Part shown: positions 1 through 64,000 of the stretch, piece after piece
Numbering within the stretch: the first letter of the stretch is position 1
Layout of the letters: each line of letters opens with the position of its first letter
NCBI RefSeq assembly: GCF_026914265.1
Contig: NC_069130.1
Span: forward strand, 75,809,070-75,873,069
Direction: 5' to 3'
DNA length: 64,000 nucleotides
Source of the DNA: Mya arenaria
Taxonomy: Eukaryota; Mollusca; Bivalvia; Myida; Myidae
The notes under the pieces: generated by a model
Database searches by the model: none
Told to the model about the DNA's origin: nothing
Seen by the model: the letters and a program-made list of their open reading frames with translations, nothing else
Position numbers and translations under genes: made by a program

Positions 1-866
1 ACGTGGCGTTGAGAAGTGTTAATTAACGATTATTAAGGTAGCTGTCAGTTTCCTGAAGGATATTTCTTTGTTCTTGTCCTATAAATATATAATTCTAGTC
101 AGTTTTATTGATATCATTCAAACTCGACCTGTAATCTACAACTTACTCAATTCGTACTCAAAACAAAGTTTGATCCTTGAAAATTATGCTATGCACATGT
201 GAAATGTTTTAGACGATAGTGTCACTTTATTTGCAAAACTCTTAATTTCGAATGCACTTGTTTAACTTGAAAAAACGAACGGAGCTTCTTGTTTAACTCT
301 TCTTAGAACCATGACAGCCCTTTCGCAGATATGTTTTGATATCAATAAATAAACTTATTAAAAATGCTTTAATAAACACTCAATATTCCAGACTATTCCC
401 CGCGATAGAAGCATAACCCCACCGCGTTCATTTCTATAAAACCCCGCGTTCCACCGCGTCGAGTCAACGTTATACGTGGCGTTGAGAAGTGTTAATTAAC
501 GATTATTAAGGTAGCTGTCAGTTTCCTGAAGGATATTTCTTTGTTCTTGTCCTATAAATATATAATTCTAGTCAGTTTTATTGATATCATTCAAACTCGA
601 CCTGTAATCTACAACTTACTCAATTCGTACTCAAAACAAAGTTTGATCCTTGAAAATTATGCTATGCACATGTGAAATGTTTTAGACGATAGTGTCACTT
701 TATTTGCAAAACTCTTAATTTCGAATGCACTTGTTTAACTTGAAAAAACGAACGGAGCTTCTTGTTTAACTCTTCTTAGAACCATGACAGCCCTTTCGCA
801 GGTATGTTTTGATATCAATAAATAAACTTATTAAAAATGCTTTAATAAACACTCAATATTCTAGCC
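1..866. repeat. Direct tandem duplication, 473-bp period
   Basis: Positions 1-390 recur at 474-863 with essentially one base change that I can see. The 83-bp spacer is GC-richer, contains several 'ccgcg' motifs and carries TATAAAA at about 433-439, about 40 bp before the second copy. Each copy holds AATAAA-type motifs near its end. No coding potential is visible. It could be a recent tandem duplication, an LTR-like pair or a collapsed or expanded assembly unit. Confidence 0.85.
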
Positions 867-1090
867 ACATAATTATCAAGTTTCGGGGATGAGATTGTTT
901 ACCCTCGCAATCGGGTAAAAATCCATTCTGCGAGCACGGTTCAATTAAGTCAAGTCAGGGGAAATATCGTTTATTAACTTAAACCATAATGTATGACACA
1001 TGTGGTATATACAATATACATACATGGCGGTAGATACATGTTTAAATGTATCGAAGAGTCATGCATTTGACTTGGAATCTAATTAACTAG
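867..1090. other. Short AT-rich stretch
   Basis: I see no gene, repeat array or RNA here. Confidence 0.5.
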
Positions 1091-1107
1091 CACACACACA
1101 CACACAC

Positions 1108-1179
<72 letters not shown>

Positions 1180-1246
1180 GCACGCACGCACTCACGCACG
1201 CACGCACGCACGCACGCACGCGCACACGCACACACACGCACAAACA
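1091..1246. repeat. CA/CG/GCAC microsatellite
   Basis: A CA dinucleotide run with CG and CGCA interruptions. Open frames on the minus strand that read as alternating Cys/Val or Arg/Ala are products of this repeat and not genes. Confidence 0.97.
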
Positions 1247-3290
1247 CGAGTCGAGCGCTGTAGCAGCAGATGAAGGTGATGATAACGCGCACAACCCGAT
1301 TTAATACGATGAGACAATCTCGCTCGAGGTGGCACCGCGATTTTTTTTCCAAAAAAACGTGTCGATGGTAGAGTAGCTATCTTTGGAAATTAGAGAAACA
1401 GTTATTAGCTGCATGTTTGAGAAATGCATGAATGTATGTTGATGCTTAAGTTATATGTTAGCATGGATACGCATATATTGGTTTTAAAACAAAAAGTGTA
1501 CGTATACTTGCACGCTTATATGCAGTTAAATTCAAAAGTCATTTTCGATTTTCCTTTCGCTTTAAACATGTACTTGTAATTACGTGTAGACAAATTGTTT
1601 TCATTTTTGTACGTTGTGTGCTGGTCAAGGGAGATCACTGCGTATGAGATGGGATTGTATCTGTAGTTTGTATTGGCATTATATTGTAAGTTCCCCTGTT
1701 AATTGCTTGGCCAGTCTTTAGTTGTCCGTCCTCGTCAACGATTTCCTAATACAACCACCTGGCCAATATTGATGTGCCCCGGTGTTGTGACACTGACTGT
1801 ACATTTATATTAAGTGAAAGTGTTATTATCAAAGTACTCACAGTTGTCATGTCAAATTTGTTGTTGTCCGTGATGGGGTAACTTAATTTTAAACCCAATT
1901 ATAGACACGAGTTTACTTTGTAGAATTACCCCACCCGGCATTTCGTTTACTGTTTCCTGCTAATCCAACGTATATTCCGATTTAGAACATGCAAGCAACT
2001 TAGCTATATTGTGTAACAGACTTATATGACTTCATTTCATAAGCTTCTTACTTTTAAAACATGAGGAATATCACGTAATTTTGTCTGTTTCATAGCAACT
2101 TATTGCAATATCATAGTCAGTCAGCCATCTTGTTTCATTGATTTTTGACATTGACGTCACATCCTTTTACCAAGGTTGCTATAACCGCGAAGTTTAAACT
2201 CTAGAGGTTGATAATTTTACCTTGTATTGTTATTTTGCTTTGCTTTAGCCCTGAAAACTTAATGCGAAAATGTTTATTCTAGCATAACTATCTTAATCGC
2301 CATATTTTCAGCGGTTCTATTTTTAGACCGATCAAAGTTTTACTAGTCGATTCAATTTAAGGCGATCGATCGCATTTTCCTAGATCGATCAGCTGTAGTC
2401 GATGCGCTTTTTTGGTGTCGATCTACGAGTCGATGCAGTAGTCTGCATCACGCATATATAAGGAGCGTAGATTTTTGCTCAGGAGTTCTCCAGTTTTCTT
2501 TCGTGGCGGAAGCCTGCGTTTAACATCTCGGCATTTTTTAAAGTAATTATAGCATAAAAGAATCAAGAAATATTAAAGAACATTAGTTAAATAATAGGTG
2601 GAACCGTTTTACAACGTTTAAGTAATTTATAAGATTTTGCTAAAGTTTTATTAAATTTTATCAATTTAAGGCGCTTGATGGCTGACTGTTTTAGTGTTTG
2701 ATTGACAGGGAAATAAAACTGTTTTAGTCATAAACAATAACAACATTTTAGCCTTTCTCAAAACGACGGTTTTACCATGCATGTTTTCTTGTTGATGTTA
2801 ACATAGTAAACTGAATACATATTTTAACGGTTATTATCGTTTGTGACTTATCACCCGGATGTCAGCCTAAAGTCCGCGCCAGAACTGTAATACACGTAGG
2901 GCCAGAGCTAGCCCACAACAATATCGGTTTAATTAGTCAATTTTGAGAGTTGTTTGTGAATAATTGTGACAACGAAAAGTACAGAAAATTATTCTACAAA
3001 AGATGTCAAAGCCGACAGAATTCATAGAAGTTTATATACATGCAGTTTAAGCGTTTCTTATTGGTCAGTTTTCACACTCTAATAACTTTTATATCTAAAG
3101 ATGTACATAAAAATCATTTCAGCTGTTAAAACCAAGACATGCAGTTGCTAAAGCAAACCTTATAAATATCGACGATTCTTCACCAACTGTAATGAATGGT
3201 TTTCCCATTCATAAAACAATCAAAGTATTTTACAATTCCTACACTATTTGCCCTGCATTTGATTATTTGTGTAAAAGTTTCGCCTGAAAA
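1247..3290. other. Non-coding flank with a candidate promoter
   Basis: No exon is recognisable. The only notable part is the TATA-containing stretch at 2326-2465, described separately. A segment at about 3000-3058 recurs in inverted orientation at about 34277-34335, so a short dispersed repeat is present. Confidence 0.5.
2326..2465 (+). promoter_or_regulatory. Candidate promoter: TCGAT/ATCGAT cluster before a TATA box
   Basis: Seven TCGAT or ATCGAT elements lie within about 110 bp (including gcgatcgatcgc and agatcgatca). The sequence catatataagg follows at about 2452-2462, then a pyrimidine-rich stretch with a possible start site near 2480-2490. No coding exon is obvious downstream before gene A, so the promoter may be inactive or drive a non-coding transcript. 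Confidence 0.3.
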
Positions 3291-4880
3291 AAAAAACATT
3301 TCGTACTGCCAAACCACTTTAGCAGTATGAAGAAAAGCGACTTCAAACAAATTGAATTACTTTTTGTTTAATGACCTCCCTTTCAGTTAAAATCATAACA
3401 TAATTAAACATTCAAATAGGTTTTATCAGTGAATGTCAGCTTAATGAAACTTTCCATGAATTATCTTCAGAACAATATTGCTATTATGTAAGATTGTAAT
3501 TGTATTATTATCAGTGAAATATTCAAGGAGTGTAACCCACATAGTAATAAGACCTTTATTCCATTTTGAGATCTTAAAATGTACTGATATGGGCAACAAT
3601 GTAACCACATATATTATAATAGAAAACAAATGCAACATTATATAATTGTTTCTGTTTTTGTGGTTGATGAAACTTTATGAAATTATGAAATCAAAATGGA
3701 AAATAGCAATATACTTTTTAATGCCAAAATGTGTTAAGTCATTTAAGCATTCGTTTGCACAAACTGAAATTCACTAAAGCTTATGTTCGTTGCCCGCCGC
3801 CAGAAAGACAAAGTCATTCAGAGATAAAGTTGTCAGTGAATTTTCTTCTCTAACGCCGCAAGAAAGCAACCAATTTCAATATGAATTAAATATTTGACCA
3901 ATCCATTGGCTTACTTGTGACATTAGGTCTACGATTGTATTAAAAAACACACTACTGTTTCCCTAAAATAAATAAATAACTATCGTGCGTAAAAAGTTGC
4001 AATGATGCAATCTATCCGTACGCTAGCTTTTGAACGGGTAGTCTACGCCTTCTTGTAACGGCTCAGATATGGGGCTTAATGTATAGACGAAAGGAAAGGA
4101 AACTCTGTCAAACATGGTACAACTAATTTTATAGCGGTTTGACAGTACTCTACAAGTGTGTTAGAAACATGTTTTCTTATTTCTTATTGCAATATATTGC
4201 CCTGTCCATAGTTGTTTTATATCCATTAGTAAAATATCCAAAAGGTCGAGAGCACAGAGTACTGTATTTAAAAAATACATTGTATCATAACGTTTCAAAG
4301 CCATTATCAAATGGTACTTTTAACGATAGTGTATTCAAAACCTCACAATTTCATAATAGCTGGGACAATAGTTGGAGATATGATCATAGTAACCGGTTTA
4401 AAACCCATCCCCAGTGAAATATTTTATTCATTTAGCGTCCAAGACGGTATCACGAACACCGTTTTACTACATTTATATAGACATTTAAATGTTGATGGAA
4501 ACTTCGTCTATTGCCATGTGGCGTTGTAAGTCGCGTTTAATAAGTATCAATGTGTCATGTATACTTGCGACTTTTAACATAATTGTTGTTTAATCCTGGT
4601 GCCATTCATATTCCTATTGAATTATTTGCTCAACTGTGATTAATCAAATGCTTTATTTTCTATTTTGTTCGTGCATTGTTTTTCGAATGTAAACATTGGC
4701 AGTGATTGTCCACTGAAAGTAAAAGTTTAACCACCAACGATAAAAGGATATTGTGTGGTTATTGTATTGTGTGGTAAAGTGTTTTATCTTGATTACTTTG
4801 AAACAATTGCAACCTTCGGGCGATAATTATTAATGAAACATTGCATGCGCGAATCTTCGTATTATAGAACAAGTTCACTA
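3290..4880 (+). repeat. Conserved upstream block of plus-strand receptor genes
   Basis: Parts of this stretch recur upstream of gene D: 3290-3480 matches about 35140-35310, 3510-3650 matches about 37308-37400, and 3960-4700 matches about 37500-37830 plus 38985-39420. Parts also recur at 55440-56300, where no plus-strand gene follows. It marks the 5' flank of a duplicated unit and is where shared enhancer or promoter elements would lie. No exon is seen in it. Confidence 0.7.
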
Positions 4881-4888
4881 CCACCATT

Positions 4889-4898
4889 TATATATAAG
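4889..4898 (+). promoter_or_regulatory. TATA box of gene A
   Basis: The sequence tatatataag sits 45-54 bp before the first ATG of gene A, placing a start site at about 4918-4928. In paralogue D the matching position reads tttatgaatatg, so D lacks a good TATA box. The assignment rests on position and motif only. Confidence 0.5.
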
Positions 4899-4916
4899 AA
4901 GCTTTTGATTATTGCA

Positions 4917-4943
4917 ATGTCGAACATGAACGCGCTAGTGTAA
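4917..4943 (+). promoter_or_regulatory. Upstream ORF overlapping the gene A start codon
   Basis: An eight-codon frame (MSNMNALV) starts at 4917 and ends with TAA at 4941-4943. It shares one base with the presumed receptor ATG at 4943 (TAATG). Stop-start overlap of this kind can permit reinitiation. In gene D the same uORF has lost this stop and runs past the receptor ATG, so the two paralogues may differ in translation. The inference depends on the transcription start lying before 4917. Confidence 0.35.
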
Positions 4944-7900
4944 TGGATAAGTATTGCCAGTATCATTTGATTTCTGGTCTCGGTAAGTTGTTCGGTTGGT
5001 TTTCTAACAGCTGTTATTATATAAGTTGTGTCAATCTTTTACTTTTGTAGTTCTCGCGTTCTTCAAACTTGGATGAGGGTCTGTGGTAAAAGAATGTAAA
5101 GCAGACGGCAAACTAGTAGTTGTGCTAAGAAGCGAAAGTACTTTTATTTCATTTTTTCCGGTGTTTTATTGAAATATATCGGTGGATTATATCTCAATAA
5201 ACTCATCGTTTAAAACACTGAGTTAATCGAAAAAGTAATTTCACTATTTTCTCAAAGTTTAATCGTTTCATTGTTACAATAGTAACATAAACACTTTTAA
5301 TGCCTGGAAGAACATGCAATGCCGTCATTAAATTTCGTATCCAGTATGACGTCATTAGGTTAAAATTGTCCTATTTAATATCAATAAATTGTGCTTTTGT
5401 TAAATTATAGGCATGGAATAAAAAGAAAATTTGTTTATATCGGGTTAAAAATACAAAAGTAAATATTTCGCTTGTTGCGAAGCCACCTGTGTCATATTAC
5501 TTTTGGTGCTCAATCGGTGAAATAATTTGCATATCTTAAACTGAAACAACGAAGTATACTCCATGCAATTGATACATTATTTTGAAATCGTTTTTAGAAC
5601 TCGTCTGAGGACCTTAATGACTAATTAACTCAACAGTCTAAGTGGCAGACGAGCTAAATGACGAGCCTGTTATATTTCGAATTAGCATCGATCTGTATGG
5701 CAATCATCATCACCAATCAGGCATTGCTATTTCACGTGTTGTTGTTTTATTTTAATGTCGGGTTGAATATCGATTCCTGACGTGTGTGTTTTTTCAATTG
5801 CAAACCCCAACTCCTTCGTTGATTAAAATAACGATACTAATATTCCATTCATTCATCATGTGCAATCTCCGTGGATACATTATGGCTCCCATCCGATATT
5901 TCAGCTCTTATTGGTTACTTCTGTGCAGCAGAGAACAAGTATGGAACAATATCTTTGGTCGGGCCAGTTTTTGTGAACAGGGAGGTTACCCTGAAAGTAA
6001 CACAGTTCTACCCTTGGAGATGTGAGGTAGAATGGAAATACATAATGGAAGGTGACACAGAATTTCAAACAATGAATGGGCCAAATGTTACAAGATATTC
6101 GGAGGATGGGTCGTTCTTCTTAAGATGGACGGCTTCAATTGAATACAACAGATCTTCCTTCTACGCCGAATGTTCAACAAACACAACAATTACAACAAGC
6201 ATGATTTCTTTAAATATGAAAGGTATATAACGAGGTTCATTTTAAGATATTAACAATTTTTACATTTCACACTTATTTCTTATGTAAAAATTAAAGTGTT
6301 TAGTACATATTTGTTTAATCAACAATTATTTTTTTTTAATTGGGTTTAATTTGGAGTCTCATGGAATTGAGGTATTGTTTCTATGTATCTGAGCATTTTT
6401 TGGCTATCAATTTAGCATTAACATAAAATAGACAAATGGTTTTGTTATAATATTTTTACGTTATAATTTACAGATATTCCTGGCCAATGTGGCGCTCTCG
6501 TTCCTCTTAGCCCAGTTGTTCGCGACGCCGACGTCAAACTGGGTTATTTTCCGTCTGACGCTGCTTTATGGCCATATGCATTACAGAGACGATTATGGAA
6601 GAAAAACATCGAATATATACAGTTGCACAAAGGCCGTCATTATGAAGAGGAAAAAGTATCTGAATATTTGTACATATTAACTTTATTCCACTTTAATGAA
6701 AGAGACGAGGGATCATATAGTTTAGAGTGCAATACAGTGGATAGCACGGAACCTGTGCAGCTTTATATTTCAGGTACCTTAATTGTAATTCATCAAGAAT
6801 TCCGGCAATTAGTTTATTATGTATGCTTGAAATGAAAACATGAGTCATTTAAGTGTAAAAATAATAATAACTACATAAGCAGTAATGTAAAGTACATTTT
6901 CATCAGGACTTGAAAATGTTTTGTAAAAAATGATTTTAATGAGTTGTGTTGTTTTTCAGAGCGACCGAGTTATCCAGTCCTCGGTCCACAGTACCCCGAC
7001 TATAACACAACAGAATGCATTTATGTGTATGAAGGCTCCGTTGTTTATTGCAAAACTAACAATGGATCAGAACCCGTTAAAGTATTACTTATACTGGGAC
7101 ATGATTCATTTGTTCTTGCTGAAAGCAAACGGAACAGAGGGTTGTACCGAATCAATAACGTCTATCAACAGATGGCTGGACTGTCAAGACGGAATGTGAC
7201 ATGTCAGGTTTCTAATGCAGCCCTTGAAACACCCTATGAAGTGCATGGCATTCTATGTTACGTAGGTACGCAATTAGGATATGCATACTTACAAGCTTTG
7301 ATTCGTTGATTTGTAGAGGTTAAAATTATTGGATCGTATATACTATCGAATGCTGTTAATTCATTGTGTTTGATTTTCAGAGAAAGGAAGCCTGCCTTTT
7401 CTCACAGTTCCAGCATTCCTTCATGGAGAAAGTTCTACATCAATTTGTGAAGTGCGCAATGCTATTCCAGCTCCGGTTATTGAATTTCACATTGACAACG
7501 ACTTGCTAGCAGATGTTCAACAAATCGATTTATTTAATATATCTTCTCATACGTTTACCAGCACAGCAACGATTGCAAACGCTAACAAAACATGGAATGG
7601 AAAGCAAATGTGCTGCACCAGGAAAAGCATGTACAGTTTTGGTTTTACAGATGTGTCAGTATGCAAAAACATTAGTATGAAAGGTAAGTTAAATCTAAAT
7701 TTGATCGTTTTCGAAGTTGAATAAAGTAGATAAATGTTAGAAACGTATGGCATTCTATCGATCTTGTTGAACATGCATTGCATGCAACTTAATAATGAGA
7801 ACAATTAAATAATCAAATATACCAAAACGGTCCAAATGGACATAATAGTTATATAAAATGCACATACATTCGAACTGGTCAATCATTTGAAATTATTAAC

Positions 7901-10834
7901 ATTGTATTATTATAAAAATCCACCTAATTTAAAGGAACTAGCCACCAGATGATCCCAAAATCAGTAGATACAGTATTTCCTCAAAGCAAGCCTAAAATTA
8001 TCAATACGAGCTTATATGATACCGATAATGCATCACTTCACATGATAAAAAATATTTTGTCGCCGTCTCAGCTGAGTTTACTCGTTTAAAATAGCGCACA
8101 GTTGTTTATTGTGTGTGTATTTACCATGTGAAAGTCACGGGAATAGTACACAGATACAATTAAGGACGCTATTTTTTTAATTTACTGGTATTTACGTGGT
8201 AGACAAACTCAGTAGATTTTGAATAGTAAAATACGCAAAAACTGCGAAAGATACATGTGTCGTAAGCGATGTTAAACACCAGTAAATAAACTTCAATGTA
8301 CACAACGAATACAATTTTATGTAAGTTTTTGACAATTTTCTTTTTTGCAAGTATGTTTTCATGTACGTACTCGATCTTATTTTTTGACTTTCGTTCACCT
8401 ACTAAAGCCGACCCTGACTGATATGTTCATCATATATTTCCATATCTTTCACATCTTTCATTTAGGATGGGTTAAGACCATTTAGTATAAATATGTTTTA
8501 ATCTACGTTGAAATGTATAGTATCAGTCGTTTTCTCTTAACATCATTGGCAGTTTTAAGCTCAATGACAGAGGATTTGTATATAACGATTCGAATATTCA
8601 CTTTTAAATAATACCGAAACGAGGCTTCAATTAGTATGTCGTCAATGGCACGATAAATGAAAATGGTATTTTGCCACTTTTCATCCCTTATTTTTTATTA
8701 ACTCTTTTTAGCTGGTTAATAATTCTTGACATTCAGTTTGGTTGAGAGAGCAAGTTCTTTGAAAACAATGGTAAACTCCACACAGCAAACGACTGTGGTT
8801 TATTTTTGTGATTTATACCTTCCAAATAGGAGACAATTTCCAACTTAATGTCTCTTAGCAATGTCAATATATTTAGATGTTTTACGGAGCCAATGCAATC
8901 CGCGGATAACATGAAGACACGTGAATTAAATGAAATAACTACTTTGAATGTGCTTATTAAGAATGTCTTAAGCAAACTGCAAAACTTCATATGCAAATCT
9001 GTATGAAGCTCAACCTAATCTGATTGTTGTTGGCTTTTTTAATTTAAAATCAAAGTACGTTAGTTGGCATTATATTAAATATTAGACATGTAATAAATGC
9101 ATTATATGAAGGAAGAAACAATATAATAATAATACCCTAATAACCAAACAAAAGTACGTGTACAGCGAATGTTATCTTTTTACAGAAGTAACAACCAACC
9201 CTGCATTAGCTGTAACCGAACAGTGGCATTCGATCCTTTACGCCGTAGCTGGAATTCTTCCAGCTTTACTTGGAACGACGTTTATCGTGATTCTCTTTCG
9301 TCGATGCAAACATCATGGTAATTGTTCAGATTGAAAAGTACACATTGCAGTCAATACCAAACGTACTGTTCACAATCATTTAATTAATTGACAATTATTG
9401 TCTAGTTCATTTCTAGGTCGAAACTCAAGTTGAACAATTTGTGATCGCTGTCTTCCGGTTGGCATTGTTTTTACTCAACGAGGGTTGCCTCATTTCTTAT
9501 TTAACTGTGGCAGGAGGCATGCCATTGGTAATCAACTATCAACTTTAAGAAATTTAAGCCTTTAATTAGTGTAGTCTCTCTATATATGTGATCCGTGTGG
9601 CCACTACAATGCTCAAATCAGCACAAACTGTCCCTGCATACAAAAACTGATGATGAAAGTTTGAGAAATTACAACCTATTTGGCAATGTAATGTCAATTA
9701 GCAGGACACTAGATTGAAGGGAAAAGAATTCTGTTAAATTGATATTGCAAAACCAATGTCATCAAATCGATTATACGATGAAAGTCACATGTTAAGCAAC
9801 CAAGAAATCTAATCGGAACGTTCCTGCCATTTTCCTTTTTAAAACAACCTCGGATGTATGCCGGTATATAATAATAATGATAATAATAATAAAACATACG
9901 ATATTGCACACAAATACTCCAAGTTGATGTGCATCAATAATCCTTGGATATATCAGCAATGCAATCAGAGAAATCAACTCATTCTATAATGCTATTCTCG
10001 AATATTGTTCATCTCACCATGTTCACAAGATAAGTAAAATAATTTAATTTTTGACATTCACTTGTGTGCAATTGCATTCAGGTGAGAAGTAAAATGCCGT
10101 CTAGTCCTTAGCAAATTACAAATGTTTTATTTTGTTTTAAGTTCCAAGAAAACCGTAAATACATGATTTATAAAATTATTTATATATTTGATACAGAGTC
10201 TGAAACGATTCTAAGCCGTAGAAGAACTGTCGTTAGAGAGCAACATTTGCATTTGCATGATGTTGTTGAACCTAATTTGGATACAACTGCCCTTCACAAT
10301 CTAGTAAGATTTCTGTTATGTATAACAATCTAATGTAATGAACTATAATAACTATATTGGTGCACCTTAGAATTCCCGATTTAAGTATATCATTGTAACA
10401 TAATGTTAATAAAAAGCGTTTGAACCCGTGAACATGTAATTGGTTCTTGTTTAAAACACTTATTCAAATACATCGTCTCACCCTCTATATAAATGACCCT
10501 TTCGGTTTGGTTAAGAGCAATCACGTGATCAGAACGAGGTGTAATCGTTACACCGATCGTAGCTGAAATTGCTGGTGGCTTTTAACCATGCATTTTGTGC
10601 AAAGTGTTTATATTCATTTTATTGGAAACAGTTTATACACATTTGTAGAGAGGAGTGTCTGCAAGTGCAGTCGAGAACCAACCAGTACCATCACCATTGG
10701 ATATGGAAGAAACCGAAGACCGTTTATACGAAAATGTTAGCCACTACGAAAATGTGGTAACCTTATCCGACCACCGAGACCGTCGAACAAACGAACCCGA
10801 TGCAAATTGTATTTACAATTTCTATGCTATTTGA
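4943..10834 (+). CDS. Gene A: four-Ig transmembrane receptor with tyrosine-motif tail (563 aa)
   Basis: Eight exons join in agreeing phases without a stop: 4943-4982, 5905-6222, 6474-6773, 6960-7265, 7381-7683, 9186-9317, 10197-10303, 10649-10834. All have GT/AG borders. Residues 1-13 (MDKYCQYHLISGL) plus the start of exon 2 form a hydrophobic signal peptide. Residues 14-119, 120-219, 220-321 and 322-422 are four Ig-like domains, one per exon between phase-1 introns, with N-glycosylation sequons. The fourth has the clearest Ig pattern (CEVRNAIPAP then a CC pair). The transmembrane segment is about residues 439-460, followed by basic RRCKHH. The tail carries RLYENVSHYENV (Tyr529, Tyr535). SHYENV fits the ITIM pattern S/I/V/LxYxxV/I/L, and YEN fits a Grb2-type YxN site. 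This is probably a cell-surface recognition receptor; its ligand is unknown. It is near-identical to D from exon 4 through exon 6. Confidence 0.85.
7684..9185 (+). other. Gene A intron 5: site of the missing Ig5 and Ig6 exons
   Basis: This 1.5-kb intron separates the Ig4 and transmembrane exons. Its last part (about 8700-9180) matches the B intron between Ig6 and the transmembrane exon. The first part contains nothing like the Ig5 and Ig6 exons of B. I see no coding sequence. The same intron in D (42378-43872) is near-identical, so the loss (or never-gained state) predates the A/D split. Confidence 0.7.
9806..9893. mobile_element. MITE terminus with ATA microsatellite (gene A intron 6)
   Basis: The sequence around cggaacgttcctgccatttt and aacaacctcggatgta matches one end of an inverted-repeat element seen complete at 57121-57467. 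An imperfect ATA/ATG trinucleotide run follows. Only one terminus is recognisable. Confidence 0.55.
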
Positions 10835-10934
10835 GTATCCTATCTTAATATTTACTATGTAGTCAGATTTTAGTGTTTTGGAATTATCATAATCATTATT
10901 GTTTCGCTTACAATTTCAGTGCTGTTTTTTGTTA

Positions 10935-11560
10935 GAATTTGTGTGTGTCATATATGTATATATGTATTGTTCTTAACTGTGTGTTGTCGTATGTAGCTAT
11001 ATTAGTTTTGCAGTTGTACATGTGTATATGTAAATCACAACGCTACTTGTAATTTATGTCTTATAACTTCAGTCTGTATAGTGTATGTTGAGTTATTGTT
11101 TGTTGCCGTATGTGGCTTTGACTGTGTTGCAGATATAAACATGTATATGTAAACCAAACTGCTTCTTGTAATACATGTCTAAGAAGTTTGGTCTAAATAC
11201 TGTATGTTGAGTTATTACAGACAGAGCCTTTCAAATATCGGTTTCATTTATTCAGTTGTTAGCTGGACGCTGTGCGATGTACGTATGCTAATATACTCAT
11301 GTGCCTTAAATGGTGTTGTTCCTTTAATGGTTCCTTTAATGGTGAATAAGATATTGCTGATACAAAGTTATTTACACTATTAGAAATATATTCACCAATT
11401 AGTACATCTTTGCAGATAGACACCTTAACCACTGGACCTCGTGCTTACACGTCATTCCAAACTTGTATTTGTAGACTTGCTAATATTTAAGTGTTAGATT
11501 GGTGTTTAGGTATTTTTGTTTCGTATCTGGAAAGAATCAGCATTGTTATTTCGTTTGTAT
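10935..11560. repeat. Left arm of inverted 3'-flank repeat (gene A side)
   Basis: About 10935-11440 matches the reverse complement of about 15240-15660, the 3' flank of B. Matched phrases include gttgagttattacagacaga, facing tctgtctgtaataactcaac. It also contains a tandem near-duplicate: about 10978-11105 and 11106-11220 share the order of gttg..gtatgt, tttgcag, cttcttgtaat and tgttgagttatt. The inverted arrangement means A and B arose by inverted duplication that included their 3' flanks. Confidence 0.75.
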
Positions 11561-13410
11561 TCATTATCACTTAACGCAAGTGCAGGTATCTTGTCGTTGA
11601 ATATTTAAGCCTTAAAGTTAATAATACAGTCAAAACTCGCTATGTCGAACTCTGATATCTCAATATTCTGGTCGAATTTTTTCGAATGTGTAGAGTTTGA
11701 AGAGACATGTTTTGTATTTCGGTCATATCGAATGTTCGTAATATCGAGGTATTTTCAGAGGGTTGCAACGATTTCAACACCGAGTTTTTGACTGTGAGTG
11801 TATATTTTCTTTATTGTATTCAAGTTGATGCGGACTTATAACAGGCCTCTGTGTTTAATTTTGCAATGTCGTGACAATGTGATTTTGCCATCTAGTAAAC
11901 CAGTTTACCCCCATTCCCAAAACTAATCAGGTTTTTCGCTGTATGTTTATTTTGCGATATTCAAAACATGTGAAACTATTATATATGTGTTTGTTGTCTT
12001 TTTTGTATACATATCGTTCACAAAGGTTTCACCAACTTGTCTTTTAAGAACAGATGTGCACAAATTAAAATTTACTAAAGCGTATGTACTTCGTCGTTGG
12101 TCATGTTTTGATATACAGTGAGTGTATACTACTTGATAAATTGCGTCATAAATGCTCCGTCCAAAGGCAATATTTTACTTCGAATGAAGACTTTAAACAA
12201 AAATCTTCGGCCTTTCACCAGAGTTTGAGATTTTAGTTTCTTAAAACACTTCGACAAACCTTTTAACAAAACCACCGCCTGACGGAGCACTGTCAAAACA
12301 TAATTAAGGAAAAAGGTTTGAGAAATCTAATTACCTTATCAGACTCCGGAAAAAAAGACGAAAACGGGGCTCTTTAAGCGGCATAGACTGTCCTTTGTTT
12401 CATTTAAAATGGTGAAAAAATAAAAGTTATCTTTGTTTTAAGCCTGCATTCGAAGCAAAATGTTGATTTCTGATGTAGCATTTATGACGTAATTTATCAC
12501 GTGGAATACACACACTGACATAGTTGCCAATGGGAACCGAAGAAAGAACAAGGTTAACATCGTCTAGCCCTAAAACTACAAACAGTCAAATAAACATGAT
12601 TTCATAGAACAGCAATATAATTACATAGATGAATGATTCTTAAAACAAGTAATAGGAAAATTTAACATCGATGTAATTTCTCTGGTATTACATCTGCCTC
12701 ATTTTCTTGTTGTAGCCGCCAGCTTGTCATGCATTCCCACTATGGCATCAGCAACCGTTTTTGCAAGGTTTTAGACCCAGTGACCAACACTCACAGAATG
12801 AGCAAAACACAAGTATGCACTGCGCACTATATACACTCACATAATATGTTTTGGCAATAATTAATAAAGGCAGTTTGTTGACCCCAATTATGGAGAAAAG
12901 TGTATGGTGTGTATTTCTAACGGAGAACCTAAACGTTCTGTGTTTCGGATGTAATTGGTGTATTTCTTGAAAACGGAATTACTCTTACGGCAGTGTTCAA
13001 GTGAAGGAGCTCTTTTCTTTTAATGGTAGGAACATACGTCACTGGCACTTGCTGAAACGATCCCATGCGGTTTATGAAAAGTCTACAAATGAGGTATTTT
13101 TCAGTGTTTACACTATTTCCCGATTAAATCATTACTATTGTTTGTATACTTTATATTTTATGTAATTTATGCTTTCGAAGAACCTCACTTCAAGAATGTA
13201 TACACCTACACTGTATACGGTGATGTTGGAATACGGTTAGATGTAAGCAGCAATATTTGACATTAATAAAAGGAAAGTTAAAACCGTTTTTTTTCTATCT
13301 GCATAACTGAAAAAGTTCAAAAGCAGCAGGCAAACAAGTGCGTTTGTAAGGACGCAACTTGTACAAGCTTAATCTACAACTGAAACTTGAGCCTTTACAT
13401 ACAAAATGTA

Positions 13411-13668
13411 TTGGTCAACGTTTACTTCAAATGCATTGTGAACATTAATTGTCAAGACTATATTAAGGACAGGAGTGGGTAGATTGTTTTACGGAGGTAC
13501 CCTTTATTCATTTTTTTTTCTATACTGGTTAATGACGAGTAATTGACTAAAGGGTATCTCCGTAAAACAATTTTCCACTCCTGTCCTTAATCTAGTCTTG
13601 ACAATTAATGTTCACAATGCATTTTAAGTAAACGTTGACCAATCTCGTCATTAACCAGTATAGAAAAA
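13411..13668. repeat. Nested fold-back element (X M X' M' arrangement)
   Basis: X at 13411-13508 is complementary to X' at 13545-13642. The spacer M at 13510-13540 (tttctatactggttaatgac) is complementary to M' at 13643-13668. The order X-M-X'-M' can fold as two competing hairpins. No terminal duplication is obvious. It has no counterpart between D and E. It may be a MITE or the product of replication template switching. Confidence 0.85.
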
Positions 13669-13937
13669 ACCCATGACGTATTCTTGTTAATATACGCCTT
13701 CTTCCCTATTTAAGTGCACCGCGATTTAATCATGGTGTGTCGTTACAGTACCAATACAGTTTTGAACCATTTTCTTAACAAAATTTCAATGAAAAGATGA
13801 ACTGCCGTCTTTTCGTTTGAGCTGAGTCACAAAGATGGGGGGATTATTTATGAAATAGCGCATGGATAGGAAACACCCCTTTGTATTCACTTCAACAAGC
13901 AGTGGACGATAAGGCCCACGAAACACACTTCAAAACA

Positions 13938-14325
13938 TGATATGTCATTGTTGTAAAGGTCGATAACAAGGTGTAAACAGAATGTCTAACTATCTCAGAC
14001 AAATAAACAGGAAGAGTATTGCTTATGAGATGTCATTGTTGTAATGGTCGGTAACCTGGTGTGTACAGAATGTCTAACTATCTCACAAAAATAAAGAGAA
14101 ACAGTATTGCTCATAAGATGTCATTGTTGTGATGGTAGGTAATCTGGTGTGTACAGAATGTCTAACTATCTCAGACAAATGAAGAGAAACAGTATTGCTC
14201 ATGAGATGTCATTGTTGAAATGGTCGGTTACCTGATTAATATAGAATGTCTAACAATCTCAGACAAATAAAGGGAAACAGTATTGCTCATGAGATGGCAT
14301 TGTTGTGATGGTCGGTAGCCATGTG
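13938..14325. repeat. Tandem repeat, about 88-bp period, 4.5 copies
   Basis: The phrase tgtcattgttg recurs at 13943, 14031, 14119, 14208 and (as tggcattgttg) 14295. Each is followed by ggtcggtaacctggtgt and gaatgtctaactatctca. No function is visible. Confidence 0.9.
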
Positions 14326-14499
14326 TTTAAATTGTCCTCGGGTACATGTCAGAATGTACTCGTTGCGCGGGTACACGTATCCTTCGTTGTAAGTTTTAAG
14401 TTATAATTCGGTGTTTAGCCAAAGTTATGGACAAATTTCATGGCGAGAACTATGTCCGAACAAAATATTTGTGAGTACAATAGTACGATGAAGTTACAA

Positions 14500-15062
14500 A
14501 TATATATATCAGCAAGCCTACAAGTACAAGTTGGAATGAAATGTAAGTCATTGTGTATATCAGCAAGCCTACAAGTGCAAGTTTTGAATGAAATGTAAGA
14601 TAGCACGAGGATGTGATAGATGAAAATATCGGTAAGCCTACAAGTACAAATTTGGAATGAAATGTAAGTCATTGTGTATATCAGCAAGCCTATAAGTGCA
14701 TGTTTTCAATGAAATGTAAATTAGCACAAGGATGTGATGAATGTGAATACCAGCAAGCCTACAAATGCAAGTTTTGAATGAAAAGTAAAATAGCACGAAG
14801 ATGTGAGAAATGTAAATACCAGCAAGCCTACAAGTGCAAGTTTTTAATGAAATGTAAAATAGCACGAGGATGTGATGAATGTTAATATCAGCAAGCCAAC
14901 AAATGCAAGTTTTGAATGAAATGTAAAATAGCATGAGAATGTGATGAATGTGAATATCAGCAAGCCTACAAATGCAAGTTTGGAAAGACATGTAAGATAG
15001 CACGACGATGTGATGAATGTGAATATCAACAAGCGTGCAAGCACAAGTTCGGAAAGGAATGT
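14500..15062. repeat. Tandem repeat, 51- and 68-72-bp units, about 9 copies
   Basis: Units begin with atcagcaagcctacaagtgc and contain gaatgaaatgtaa and agcacgaggatgtgatg. Related arrays occur at 46030-46385 in opposite orientation and at 47960-48140, so the satellite sits on both arms of the convergent gene pairs. Minus-strand open frames through it (repeated RLADIHIHH) are repeat artefacts. Confidence 0.9.
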
Positions 15063-15239
15063 AAAATTTTATATTATTTAAGATAGCCCTGTATGCAATA
15101 ATGTTTTACATGAAACGACATACCACAAAGGTAGCGTTTAATGCTGATATTTGGAAAAGCAACATGACATGCCTTTTATACATTATAAAAACTTATTTAA
15201 ATGTCGTTCTATGAACATGTTTCTGCGATGCCATTTTTA

Positions 15240-15290
15240 GGATATGTGTGGTCTAGTAGTTCAGGTGTCTATCTACGAAGAGGTAATTAT
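15240..15290. repeat. tRNA-like A-box block in 3' flank of B
   Basis: The sequence gtggtctagtagttcaggtg resembles a tRNA D-arm and Pol III A box. Copies occur beyond genes A (about 11405-11440), D (about 45985-46025) and E (about 48320-48360). No B box or cloverleaf follows, so it is not called a tRNA. It may be a decayed SINE head carried along with the duplications. Confidence 0.3.
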
Positions 15291-15436
15291 TGGTGAATAC
15301 ATCTGTAATTCTGTAAATTATTTTACATACGTTTTGTTATAATCGCCATTTAAGGAACAACGCTATTAAAGGTACATGAGTTTATTAGCATATGTACATC
15401 TCACCGCGTCGACCTAACGACTGAATAGATTGGCCC

Positions 15437-15442
15437 TTTATT
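15437..15442 (-). terminator. Poly(A) signal of gene B
   Basis: AATAAA on the minus strand, about 285 bp past the B stop. The other three copies of this flank read AAATATCGG at the same place, so the signal may be a B-specific change. Confidence 0.35.
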
Positions 15443-16754
15443 TGAGAGGCTCTGTCTGTAATAACTCAACATACATAATAATTGAATAATAATTTTAGAC
15501 TGAAGTTATTAGAAATGTATTACAAGTAGCCTTTTGATTAATATATACACGTGTATAACTGCAAAACTATTATAGCAACATACAACAACACACAATAAAG
15601 AACAATTCAGATATGCACGTTCTAACAATAAACGCACTAAGACTGTAAGCAAAACTAAAATGACAATTCCAAATTACAAAAATCTGACTACATAATTAAA
15701 TTTAGATCGGATACTCAATAATCTTTATATAGCGTGAATATAGTTTTCATCGGGTGCGTTCGTCCGACGGTCTATATGGTCGGGTGTTGTGTCCACATAG
15801 TCGTAGTGGCTAACATTTTCGTACGAACGGACTTCGTTTTCTTCCATATCCACAAGTGATGGTACATGTTCGTGCTCGAAAGCACGTGCAGACACTCCTC
15901 TCTACAAATGTAAATACAACTGTTTTTAATAGATAAAATGCAAACAGTACTTTCCTAATCCTTCTTCAATAATTTAAGAACAAGACTTTCGAGTACACGC
16001 TTACACACTTGTTGCACAAAATATCTTGATTTTGAATGGTGTAAAGCCTCTTGATTTTGAATGATTTAAAGCTACTAAAGGTTCCAATCACTGTAACGAT
16101 TACACGTACCTCGCTCTGATCACGTGAATGTTCTAAACCAGTCGGAAAGAGTAATTTATGTTGAAAGTTATATATATTTGAATACGTGTATTACACAAGG
16201 ATCAATTGCAATGGCAAGGGTTCAACCCGTTTTTAATCACGTTATCATACAATGATAAACTTAAATCAGGAATCCTGAGGTCCAACAATATATCTATGGT
16301 AATCTTAAAGACATTACATTTGATTGTTACAAATTTAATAAATCTTACTAGATTGTGAAGGGCAGTTGTCTCCACATCAGACTGAACAACATCATATACA
16401 TGAATACTTTGCTCTCTAACTGCTGTTCTTCTTGGGCGTAATGGCTTCTCATACACTGTATCAAAGATAAATATGCTTAAATGTTTGTAATTTGCAAAGG
16501 ACACGACAACATCTAAATGCCATTGCACTCAAGCGAACGTCAACTATTCATGTACAGTTCTTCCTTTGTGGACATGGTGAGGTAAACAATATTCAAGTAT
16601 GGAATTATAAAATATTTTGATTCCTCTGATTGCCCTGCTAGTATATCAAAGGATTATTGATAGACATTAACTTAGGTGTGAGTATGTGTGTGGAATGTAA
16701 TAAATACGTTCTATTCATGTGTCAGTAAAAGGAAAGCAATAGATACCTTGGTAA

Positions 16755-16849
16755 TAGGAAGACCTCGGTCATTTTCCATTGAAAACAACGTTTATCGATT
16801 TAGCAGATAAACTTAAGGACTTTACCGACTTACTTTATTTATACAATTA

Positions 16850-16904
<55 letters not shown>

Positions 16905-16953
16905 GTAGTAGTAGTATTCTTAGTATTATTATTATTATTATTATTATTATCGA

Positions 16954-17011
<58 letters not shown>

Positions 17012-17068
17012 CCGGCATACATCCCTGATTGTTTTCGATGGGAAATGACCGAAGTGTTCCGATGGGAT
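16755..17068. mobile_element. MITE with ATT-repeat core
   Basis: Left end (cggtcattttccattgaaaa) and right end (gttttcgatgggaaatgacc) are inverted copies of each other. Between them lies about 160 bp of (ATT)n with a few GTA units. The same family occurs at 49160-49478 with a TTC core, at 57121-57467 with no simple-repeat core, and as single ends in A and D. It lies between the transmembrane and tail exons of B. Confidence 0.75.
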
Positions 17069-20000
17069 TTGTAGAGCTCGGTTGGTCAATGTGCTTCTTT
17101 AGCTTCCAGTGTATAATCGATTTAGTGAAATTGGTTTTGGAATATCCATTTAACAAGTTCCCTTAGATCTAGTGTCCTGCTGATTAACATTACAAATATT
17201 GCCAATCTAGTTGAATATTCTCAATCTTCAATCATGATGTTTCGTATGCAGGGAAATATTGTGTGCTGATTTGAGCAGTGTAGTAGATTAACACACGATT
17301 CACATACATGTAACCATGAATCTTAAATTTGTTAGAGTCGACATTTGATTACCAATGGCAAGCTTCCTGCCACAGTAAAATGAGAAATGAGTCTACCTTA
17401 GCTAGACTGAGTAAAACAATGTCAACGGGAAGTAGACGATCACAAATAGCTCACCTCTAATTTCGATTAACTGAGTTAGATGAACAAGAACACAATTTAT
17501 TCTGATTAATGACCACATAATATTTATTATTTCTATGAATTTGTAACTTCAATCTGAACAATTACCATGAGGTTTGCATCGACGAAAGAGAAACACTGTA
17601 AACGTGGTTACAAGTAAAACTAGAAGTATTCCAGCTACCACGTAAAGGACCAAATGCCACTGTTGGGTTACAACTAGTTCAGGGTTGGTTGTTGCCTCTG
17701 CAATTAGATAACATTTGTTCTACACGTACTCTAGTATGGTTATAACGGTTTCATGATTATATTACTTCGTCCATCTTTACATGCATTAATTGCATTCCTT
17801 TTTAATATAATGGCAACTAACATACATAGAAAAGTGTTGTTGTTTTTCAAATTACATATTTAAAAAAAGCCAACAACAATCAGATAAGGTTGAAATTTAT
17901 TCAGAGATACATATGTAGTCTTGCAGTTTGCATAAATCAATTAACACATTGAAAGCAGCGATCTCATTTATTTCAAGGGTCTTCATCCGCGGAGGGCAGT
18001 GAAACAGTAAAACATATCAATATCATTTCTAAGAGACATTTAGATGGAAATTGTCTCGTATTCGGAGTGTATAAATCAGTCATAAATCACAGATGTTAAC
18101 TGTGTGGATTTGATGAATGTTTTCAAAGAAATATATCTCTAATGCAAACAGTTGAAAGGAGTGAATAAAAATAAGGGATGCAATGTACAAATATTATTTT
18201 CAGTTATCGTACCATTTATGCCTGGTTATTATATTATTATTAACTTTTTATTATTATCTAAATGCTAATTACCAACCATCTGTCCTTGAGCTTGAAACTG
18301 TCAAGGAATTTCTCAGAAGCTCCTTTGGTTTCCAAGTGTTGCAAATGTACCTCTTATCACCATCTCCTGTATAATTCAATGTTAACAGGCATTCCTCTGC
18401 TTTGATACAAGCCTTTATTTCAGTGCTATTTTCATCTTCCCACCAAAGATCCCATTGCCCAGGATTATTCAGGTCATCAACGAAACATTTGACGGTCACC
18501 GTAAAATTTGGAGGTAAAACAACAGGCGATGTCGTGTTCAAATACAGAGTCGGAATATCTGAAATGTAGTGTACAATTTGTTGAGAAAATAACAAACGAT
18601 TACACAGTTAAAAACAACAACAGTTGTTATATATTTTAATAGATATATTTTATCTTATTGTTACTAAACACATGAATAAGGATATGGTCATATCATCAGG
18701 ACATTCCGAAAGTCGGACAGTTTTGAGAATAGAAAATACATAAAAGTAGCATTCGCTGTTTAATTTAAGTGTAAACGAAAGTCCAGAAAATGAGTAAGGC
18801 CAAAACGTACCTGAAAACGAAATGTTATAGGTTTTGTTTAAATGAGATGGGAAATTATTGCATGTAGTTGAACATGTAATTGTTCCCCCAGCCATGTCTT
18901 TAGTTACGTTGTAAAGCACGTTGGAGAAAGAACGGTAACTCCCATTTTTAGCATCAGCCCAACTGTTTATATGAACGTAACGCAAGCTATCGGTTCCACT
19001 TGACCATTCAATTGTACAAGGCGGATTGGATTCATCAGTTGCACAAGACATATTTAAGAAACAGACAGAAACATTGTTGCTATATTCAAGTATTTTGTTT
19101 AAGGAAATCGAAAGCTGCGACGGTGGATCTGAAAACAGATAGGACATGCTCTTAAACAAACCGTTTTCAATTCAGAATAAACAAAAATATAACGTTTATT
19201 TTTCAATGATACATACTCATAAATTAGATAAAAACAAAATAGTTATCTTCCAATAATTGAATTGTTTACCACCGAAAATATAGGTAAATTAAATTTGTTA
19301 TGCCTTCTCTTATTGTTCATTTATAACTTTTTCCATTAGACGTGACTATATAAACAAAACGGTCTTAGTTCAACTTACATTTTATACTAATGCTTTTGCA
19401 TACTGAATCATCTTTAAGACCAAAAATGTCTTTGCTTTTCCTATCGCAGCACATTTCGTATGCATTCCAATTCTTGTTAATCTTTGTCACCGTTGCTGTG
19501 CTAGTAAATGTATTGGAAGATCCATTAAATGAATCAGTTTGTTGAGCATCAGATAGCAATATTTTCCCAACATGTATTTCTATTAACGGAGCTGGGATAG
19601 CATCGCGCACTTCACATATTGCTGTCGAGCTTTCTCCATCAAGGAATTCAGGAACTGTCAGCATAGGCGGATTACCTTCCTCTGAAATTGACTCACAACG
19701 TTTAATATTATACAAGAAATAATGAGTTTTACTTCCACAAAATTACAAATCATAGCTTGTCATAATGTATCTCCAATTTGATTACACTGGAATTGAGACA
19801 CAATAATTTAACAGCATTCATTATTATACAAGATATAATAACCTCAGAATAACAAATCATTGCTTGTAAGTATGTATATCAATTTTGCTTACCGACGCTA
19901 CATAGAATGCCGTGCACTTCATATGATGTTTCAAAGGCTACATTAGAAACCTGACATGTCACATTACGTCTTGAGAGTCCATCCATTTGATGAGAAACGT

Positions 20001-20409
20001 TATGGATTCGGTACAACCCTTTATTCCCTTTGCTTTCAACGTGAGGGAATGGTTTCTTTCCAATAAACAGTTGTACTGGTTCTGTTCCGTATTCAGTTTT
20101 GCAATAAACGTCTGAACCTTTATAAACATATATGCATTTCGTTGTGTTGAAGTCAGGATACTTTGGACCAAGGAGTGGATAACTCGGTTGCTCTGCAAAG
20201 CAACAAACAAAAATATTCATATTTATTGCCTTGTAACTTTAAAAAATGACAATGAAAACGATTGGTTTATCAGAATAGCTGCTCATGCATTTGTTTTATC
20301 TGGAAACGTAAATTGTCCCATTGTACTTGTATGTCGCCATTTATTTCAAGCTGACGAACCAAGGCATTACCAATATATACCAGTACTCGGTAATGTAAAA
20401 GCATGGTAC

Positions 20410-20672
20410 CTAAAATATGAAGGTGCACAGAATCCGTGTTGCAACCTAAATTGCAACTCAAAATACCCTTCCTACATCTTTTTATTCGAATCTATGTATA
20501 GTTAATATGTACAAATTACTAGAATCTCTTTCCTCTATGTAAGATCGTTTTCGTAGCTGTATTTTGTGATGGTTTTTCTTCCATGTTCGTTTATTGTATC
20601 TTTTGCGCTGTAGATAATAGTGTCCCAGTTCTGTGCGGTAACGTTTGCTTAGGACGTCAGAACTGGCTTAAA
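20410..20672 (-). pseudogene. Ig2 exon relic of gene B
   Basis: The 3' half is recognisable against C (RTWKKN, SNLYILTI, then the phase-1 donor at the same place). It contains TAA and TGA in the reading frame of the other paralogues and a scrambled 5' end with no good acceptor. Confidence 0.7.
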
Positions 20673-23299
20673 TTTTCAAAACAGTAAAATTTGTCAAATT
20701 GTTATTTAACTGTTTGAAACATGTTGGTTTGTATGATATGATCATTCGCATATTTAGCTTTTAACCATTAACATTTTAGTTTCATTCAACGTCCAAAGAA
20801 ATGAATATTCTAAGGTGTTTTATGAAATACTAGCCAACACATATTATAGTACAGAAGCAGTTATATGGACATGCAAAGTGGCAAAAACCTACATATCAAC
20901 ATAGTGTAAGGACACGTAAATGAATCAACCCCAAAATGATCACGAACAGGAAATCCATAACAACACAAACTATCAAAAGTATTGAAGTTACCGCATGGAA
21001 TCGGTCAACGATATTTACCTGTAATATTTAAAGAAACCATGCGTGTTCTAATTGTTGTGTTTGTTGAACATCCGGCGTAGAAGGCAGATCTGTTGTATTC
21101 TATTGAAGCCGTCCATTTTAAAAAGAACGACCCATCTTCCAAATATCTTAATATTTTGCCCGTGCATTGTTTTGAATGTTGTACCCCCGTCCACTTTGTA
21201 CTTCCATTCTACGTCACATCCCCAAGGAAATAATGGTGTCGCTTTCAGTGTAACCTCCCTGTTCACAAAAGCTGGCCCGACCACTGATATCGTTCCATAC
21301 TGGTACCCGGCTGCACAGATGTACCCAAACACAGCTGTAATAGAGCTTGCAAATCAATTACAAATACGCTTTTCACCCTCAATAACGATATTTGACAAGC
21401 TATCGAAAAATAAGTAGAATAATATGTATGGACGTTCACTGTTTTGAGGTTTAAAGGGTTGTTTCAATGCGTTGTTAAACAAAAGAGATTGCAACACAAG
21501 CTATAGCAATGATCAGCGTGATAATAACAAAAAACATAGAGAAACATTAAGAACAACCTTAAAATATGAACGTTATCTAAATAACTAATATCAATGAAAT
21601 TTCTTTTACATGTATCTCTATATAAAGACGAATTTATTTTGTCGCAAAAAGACAAACGATTTCTAATATACTATAAAGAACAACGTTTTTTAACTTATAC
21701 TTTCTACTTCAACAACTTATAGTATTCTTTAACTCATAGTTGTTAACAGATCATCGTTTTTGACGTAAACGACAGGTACAAAATTATAATTTTTACACAA
21801 TGTTATTAAAACGGAATCGCCTACCTAGATAAAATATCAGAGTATACGGACAGCAACTATCCATCACACCTTTAGAGCACAATGTACAAAGTGCATTACT
21901 ATGTAGCGGTTGTGAGACATGTGTCACTATCTAGGTCTTTAAAACGGAAACTGGTATTCTCGCGCTTTCAGTAAACAATAATAGTCCAATAGCTGCCATT
22001 CTTTCAAAATAATTAACAATTACACATGTAACCTCACAATCGAATGCAATTATCTGCCCGTTTAGACTTAAGCAAACCACATTACGCCTCAAAGTCCGTT
22101 CGTTGTATCTAGCCTGTTGCCACTTCCGGTTCTAATAGGCAGACCCCAATACATGTAGAGGATTACCACCGACTCCTTGGAGGCCTGGCTACGAACAAAT
22201 AAAGCACATTGTTAATAAAAGCTGGTCTTTAATGAAAGTTATAGTTGATTTGAACAAATCTGAAAAGTAAAGACCCACAGTCAGTTTGTCTTCTTTTAAG
22301 CCTCAGCATTGTACCTATTCGTCCTTAGATCCATCTAACGCCATTTGAAATAAGGAGTCTGCATTTAACATGTATACATATAAACCGTCGGTGGGCTTAT
22401 TTAGGCTTTTAGCACAGCAACACAGTTGTATATTTACTAACATTTACTAAGAATATGCGTTCACCATCTCGCGTTTGCTATCATCAAATATATCCCTCCG
22501 CAATAACTGTTTTTAAATTATTTTTTTTAAAGTTTACTTCATTATTTTTTAAATCTTCACCAGATTTGCGAAAACCTATTAATAGTCAATAAGTGCTAAC
22601 AACTGATTGCATTTAATTATATAAAATGGTCAAATATATCCATTTTTGAAAATAACAGTAATGATTAGTGTAAAGTTATATCCCACGCTCACTCATCGAA
22701 AACATAATGTTTGCCTAGGTAATATTTTCTGTTGCGATTTACAATCACCAATGCAATAAAGATTTCTGTTGGTGTTGTTGTTATTGTTGTTGTTGTTGCT
22801 GCTGTGTTGTTGCTGGTGAATTATCGAGGAAGAATCAATTTGCTTTCGACCTCTCCTGTATTGAAAGGAAATGGAAAAGTAGTGACTTTATACAAAAACT
22901 TGTGGCTTAACGTCGTGTTGGTAATACAATGTACACTTTGCGAAAAAGTCACTAGGAATTGCTGTATTTCAAAATTTACTTTTGTATATTAATTACTGCT
23001 TTAAATGACGAAAATAGTTGAGCACATATCACACTTCTGATTTCACACAGCTGCAGGCTAGGCATTTTTCACATCGCGTTTCCTTCAACTCACAATGGCA
23101 ACTATATCCCTACATAACCAACGACGTAGTACAAACGGTTTTGTATATTTCATCGCTGACACAAATACCCTCAAATGTCTAAAAAAAATGAATTCAAGTG
23201 TTACCATTGTTGTATCATTTCCGTGTCAAAGTAACATGTATCATCATTATACAACAAAGAATGAAACACTATATTGTTTTTAAATTCATTCTTTTATTT

Positions 23300-23660
23300 C
23301 ATTCGTTTGTTATTACATTTGTTTGCTACTACGTTCATTTGTTGTTATATAACCAACAAAGACACAAACACTTATATAATGTTTGTTATTGCATTCATTT
23401 GTTTTTTTAATAAGAGCGGTCATTTTGATACACACCAAAATTACCATTTTGACAGAATATCATTCAAAACCATTGTTGTATAATTTAGGTGTCAAAGTTA
23501 CATAAAACATTCTTTAATAACAACACATTGGCATTTTATATTACGGTCGTTTGTTATTACATTATATTTTTGTTATATAAACAACAAAGAAACAAACACT
23601 CATATCATGTTTGTTATTGCATTCATTAGATTTTTTTAATAATATAGGTCATTTTGAAAT
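23300..23660. repeat. Spaced direct repeat
   Basis: About 23311-23430 and 23547-23660 share gtttgttattacat, gttatata, aacaacaaagaaacaaacac and catgtttgttattgcattca, at an offset of about 236 bp. They end in a similar 'ggtcattttga'. Confidence 0.75.
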
Positions 23661-23879
23661 ACAAAATAGTATTAATCTGGAGTCCATGATTGTAAAAGAA
23701 AATACCATGGACTTTACATTGGCATTTGAGATTCCAGATCTGGTAAGCCGACTATTTACCCTTTTAACAATACAATGGAAACTACAATGACAAGCAGAAA
23801 TGCCAAACATAGTGTAATGCTATTTGGTTTAAAGGTACAAATTTCAAAACCTACGGAAACAATCCAACTAATGAACAAG

Positions 23880-24532
23880 AGGACCCTGAAGGCCCTGTAT
23901 CGCTCACCTGATCCAATAAAGATCATCAAGAATAACATTCTGATCAAGTTCCATGAACATTTGGTCATAAATATGACCTTTAGATTGTTAACAAGCCTTA
24001 CCTTAAATTTGACCTGTTGACCTAGTTTTTGACCACATGTCACCAAGATTCGAACTTAGCCTAGAGCTAATCAATAAATACATTCTGACAAAGTTTCCTG
24101 AACATAGAGTCATAAATATGACCTCTAGAGTGCTTACAAGCTTTTCCTATGATTTGACCTGGTAGCCTAGTTTTTGACGGCACATGACCCAGATTCGAAC
24201 TTGACCTAGATATTATTAATATTAACAATCTTACCAAGTTTCCTGAAGATATAGTCATAAATGTGACCTCTATTGTTTCAACAAGCATTTCCTTTAATTT
24301 GATCTGGTGACCTAGTTTCTAACCCCAGATGACCCAATATCGAACTCGTTCAAGATTTTATTAAGGGTAACATTCTGACCAAGTTTCATTACGATTGTGC
24401 CCAAATTGTGACCTTTAGAGTGTTAACAGTCAAATTGTTGACGAATGACGACGGCGGACGACTACGACGGACGACGGACATAGGGCGATCACAATAGCTC
24501 ACCTTGAGCACTTCGTGCTTAGGTGAGCTAAA
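23880..24532. mobile_element. Tandem-unit element ending in a hairpin
   Basis: About 3.6 units of about 144 bp carry cattctgaccaagtttcctg, aaatatgacctctag, gacctagtttttgac and agattcgaac. The right end is a GACGAC-rich stretch followed by the hairpin at 24497-24530 (ctcacc, gagcacttcgtgc, ggtgag). Elements of this build are abundant in bivalve genomes as I remember them. It is non-coding and probably a non-autonomous mobile element. Confidence 0.7.
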
Positions 24533-25599
24533 AATGAAAAGGACACATACAAAATACATATTCACATGCAAAATGTTTTGCCATGGTGATATAAATATCA
24601 AAGCCTCGTAAATAAATAAATGTTTTGGTTTCATCATCAAAACATAGAGCGAAAAGGGTAACTTAGGAATGGGTGTACTCAAGATAACGAGATCTCAACA
24701 TACTCAACTTGTCCAAACATTGCAAAATAATAGTACGATATAAGTCCCTTCGTTATATCGAGGTGCAGACTGCGTAGTCCGTTACCATCTAGTACAATCT
24801 ATTGGAGAAGTATACATTTATTAGCATAAATTCGATATCATTGTATATTGAAGTATTATGTGCATTAAGCATTTATTATGTTACATATCATAGCTTTGAC
24901 TCGAATGTATTAACAATATCACCCGGCCCTTTAAGTCACCGTATTATAAATCTTTACAAAGGTTGTGAAGCACTAAATGAAGATGTACATGACCGTGTCG
25001 GCTACTTTATGTGCACAATTTCATCCTGTTGTATGTACATTGCATGAAGTTTGTAACGGCATATAAGGTAGCACGAGGAATATTATATTATATCAATATC
25101 AGTGAGACAAAACGTGAAAATACGCGTACTTGTTGTACTGCAAGTTTTACTCGAGTATGTGTATACGCGTAGATGTACACTTACACATTTACACAAAAAT
25201 ATTCTCATTGTTCAGAATTAAATCTGAATTATAGAACATAAGAAAATTACATGTAAAAGAGACCACTTGGGATGAATGAAATCATACAACATGTTGCTAA
25301 AGCAATTGAGAATCCAATAATATGCGTTTTCTAAAAAATAGTTTTCAGTCTAGACACCATACATAAAAAAAATACTATGTAGCAAAACATTTTTATAAGA
25401 AGTGGTATGATTACGGTGCGTACCATATAGAATAAATGTATAATTACAAAAACATTGAATTATGACTTTAACAATTTAACAAAACTTTACAATATTGGTA
25501 CAATTGATTTTGTAAAAGATGAAACATATGAAATATAATATCCAAAACATACAATAAGGCCGAATGTTTTGGTTATATGTTTTGGTCTTTGATCTCCAT

Positions 25600-26204
25600 T
25601 TACACTGATGCATAATGGTACCCAGGTTGTTCGACAGCAGGTCCCTGTGTCGAAAAGAACTCAATTTCAGCATACTCCGTCGGCGTATTCTTTTTCCATG
25701 ACGGAACTCTGGCGTTGGCTGCCTGTAGGAACTTAACGTCCAATTCAGCGTATTTGAGGCATTCTTCATCCTGTGGGTTCTGGAAATTAAGACATTGCAC
25801 TACGGTTACAATCAGTGAGAATTAGTATTACCGATTACGAATCACATAGGGAAAGGATCTTTGTATTTAAACACGCATGGCGTCACCTTTTGAAGTCTAT
25901 GTTAAATTTTTAATTTTGAAGACAAGAATGTTCGATACCTTACGGAAAATTGCACACCTGCCTTACTGCTTTCAATTATGATGTTCTCCATAAGAGTAAA
26001 ACTTACTGTAGTTTGCTACCCAACACACCTTACTTTTCTGGTCAAGCTACTTTGTACTAATGTTTTGTCATTTGCATTAATTATCTCGCAAGGTGAAGTG
26101 AGTTACCTGCGTTTCAATCCTCTGTGTGGCCGCCTGCCTATGCACGACAGCATACTGGACTCCTTCTGTTGCTATATGTAGCACTCCATTGTCCGATGAG
26201 GTGT
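25600..26204 (-). CDS. Gene C tail exons encoding ITIM and ITSM motifs
   Basis: The exon at 26204-26107 encodes residues ending in IETQ and contains VQYAVV. The exon at 25779-25600 opens with NPQDEE, contains LKYAEL then TEYAEI 26 residues later, and stops at TAA 25602-25600. The ITIM-then-ITSM order is the arrangement seen in vertebrate PD-1 and several SLAM or Siglec relatives. No paralogue in this window has these exons. Confidence 0.85.
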
Positions 26205-29200
26205 CTGTTTTTGAGGTAATCATTAATGGCTATTATTTATAAAATCACATTTGGAAGGAAATAGTATATTCTGTTATTGCATAGAGAACCTGAACAAATA
26301 GAATAAAGCCGGATAAGATTCCGAATTACTGTCTTTGCATTTGTAAATGGCTTTAATAACTATTTTATAAAATTCAATAAATTTGTTAACTTGATACCAA
26401 ATATTTACTTAATATTTACCCAGTGCCATTAAACCGGGTTAATGTTTAAACCTTTTGCTACTGAGCTTGTTTCCGTAGCTTTTCGCATAAATATTGATCC
26501 AAAGCTAGAATTAACAGGAAACAAATTATATTGAAAGCGTTATATTGTTAAAGTGTTTTCGCTTTCTTTATCTATTTTTTTTTTGGTTACATAAACAAAA
26601 TGTTGATAATTGTATCAAATGAAATACCATTCGAAGGTAGATTTAAAGAGTATTCATGGATTTTTAATTTTAATAAGTTTATATGACTAATTTGAATATT
26701 TCATTATTAAGATGTTTTGATACTTTATGTTTGTTCTGAAAGGCCTAGTAAAGTATCTTACAGGATAAATCAAAAATGTAAATGGCACTTGCTTAACAAA
26801 AATTAAAATAAATCAAAGGAACACATTTTATATTTTCACCTAGGTACATGATTGAATTGTTAAAGAACGTGTTAAGAACTTATACAGGAACGTATAGGCA
26901 AACTTAAAGATAAAAACTTACCACTGTGATTTTCAACACTGAAATAAGAACGCAACAATTATATATCTTTTTAATACATATAATAATATGGCTTTGATAA
27001 GTTCAAATACCGTCAAACGAAACTCTGTCTTATCGGAAAGACTTTGCTAAATACGTTTCATTATATATCAACGATTGAAATATATCCAACTTTGCAACAT
27101 TCAATAGATATTTGAGATTCTCAATCACTAAATCACTAAATCAAATTCATACATTTCTACTGTGTCAGTTGTGTTGACCTTCAGCCGTTTCAGATATATC
27201 CATCCTAAAAATAATATATTTTCATATAATCAACATATAGTGTGGGTTTTTTTTCAAGTGTCTTTGTAGATATAATAAATAGTTTGTGATAGTTGAATAA
27301 TTTGAAAGTATTATAAAAATGTATGCCCATTCTAAACACTTACGTCTAAACGTACAAATCATTTATGGACCGTTTCAAAACTACACACCCTGACTCTCCT
27401 GCAGAAAATTAAATTGCATGCGGTATAATATTGTAGAAGATGAGAGTATTCAGGAAATATAATCCTTACTTCCAATAACAAACAGGATGCAGAGTCCACA
27501 TATAACACCTGCTCCGATAAGTACATTGATGACAGGAAATCGGAATGTATGAATGTCAGTTTCGTAGGATTGACTTCCTGCAATGATCGTATTTTTTAAA
27601 TAAAATTGTTATATCATAATCAACAAACATAAAATGCATTTCATCCACTAAAAATATAACCAATATTTCAGCTGTTAATTACGAACCATCTGTTCTTGCG
27701 CTTATAACGGTCAAGGAATTTTTCAAAAGCTCGTTTGTTTTCCAAGCGTTGCAAGTGTATGTATTTTCGCCATCTCTCGCATAATAAAGTATTAACAGGC
27801 ATTCATCTGTTTTGTTACAAGTCTTCATAACAGTGCTATTCTCATCTTTCCACGAAAGCGTCCATCGTCCTTTAGCATCGCTGTCATCAACATAGCATTT
27901 GACGGTCACTGTAATATCCGGATATAAATTAACAGGTGATGTCGTGTTCAAATTCATAGTCGGGTCACCTAAAATGTATAAAATGTTGAGAAAGTAACTA
28001 AGTAAAATGAATACACAGTTAAGATATATCACTTATTATACATTTTCAGATGGCTTTTATCGTATTCATGTGGAAAAACCACCTTGAATGAAAGTATGTA
28101 TCTTCCAATAATACAGACATTCACCAATGGGTTTAATTTATTATGCATTACCTCGTTTAACATTACTAACCTTTACCATTACGCGTGTGTTACACAATCT
28201 TCACGCTCTTAAACTTACATTTCATATTAATGTGTTTGCAGACTGACACATCTTTAATACCAATATTATATTTTATTTTCCTGGAGCAGCACATTTCTTT
28301 TCCATTCCACGTTTTGTCAGCCTTTGTCACCTTTGCTAAACTTGTGAACGTATGAGATGATCTATTAAATGAATCGGTTTGTTGAGCATCAGCCAGTAAT
28401 ACTTCGTCAACGTGTATTACTATTTCCGGAGCGGGGATAGCATTGCGCACTTCACATATTGTTGTCGAACTTTCTCCATCAAGGAATTCAGGAAGTGTTA
28501 GGATAGGCGGGTTACCTTTCTCTAGAATTGAAAAACAAAAAATTAAAAGCTAATTATACTGTGTCAACGTGAAGTTCCATTGCCGGAGCTTGAAAAACAT
28601 TGCAAACTTCACGTATTGTTGTCGTCCTTTCTCAATCAATGAATTCAGGAACGATGAGCACGGGCAGGTTACCCTCATCTGGAATTGAAACACAATAATT
28701 AATTAGCTAGTAATACTTTGTCAACGTGTATTCCTATTGCCAGAGCTTAGATAGCATTGCGCACTTTACATATTGTTGTCGAACTTTCTCAATCAAGGAA
28801 CTCAGCAACTATAAGCACGGGCGGATTACCTTCTTCTGGAATTGAAACACAATAATTAATCAGCTAGTAATACTTTGTCAACGTGTATTTCTATTGCGGA
28901 GCTTGGATAACATTGCGCACTTTACATATTGTTGTCCTACGTTCTTCATCAATGAATTCAGGACTATTAGCACGGGCAAGTAACCTTTCCCTGGAAATGA
29001 AACACAATAATTTAACAGCATTCAATATTATACAAGATCTAATGATTTTAACCTCTACAAAATAACACATCATAGCTTGTCATTATGTGCATCCTATTTG
29101 CTTACCCACGTTACAGAGAATGCCGCGCACTTCGTAGGGTGTTTCAAGGGCTACATTAGAAACCTGGCATGTCACATTCCGTCTTGACAGTCCATCCATA

Positions 29201-31053
29201 TGTTGATGAACGTTAAGAAATCGGTACAATCCTTTCTTCCGTTCGCCTTCGGCAAGAACAAATGAATCATTACCCAGTAAAAGTACTACTTGTACGGGTT
29301 CTGTTCCATTGTTTGTTTTGCAATAAATATCGGAGCCAACATAAACATAAATACATTCGGTTGTGTTAAAGTCAGTGGAAGTTGGACCATCAATTACTGG
29401 GTAACTCGGTCGCTCTTCAAAAAACAAAAAAAAAATTTTTAAATCATTTGTAATACCATTTAACCATTCAAAATGTAAATCTAAACTGATGGTTTATCAC
29501 ATTGCTGTCCAATTATTAATTATCTGGAATCATCAATTATCAACTTATATAACCCATTTTTATTCAAAGCTGAACAAAGCTGATGTACCGAAAACAAAGA
29601 AAAAACAGTATATAAGGGTCAGAACATTCGATGAAGTAACAGCAAGGTACCTGGTGTATGAAGCTGCACAGAATTCGAGTAGCTATCTGAGTTGCACTTT
29701 ATAATATACGTTCCTTCATCTTTTTCTCCAAAGCTAAATATAGTCAATATGTATAAATAATCAGAAACTTTTTTCTCTTCGTAAGACCCTGCTCGTGGCT
29801 CTATGTCCGTGACGCTGTTTTTCCATGTTCGTCCCGTGTTTGTTTGGTGCTGTATGGAATAGTCAGACGGAAAATATCCAAGTTCAACGCCGGTGCCGCG
29901 AACAACCGGGCTTAGAATCTTGAGAGCTCCACATGTTCCAACAATATCTGTTAATTATTACTTATATATTAACGTAAATGTCAGAAAAAAGTGATATTTT
30001 TATTTGTGATTGCCCAGGGCCCATAACTACAAACAACTCTGGAAAGTGGATATTAAAACTTTCGAATTGTCAGATTTAAACAATGAATTAACAGAATAAA
30101 TTATTTGTAAAAGAATTTAAATCAATTTGCGTAAACTGTTTAATTAGTACTTTTCATATTTTTAGCTTATTATAATTTAAGAGTTTCTTTTATTCAAATA
30201 AAAAAGAAAAGACAGAAAAACAGGTGTTAGTGAATACAGGCCCAGAAAAAATATGAGTACACGTGAAACTACATCGATAGGCACAGTGGCAAACAACCTA
30301 CCATAAAAGTATAAGAAGAATTTAAAAAATAAAAACCCGTATGGCAAACAAGGAGGAAACAAAAACACACATACTTTATATCATAAATTTTAACATTTGG
30401 GTTGCTTCCTTAAAACAGTTTTACCTTTCAGATGTAAAGGTACAAAGCGTGTTCTAATCATTTCGTTTGTTGAACATCCGGCGTAGAATTCAGATTTGTT
30501 GTACTCAATTGAAGCCCTCCATTTTAAAAAGAATGACCCATCCTCCGAATATGTTGTAGCATTTTGCCCATGCATTGTTTGTAATTGTGTACCACCTTCC
30601 ATTATGTACCTCCATTCTACCTGACATCTCCAAGGGTAGAGCGGTGTCGCTTTCAGTGTTACCTCCCTGTTCACAAAGGCGGGTCCTACCATTGATATAG
30701 TTCCATACTGGTTCTCGGCTGCACAGACGTAGTCAACAAGAGCTGATTTAGAAGTAGCACATAAATTACAAATACACATGTCACACTCAATAACGGGTAA
30801 AACTGTAAATACTATAATTAAGTATTATTATGAAAAATCATATAGTTAATTAACAAGTTGGACACTATAAGGCTAAAGCAATTAAGCATCCGAAATTATC
30901 TGAACATTCATAAACGTAGGAATCTAAAATAAAAACGAAATATAAAAATAAAATAAACGTTACATTGCTTTTTCTATTTATTTTAGCATTAACATTAATT
31001 TACATACAAGAAATAGTACGAAGTTGAAGTAGTAGTAGTAGAAGTATTAGTTT

Positions 31054-31103
<50 letters not shown>

Positions 31104-31505
31104 AAGTCTGTGTGGCTAATAAGTTAATTTCGGTACTTGTTCGCCATGCGGAGTTATGTTGGCCTACTGTCATACTCTGTCAGCAAGACGCCTTTATCAC
31201 AAATCATGTCTCTGTTATAAAAAGAAATACGGCCTTTCATCCCTTACACCTTAAAATGTTAGTTCCCAGAATTATCCACTGCGCAATGCATCTAAAATAA
31301 GAACGTTTATGTCACTGATTTTTACTTTTAGTAGTAGTAGCAGCAACAGCAGCAGCAGCAGTTTGAGTAGTAGTAGTAGTAGTAGTAGTATTAGAAGTTT
31401 TTGGGTAATTTGAGAATTAATATTATTAACAGGGTTTTACTTATGCAACATACCTGAAGCAAGTACGGCAAGTTGAGCACATATAAACATCCATTGTCGT
31501 GGCAT
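25600..31505 (-). CDS. Gene C: five-Ig inhibitory-type receptor with ITIM/ITSM tail (671 aa)
   Basis: Eleven exons join in agreeing phases without a stop: 31505-31454, 30742-30425, 29947-29651, 29414-29106, 28521-28219, 27968-27687, 27577-27470, 27204-27153, 26938-26922, 26204-26107, 25779-25600. Signal peptide: MPRQWMFICAQLAVLAS. Ig-like domains lie at residues 18-123, 124-222, 223-325, 326-426 and 427-520. The last (VTVKC, WKDEN, TYTCN) is a clear Ig fold, and B's Ig5 is missing. Transmembrane segment about 534-555. Tail: VQYAVV (Tyr597) and LKYAEL (Tyr622) fit the ITIM consensus, TEYAEI (Tyr648) fits the ITSM consensus TxYxxV/I, and HYASV (Tyr668) ends the protein. In vertebrates such motifs recruit SHP-1, SHP-2 or SH2D1A-type proteins. 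An inhibitory role here is inference. The 17-bp and 52-bp tail exons are supported mainly by phase agreement. The Ig3 acceptor (GAAG) is weak. Confidence 0.82.
28563..28995 (-). repeat. Three tandem partial copies of the Ig4 exon in gene C intron
   Basis: Starting at 28990, 28835 and 28678, three about 158-bp units each repeat the Ig4 acceptor (tttcaattccag) and the first about 115 bp of that exon (PEFIDxE, IREVxNxIxAP), stopping near the codons for HVD. They contain stops and have no donor. The intact Ig4 exon follows at 28521. Gene E has one such unit at about 52034-51919, so at least one copy is ancestral and C has added more. Confidence 0.8.
31020..31392. repeat. GTA trinucleotide runs in gene C intron 1
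   Basis: Runs at 31024-31102 and 31328-31391 of GTA/AGT with a few GCA units. The same intron of gene E holds a run of about 870 bp. Confidence 0.9.
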
Positions 31506-34500
31506 ATTTCCGCAAAATAATGTATTTATTAATACGAGTGTTGCTGTTTTGTTGTATTCATTTGCAATTTTGTTACACTTGCTACTTATCCTTTTAGAAA
31601 CAGACCATCCATATAATTTCCATAAGGAAGTTATGTGTTGTTCGCAGTTTCTGTCAACAATTGTTGACAATTGTTTAACTTGCGTACCGGAAACGCTTAA
31701 GTCATTCTTTGGACTTGACAATGATGTGAACTGATGTTACATTATTGTTAAGGAAAAAATGTTTCATCTTAAGACAGACGTTATATTCTTTATTCTTATA
31801 ATCTATCATAAAAGAGAAATGAAATAGGTCTAAAACTGTTCTTGAATGTTGCATCATTAAGTTGCTCAAACCGCAATCGAAGTCACGAGTGAAGATATAG
31901 TTTTTCAATGATCACGATTGAAATGAAATACGATCTCTGAAATTAACCAATGTTCGGTTCAGTTTACCGTTTCCTGTACGAAATTTATTGGCTAGATTAA
32001 GAACCTCTTGTCATAAACTTTTTCATCGAATAAAATTTCGTTTGTTCGTTCGTTTTATACTGACTTTCGGAGTTGTATTGGTATTATTATTTATTTCTCT
32101 AAATACACCCTTTTAGAAACGCACGTTTGCTACGCTGCTACCCATGGAAAACCCTCACGTAGTTTTGATTGCTGATGCTGTAGCTATGATTTTGGGGAAG
32201 TTTATCAAGACTGTTTTAAAGTTTATTATATACTCATGTTTCAGAGCAAACGTTTTATGAAGATCCATCAATGAACTTTTATTAATGTATCTTTGTTCTA
32301 AATAATAACAGTAAATGCACGATTGTTGTTTTGTTTTAAATTAAAATTGAACTGCCATTTATAAATGACCAAATTACATTGGTCGCCATTTTTGAAGGAA
32401 CATTTGAAAGGTCGGACGTGTAGCATAAAAATGTGAATTAACCTTGGATTTAAAACATTTTAAAACAAGTTTAAGAGTTTGTTTCATGATACATGGGTAT
32501 TCAATCACCTTTCACTCTCTGGAATCAGTTTGATTCGATTGAAGACGGTGCGTTTTCCTGGGAAGACCAGACTTGTTTTTTTTAACAAATTTAAGGCTTG
32601 GTATAGTAAACAAAACATCAGTCATTTTTTTGTGAAGTTCATTTTACAAAGTAAAACATTTTAAAAAGATATTTGATTAATGATAAAACTGTACATTTAG
32701 CTTGAAAAAAGGACAATTGTTTTTTTAATAAACGGTTATGTTTATTTTCATAAACATTTTAATATAAACATATTTTTACTATCAAAACACTATTTTGGCT
32801 AAATTTACTGGTTTAAATGTGAGGAGTTTAGTTTTGATCAAGGGGAAGCAACTACAATTGATTTAAAAGTAGTTCTTATAGTTGAAAGTTTTACTTTGCA
32901 GTTTAGTTTAATTTAGTTTGCAGTAATAATCACTGTTGTTATTCACTGATAACACTCTATATTTCATCGTAAAGCATGGCAGAATACATGGAAAACAAAA
33001 AATCAAAATACATCAGTATTTTCTTTCAAGCGACAATTCAGGTATCCGATGTAAAATGGGCGTGTCGTTTCAACGAGTCAGTGGTAACAATGATTAATTT
33101 TAATGCCACGTGACCCAATACATTTTTGCTACCATTTTAAGGGCAAAAAACGCTTGTTTGTTACATTTTTTCTCTTCTCTTGTAAACGAACTCAAAATAT
33201 TATGGGGTCGCCAGGTTTCCAAAATCCCAAAAATCGTACATTGAATACCTTGAGTATTTTTGAAGGTTATTTGACAGACTCAGACTGTTTTTATGTAGCG
33301 ATGTACATACAAAATGCGCGTGCATATTATGCTCAAAAGCTTCTACTCTATGTCACCAGTCAACTGCTTAGTCAAGAAGGAACTACACCTGTGTCCCGTC
33401 TCTTTGGTCGTTGTATACAATTTAAGGGTGGAATTTCATGTTCTAAAGGCTCTGACTAAGATGTAGTTGACTTGGAGTAGATCTTTTAACATACAAAAGC
33501 CCACTAAGTTTATTTACAACTATGGTAAAATCTTCAATTTCGGCTTTGCTGTTTTAATTTAAAAATGATGTATTTTTGTGTTTTTCGAAGACATATCCAT
33601 ACCATATCAAATATGTTTTTGTAAGTGATTAGTAAATATCATTTCACCTACATATTAGGGTAGGTAGGAGTTCATATTTGCAAAATATGAAATAAACGAG
33701 TAATGATAAAACATTCAATAAGCATCCAAATGATGAACACGATGAATATTCTTATGCAGTTGTGAAATCCTTCGCATCATACATATATAATCTTCTAAAT
33801 TATATCTTACTCTACCACTTATTTGTATAAGAAAACTTATCCGGAGAGAAACAGTATAAGCTCTGCTTTCGTTGTTAACCTGTTTGGTTTCTTGGCTTGT
33901 CGCAAGCTCCAACATCGGTAACTTCCCTTTGCTGGCATCACGCATATCACGTGATGATGATAAGGAGGAGGATGATGATGATGAGGATGGGAAGAGGTGG
34001 AGGAGGATGAGGATCAAAAGCACATGAGAACATTTATTTTATAATAAGATTTTGTATGAAAACAATTTGTATACATGTATACACGTATTTATGCAACGTT
34101 TTATTGGGTTTTCATTCAATAGCACTGTTTTCCAAGTTAAGATATGTTATATTCAAATATTTGTTTTGATGTTTTTTACTTATTTTTATATAAAGAAAGA
34201 CATAACACATATTAAATAAATTGGAGAAATGTAAAATTCATGATACTTAATGAACCAATTAATACAACAAAATACAAACGCTTAAACTGCATGTGTATAA
34301 ATCTTTATGAATTCTGTCTGCTTGGACATCTTTTTTCAGTGTGACTTTCTGTATGCTCCGCTGTCATGATTTCTTCATGAATAACCCCTAAAAAGAACCA
34401 GCTAAAACGATATTGGCCAAATTGTTAAATAATGTAATCGCTGACGGACAACTATTGACTGATCAAGCAATATTTACACCTCAACTTCAATTCCTTAAAT

Positions 34501-35105
34501 GAACAGTTTCCGGTTACAGTCGGGTCGTTCTATTTACAGAATGGGTACAAAAGGATTACTGAAAAGTATTCTTAACAAAGGAAATAAAGCATTTTTTTAA
34601 CAATTCTTGAATGAAATAATGAACAATTGGTGTAAATATAAAGAATGAAATGTGGGGGCGATGTCGGACACCACACACTTTCACGAGCCCAATTGCGTTA
34701 ATACCCCGATAATGACATCAATCCCGCAATTCATTCCTTAAATCAACATGGGGAACTTATAATACAATGCCAATGGAAACTACAGAGAAAAGCCCAATCG
34801 CAAACGCACTGATCATTCCTGTCGAAAATAGCTGGATTTCAAGCTTTTGCTTTATAAGTTTTGCAAAATAGCATTCCGACGTAGCATTTATCTAAAAAAT
34901 ATATTGTGTTATAGAAAATCAAAGTTAATGTTAATTTGTAAAATATGATCGAAATCATTTAAAACAATGAAAACAATTAGAAAAAAAAGGCCATCTGAAG
35001 GAGCATTGTAAAAAAGAAAAATCTGAACTGCTTTGGAAAAACAAAACCCCTAATCAAACTCTGGTAAATACCGCACTGTAATGTTTCATTTATAATAATG
35101 AAGTT

Positions 35106-35136
<31 letters not shown>

Positions 35137-37300
35137 TCAATATTCGTCCTGCCAAGCCATTGAAGCAGTTTGAAGAAAAGTGACATAAAACTCATTAAGT
35201 TAGATTTTGTGGCTTTCAAATGAAAACATAATAGAAATGTAGCAAACATGTTTATCAGTTAATGTCAGCTAAATACAGCTTTCCATGAAATATCTTTAGG
35301 CTAACTTGTTATTTAACTTGTCGACACTTACAATATTCCCAAGGGATCCCGAAGGGACATCACCAGCTGTAATCAAGTGGCCCTTCTTGATGTCAGGTGA
35401 ATTTACGTTTTGTTTTATGTGTTTTAATGAGCTTTAATATACCTTAAAATAATTTACATGACGTTGTATGTGGTAGAAGGGCTCTTAAAGTATTCAGCGT
35501 CAGTAAGAAACCACACGAGGCAAATAGTCGAATATTAATCTTTTTATAACTGTAACAACTTTAAGTTAACAGGCATGGAAAAATACAATGCAACAAGTGT
35601 TTACTTCATTGCATGGTCTGCGGTGTAAGGGAGATAATTATGTACTGGCGCTATTTCTTCTCTTTTAAGGAAAATAATAATTTCAAAAACAGACAAATTA
35701 GTAGGACTGTTTTGGGCACTATATCAAGTCTTAGTAAATACAAAAACAACATCTATAATCCGAAATCAGTATGGTAATTCGGCAAAAAAATGCAGAAAAA
35801 AAAAATAATCACAATACAATCACTTTTAACAAGTGACTTCAGCTGTTAAATGAATAGAAAGAACGCATTATTTATACGCATGATACAATAAAATGAAATA
35901 AATATGTTTTGAGGATAAGTTTCTCTCGCTACAAAAGTAACCAAAAGGCATTAATAAGTGTAAATCCTGACCAAAAGTCTCAGTTCTAATAAAACCCAGT
36001 GTATGTTAAGCTAATTTCACAGTACAAAATCAGAAAGATATGTAGGGTGCCTTCTTGGGCGTTTAGGTCTAGACATGATATCAGAACCAAATAGGGGTTT
36101 ATCTTTTTCATGTGGAGATGATTGCGGTTCGTCAACTTCAGATGGTTGTAGTATATTAGGCTGACTAATGACGATTGGAACTAGACCTGCAGAATAAGGC
36201 GGACGTTCGGGGTTAGTCAACCTTGTTCGAATTTCAGCCGGCGCTGCTGGTTGGGAGTCACAGCACTGCGGTTCACACTCGAAGACCGACTCATTATCAG
36301 AATCTGCATGAATTATTTGTCGATCCGTAGATTGATATCACTCGGTAATGGGTAACACTCACTTTGCTTCATTTTATAAGAACTAGCGTGGATTTGATTT
36401 CCGAAGAATTGGTTAATAAAACACCACTCCATATCACACGATACAACGAGATATCTGTTTCAAACCTTAAGTTTGCTTTTGTCGGAATAAAGATACACTA
36501 GGTCAGCGACACGAACGTAATCCGACTGGCTTGTAGATTCTCCAGTCCGCTTTTATTTTTCACTATATGCATGATTTTTGTTGTTTAAGAATGATGTCCT
36601 GATCTGAAACTGGTATTTGGTCGTGCGTTAACTGAGATCTATGTGTTTACAGCTCCCGCAAGGAGAGACCTGATTTACGTAAACGCGAGTTGAGCCAAGC
36701 AACATAGATAGATAAACCTAAATTTGAGACATGATCCCCACCTGGTTTAAACTAAACAAGTTCACTTTCAAGTTCTTGTACAGCTTTCTCAGCAACTGGA
36801 TGTTTGTTGACATTCTTTGTGCGTCATATTTCAAGCACAGTGTTAAGTCTTTAAAACGTGTCATCGAACGTAAAGCCACAAAATTATATTATTTTTATTT
36901 TAAGCGAGAATCAAGAGCATTTCCTATTGATATCAAATTTCCTGAAAAGCGAATCTGTTAAAATCTAAAAGAATCAAACGTGGCGTATATATTTAACATG
37001 CGGTAGAAGACACATATTAAAATAAATATTTAAATAAGTCAGCAGCCGTGTACAACTACCTAACTCTTACACTAACATATATATTTTATGACAATATAAA
37101 ATTAGTCTTGTACGTTGATTATTAAACGACATTTAAAATTAAATCAGAGTCAACCATCGCCAAATTAAGGTGACCGACAATGCACAACTCGTTTCGAAAA
37201 CAGATATCCCCGCCATTAATCATCGATAATATCATATGCATAAAGGTCATCATAATGTCAGTATTGTCTGTTAATATTAATATAAGAATGAAATTGTATT
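31506..37300. other. C-D head-to-head spacer, left part
   Basis: About 31506-31930 matches 55053-55435 upstream of E. The rest (31930-37300) has no counterpart there. It holds a retroelement fossil at 36017-36310, a purine-rich stretch at 33955-34020 and a TA run at 35105-35130. A 118-codon plus-strand open frame at 33103-33459 has no recognisable motif, so I do not call it a gene. Confidence 0.55.
36017..36310 (-). mobile_element. Fossil of an LTR-retroelement polyprotein C-terminus
   Basis: The minus strand encodes a Pro/Ser-rich stretch ending in RPKRPRRHPTYLSDFVL, typical of the extreme C-terminus of Gypsy-type Pol proteins after the integrase. No other parts of the element and no clear terminal repeats are recognised nearby. 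I treat it as an old, broken fragment. Confidence 0.55.
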
Positions 37301-37307
37301 TCTTTCA

Positions 37308-37830
37308 GTGAAATATTCAAGGAATGTAACCCACATACGTAATAAGACCTTTATTCCGTTTGAGATCTTAAAATGTACTCATATGAGGAACAATGTATAG
37401 GTATTTCTGTATTTATGGTCGATTAAACATTAAGAATTAATGCAAACAAACTAAAATTCACTAAAGCTTTTCCGCTGTCAAAAAGACTCTCAGAGATAAA
37501 AATGTAACTTTGGCATGCGTTAAAAGTTACAGAGATATTATCTATCTGCACGCTAGTTATTGAACGATCAAGCTCCGCCGTCTTGTAACGATCCGATATG
37601 GGGCTTAATGTATAGACGAAAGCAAAGGAAATTCTGTCAAACGAGGTACAACTAATTTGATAGCGGTTTGACTGTACTCCCAAAGTGTGTTCGAAGCATT
37701 TTATTTCATTACAATAGGGTTCTTGCCCAAAGTTGTTTTATATCCATCAGTAAAATATCCAAAAGGCCTAGAGCATTGTATTTAAAAAAATGCCATCGGA
37801 AAGTAACTTTTCAAAATCGCTTTCCGAAGT
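37308..37830 (+). repeat. Duplicated upstream block of gene D, left part
   Basis: It matches the flank of gene A at about 3510-4310 (acccacatacgtaataagac, cgtcttgtaacgatccgat, tatggggcttaatgtataga) and 55440-55930. It contains one copy of the GCACGCTAG hairpin unit that is triplicated at 55440-55690. Confidence 0.75.
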
Positions 37831-37832
37831 TA

Positions 37833-38982
37833 TTTTTAACCAGGTTTTCCGATAGTGAAACCTGGTTATTAGTTTGACGAACCTCGTTGTTCGGGCGGGC
37901 CGAGCGGCAGGGCGGCCAGGCGGCGTCAAACTCACCTATGAAACTGAATAACTTTAGTAAGGGTTGACATACCTTGACCAAACTTGGTCTATGGGAGGTG
38001 TTTATGGAGACCTTTCACGGGATTGCGTTTGGGGTCCCTATGGTCAAGGTCACTGTTACTAATAATAGAACAACGGTTGAAACTGAATAACTTTAGTAAG
38101 AGTTGACATATCTTAACTAAACTTAGTCTATAGGAACAGTTTATGGATACCTTTCATGGGATTGCGTTTTGGGACCCTAGGGTCAAGGTCACTGTTACTT
38201 AAAACAGAAACACGGTTAAAATTAATTAACTTTTGTTAGGGTCCACAAATCTTGACCAAACTTGGTATAAAGGAAAAAAATATGGATACCTTTCACGGGA
38301 TTGCGTTTGGGGTCCCTAGGGTCAAGGTCAATGTCACTGTTACTAAAAATAGAAAAACAGTTGAAACTGAATAACTTTAGTCAGGGTCCACATATCTTGA
38401 CCAAACTTGGAATTAAGGAAGAGTTTATGGATACCTTTCGCGGGATTGCGTTTGGCGTCCCTAGGGTCAAGGTCACTGTAAAAAATGGTTGAAACTGATT
38501 AACTTTAGTCAGGGTTTACATATCTTGACCAAACTTTTTGGAAGACTTTATTGATATCTTTCATGGGATTGCGTTTGTGGTCCCTAGCGTCAATGTCAAG
38601 TCTACTGTTAGTAAAAATAGGAAAACGGTGTAAACTGAATAATATAGTTAGGATTGACATCTCTTGACCCAACTTGGTATAAAATAAGAGCTTATGAACT
38701 TTTTTGGGATTGCGTTTTGGGTCCCTAGATTCAAGGATAAGGTCAATGTTACTAAAAACAGAAAACTGGTTGAAACTGAATAACTTTAGTTAGGGTTGGC
38801 ATATCTTGACCAAACTTGGTGTAAAGGAAGAGTTAACGGATTCCTTTCATGGGATTGCTTTTGGGGTCCCTAGGGTCAGGGCCACTGTTATTAAACAAAG
38901 AAAACAGACACAGGCTGAATTTCTTCTGTCAATCATTAAAAACCTTGTTTCGTCGCATTTCGGCGTTTCTTGTTTAAGATTC
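37833..38982. mobile_element. 1.15-kb tandem-unit element inserted upstream of gene D
   Basis: Seven units of about 125-145 bp carry aactgaataactttagt, catatcttgaccaaacttgg, cctttcatgggattgcgttt and tccctagggtcaaggtcact. The left end is a short palindrome (accaggtttt..aaacctggt) followed by a GC-rich GGCGGGC stretch. The right end contains cgtcgcatttcggcgtttct. The corresponding sites near 4315 (A) and 55940 (right of E) lack it, so it inserted after the duplication. This build is common in bivalve genomes as I remember them. Confidence 0.8.
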
Positions 38983-39648
38983 AAATATTGAATTCAAAAC
39001 CTCACAATTTCATTCACTTAGACTGACATATTTTGTTTGAGTAATTCATAAGAGGTTGGACAATAGTTGTAGACATGATTATGTTTACCAGTTTAATCCC
39101 ATCCCAGGTGCAATATTGATTCACTGAGCGTCCAAGACGGTAACACAACCACTGTTTCAACACATTTATATTGACATTAAAAAGTTTATGGAACCTTCGT
39201 CTATTGCCATGTGGCGTTGTTAGTCTCGTTTAATAAGTATCAATGTGTCATGTAACCTTGTGACTTTTAACATTATTTTGCTTAATCCTGGTGCAATTTC
39301 TGTTCCTATTAAATTATTTGCTCAACGGTGATTAATCAAATGCTTTATTGCTTTTTTGTTTGTGCATTGTTTTTCGACTATAAACATTTCCGGTCATTGT
39401 CCACTGAAAGTAAAAGTTCAACAACCAGCGATAAAAATGATATTGTGTGGTTTTTGTATTGTGTTGTTACATATACTATTGTGGTTCCTTTAAAACAATT
39501 GCGACCTTCGGACAATTATTTTTAATGAAACAATGCGGAGTAGAATCCACGTATGATAGAACTAGTTCGTGACACATTCCTGGCTCCCAACATTTATGAA
39601 TATGTTGCTTTAGGTTATTGCAATGTCGTACATGAACGCGCAGGTGAA

Positions 39649-42600
39649 ATGGATAAGTATTGTCGGTATCATTTGATTTCTGGTTTCGGTAAGTTGTTCG
39701 TTTGTTTTTCTAACAACTGATATTATATAAGTTATGTCAATTTTTTACTTTTGTAGTTCTCGCGTTCTTCAAACTTGGATGAGGGTCTATGGTAAAAGAA
39801 TGTAAAGTAGACGACGAGTACTAGCAGTTATGCTAGAAGCGAAAGTAGGTTTGTTTAATGTGTTCTGGTGGTTTATTGAAATATAACGGTGCATTATATC
39901 TCGATAAACTCATCGTTTAAAACACTGAGTTAATCGAAAAAGTAATTTCACTTTTTTCTCAGAGTTTAATTGTTTCATTGTTACAATAGTAACATAAACA
40001 CTTTAAATGCCGGGAATAACATGCAATGTTGTCATTAAATTTCGGTTCCAGTATGACGTTATTTGGTTAAAATTGTCCTATTTAATATCAATTGAATTGT
40101 GCTTTTGTTAAATTATAGGCATGGAATAAAAAGATTTTTTTTATATCGGGTTAAGAATACAAAAGTAAATATTTCGCTTGTGGCAAAACCACCTGTGTCA
40201 TATTACTTTTGGTGCTCAATCGGTGAAATATATTGCATATCTTAAACTGAAACAACGAAATATACTCCATGCAATTGATACAATATTTTGAAATCGTTTT
40301 TAGAACTCGTCTTAGTACCTGAATGAGTTATAAACTCAACAATCGAAGTGGCAGACGAGCTAAATGACCAGCCTGTTATATATCGAATTAGCATCGATTT
40401 GTATGGCAATCATGGTCAAAAGTCGGGCATTGCTATTTTACGTGTTGTTGTTTTATTTTAATGTCGGATTGAATATCGATTCCTGACGTGTGTGTTTTTT
40501 TTTCAATTGCAAACCCTAACTCCTGCGTTGATTAAAATAACGATATTAATATTCCATTCATTCATCATGTGCTATCTTTGTGGATACATTGTGGCTCCCA
40601 TCCGATATTTCAGCTCTTATTGGTTACTTCTGTGCAGCAGAGAACAATTATGGAACGATATCTTTGGTCGGGCCAGTTTTTGTGAACAGGGAGGTAACCC
40701 TGAAAGTAACACCGTTCTACCCTTGGGGATGTGAGGTAGAATGGAAATACATAATGGAAGGTGACACACGATTCCAAACAATGAATGGGCCAAATGTTAC
40801 AAGATATTCGGAGAATGGGTCATTCTTTTTGAAATGGAACGCTTTGAATAAATACAACGGATCTGAATTCTACGCCGGATGTTCAACAAACACAACAATA
40901 AGAACACGCTTAATACAGTTAAATATGAAGGGTAAATAACGACTAACATTCCAAGATATTAACCAATATCATACTTCACACTTATTATCAAAGTAAAATT
41001 TAAAGTGTTTAGTACATTTTTGTTTACTTTTTAATTGGGTTTTATTTGAAGCCTCTTAGAATTAAGGTGTTAAGGTGTATATTGCGTATTGTTTTTGCTA
41101 TCAATGAACATAAGGTAGACAAATGTTTTGTTATAATAATACATTATTTAAGTTATAATATACAGATATTCCTCGCCAATGTGGGGCTGTCGTTCTTCTT
41201 AGCCCGGTTTTTCGCGGCGCCGACGTCAAACTAGGATATTTTCCGTCTGACGCTGCTATATCGCCACATACATTACATAGACGATTATGGAAGAAAAACA
41301 TCGAAAATATACAGTTTCACAACGGCCATCATTATGTAGAGGAAATAGTATCTGAATATTTGTACATATTAACTATATTCCACTTTAATGAAAGAGACGA
41401 GGGATCATATAGTTTAGAGTGCAATGCAGTGGATAGCACGGAACCTGTGCAGCTTTATATTTCAGGTACCTTAATTGTAAATCATCAATAATTCCGGCAA
41501 TTAGTTTATTATGTAGGCTTGAAATTAAAACATGAGTAATATAAATGTAACAATGATAATTACATAAGCAGTAATGTAAAGTACATTTTCATCAGCACTT
41601 GAAAATATGTTGTCATATGCAAAATGATTTTAATGAGTTGTGTTATTTTTCAGAGCGACCGAGTTATCCAGTCCTCGGTCCACAGTACCCCGACTTTAAC
41701 ACAACACAATGCATTTACCAGTATGCAGGCTCCGATGTATATTGCAAAACTAACAATGGATCAGAACCTGTTAAAGTATTACTTATACTTGGACATGATT
41801 CATTTGTTCTTCCTGAAAGCAAACAGAACAGAGGGTTGTACCGAATCAATAACGTCCATCAACAAATTGCTGGACTGTCAAGACGGAATGTGACATGTCA
41901 GGTTTCTAATGCAGCCCTTGAAACACCCTATGAAGTGCATGGCATTCTATGTAACGTAGGTACGCAATTAGGATATGCATACTTACAAGCTTTGATTCGT
42001 TGATTTGTAGAGGTTAAAATTATTGGATCGTATATACTATCGAATGCTGTTAATTCATTGTGTTTGATTTCCAGAGAAAGGAAGCCTGCCTTTTCTCACA
42101 GTTCCCGCATTCCTTCATGGAGAAAGTTCTACATCAATTTGTGAAGTGCGCAATGCTATTCCAGCTCCGGTTATTGAATTTCACATTGACAACGTCTTGC
42201 TAGCAGATGTTCAACAAATCGATTTATTTAATATATCTTCTCATACGTTTACCAGCACAGCAACGATTGCAAACGCTAACAAAACATGGAATGGAAAGCA
42301 AATGTGCTGCACCAGGAAAAGCACGTACAGTTTTGGTTTAACAGATGTGTCAGTATGCAAAAACATTAGTATGAAAGGTAAGTTAAATCTATATTTGATC
42401 GGTTTCGAGTATAAAGTAGTTAAATGTTAGAAACGTATGGCATTCTGTCGATCTTGTTGAACATGCATTGCATGCAACTGAATAATGAGAACAATTAAAT
42501 AATCAAATATACCAAAACGGTCCAATTGGACATAATAGTTATATAAAATGCACCTACATTCGAACTGGTCAATCATTTGAAATTATTAACTTTGTATTAT

Positions 42601-45458
42601 TATAAAAATCCACCTAATTTAAAGGAACTAGCCACCAGATGATACCAAAATCCGTAGATACAGTATTTCCTCAAAGCAAGCCTAAAATTATCAATACGAG
42701 CTTATATGATACCGATAATACATCACTTCACATGATAAAAAATATTTTGTCGCCGTCTCAGCTGAGTTTACTCGTTTAAAATAGCGCACAGTGGTTTATA
42801 GTCTGTGTGTAGCATGTGAAAGTCACGGGAATAGTACACAAATACAATTAACGACGCTATTTTTTAATTTACTGGTATTTACGTGGTAGACAAACTCAGT
42901 AGATTTTGAATAGTAAAATACGCAAAAACTGCGAAAGATACATGTGTCGTAAGCGATGTTAAACATCAGTAAATAAACTTCAATGTACACAACGAATACA
43001 ATTTTATGTTAGTTTTTGGCAATTTTCTTTTTTGCAAGTATGTTTGCAGGTACGTACTCGATCTTATTTTTTTACTTTCGTTCACCTACTAAAGCCGACA
43101 CTGACTGATATGTTCATCATATATTTCCATATCTTTCACATCTTTCATTTAGGATGGGTTAAGACCATTTAGTATAAATATGTTTTAATCTACGTTGAAA
43201 TGTATAGTATCAGTCGTTTTCTCTTAACATCATTGGCAGTTTTAAGCTCAATGACAAAGGGTTTGTATATAACGATTCGAATATTCACTTTTAAATTATA
43301 CCGAAACGAGGCATCAATTAGTATGTCGTCAATACCACGATAAATGAAAATGGTATTGTGCCACTTTGCATCCCTTATTTTTTATTAACTCTTTTTAGCT
43401 GGTTAATAATTCTTAACATTCAGTTTGGTTGAGAGAGCAAGTTCGTTGAAAACAATGTTAAAATCCACACAGTAAACGACTGTGGTTTATTTTTGTGATT
43501 TATACCTTCCAAATAGGAGACAATTTCCAACTTAATGTCTCTTAGCAATGTCACTATATTTAGATGTTTTACGGAGTCAATGCAATCCGCAGATAACATG
43601 AAGAAACGTGAATTAAATGAGATCGCTACTTTCAATGTGCTTATTAAGAATGTCTTAAGCAAACTGCAAAACTTCATATGCAAATCTGTATGAAGCTCAA
43701 CCTAATCTGATTGTTGTTGGTTTTTTTAATTAAAAATCAAAGTACGTTAGTTGGCATTCTATTAAATATTAGACATGTAATAAATGCATTAAATGAAGGA
43801 AGAAACAATATAATAATAATACCCTAATAACCAAACAGAAGTACGTGTACAGCGAATGCTATCTTTTTACAGAAGTAACAACCAACCCTGCACTAGCTGT
43901 AACCGAACAGTGGCATTCGATCCTTTACGCCGTAGCTGGAATTCTTCCAGCTTTACTTGGAACGACGTTTACCGTGCTTCTCTTTCGTCGATGCAAACAT
44001 CATGGTAATTGTTCAGATTGAAAAGTACACATTGCAGTCAATACCAAACGTACTGTTCACAATCATTTAATTAATTGACAATTATTGTCTAGTTCATTTC
44101 TAGGTCGAAACTCAAGTTGAACAATTTGTGATCGCTGTCTTCCGGTTGACATTGTTTTTACTCAACGAGGGTAGACTCATTTCTTATTTAACTGTGGCAG
44201 GAGGCATGCCATTGGTAATCAACTATCAACTTTAAGAAATTTAAGCCTTTAATTAGTGTAGTCTCTCTATATATGTGATCCGTGTGGCCACTACAATGCT
44301 CAAATCAGCACAAACTCTGTTAATTCTGTTAAATTGATATTGCAAAACCAATGTCATCAAATCGATTATACGATGAAAGTCACATGTTAAGCAACCAGGA
44401 AATCTAATCGGAACGTTCCTGCCATTTTCCTTTTTAAAACATCCTCGGATGTTTGCCGGTATATAATAATAATAATGATAATAATAATAAAACATACGAT
44501 ATTGCACACAAATACTCCAAGTTAATGTGCATCAATAATCCTTGGATATATCAGCAATACAATCAGAGAAATCAACTCATTCTATAACGCTATTCTCGAA
44601 TATTGTTTATCTCACCATGTCCACAAGATAAGTAAAATAATTTAATTTTTGACATTCACTTGTGTGCAATTGCATTCAGTGAGAAGTAGAATGCCGTCTA
44701 GTCCTTAGCAAATTACAAATGTTTTATTTTGTTTTAAGTTCCAAGAAAACCGTAAATACATGATTTATAAAATTATTTATATATTTGATACAGAGTCTGA
44801 AACGATTCTATGCCGAAGAAGAACTGTCGTTAGAGAGCAGCATTTGCATGTGCATGATGTTGTTCAACCTAATTTGGATACAACTGCCCTTCACAATCTA
44901 GTAAGATTCCTGTTATGTATAACAATCTAATGTAATGAACTATAATAATTATATTGGTGCACCTTAGAAATCCCGATTTAAGTTATCATTGTAACAATGT
45001 TAATAAGAAAGCGTTTGAAACCGTGAACTTGCAATTGATTCTTGTTTAAAACACTTATTCAAATACATCGTCTCACCGTCTACATAAATGACCCTTTAGG
45101 TTTTGGTAAGAGCAAAGACATGATCAGAGCGAGGTATAATCGTTACACCGATTGTAGCTGAAATTGTTAGTGGCTTTTAACCATGCATTTTCTTGCAACA
45201 AGTGTGTAATCGTGTACTCGATAGTCTTATTTCTTAAATTATTAAAAAAGGATTAGGAATTTCACAGTGTTTATATTCGTTTGATTGAAAACAGTTTATT
45301 TACATTTGTAGGGAGATGTGTCTGCAAGTACAATCGAGAATACACATGTACCATCACTTGTGGATATGGAAGAAACCGAAGACCGTTTATACGACAATGT
45401 TTGCCACTACGAAAATGTGAATACCCTAACCGACCACCGAGATAAACGTGTCGGATAA
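39649..45458 (+). CDS. Gene D: four-Ig transmembrane receptor, paralogue of A (550 aa)
   Basis: Eight exons join without a stop: 39649-39688, 40614-40931, 41166-41465, 41654-41959, 42075-42377, 43873-44004, 44794-44900, 45312-45458. Lengths equal those of A exon by exon except the last. Signal exon: MDKYCRYHLISGF. Four Ig-like domains, transmembrane at about 439-460 and tail RLYDNVCHYENV (Tyr529, Tyr535). Compared with A, the first motif is YDNV, and the residue two before the second tyrosine is Cys, so the ITIM-like SxYxxV is lost while YENV stays. The C-terminus ends at DHRDKRVG: an extra 5 bp relative to A shifts the frame and removes A's last residues (NCIYNFYAI). Introns 3 to 6 look more than 95% identical to A by eye, implying recent duplication or gene conversion. 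Confidence 0.85.
44395..44490. mobile_element. MITE terminus with ATA microsatellite (gene D intron 6)
   Basis: Same end sequence and position as the one in gene A at 9806-9893. The trinucleotide run differs slightly in length. It was inherited through the duplication. Confidence 0.55.
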
Positions 45459-45602
45459 ACGAACCCGATGCAAATTATATTTACAATTTCTATGCTATTT
45501 GAGTCTCCTATCCCAATATTTATGTAGTCAGAATTTAGTATTTTGGAATTCTCGTTATCATTATTATTTCGCTTACAGTTTCAGTGTTGTTTTTTGTTAG
45601 AA

Positions 45603-45662
45603 TGTGTGTGTGTGTGTGTGCGCGTGTGCGTGTGCGTGTGCGTGTGTGTGTGTGTGTGTGTA
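45603..45662. repeat. TG/CG microsatellite
   Basis: A TG run with CG interruptions, in the 3' flank of D. The matching place in A (about 10938-10965) has only a short TGTGTG/ATATAT stretch. Confidence 0.95.
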
Positions 45663-46029
45663 TATTGTTCTTAACTGTGTGTTGTCGTATGAAGCTATAC
45701 TAGCTTTGCAGTTGTACACGTGTATATGTGAACATAACGCTACTTGTAATTTATGTCCAATTACTTCAGTATAATAGTGTATCTTGAATAATAACAGACA
45801 GAGCCCCTCAAATATCGGTTTCATTTGTTAAGTCGTGAGCTGGACGTTGTGCAATGTACGTATGCTAATATACTCATGTGCCTTAAATAGTGTTGTTCCT
45901 TTAATGGTTCCTTTAATGGTGAATAAGATGTTACTGGTGAAAAGTTATTTACACCATTAGAAATATATTCACCAATTATTTCATCTTTGTAGATAGACAC
46001 CTTAACCACTGGACCTCGTGCTTACACGT

Positions 46030-46385
46030 CATTCCAAACTTGTATTTATGCTAATATTCACTTTGATCAGATGCTCGAGCTTTCGTTTATGATATTCCAA
46101 ACGTGTATTAAAGACTTACTGATATACAAATTTGTCACTTCCTCGTGCTCTTCCACGTCATTCCAAACTTGTACTTGAAGACTTTCGATTATTCACTTTG
46201 ATCACATTCTCGCGCTATCGTTTATGTTTTTCCAAACTTGTTCTTGTAGGCTTCTGATATACACATTAGTCACTTGCCCATGCTCTCTTACCTGTCATTA
46301 CAAACTTGTACTTGTAGGCTTACTGATATTCACATTAATTATTTCCTCGTGCTGTCTTACCTGTTTTCCAAACTTAATACAATTG
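46030..46385. repeat. Satellite array in D 3' flank
   Basis: About five units of 65-75 bp (attccaaacttgtacttgta, gatattcac, cctcgtgct) are the reverse complement of the 14500-15062 array. The A flank has only about one unit (11440-11490), so copy number changed after duplication. Confidence 0.8.
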
Positions 46386-47959
46386 TGTTTTTATCTGATT
46401 ATATATTCTGCCTCTTTTCGTACAATGTTCATATTATTACATTCATATGAGACCATAGTTTTAAACCTTTAAATCTTAGACGATTTGTGTTATTAGATGG
46501 GTGTTTAGGTAATTTTGTTTCGTATCTGGAAAGAATCAGCATTGATAGTTCTTTTGTATTCATTATCACTTAATACAAGTGTAGGTATCTTCTCGTTGAA
46601 TACTTAACTCTTAAAGTTAATAATACAGTCAAAACCCGCTATGTCGAACTCTGATATCTCAATATTCTGGCTATGTCGAACTTTTTTGAATGCGTAGAGT
46701 TTGTAGAGACATGTTATGTATTTCGGTCATATCGAATGTTCGTAATCTCGAGGTATTTTCAGAGGGTTACAACGATTTCAACACCGAGTTTTTGACTGTG
46801 AGTGTAGTTTTTCTTGATTGTATTCAAGTTGATGCGGACTTATAACAGGCCTCTGTGTTGAATTGTGCAATATCGGGACAATGTAATTTTGCGATCTAGT
46901 AAACCGGTTTACCCCCAATTCTTAAGGTTAATCATGTTTTCGCTATATGTTTTTTGCGATATTTAAAACATGTGAAACTATGATATATGTGTTTGTTTTC
47001 TTTTCTGAAAACATATCGTTCACAAGGTTTCACCAACTTGTCTTTTAAGCACAGATGTGCACAAATTAAAATTTACTAAAGCGTATGTGCATCGTCGTTA
47101 GTCTTGTTTTGATATAAAGTGTGTGTATACTATGTGATAAATTGCTCCCTCCAAAAGCAATATTTTACTTCGAATGAAGACTTTAAACAAAGATCTTCGT
47201 TCTTTCACCAGAGTTTATTTGAGATTTTAGTTTCCTAAAACACTTCAACAAACCTTTTCACTAAACCACCGCCTGACGTTGCACTGTCAAAACATAATTT
47301 TGGAAATAGGAAATCTAATTACCTTATTAGACTCCGGTAATAAAACGAAAAAGCTCCTTAAGCGGCGTAGACTGCCCTTTATTTCATTTAAAATGGTGAA
47401 AAAATAAGTAATCTTTGTTTTTAATCTTCATTCGAAGCAAAATGTTCCTTTTCGATGTAGCAGTTATGACGTAATATATCACGTGGTATACACACACTGA
47501 TATAGTTGCCAATGCGAACCGAAGATAGAACGAGGTTAACATCGTCTAGCCTACAACTACAAACAGTCAAATAAAACATGTTTTCATACAGCAACCCATA
47601 AATTCGGCATTGACCGGTGGTTAATGTTAAGGTTCTATCTTTAAAATAGGCGCAGAGAATCAACAATGTAACAAAATTTACCCGCATGACTTTCGTTACA
47701 CGGAGATTTGCTTAGTTTAAGCCTGAAATACGATACAGATTTTACTTTTGTTCGTACATTGTCCGAATAAGTCTGTAATCCGGATGGTTCAGTGCAAAAA
47801 ACAGGTATGCAATTTTCTACAAAATATTGAATAAGATATTTATCCCTCGTTGTAAGATTCAAGTAAAAGTTAGGTGTAAAACAAAAGTTATGGACACATT
47901 TCAAGGCGAGTACCATGTTTAAATAAAATATTAATAAATAGCGCGATGAAGTTACAAAT

Positions 47960-48140
47960 GTATATATCAGCAAGCATACAAGTGCATGTTTTGAATGACA
48001 TGTACGATTACACGAGGATGTGATCAATGTGTATATCAGCAAGCATACAAGTGCAAGTTTGGAATGAAATGTAAATAGCACGAGGATGTAATGAATGTGA
48101 ATATCAGCGAGAATGCAAGCACGAGTTCGGAATGGCATGT
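47960..48140. repeat. Satellite array in E 3' flank, about three units
   Basis: Same unit and orientation as 14500-15062 next to B, where there are about nine copies. Confidence 0.8.
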
Positions 48141-48764
48141 AAGATTTTATTTTATTTAAGACAGCCTTTTTTGCAATGCTGTTATATATGCAAAGACAAA
48201 CACAACGGTGGCTTTTAATGCTGATATTTGGAAAGGCAACACGACATGCCTTATACATTATAAAAACGTATTTAAATGTCATTCTATGAGCATGTTTCTG
48301 CGATGCCATTTTGAGGATATGTGTGGTCTAGTAGTTAAGGTGTCTATCTACGAAGAGGTAATTATTGGTGAATAGATCTGTAATTCTGTAAATTATTTTT
48401 AAAAAGGTTTGTTATAATCGCCATTTAAGGAACAACGGTATTAAAGGTACATGAGTTTATTAGCATATGTACATCGCACCGCGTCGACCTAACGACTGAA
48501 TAAATGAGCCCGATATTTGAGAGGCTCTATCTGTAATAACTCAACATACAGTATTTGGACTCAAGTTATTAGACATGTATTACAAGTAGCGTTGTAATTA
48601 ATATATACACGTGTATAACTGCAAAACTATTAAAGCTACATACAACAACAAACAATTAAGAACAATTCAGATATACACGTTCTAACAATAAACGCACTTA
48701 AACTGAAAGCAAAACTATTATTATGACAATTCCAAATTACAAACATCTGACTTCCTAATAAAAT

Positions 48765-48859
48765 TTAGATCGGATACTCAAAAAATTTATATAGCGTGAA
48801 TATATGAATACTTTGCTCTCTAACTGCTGTTCTTCTTGGGCGTAGAAGCGTTTCATATA
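48765..48859 (-). CDS. Deletion-fused last exon of gene E
   Basis: The exon begins like the first tail exon of B (RPRRTAVREQSIH) and continues directly into the last bases of B's final exon (ttcacgctatataa) in another frame. The deletion therefore removed the end of one exon, the intron and nearly all of the last exon, including the twin tyrosine motifs. The fused exon stays open to TAA at 48767-48765. Confidence 0.75.
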
Positions 48860-49159
48860 CTGTGTCAAAATATAAATGATTAAATGTTCGTATTCGCAAA
48901 GGACACGACGGTATTATGTCACTCATCTACTTGCCATTGCACTCAAACGAACGTCAACTATTCGTGTATTTTATTTCTTTTGTGGACATTGTGAGGTAAA
49001 CAATATTCAAGTATGGACTTGTAAAATATTTGGATTCCTCTAAATGCACTGCTAGTATATTCAAGGAATATTGATAGATATCAACTTAGGTGTGAGTATG
49101 TGTGTGCTATGTAATATGCAGTTTATATCCATTAAAAGGAAAGCAGTAGATTTCTTGGC

Positions 49160-49371
49160 AATAGGAAGACTTCGGCCATTTTCCATCGAAAACAACCTTA
49201 AACGTATATGGATTCAGTAGTTAAACCTTTAGGACTTTACTTACTTTATTTATACAGAGGAATATTATTTATTAGTGCAATAAAAAACTTCACTGGGAAT
49301 CAATTTGAACTTGATAATACAAATAACACGTTCAAACAATACAATTCATTGTTCTTCTTCTTCTTCTTCTT

Positions 49372-49402
<31 letters not shown>

Positions 49403-49478
49403 TTATTATTATTATATACCAGCATACATCCGGGATTGTTTTCGATGTATAATGACCGAAGTGTTCCGATTGTATTTC
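49160..49478. mobile_element. MITE with TTC/TTA-repeat core in gene E
   Basis: Ends cttcggccattttccatcga and cgatgtataatgaccgaagt are inverted copies. The core includes (TTC)n at 49351-49400 and (ATT)n to 49415. Same position relative to the gene as the 16755-17068 element in B, with a different simple-repeat core. Confidence 0.75.
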
Positions 49479-50384
49479 TAGAGCTCGGTCTGTTGATATG
49501 TTTCTGTAGCTTCAATTGTATTATCAATTTAATGACATTGGTTTTGCAATATCCATTTAATAAGTGTATCTTCCCTTCGATCTAGTGTCCTGCTAATGGT
49601 CATTACAAATACTGCCAAACTGGTTGAATATCTTCAAACTTTAATCATGATGTTTCGTATGCATGGAAAAGATGTGCTGATTTGAGCAGTGTAGTAACAC
49701 ACGCTTCACATACATGTGACTAACATACCCAAGAATGAAAAATTTGTTAAAGTCGCCATTTGATTACCAATGGCATGCCTCCTGCCAAAGTAAAATGAAA
49801 AAAGAGTCTACCTTAGTAAGACTGAGTAAAACAATGTCAACGGGAAGTAGACGATCGCAAATTGCTCACATTTAGTTTCGATTAACCGAGTTAGATGGTC
49901 AATAACTCATTGTATTGTGATAAATGACCAGATAATTTTTTATTGATTTGAATGTCTAATTTTCAATAAGAACAATTACCATGAGGTTTGCACCGACGAA
50001 TGAGAAGCACTGTAAACGTCGTTACAAGTAAAACTAGAAGTATTCCAGCTACGGCGTAAAGGACCGAATGCCACTGTTGGGTTACAACTACGGCAGGGTT
50101 AGTTGTTGCTTCTGCAATTAGATAACATTTCTTGTACACGTACTCTAGTTTGTTTATATTGTTCCGTCCATCTTTCAATGTAATAATTGCATGTTTTATA
50201 TTCAATAAAATGGTAACTAACGTACCTCAAACAGTTTTTTTAATCAATGAAATATTTATTTTTTTAAATCCAAAAACAATCACATTAGGTTTAGATTCAT
50301 TATGAGTTGCATATGTAAGTTTGCAGTTTGCTAATGTCATGCTTAAATAATACATTGAAAGCACAAGAAATATGAATGCTGGCG

Positions 50385-50450
50385 AAAATGTATGAATGTC
50401 ATTTTCGTGGGAGTTCCTACCTTCAATATTATGTTTTAAATAAAATCGTT
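50385..50450 (-). pseudogene. Vestige of a C-type transmembrane exon in a gene E intron
   Basis: aatgtatgaatgtcattttc and the following bases match the start and acceptor flank of C's transmembrane exon (27530-27600). The hydrophobic part is missing. Sequence below about 50365 matches the B intron instead. The junction marks where C-like and B-like halves of gene E meet. Confidence 0.65.
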
Positions 50451-53400
50451 TAATTTAAAAACAACAACATCAAAGGCATTTCATCCATTAAAATGTAACC
50501 AATATTTGAGCTGTTAATTACGAACCATCTGTTATTGTGTTTATAACAGTCAAAGAATATCTCAGAAGCTCGTTTGTTTTCCAAGCGTTGCAAGTGTATA
50601 TGTTTTTGCCAACTCGCATAACTAAGTGTTAACAGGCATTCATCTGTTTTGTTACAAGTCTTCATAACAGTACTATTTTCATCTTTCCACCAAAACGCCC
50701 ATTGTGCTATAGCATTGTAATCATCAACAAGACATTTGACGGTCACTGTAATAGCGGGATATAAATGAACAGGTGATGTCGTGTTCAAAATCAAAGTCGG
50801 GTCACCTGAAATGTAGATTACAAATTATTGAGAAAGTTATTAAGTAAAACGAAAACACAATTAAGAGAAAATATCACTATCATACATTCTTAGATTGCTT
50901 TTATCGTTTTCCTGTAACAAGTAAAAAAAACACATCGCATAAAAGATATTAAAATATCTTATATATAAAGTACATTCCGAAATACGGATCCCTTCGGAAG
51001 AAGAAAGGACATGAAAATAGCAGTCTTGTTTGTTTGAGAGTGTGAACGAAAGGCGAAAAATAAATAAGACTGAGGGCGTACCTTGAAACGATACTGTATA
51101 ATTTCTATTTAAATGAGATGGGAAATGATCGCATCTTGTTGCACATGTAATGGTCCCAGCCATGTCTTTAGTAACATTGATAAGCACGTTGGAAACAGAA
51201 CGGTACTTCCCACTGTCACCATTTGCCCGTTTGTTCCTTCGAATGTATCGCATGTTATCGGTTCCACTTGACCATACAATTGTGCAATTGTGCAAGGCGG
51301 ATTTGATTCATTCATTTCACAAGAAATAGACATGAACATTGTTGTTATATCCATGTATTTTGTTTACCGACATCGAAAGGTCCGACGGCGGATCTGAAAA
51401 CAGAACAGGATTAACTCTTTAATAAATGTGACTGTTTTATTCAGAGAATACAAATATGTCGTATATACACACTCTAGTTGCATTAAGCATGTATCTTCCA
51501 ATAATCCAAACATTTACTATAGGTTTATTTGGTATGCATTATCTCGTTTAACATTACTAACCTTTACTCTTAAACTTACTTATTAATATGTTTGCAGACT
51601 GACTTATCTGTTAAACCAATATCATATATGATTTTCCTGGTGCAGCACATTTCTTTTCCATTCCACGTTTTGTTAACCTTTGTCACCTTTGCTAAACTTG
51701 TAAACGTATGAGATGATCCATTAAATGAATCGGTTTGTTGAGCATCAGCTCGTAATACAGTATCAACGTGTATTTCTATTTCCGGAGCGGGGATGGCATT
51801 GCGCACTTCACATATTGTTGTCGAACTTTCACGATCAATGAATTCAGGAACTATTAGCACGGGCAGGTCGCCTTCCTCTGGAATTGAAACACAATAATTA
51901 AACAGCCAATTATACTTTGTCAACGTGTATTTCTATTGCCGGTGCGGGGATATCATTGCACACTTCACATATTGTTATCCTACTTTCTCCATCAATGAAT
52001 TCAGGACTATAAGGACGGGCAAGTAACCTTCCCTTGGAAATGAAATACAATAATTTAACAGCATTCAATATTATACAATATGTAATTATTTTAACCTCCA
52101 CAGAAAAACATATCATAGCTTGTCATTATGTGTAACCTATTTACTTACCCACGTTACATAGAATGCCGTCCTCTTCGTAAGGTGTTTCAAGGGCTGCATT
52201 AGAAACCTGACATGTCACATTCCGTCTTGACAGTCCATCCATATGTTGATGAACGTAATGGAATCGGTACAATCCTTTCTTTCGTTCGCCTTCAGAAAGA
52301 ACAAATGAATCATTGTCCAGTAAAAGTACTACTTGTACGGGTTCTGTACCATTATTAGTTTTGCAATACATATCGGAGCCTGCATAAACATAAATGCATT
52401 CTGTTGTGTTAAAGTCTGTGGAGTGTGGACCGATTACTGGGTAACTCGGTCGCTCTGGGAAAAGCAACAACGACAAACCATTAAAATCACTTGGAATACC
52501 ATATAACCTCTCAAAATGCAAGTCTAAACTGATGGTTTATCACATTGCTGTGCATGCATTTATTATCTGGAACCATCAATCATCCTACTTGCACTTATAT
52601 AGTCCATTTTTATTCCAAACTGATGTACCAAAAACAAAGAAAAACAGTATTTAAAAGTCAGAATATTCGACGAAGTAAAAGCAAGGTACCTGGAGTATGA
52701 AGCTGCACAGAATTCGTGTAGCTATCTGAATTGCAGTTTAACTTATAGGTTTCTACATGCCTTTCGCCAAAGCTAAATATAGTCAATATGTATAAATATT
52801 CAGAAACTTTTTTCTCTTCGAAAGACCCTGCTCGTAGATCTATGTCCATAAAGCTGTTCTTCCATTTTCGTCCCGTGTATGTTTGGTGCTGTATAGAATA
52901 ATCAGACGGAAAATATCCAAGTTCGACGCGTGCTCCAACAGCAACCGGACTTAGAATCACAAGAGCTCCACATGTTCCAACAATATCTGTTAATTATACC
53001 TTATTTATTAACTTAAATGTCAGAAAAAGAGATATTTTTGTTTGTGTTTGCCCATAACCACAAATAACTCTGTAAAGTGGAAATTTAGAACTTTCGAATT
53101 GTCAGATTTTAACAATGAATTTTCAGAATAATCTGTAACAGAATTTAAATAAATTTGTGTGAACTAATTAATTAGACAACGATCCAGGAGCTTTCCACAT
53201 GTTTAGCTTATTATAATTTACGAGTTTATTTTATTCAAATAAAAATGAAAAGAATAAAAGCAGGTGTTGGTGAATACGGGCCCAGAAAACAATATGAGTA
53301 CACGCGAAACTACATGGATAGGCAACGGTGGCAAACAACCCCCCATTGTTGTGTAAGAAGACTTTAAAAAATAAAACCCCAAATGACAAACAAGGAGGAA

Positions 53401-54074
53401 ACAAAAATACAACACACATACTTTATGGCATTAGATTTGGGTAACCGCATTAAACAGTTTTCGTTAGTTTACCTTTCATATGTATAGGTACCATGCGTGT
53501 TCTAATCGTTGCGTTTGTTGAACATCCGGCGTAGAATTCAGATCTGTTGAATTTAATTGAAGCCCTCCATTTCAAAAAGAATGACCCATCCTTCGAACAT
53601 GTTGTAACATTTTGCCCATTCATTGGTTGTAAGTGTGTGCCACCTTCCTTTATGTACCTCGATTCTACCTCACATCTCCAAGGGTAGAGCGGTGTCGCTT
53701 TCAGTGTTACCTCCCTGTTCACAAAAGCGGGTCCAACCACTGATATCGTTCCATACTGGTTACCGGCTGCACAGACGTAGTCAACAAAAGCTGATAATGA
53801 TGTTGTTAACAAATTACCAGCATCTCACCCTCAATAACGACTCAAACGATCATTACTCTATTTAAGCATTCTAATGAAATATCATATGTTTATCTATAGG
53901 TTGGACACTCAGGTTATAGCTATGAAACATATGAAATTATCTGAATGTTTATAAACATAGTAGTATTAAAGATTGCATTGAATTTTCTACTTATTTTATC
54001 TGTTTAGCATTACAATTATTACACATAAAAAGGAATTAAAACAAAGAGTACTCGTCGAGTAGTGTATTAGTAGT

Positions 54075-54146
54075 TATGGCATCAGTAATAGTAGTAGTAG
54101 TAGAAGTAGTAGTAGTAGTAATAGTAGTTGTAGTAGTAGTAGAAGC

Positions 54147-54210
<64 letters not shown>

Positions 54211-54336
54211 ATAGTAGTTGTAGTTGGAGGAGGCGGAGGAGGAGGAGGAGGGGGAGGAGGAAAAGTGGTAGTAGTAGTAGTAGTAGTTGTAGAAGTAGAA
54301 GTAGAAGTAATAGTAGTAGTAGTAGTAGTAGTAGTT

Positions 54337-54427
<91 letters not shown>

Positions 54428-54456
54428 AAGTAGTAGTAGTAGTAGTAGTAGTTGTT

Positions 54457-54493
<37 letters not shown>

Positions 54494-54654
54494 CAGTAGC
54501 AGTAGCAGTAGCAGTAGCAGTAGTAGTAGTAGTAGTGGTGGTAGTAGAAGTAGTAGTAGGAGTAGGAGGAGAAGGGGGAGGAGGGGGAGGAGGGGGAGGA
54601 GGAAAAGTGGTAGGAGTAGTAGTAGTAGTAGTAGTAGTTGTTGTTGTTGTTGTT

Positions 54655-54742
<88 letters not shown>

Positions 54743-54884
54743 CAGCAGCAGTAGCAGTAGCAGTAGCAGCAGCAGCAGCAGCAGCAGTAGCAGTAGTAGC
54801 AGTAGCAGTAGTAGCAGCAGTAGTAGCAGTAGCAGTAGCAGTAGCAGTAGTAGTAGCAGTAGTAACAGTAGTAGCAGTAGTAGC

Positions 54885-54928
<44 letters not shown>

Positions 54929-54940
54929 CAGTAGTATATA
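54075..54940. repeat. Long GTA/GGA/GCA trinucleotide array in gene E intron 1
   Basis: About 865 bp of nearly uninterrupted trinucleotides, mainly GTA, with GGA-rich blocks near 54225-54265 and 54560-54605 and GCA-rich blocks at 54708-54850. Open frames of about 300 codons across it on both strands are artefacts. It sits in the intron after the signal exon, the same place as the short runs in C. Confidence 0.97.
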
Positions 54941-55052
54941 ACAATTCTTGTCTAATATTAGAACTTTTATGATTAAAAGGGTTTTACTTATCCAACAAAC
55001 CTAAAGCGAGCACGGCAAGTTGAGCACATATAAGCATCCATTGTCGTGGCAT

Positions 55053-56300
55053 ATCTCCTCTTATTTATTTATTCATTTTTTATTTATTTATTCATTTATG
55101 CGAGTAATTTTGTTTGGTCGTATTCATTTGTAATTGTGTGTCTACGTGTTACTTAGTATTAAAGAAAAAAACCTTCCATAGAATGTCCATAAGGAAAGTT
55201 TGTGTTGTTCGCCGTTTCTGTCCATAATTGTTTAACTAGATTACCGGAAACGCTAAACCTTGACAATGAGTTGAACTGATGTTACATTTATGTACATGAA
55301 AGAAGGTTTCATCCGCAGAGATACGCTTTATTCTTTATTCATGTGATTTATCATAACAAGGAAATAATGTTGCATCATTGAGTTTCTCAAACCGCATTCG
55401 AAACCATGAGTGAAGTTTTCCAATGATCCAAAATTTGAAACGCTAGCGTGCGTTAAACGTTACAGAGATGTGATCAATCTGCACGCTAGATATTGAACGG
55501 TTAAGCTCCGCCGTCTTGCAACGCTAGCGTGCGATAAACGTTACAGAGATTTAAACTATCTGCACGCTAGTTATTGAACGGTTAAGCTCCGCCGTCTTGT
55601 AACTCTTGCGTGCGTTAAACGTTACAGAGATGTTATCTATCTGCACGCTAGTTATTGAACGGTTAAGCTTCACCGTCTTGTAACGAATCCGATATGGGGC
55701 TTAATGTTTAGACAAAAGCAATGAAAATACTATCAAAAACATTTTATAGTGGCTTTACAGTATTCCCCAAGTGTTTTGAAAGCTTGTTTTCATATTTCTT
55801 ATTTAAGTAGATTGCGCTGCCCATTGTTATATTATATCCTTCAGTAGATTACCTAAAAGGTCGAGACCATAGACTTTTGTATTTCAAAAATCGATCGGAT
55901 AATTTTAAAAATCATTTCCCAATGGTTATTTGTACGATTTAATTTTTGTATTCAAAACTTCACAATTTCATGCTCTTAGACTGACACCTTTTATTTGAGT
56001 AATTCATTAACGTTGGGACAATAGTTGGAGATTTGATCATGTTTCTGATAACCCCATCCCCAGTAAAATATTTGTATTCACTGAGCGTCCAAGACGGGAA
56101 CCTTCTCGACACATTTACATTGGCAACTTAATGGATATATGTAACCATTTTCTGTTTCCTTGTGGCGTTGTACGTATCGTTGACAAGTGTCAGTTGCGTT
56201 TGTTATCCTTGTGACTTTTAACATAGTTGTTTTCTAATCCTAGTGCCATTTCAATAGTATTCAATTTATAATTTGCTCAAACTTGATTAATATATATACA
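55053..56300. repeat. Head-to-head flank: C-like upstream joined to D-like upstream
   Basis: About 55053-55435 matches the upstream of C (31506-31930). About 55440-56300 matches the upstream of D and A, without the 37833-38982 element. Similarity stops before the position of the 40-bp signal exon, and no such exon follows. Confidence 0.7.
55440..55690. repeat. Three tandem 82-bp hairpin units
   Basis: Each unit has aacgctagcgtgcgttaaac, cagagatgttatctatctgc, then acgctagttattgaacggtt. The arms GCTAGCGTGC and GCACGCTAG can pair. A and D each have a single unit at the same place. Confidence 0.85.
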
Positions 56301-57120
56301 TATTTCAATGCACTTTAATGGTAATATCCACATTTTGAAGCATCATGTGCAGTTATATAAATGGACTATCATATATATCATTATTCTAAAGCATTGTAAA
56401 AATAATTTAAGTATCACTATTTGAAATATAAAATCAAAATAAAAAAAAAAAATTCATTTCTATTATAAACTTCAAGAACTGAACAGCAGGACACTCAGAT
56501 CTTAGATCTGATATACAGAAGTCAGCAATAAAAAACAAAAATCAATACACAAAAGTGGTGTACTATACATTGATTGGGGGTGGGGGTGGTTGTCACTTAT
56601 TGAAGGCTTCAACTAGGCGTTTGAAACAATATGGGATAATCTCTTTTTAAGGTCTCATGAGTGTTCATGAGGATGTTGACCTTGACATAAAAACATCAGG
56701 GTAAGTTCTAAACTCAGATCGAGAGAAACTCAATTAATAACTCGATGTTTTCTTACTTTATACTGTAGATACTGTGGTTTATTTTAAAAACCTGCCAGAC
56801 ATGCTCATGACTGCTCCCTACTTGCTGAATCAGGATCCCGACCCCTCGTGCGCCTGGCAGTGTCGTGGGGCGCGTGCACTACCCGTTTCGGCGGCATCGT
56901 CTGCGCTCCAGAGCAAGGGCCAACTTGGACCTGAAATATGGGGAAGTATAGCAAAACAATTAAAACATATATCACAAGTTAATACATTTACATGTACATG
57001 TAAATATTGAATTATTCAGTACAAATCGGAAACTCTGTATCGTGTGTAGAATAAGACGTTTTATCTATTTAATAGTTGTTATACTGGTACGTGATGAAAC
57101 CGGAATCCAATCCCATTCAA
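56301..57120. other. Unassigned stretch with a GC-rich block
   Basis: About 56835-56935 is much richer in GC and CpG than its surroundings. It reads open on the plus strand from 56774, but no domain is recognisable. A poly-A run lies at 56440-56452. No gene is called. Confidence 0.4.
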
Positions 57121-57467
57121 GATCCAATGCATTCGGAACTCCTCGGCCATTTTATCGAAAACAACCTCGGATGTATTTGGACGGTTTACACACTCAAAAA
57201 GTGGTACGTTTAAGTCCGCTGCAAGTAGATCGCGTAGTAATTTATTTAGCTGTTAAACTTTGTGACTTAACTCTTGGGATTCTTCATTATGTTTGCTATA
57301 ATACAATTCAATGACAATAAATTTAAACTTAGATCAATAAATACAACTCTAAAACACTACATTTAACTAATGATATAATTCAAAATTTTACGAACTACTT
57401 CAACAGATGTACCGGCATACATCCGAGGTTGTTTTCGATAAAATGGCCGAGGAGTTCCGAATGGATC
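57121..57467. mobile_element. MITE with about 50-bp terminal inverted repeats
   Basis: 57121-57175 is the inverted copy of 57419-57467 (ggaactcctcggccatttta, cgaaaacaacctcggatgta). The internal part is unrelated AT-rich sequence. It is the best-preserved member of the family seen in genes A, B, D and E. Confidence 0.85.
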
Positions 57468-59009
57468 CAATGAAAACACACATGTTTGATTGTATGCATA
57501 TTTGAATGCACAAGATAAAAGGTTTAAATTTTAAATTCTGATGAAATAAATTTAAAATTGCCGAAGTTATAGATACTTGAACAAAAAATAAATGAAATGA
57601 AAATTCAATTGAAATCCGATTTCGGATTACATGGATCCACTGATAATTCACATATAATTTTAGAATTATCTTCGTAGTTTAGTTATATTGCGAAACACTT
57701 CGTTCTGTGTATGCACATTTGTTTATTGTATGAGTGTTATAATGTACAATACCTTATTTCAGATATACACAACGTCCATAAACTTCCAGGCTATACTACG
57801 ATGAGCCATTTTGTGTGTGTTTTATAGAATCACAATTAAAACACACACAAACAGTTTTATATCATCGATATACATGTATCATATTTGTATTCTGAAAAAA
57901 TGTTTGCTTTTTACTTCTATTTACTTTAGTTATTGGTTGTTTTTACATGTTTATTTATGTTTATGCATAATGTAATATAGTGGCTTATGGGACATTATGT
58001 AAATGTAGTTATCTAATTTATTAATATTGTATTTATTTAAAAACGTTGTGGTTGTCTTCAAACGACTCGGCTAGGGTTTCGTTTATATCCAAATGTGACT
58101 TAACAGATTTAGTAAAATACATGTATGTTTATTGTTGAATACATTCAAAATCAAGTGTTTAAACGGTTAGCAGGCAATGTTTCTGATACAATTGTACACG
58201 GTTAATGCGTAATGTAAACATCCAATGGTACTACAGCTTAATTCTGATGAGTTGACAGGGTGTTACTTATTATTTAACGATGTAGATCCGCAGATTTTTT
58301 TACCCAGTACTTGTAAACTAACCCTAAATGACCATAAGTAATGATATAACTGTCACTTTGTACAAACAAATTCAGAAACGGTAACTTTGCCTTCGAAGCT
58401 TGAATGCCATTAGGCGTATGTGAAATCGTATAAAAACTGAGTGTTCCAAGAGAAGGGAAAAAGAGGTGAAGAGAGGAGTTGAAAAGCATTATATAGCATA
58501 TTGAAATGTTGAAGAACAATCTATATGAAACGTTTTATTCTTGGACTTGTAAATTTGTTATTGCACATTTAAGTTCACCTGTTATAATAATCATACAGTT
58601 CATTTATCAAAAACATACATGCAGTTGCATACAAACGGACAGACAGCTTAACTCATGATGTAAAATAATTTGTTTTCGGTGTACAAAAAAATCAGTATGT
58701 TTCCGGATACTAGGAACAGGGGTTACATAATTGTCGGACAATGCATAATGTTGGTTTACAATAATGAAAAACAACACATATACAAATGAAAGGACAAATG
58801 AAAGGACGTTGAGGGCGAATGAAAAGAACACTTATTCACAATGGTACTTCGTGTTTGAATAGGAATAGTCTCGGCTTGTGAACAACAAGCACCGAACATT
58901 TAAGAAGTTGCCGTGCAATGAATATAACAATTATAATATTTAAAGTGGTATATCGTGATGATGTGCACTGCCATCCGTACTGAGCTTGACTCTGAGCTTG
59001 CACTGTCAA

Positions 59010-59190
59010 CTAGTAATGGTCAGTAATTCTCGGCGTGTACGTACGCATCCAACACCGGACACCTGTCGTGCACTGTCTACCAAAATGGTAATGGACAGTA
59101 ATTCTCAGCGTGTGCACATCCAACACCGGACACATAAGAAATTGCACGATCACCAATGATGGAAGTGGACAGTAATTCTCGGAGTGTCAA
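59010..59190. repeat. Tandem repeat, 72-75-bp period, about 2.5 copies
   Basis: ggacagtaattctcggcgtg and catccaacaccggacac recur with starts near 59013, 59088 and 59160. Confidence 0.8.
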
Positions 59191-59470
59191 TCGGTGGTCT
59201 TCTTGAAGTAAGTGAAAATATTTTGACTTTGTACTTAGCCAGTTGACATGAGCTATTAGGCTGTTTCGTTGTAGTCATTGTTTTTTCGTATTGAAATATT
59301 AACCAATTATAAAGTGTATTCCAATTTTCATACAATGAAAAAATAGTAATAAGTTGATGTCTGTTCCTGTTGTAATTACATGAATTTCTGTATTTCCAGT
59401 TAAGTCACATACCGGTTTTATCCGTTTGTGATAATACGTTTTGCCTTTTGAAATCGCGTGCGAAAGCAAA

Positions 59471-59568
59471 ATGGTAAACATCTTGATGATCTTGGCTTTT
59501 CTTCGTTTTCTTCCTCAAACTGTTGACTTGCCGTGTCTGCGGACCAATGCTCACTTAACAGGAATAAA
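59471..59568 (+). other. Possible signal-peptide exon of an unknown gene
   Basis: ATG at 59471 opens MVNILMILAFLRFLPQTVDL, a hydrophobic leader, and a strong donor (gtatgt) follows at 59569. I find no partner exon downstream, so this is weak. Confidence 0.2.
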
Positions 59569-60489
59569 GTATGTCCACGTACAATATCTTTTTAATGTAG
59601 AGGTACTGTTTGTGTTTTCAGTGAACAATGAACAATTTAATCAATTATAAAATGACGTATTTTGGCTGGGACTTCCAGTAGTCTAAAATAATAGACGTGT
59701 AATACGGGATTCTTCCAATCCCTACTGTAACGTCTAAACGGGTTGGTGCAAAAAGCGGGGGTGTTTTAAAAATATTGAAATTGTATTAAGTATTTTATGG
59801 TCGAAATTGATCATAAGATTTATACTCAATGTATCATCTATCGGTGTATACCGTCTATCGATGTAATCCGAAACATGCCGAATAACGATCATGTGAACGG
59901 GTACCTGCACTTCAGATTGTTTATATTCATTCGAGAGAACTGTCAGCTACAAAAATTTGAAGATCATGTTGTTTCTATGCGTAAGAATTCCCCAGAAATT
60001 AAAATATATACGTAATTACATTTTTTTTCTATATTCTACTTCAACTTTTTAAATGTAAGCCATTGCTATTGCTAGAATCTCGCAAAACCCAGATAAGATT
60101 TTCCCGATTTCATCTATTTATATATGCTGATGACGTCACTGACAGGTGCTTCTTAACAACATGCATATTCGCGGTCACGTTACCTCCATGTTTGGTATTG
60201 TTATCTAGTGAAAATATCATGTACACAGAACAAAACAAAATGGCCGACCTCTATGTCAACAAATAGGTCAGGTGTCAGACACATACTATAGAAATACTTT
60301 TTATGACCACATAATTTGAAAGGTAATTAAATCCTCAACATATATGTATTAAAAATTATACATTTACAAAATATATCAACTTCGATTTCACAGTAAGCAA
60401 AGGAAGTCTTAGTACACCGATAGAATTGATACACACAGGCTATATTCATATTTTACCATGTAAGTTAAAAGTTATTTTGCACATAACTT

Positions 60490-61407
60490 CAGGGTTCGAA
60501 TTTAGACTCGCATACTCGCAAAATGCGAGAGACATTTGGAAATTGCGAGTGACTTTTATTCAAGCTCGCAAAATTCTGCGAGTGGCTTTTTCTAGACCAC
60601 AAAATGTTAAAAGGAAAGTAGAATAAACATGAACTTAATTCCGCTACGTAGTCGAGTGTAAACAGCCTATACATGGCATGTTTACACTACCGGTATAAGG
60701 AAGGCAGTACGGAGTCACGCTCTAGTAGGTTTTCAAAAATAGAACAAATACTGAAAAGGCCGAGTTTAATCTCGAATCTTTCCGGGATGCTCCGAGGTGT
60801 GCATAATACAAAGTTAATACGAATGACGTAATCACCTAGCTCAATCATTGGCTAAATTTAGCGCTTTCGCGCACTATATGTAAACCCCATCATCCTTTGA
60901 ATATATTTCCGCCCAACTGTCAAAATGAATAGACTTCGTTGATCGATATATTTCATGGTCCAAAGTATCCACGCTACATTTACTGTTGCTTTTTTTATTT
61001 TAAATTTATTATTTTATTGTTTTTAATACTTATAGACTTAATGAAATCTGTAGCGTGCTTGTCGAATGGGTATTGAAATACCCGATGGCGAGGGTAAATA
61101 TACAAAGTGAACAATGTCAAATTATTGGACAGCTTTGTTATCAAAAAGCTGCCAGCATCAGATGAGTCTTTTCATACCCCCCAAATAGAATAAGCCATCA
61201 ACAAGTTCTAGTAGTCGAGTCACTCAAGATTGATACTTTTTAATATTCATAATATGTCTTAGGTGTTAATTTCTACTTTAATTAGACAATATTATAAGGG
61301 AATAAAGCAAATAATAAAATTGCAAGTTGATTTTTCATTTTGCGAGTTGCCTCAAAATGCACTCGCAAAATTTTGCGAGTGCTCCTCAAAGCTAAATTGG
61401 AACCCTG
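60490..61407. mobile_element. hAT-like non-autonomous DNA element, 918 bp
   Basis: Termini cagggttcgaatttag and ctaaattggaaccctg are inverted copies. Sub-terminal repeats of ctcgcaaaattttgcgagtg occur at both ends. There is no transposase frame. CAGGG termini suggest hAT, but the flanking 8 bp (cataactt, aattaaca) do not match, so the family is uncertain. Confidence 0.65.
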
Positions 61408-61563
61408 AATTAACAAGCATTTAATGCATTAAAACACATTTTCCAATAAATTGAAAGTTGACTGACACAGACAACAATTAATGCCAAGGGGAACAACTCG
61501 ATCCAATCGTAATAACTCGGCCACCTCTGGCAAGCTTCGAGATAGACCTTGTTATGCACCAGT

Positions 61564-61576
61564 CAATTGTAACCAC

Positions 61577-61616
<40 letters not shown>

Positions 61617-61879
61617 CCAGGGGTATACTGGGGATAGCAGGGGAAAAGAGCCGTGTTTCCAGGTGGCCCCACAGGGCCGGGTGAGTGCGGTGGTTTTTGT
61701 CTTAGTGCCAAATTTAGCAGAGATTGGGCCTTATATAGAGTCTCTGGGGTGCAGGGGCATATGGCCGGGGTTTAACCAATAGTTCATCCCTACAGGGTGG
61801 GGATTTTACTCTGGGTTGGCTGGACTGAAAGTCAAAGTCCCGGCTATTCCCCGGACCTGGGGTTGTGTGGTTACAATTG
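61564..61879. mobile_element. GC-rich 316-bp MITE
   Basis: Terminal inverted repeats caattgtaaccac and gtggttacaattg enclose a GC-rich core with a run of 35 C at 61579-61613. Flanks at about 61503-61525 and 61889-61911 share caatcgtaayaact-type sequence as a direct repeat, which may belong to an older element it inserted into. Confidence 0.75.
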
Positions 61880-63359
61880 CATTAATACAATCGTAACAAC
61901 TCCGCCATGGCCGAAATATTCCGATTGTTTTAAAATTGTGCCCAGAAGCCTTGCAGGTGCCCTTCATGTATATATCGTTATGTTTTGACAGAATGAAATG
62001 AAGAAAACCCGTCAAACTCATATTAGAAGTTGGATATTTATTTTTGGTGTACGGAACTATTAAATATAAAATAACATAACTGGTAATATTTCTTGTTTTT
62101 ATGATATTTTATAGATGTATTTATGCTTTAACCCGGAATCCCAATCGGAATAACTACCCACTTTTGATACTTAACAATTTGTACCTGAAGGATTTGCCAT
62201 ATCAAAAATTAAAAAAAAATCAATAAACGTACAATTATTTGGACAAGGACTTCCAGTAGGCGAGTAGTTTTATTTCTAATGGTTTTATCAAATAAAGTAT
62301 CCTTATTTTGAAAGATAAATGATGTTATAAATGATATCAATGTTCATATTAAAGTTCAGATATATGATATAAAATATATATAAAATTTAGTGACATTTCA
62401 TCTAAAATATATTATTTTTTTTCAGATTTATCAGAGGAATAGAAGTGACCCCTATGATTAATCTGAAAAAACAAATATTTTAGGTTAAATGTCACTAAAT
62501 TTTGTACAGGTCAAATGACACCAACGCAGGAGTTCATTCCCATCAAATGACTGTGATATATACAGCGATGTTTCTTCTGTTGAAATAATGCTAAATCTTA
62601 TTATAAGTGAAATTAAACAATTTAAGTCCATTCCCATGAGGTTCGAATGAGGAGCTCAAAAAGCGTCAACTTTTAGTTTGACAGAAGTAGTTCTCGAACA
62701 CTGTTAAATTATTAACAAAACTGGGAAACATGTGTGTTTTTTATTTGATACATTTAAAAGTGGAATATTTAAACCAGTTAGTAATATATATCTTATTATT
62801 TTTCATTAAAAACTGTACATTTATACATATACCATGAAGCTCATAAACATTAAATGACCTATTTTTAGCACCTGTGTGAAGTAAATTGCTTAACTAAATA
62901 TGAATATTATTATAAACGCAGAATGTCTTCTGCGCCAAAAAAGGTTGTATACCGAATAAAACGCATAGCCTAACTAATTCCCGTATTTTATGCTGTGCTT
63001 TTTGCCACGCACTCTTTAAATTGTGTTTCCATGCAGAAGTAAAATGTGATTTTTGTAAACAACTGGAAACTTTTGGAATATATGCTAATAATCCTAACCT
63101 GGTGAAAAGATTAGGTATGTGCTGAAAATTTTCAAACACCTGATTGATTTAAAGGTTAAAGTTTTAGGGCAGGTTGATATTTATTTATAACTTCTATACT
63201 CTTCATTCAGTTGACTTAATACTTCACACAATTGTTCAGGACCATTCACACAATGAGGTAACATAACTCCATAATATCCAACTCCATTATATTTTTGATA
63301 CAAGTTATGGCCCCTGATTGACTTACGAACTTCTGGTAAATTTTAAGGGCATGTTAACA
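61880..63359. other. AT-rich stretch with small repeats
   Basis: No gene. A short inverted repeat lies at 62386-62503. About 63150-63355 (gggcaggttgatatttattt, gttatggcccctgattgact) resembles a unit I remember as repeated in bivalve genomes. Confidence 0.45.
62386..62503. repeat. Short inverted repeat
   Basis: aaatttagtgacatttcatc and gttaaatgtcactaaatttt form arms of about 30 bp around a 60-bp spacer. Confidence 0.75.
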
Positions 63360-63631
63360 TTTAAAGCTGCACTCTCACAGATTGAACGTTTTGACAACTT
63401 TTTTATTTTTTGTCTTGTAACGAGCAGATTTTAGCGAAAATCCATTGAAACCAGTTAAATAAGACTGCTGAAAAAAAATGAGATTGCACATATTTGTATA
63501 TAAGTTAAAAAAATTATGTTTTATGCATTTTTCTTAAACCGTTAGTAGCGCTTTGTGCCATAAAACATTAATTTTCGAATGGAAATATTAAAATATGAAA
63601 ATCTACGATCTGATTTTTTGTCAGCAATCTT
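63360..63631. mobile_element. Truncated fold-back repeat
   Basis: It begins ttaaagctgcactctcacag. Internal arms near 63463-63500 and 63600-63630 (agactgctgaaaaaaaatga, gattttttgtcagcaatctt) are complementary. It stops exactly where the palindrome at 63632 begins. I recognise it as a bivalve-type dispersed repeat from memory only. Confidence 0.55.
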
Positions 63632-63744
63632 AATCACAACAGGATCTCAAATTAGATCTGGTTAGGCCTTAAAAAAATGTTTGGTTAATAACCAAACATT
63701 TTTTAAAGGCCTAACCAGATCTAATTTGAGATCCTGTTGTGATT
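63632..63744. repeat. Near-perfect palindrome, 55-bp arms, 4-bp loop
   Basis: 63632-63686 pairs with 63691-63744 with about one mismatch, around the loop aata. It is non-coding and could form a very stable hairpin or cruciform. Confidence 0.95.
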
Positions 63745-64000
63745 ATCTCCCTTTGACCATAAGTGGTGATTGAAGGTACATATTGACCTGTGTGGTCTTT
63801 TGTTGTTATCAGGTGTGACCAGTTGTTTGCTCAATTTAGGAGGGAGTTTTGAAAGTCATTGTTCACCTGACTTCTGTGGTAGACACAGCTGATAATTTTA
63901 TATGATGATATAATACTTTCAAGATCATTTAAGAGGTTAGTCATGGTATTATTTCTAGTTGGTTATGATTGCAGTTGGACTGTTATTTGTATCAAAATTG

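Follow-up and report, generated by a model that had tools for sequence, protein, structure and literature searches.

An Ig receptor gene with an ITIM/ITIM/ITSM tail in the soft-shell clam Mya arenaria and its two-tailed family

The window, a stretch of 64,000 nucleotides from the soft-shell clam Mya arenaria, carries on its minus strand gene C (LOC128203156), which consists of 11 exons with compatible phases and AG/GT at all introns, is free of stops and frameshifts and adds up to 2016 nt, that is 671 amino acids plus stop. Exon 1 (31454..31505), with a counterpart in the related genes E, F and G, encodes the signal peptide and is followed by exon 2 for Ig domain D1 (30425..30742), exon 3 for Ig domain D2 (29651..29947), exon 4 for domain D3 (29106..29414), exon 5 for the C2-set-like domain D4 (28219..28521) and exon 6 for domain D6 (27687..27968), a V-set domain with a match to a CD47-like profile. 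The transmembrane exon 7 (27470..27577) leads to the cytoplasmic exons 8 (52 bp, 27153..27204), 9 (17 bp, 26922..26938), 10 (26107..26204) and 11 (25600..25779). Sequence comparison also identified incomplete, decayed copies of the D4 exon at 28548..28962 on the same strand, and such copies upstream of D4 are present in genes E, F and G as well. The joins are computed and were compared with an NCBI predicted model; splice sites and exon sum bear out the 11-exon, in-phase gene of 671 residues proposed by the first-pass annotation. The NCBI model P0001 (isoform X2, 651 aa), which also has the exons of D3 and D4, equals our reading over the first 426 and the last 224 residues and differs in exon 6, which it shortens by an internal acceptor, leaving 1 residue in place of 21. 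The exon 6 donor is weak (gttcgt) and identical in gene G. This gene, located 110 kb from gene C and equipped with the same type of tail, retains the 3' exons, including exon 8 in frame, exon 9 with its splice sites and exon 10. As the 52-bp and 17-bp exons and the two last exons (26204-26107 and 25779-25600) are also found in the NCBI model, an origin of the tail exons from another gene was ruled out and they belong to gene C, as had been proposed.

Four further copies are located in the window. All of them carry a second, non-ITIM kind of tail, which the first-pass annotation had not noticed and which is named T2 as opposed to the T1 tail of genes C and G. Paralogue A (5904..10831, plus strand, transmembrane exon 9185-9316) has P0039 (LOC128246396) as best protein match and paralogue D (40613..45458, plus strand) P0025 (LOC128246387). 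Paralogues B (15728..21335, minus strand) and E (48798..53791, minus strand) are broken, B by a frameshift in D1 and a stop in D2 and E by stops in D5, a frameshift in D6 and a truncated tail.

The protein encoded by gene C has an Ig-like ectodomain as well as a signal peptide and a single membrane span, the latter two judged from sequence, and the exons, Pfam and the fold of D1-D2 agree with the earlier proposal of a type I Ig-domain receptor of a mollusc. In Pfam PF08204 matches in D6 with 21.4 bits at a cut-off of 21 and PF08205, in D4, with 15.2 bits below its cut-off, and a PDB sequence search using the whole protein gave weak antibody-constant matches only (best E 0.044). The predicted structure of the 651-residue protein is poor (mean pLDDT 46). 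Fold matches of this model span residues 28-223 (D1-D2), and because antibody fragments dominate the list they indicate an Ig fold for the predicted structure and no kinship.

In vertebrate immune receptors ITIM and ITSM are the 'off-switch' tyrosine motifs. Using the patterns (S/I/V/L)xYxx(I/V/L) for ITIM and TxYxx(V/I) for ITSM, a motif scan of gene C found the ITIM VQYAVV in exon 10 (26143..26160) and the ITIM LKYAEL (25741..25758) and the ITSM TEYAEI (25663..25680) in exon 11, all on the minus strand and in the order given by the first-pass annotation. Exon 11, which is also identified by its matches to other T1 last exons, encodes a fourth tyrosine site, YHYASV, at the end of the protein, which departs from the strict ITIM pattern. 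Pattern matches by themselves carry little weight, since the six-frame translation of the window contains 491 ITIM and 35 ITSM matches. The sequence YSYAVV also occurs at 33747 on the plus strand. Shuffling of the 115-aa tail gave two ITIM plus one ITSM in 103 of 100,000 cases and three motifs of either kind in 257 of 100,000, by which a chance origin of the motifs was ruled out. The patterns are conserved in the cytoplasmic tails of the family: all three motifs are present in 14 of 23 T1 proteins (the other nine are without at least one), the distance from tyrosine to tyrosine is 25 and then 26 in 13 of these 14, and Y10, Y36 and their neighbours L8, L13 and T34 are invariant in all ten aligned exon-11 peptides of a hand-picked set.

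Selection was estimated for the tail from one gene pair, C and G, and from exons 10 and 11 only, which differ by 8 non-synonymous and 11 synonymous changes (dN/dS 0.19, p 0.0006) and are more constrained (p 0.014) than D1+D4+D6 with 68 non-synonymous and 25 synonymous changes (dN/dS 0.72). Exon 8 shows no sign of constraint in this pair (11 non-synonymous, 2 synonymous), and as its inclusion removes the difference between tail and ectodomain (p 0.18), we claim a stronger constraint for exons 10-11 only. Together with the shuffles and the T1 spacing this constraint places the tail of gene C beyond chance. The dN/dS exons were placed gap-free, and in the comparison with the T2 genes the ectodomain values of 0.57 for C and F (p 0.0011) and 0.48 for C and E (p 0.00006) include counts inflated by a 3-bp length difference in D3. 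The ectodomain is constrained against both F and E, and diversifying selection on it finds no support. Compared between C and G, D1 alone has 21 non-synonymous and 3 synonymous changes, which is not significantly different from D4+D6 (p 0.11). With B and E broken next to it, a deletion in D2/D3 of gene G and dead D4 fragments within its own borders, gene C might itself be a dying copy and its motifs inherited relics, yet its 11 exons without stops or frameshifts and the constraint on exons 10-11 between C and G make this very improbable.

Searches with the clam family via exact 5-residue words returned 56 relatives, all of them from Mya, and no match to oyster proteins, Botryllus FcoR or Hydractinia Alr. 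Genome-wide the last exon of the T1 tail (ITIM/ITIM/ITSM) has 91 matches and that of the T2 tail, which shows other conserved tyrosines of non-ITIM type, at least 144-145, and both are intermixed along the arrays of chromosomes C5 and C9. From 16 T2 genes examined, 11 have YxxL/F and YDxV/A 15 residues apart and five showed no such pair; the classical ITAM spacing, which is 6-12 residues, was found in none of the 16. Vertebrate activating relatives of inhibitory receptors often use a basic membrane residue together with an ITAM adaptor, and such a residue is absent from 10 of 11 readable T2 membrane segments, the exception being the lysine of P0045. Of the marks of paired receptors we see close ectodomains with different tails and no classical-ITAM/basic-residue partner: the clam family works like a two-tail system and is not a proven activating/inhibitory pair.

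How the two tails are distributed over the ectodomains was followed on trees of D4 (35 labelled rows) and of D3+D4 (29 labelled rows), which require 10 and 9 changes of tail type, respectively, compared to means of 11.5 and 9.5 for shuffled labels, with at least 4 changes forced in both. Descent of the ectodomain predicts the tail no better than shuffled labels. P0013 (T1) and P0032 (T2) share 89% over 522 residues and are unrelated thereafter, but both are NCBI predicted proteins, for which tandem arrays can give chimeric models, and the check at the DNA level covers C, G, F and E. In this set exon 7 homology between gene C and the T2 genes E and F stops at 27544, and DNA comparison revealed that E (50387..50420, minus strand) and its neighbour F outside the window both contain a 34-nt stretch from the T1 transmembrane exon followed by B-like T2 DNA with a common junction. 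This T1 relic in two T2 genes is the DNA scar of a tail swap. Recombination between tandem copies would exchange the membrane-plus-tail cassette, and one ectodomain lineage could carry both tails for this reason. A reading of the two tails as splice variants of one and the same gene has a precedent in oligomorphic Botryllus FcoR loci, where according to a passage of PMC12065747 splicing can exchange ITIM and hemITAM for each other. Against it, each of the 11 copies in a stretch of 264 kb carries the exons of a single tail, except for the relic in E and F, and we reject splice isoforms of one locus for this stretch and regard them as most unlikely for the family.

The genome also encodes a possible partner of the T1 tail, as SH2-SH2-PTP exons are located on C9 at 63.17-63.19 Mb. 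The joined SH2 exons are clearly SHP-2-like (3.6e-81 for SHP-2, 7.3e-57 for SHP-1), and the phosphatase exon taken by itself fits SHP-2 (3.9e-17) and receptor PTP S (4.9e-17) about equally well. Upon ligand binding a Src-type kinase would phosphorylate the three tail tyrosines of gene C, on which the tandem SH2 domains of the SHP-2-type phosphatase would dock and damp signalling. T1 might instead be a non-inhibitory adaptor or endocytic platform, acting through SAP-like or Grb2-like SH2 proteins or YxxPhi sorting, with both tails being variants for adhesion or trafficking: YAVV, YAEL, YAEI and YASV of gene C all fit YxxPhi, 9 of 23 T1 proteins end with a YxN site as preferred by Grb2, and SHP-2 can act positively too. 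However, the sites retain the ITIM/ITSM residues at -2 and +3, a tandem-SH2 partner might be accommodated by the 25/26 spacing that 13 of the 14 complete tails have, and the SHP-2-type gene is present, and we consider this alternative rather unlikely. An intact inhibitory-type Ig receptor gene in a two-tail family with cassette exchange is probably the best explanation for gene C. Its role as an inhibitory immune or allorecognition receptor, put forward by the first-pass annotation, is an inference. The wider idea that the clam lineage independently built a repertoire of about 230 tail exons, with T1 inhibitory and T2 a second kind of signalling, as a haemocyte cell-surface system for self/non-self recognition with cassette exchange, is speculative and we give it little credence.

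The neoplasia of Mya arenaria is passed on as a clone of cells. Cancer cells and normal haemocytes lend themselves to a comparison of the family's expression, loss of copies and tail usage, and if the genes do form a self/non-self repertoire, evasion by the transmissible cancer could be tested gene by gene. A candidate cell-recognition repertoire would be directly useful because transmissible neoplasia is known in this species and is named in PMC2248247.

No description of the T1/T2 family was found in the open-licence PMC literature, judged mostly by titles and abstract openings. Vertebrate KIR, LILR, Siglec and PD-1 resemble it by ITIM/ITSM tails, SHP-2 as expected effector and activating and inhibitory relatives, and differ in that homology is seen only in the Ig fold and that T2 mostly lacks the basic membrane residue. 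The first-pass annotation called the tail vertebrate-style, which holds for the conserved ITIM/ITIM/ITSM motifs and does not make it a first case in invertebrates, as Ig receptors of the ITIM type have previously been described from oyster and Botryllus. In a section of a 2025 review (PMC11999971) oyster CgIgIT1/2 are likewise bivalve membrane Ig receptors, CgIgIT2 with five Ig domains; its wording is ITAM, whereas two of the cited CgIgIT titles call the signalling inhibitory, and no oyster protein was among our exact-word matches. Botryllus FcoR, as parts of PMC12065747 describe it, is also an invertebrate Ig family, with 53 loci so far and long tails that may bear ITIM, hemITAM or core tyrosine motifs, the former two also being cited for Hydractinia. 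Unlike the clam family with several Ig-like domains, for which Pfam found no sushi domain in eight proteins scanned, FcoR combines V-Ig, sushi and two C2 domains and belongs to the fuhc locus. The mammalian paired receptors CEACAM1 and CEACAM3 share with the clam family the kindred Ig ectodomains with either an ITIM/ITSM or another tyrosine tail and two kinds of membrane domain, and in the part of PMC2832619 that treats them such pairs are said to stay alike via gene conversion and recombination, with species-specific expansion of CEACAM1-related genes from under five to over 100. Here too homology is seen only in the Ig fold, the T2 tail falls outside the recognised ITAMs, and the clam genes have both kinds of tail intermixed in both orientations and in arrays on several chromosomes. 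If our interpretation is true, the clam family would be a bivalve counterpart to the pairing of inhibitory with alternative tails in the NK and myeloid receptors of vertebrates, one that apparently arose within one lineage, is of comparable or greater size and has its exchange step visible in the DNA.

The eleven exons proposed by the first-pass annotation for gene C, the minus-strand Ig receptor gene at 25600-31505, indeed join in phase to a product of 671 residues, as borne out by the AG/GT borders and the frame, and by pattern search we could also find VQYAVV and LKYAEL (ITIM) and TEYAEI (ITSM) in its tail. A protein search gave LOC128203156 isoform X2 as best match (97% identity over the whole query), which is identical to the gene C product except for a shortened exon 6. 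The tail exons belong to gene C as had been proposed: the NCBI model contains all eleven exons (the sixth shortened), and the tail exons are also retained in gene G, a second gene with the same tail type (T1) located about 110 kb from C, in which exon 6, the membrane exon and the exons of 52, 17, 98 and 180 bp are kept with splice sites and frame intact. Pfam Ig-type profiles were detected in all seven relatives scanned, in one of them only below cut-off, and D6, the Ig-like domain of gene C next to the membrane (27687-27968), showed a borderline match to the CD47-type V-set (21.4 bits against a cut-off of 21). The predicted model of P0001, the isoform X2 protein, is poor overall; its domains D1 and D2 can each singly be superposed on Ig variable or Ig domains (2.1-2.6 Å over 88-94 residues, in several of the matches). 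Between the gene copies lie long (CTA)n-type trinucleotide arrays running in open frames (54040-54983, 31028-31140 and 16822-17085), and on the minus strand an open frame of 106 codons (36017-36337), unusual in its composition, is possibly part of a mobile element.

Three protein searches with the clam family yielded 51, 17 and 56 matches, the third by scoring the best 8,000 candidates by shared words; all 56 different proteins are from Mya arenaria, and no relatives outside Mya were found in these searches at their sensitivity. After removal of three isoform duplicates, 23 of the 53 retained proteins carry the T1 tail (ITIM/ITIM/ITSM), 16 the second tail type T2 and 14 neither. T2 has a separate membrane exon of its own and the recurrent sites VYETL, HVYDVV, HYDYVD and ANYIHAI, with a distance of 15 residues between YxxL/F and YDxV/A in 11 of the 16 T2 genes; its pYDxV is presumably similar to the SH2 preference of Nck. 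A genome-wide search at E up to 0.01 gave 91 matches to the last exon of T1, with all 122 candidates scored, and at least 145 to that of T2, with 150 scored; after joining pieces of the same exon the numbers are 90 and at least 144. These figures are exons and not genes, and some matches are fragmentary or contain stops. Among the matches listed, both types are intermingled in the arrays on contigs C5 and C9, the latter holding the window at 75,809,070-75,873,069. The C5 array at 41.0-42.0 Mb shows 27 type switches in 42 copies (as many or more in 45 of 2,000 shuffles). Unlike these mixed arrays, the C16 array (51.98-52.49 Mb) is T1 in 16 of 16 copies, with no T2 among the matches listed, and in the other six arrays with at least five copies the order did not differ from random. 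The 264 kb around the window hold 11 copies, two T1 (C and G) and nine T2. Paralogues B (15728-21335) and E (48798-53791) are broken by frameshifts and stops, which is birth-and-death turnover in the array; a last T2 exon of E was not found. In the tail regions of the T2 genes A (9185-10831) and D (43872-45458) the HVYDVV tyrosine is lost (HLHDVV and HVHDVV), and YEN or YDN sites are present.

Alignments of gene C with F and E, both of type T2, run at 86-88% through exon 6 as well as the next intron, and both end at one place, 34 nt into the T1 membrane exon, past which the DNA of F and E resembles the T2 gene B. The junction is identical in F and E, and the former acceptor reads AAG in both as against CAG in C and G. 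On the simplest reading of these alignments the ancestor of F and E would have been a T1 gene whose tail was replaced once by a T2 cassette and which was then duplicated; the relic of the T1 exon suggests that the change went from T1 to T2. Directly upstream of D4, genes C, E, F and G each contain degenerate partial D4 copies (28548-28962 in C, 51904-52005 in E), a mark of the common descent of these four genes. For gene F the splice structure was recovered in part; in a translated search its best matches to family exons are free of stops, and one dead D4 fragment has a stop. Downstream of gene F, after its T2 tail, comes a tandem repeat of roughly 88-bp units (C9, about 75.760-75.761 Mb). At the protein level P0013 and P0032 show 89% agreement over 522 residues, beyond which they are unrelated, and P0020 and P0053 show 89% over 332 residues. 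Tail type requires 10 changes on the D4 tree of 45 rows, 35 of them labelled, where shuffled labels need 11.5 on average and get by with 10 or fewer in 116 of 500 shuffles; on the D3+D4 tree of 29 rows it requires nine, against a shuffled mean of 9.5, with nine or fewer in 244 of 500 shuffles. In each tree at least four changes are forced, on the D4 tree by well-supported branches.

ITIM pattern matches are common, with 491 in the six frames of the window; two ITIM and one ITSM occurred by chance in 103 of 100,000 shuffles of the 115-residue gene C tail. Using the pattern [SIVLT]xYxx[IVL], three motifs were found in 14 of the 23 T1 proteins, two each in P0002 and P0007 (both with VQYAVM as first site) and in P0008, P0016 and P0042, one each in P0015 and P0021, and none in P0024 and P0051. 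The third site of P0013 is not a strict ITSM because its final residue is L. Tyrosine spacing is 25 then 26 in 13 of the 14 three-motif proteins and 24 then 26 in P0023. Between C and G, exons 10 and 11 differ by 11 synonymous and eight non-synonymous changes (dN/dS 0.19, p 0.0006), none of the eight removing a motif; the one change in TEYAEI, E to D, stays within the consensus. The Ig exons D1, D4 and D6 show 25 and 68 such changes (dN/dS 0.72, p 0.18), counted without D3 of G, which has two stops, and without D2 of G, which could not be placed. The two sets of counts differ (p 0.014). Two findings point in the opposite direction: with the cytoplasmic exon 8 included (two synonymous, 11 non-synonymous changes) tail and ectodomain of this pair no longer differ (p 0.18), and against F and E the gene C ectodomain is constrained (dN/dS 0.57 and 0.48).

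A candidate SHP-2-type effector is encoded on C9, where separate exon matches to SH2 (63,174,070 and 63,182,077) are followed by a phosphatase match (63,188,730) on the same strand. The joined SH2 exons favour SHP-2 (3.6e-81) over SHP-1 (7.3e-57); the phosphatase exon alone does not discriminate, since SHP-2 (3.9e-17) and receptor PTP S (4.9e-17) score nearly equally. An allorecognition role of the clam family, as suggested by the first-pass annotation, is speculation. Among known systems, Botryllus FcoR can carry, according to PMC12065747, an ITIM, a hemITAM or core tyrosine motifs; such motifs in Hydractinia are cited there too. For oyster CgIgIT2, PMC11999971 speaks of an ITAM in its text and of inhibition in two cited titles. 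Paired CEACAMs are kept similar through gene conversion and recombination, according to PMC2832619. A bivalve ITIM Ig receptor is therefore not new as a kind. The features of the clam family that look new are its scale, its confinement to Mya in the searched database and its two-tail organisation, in which a scar of exchange can be seen.
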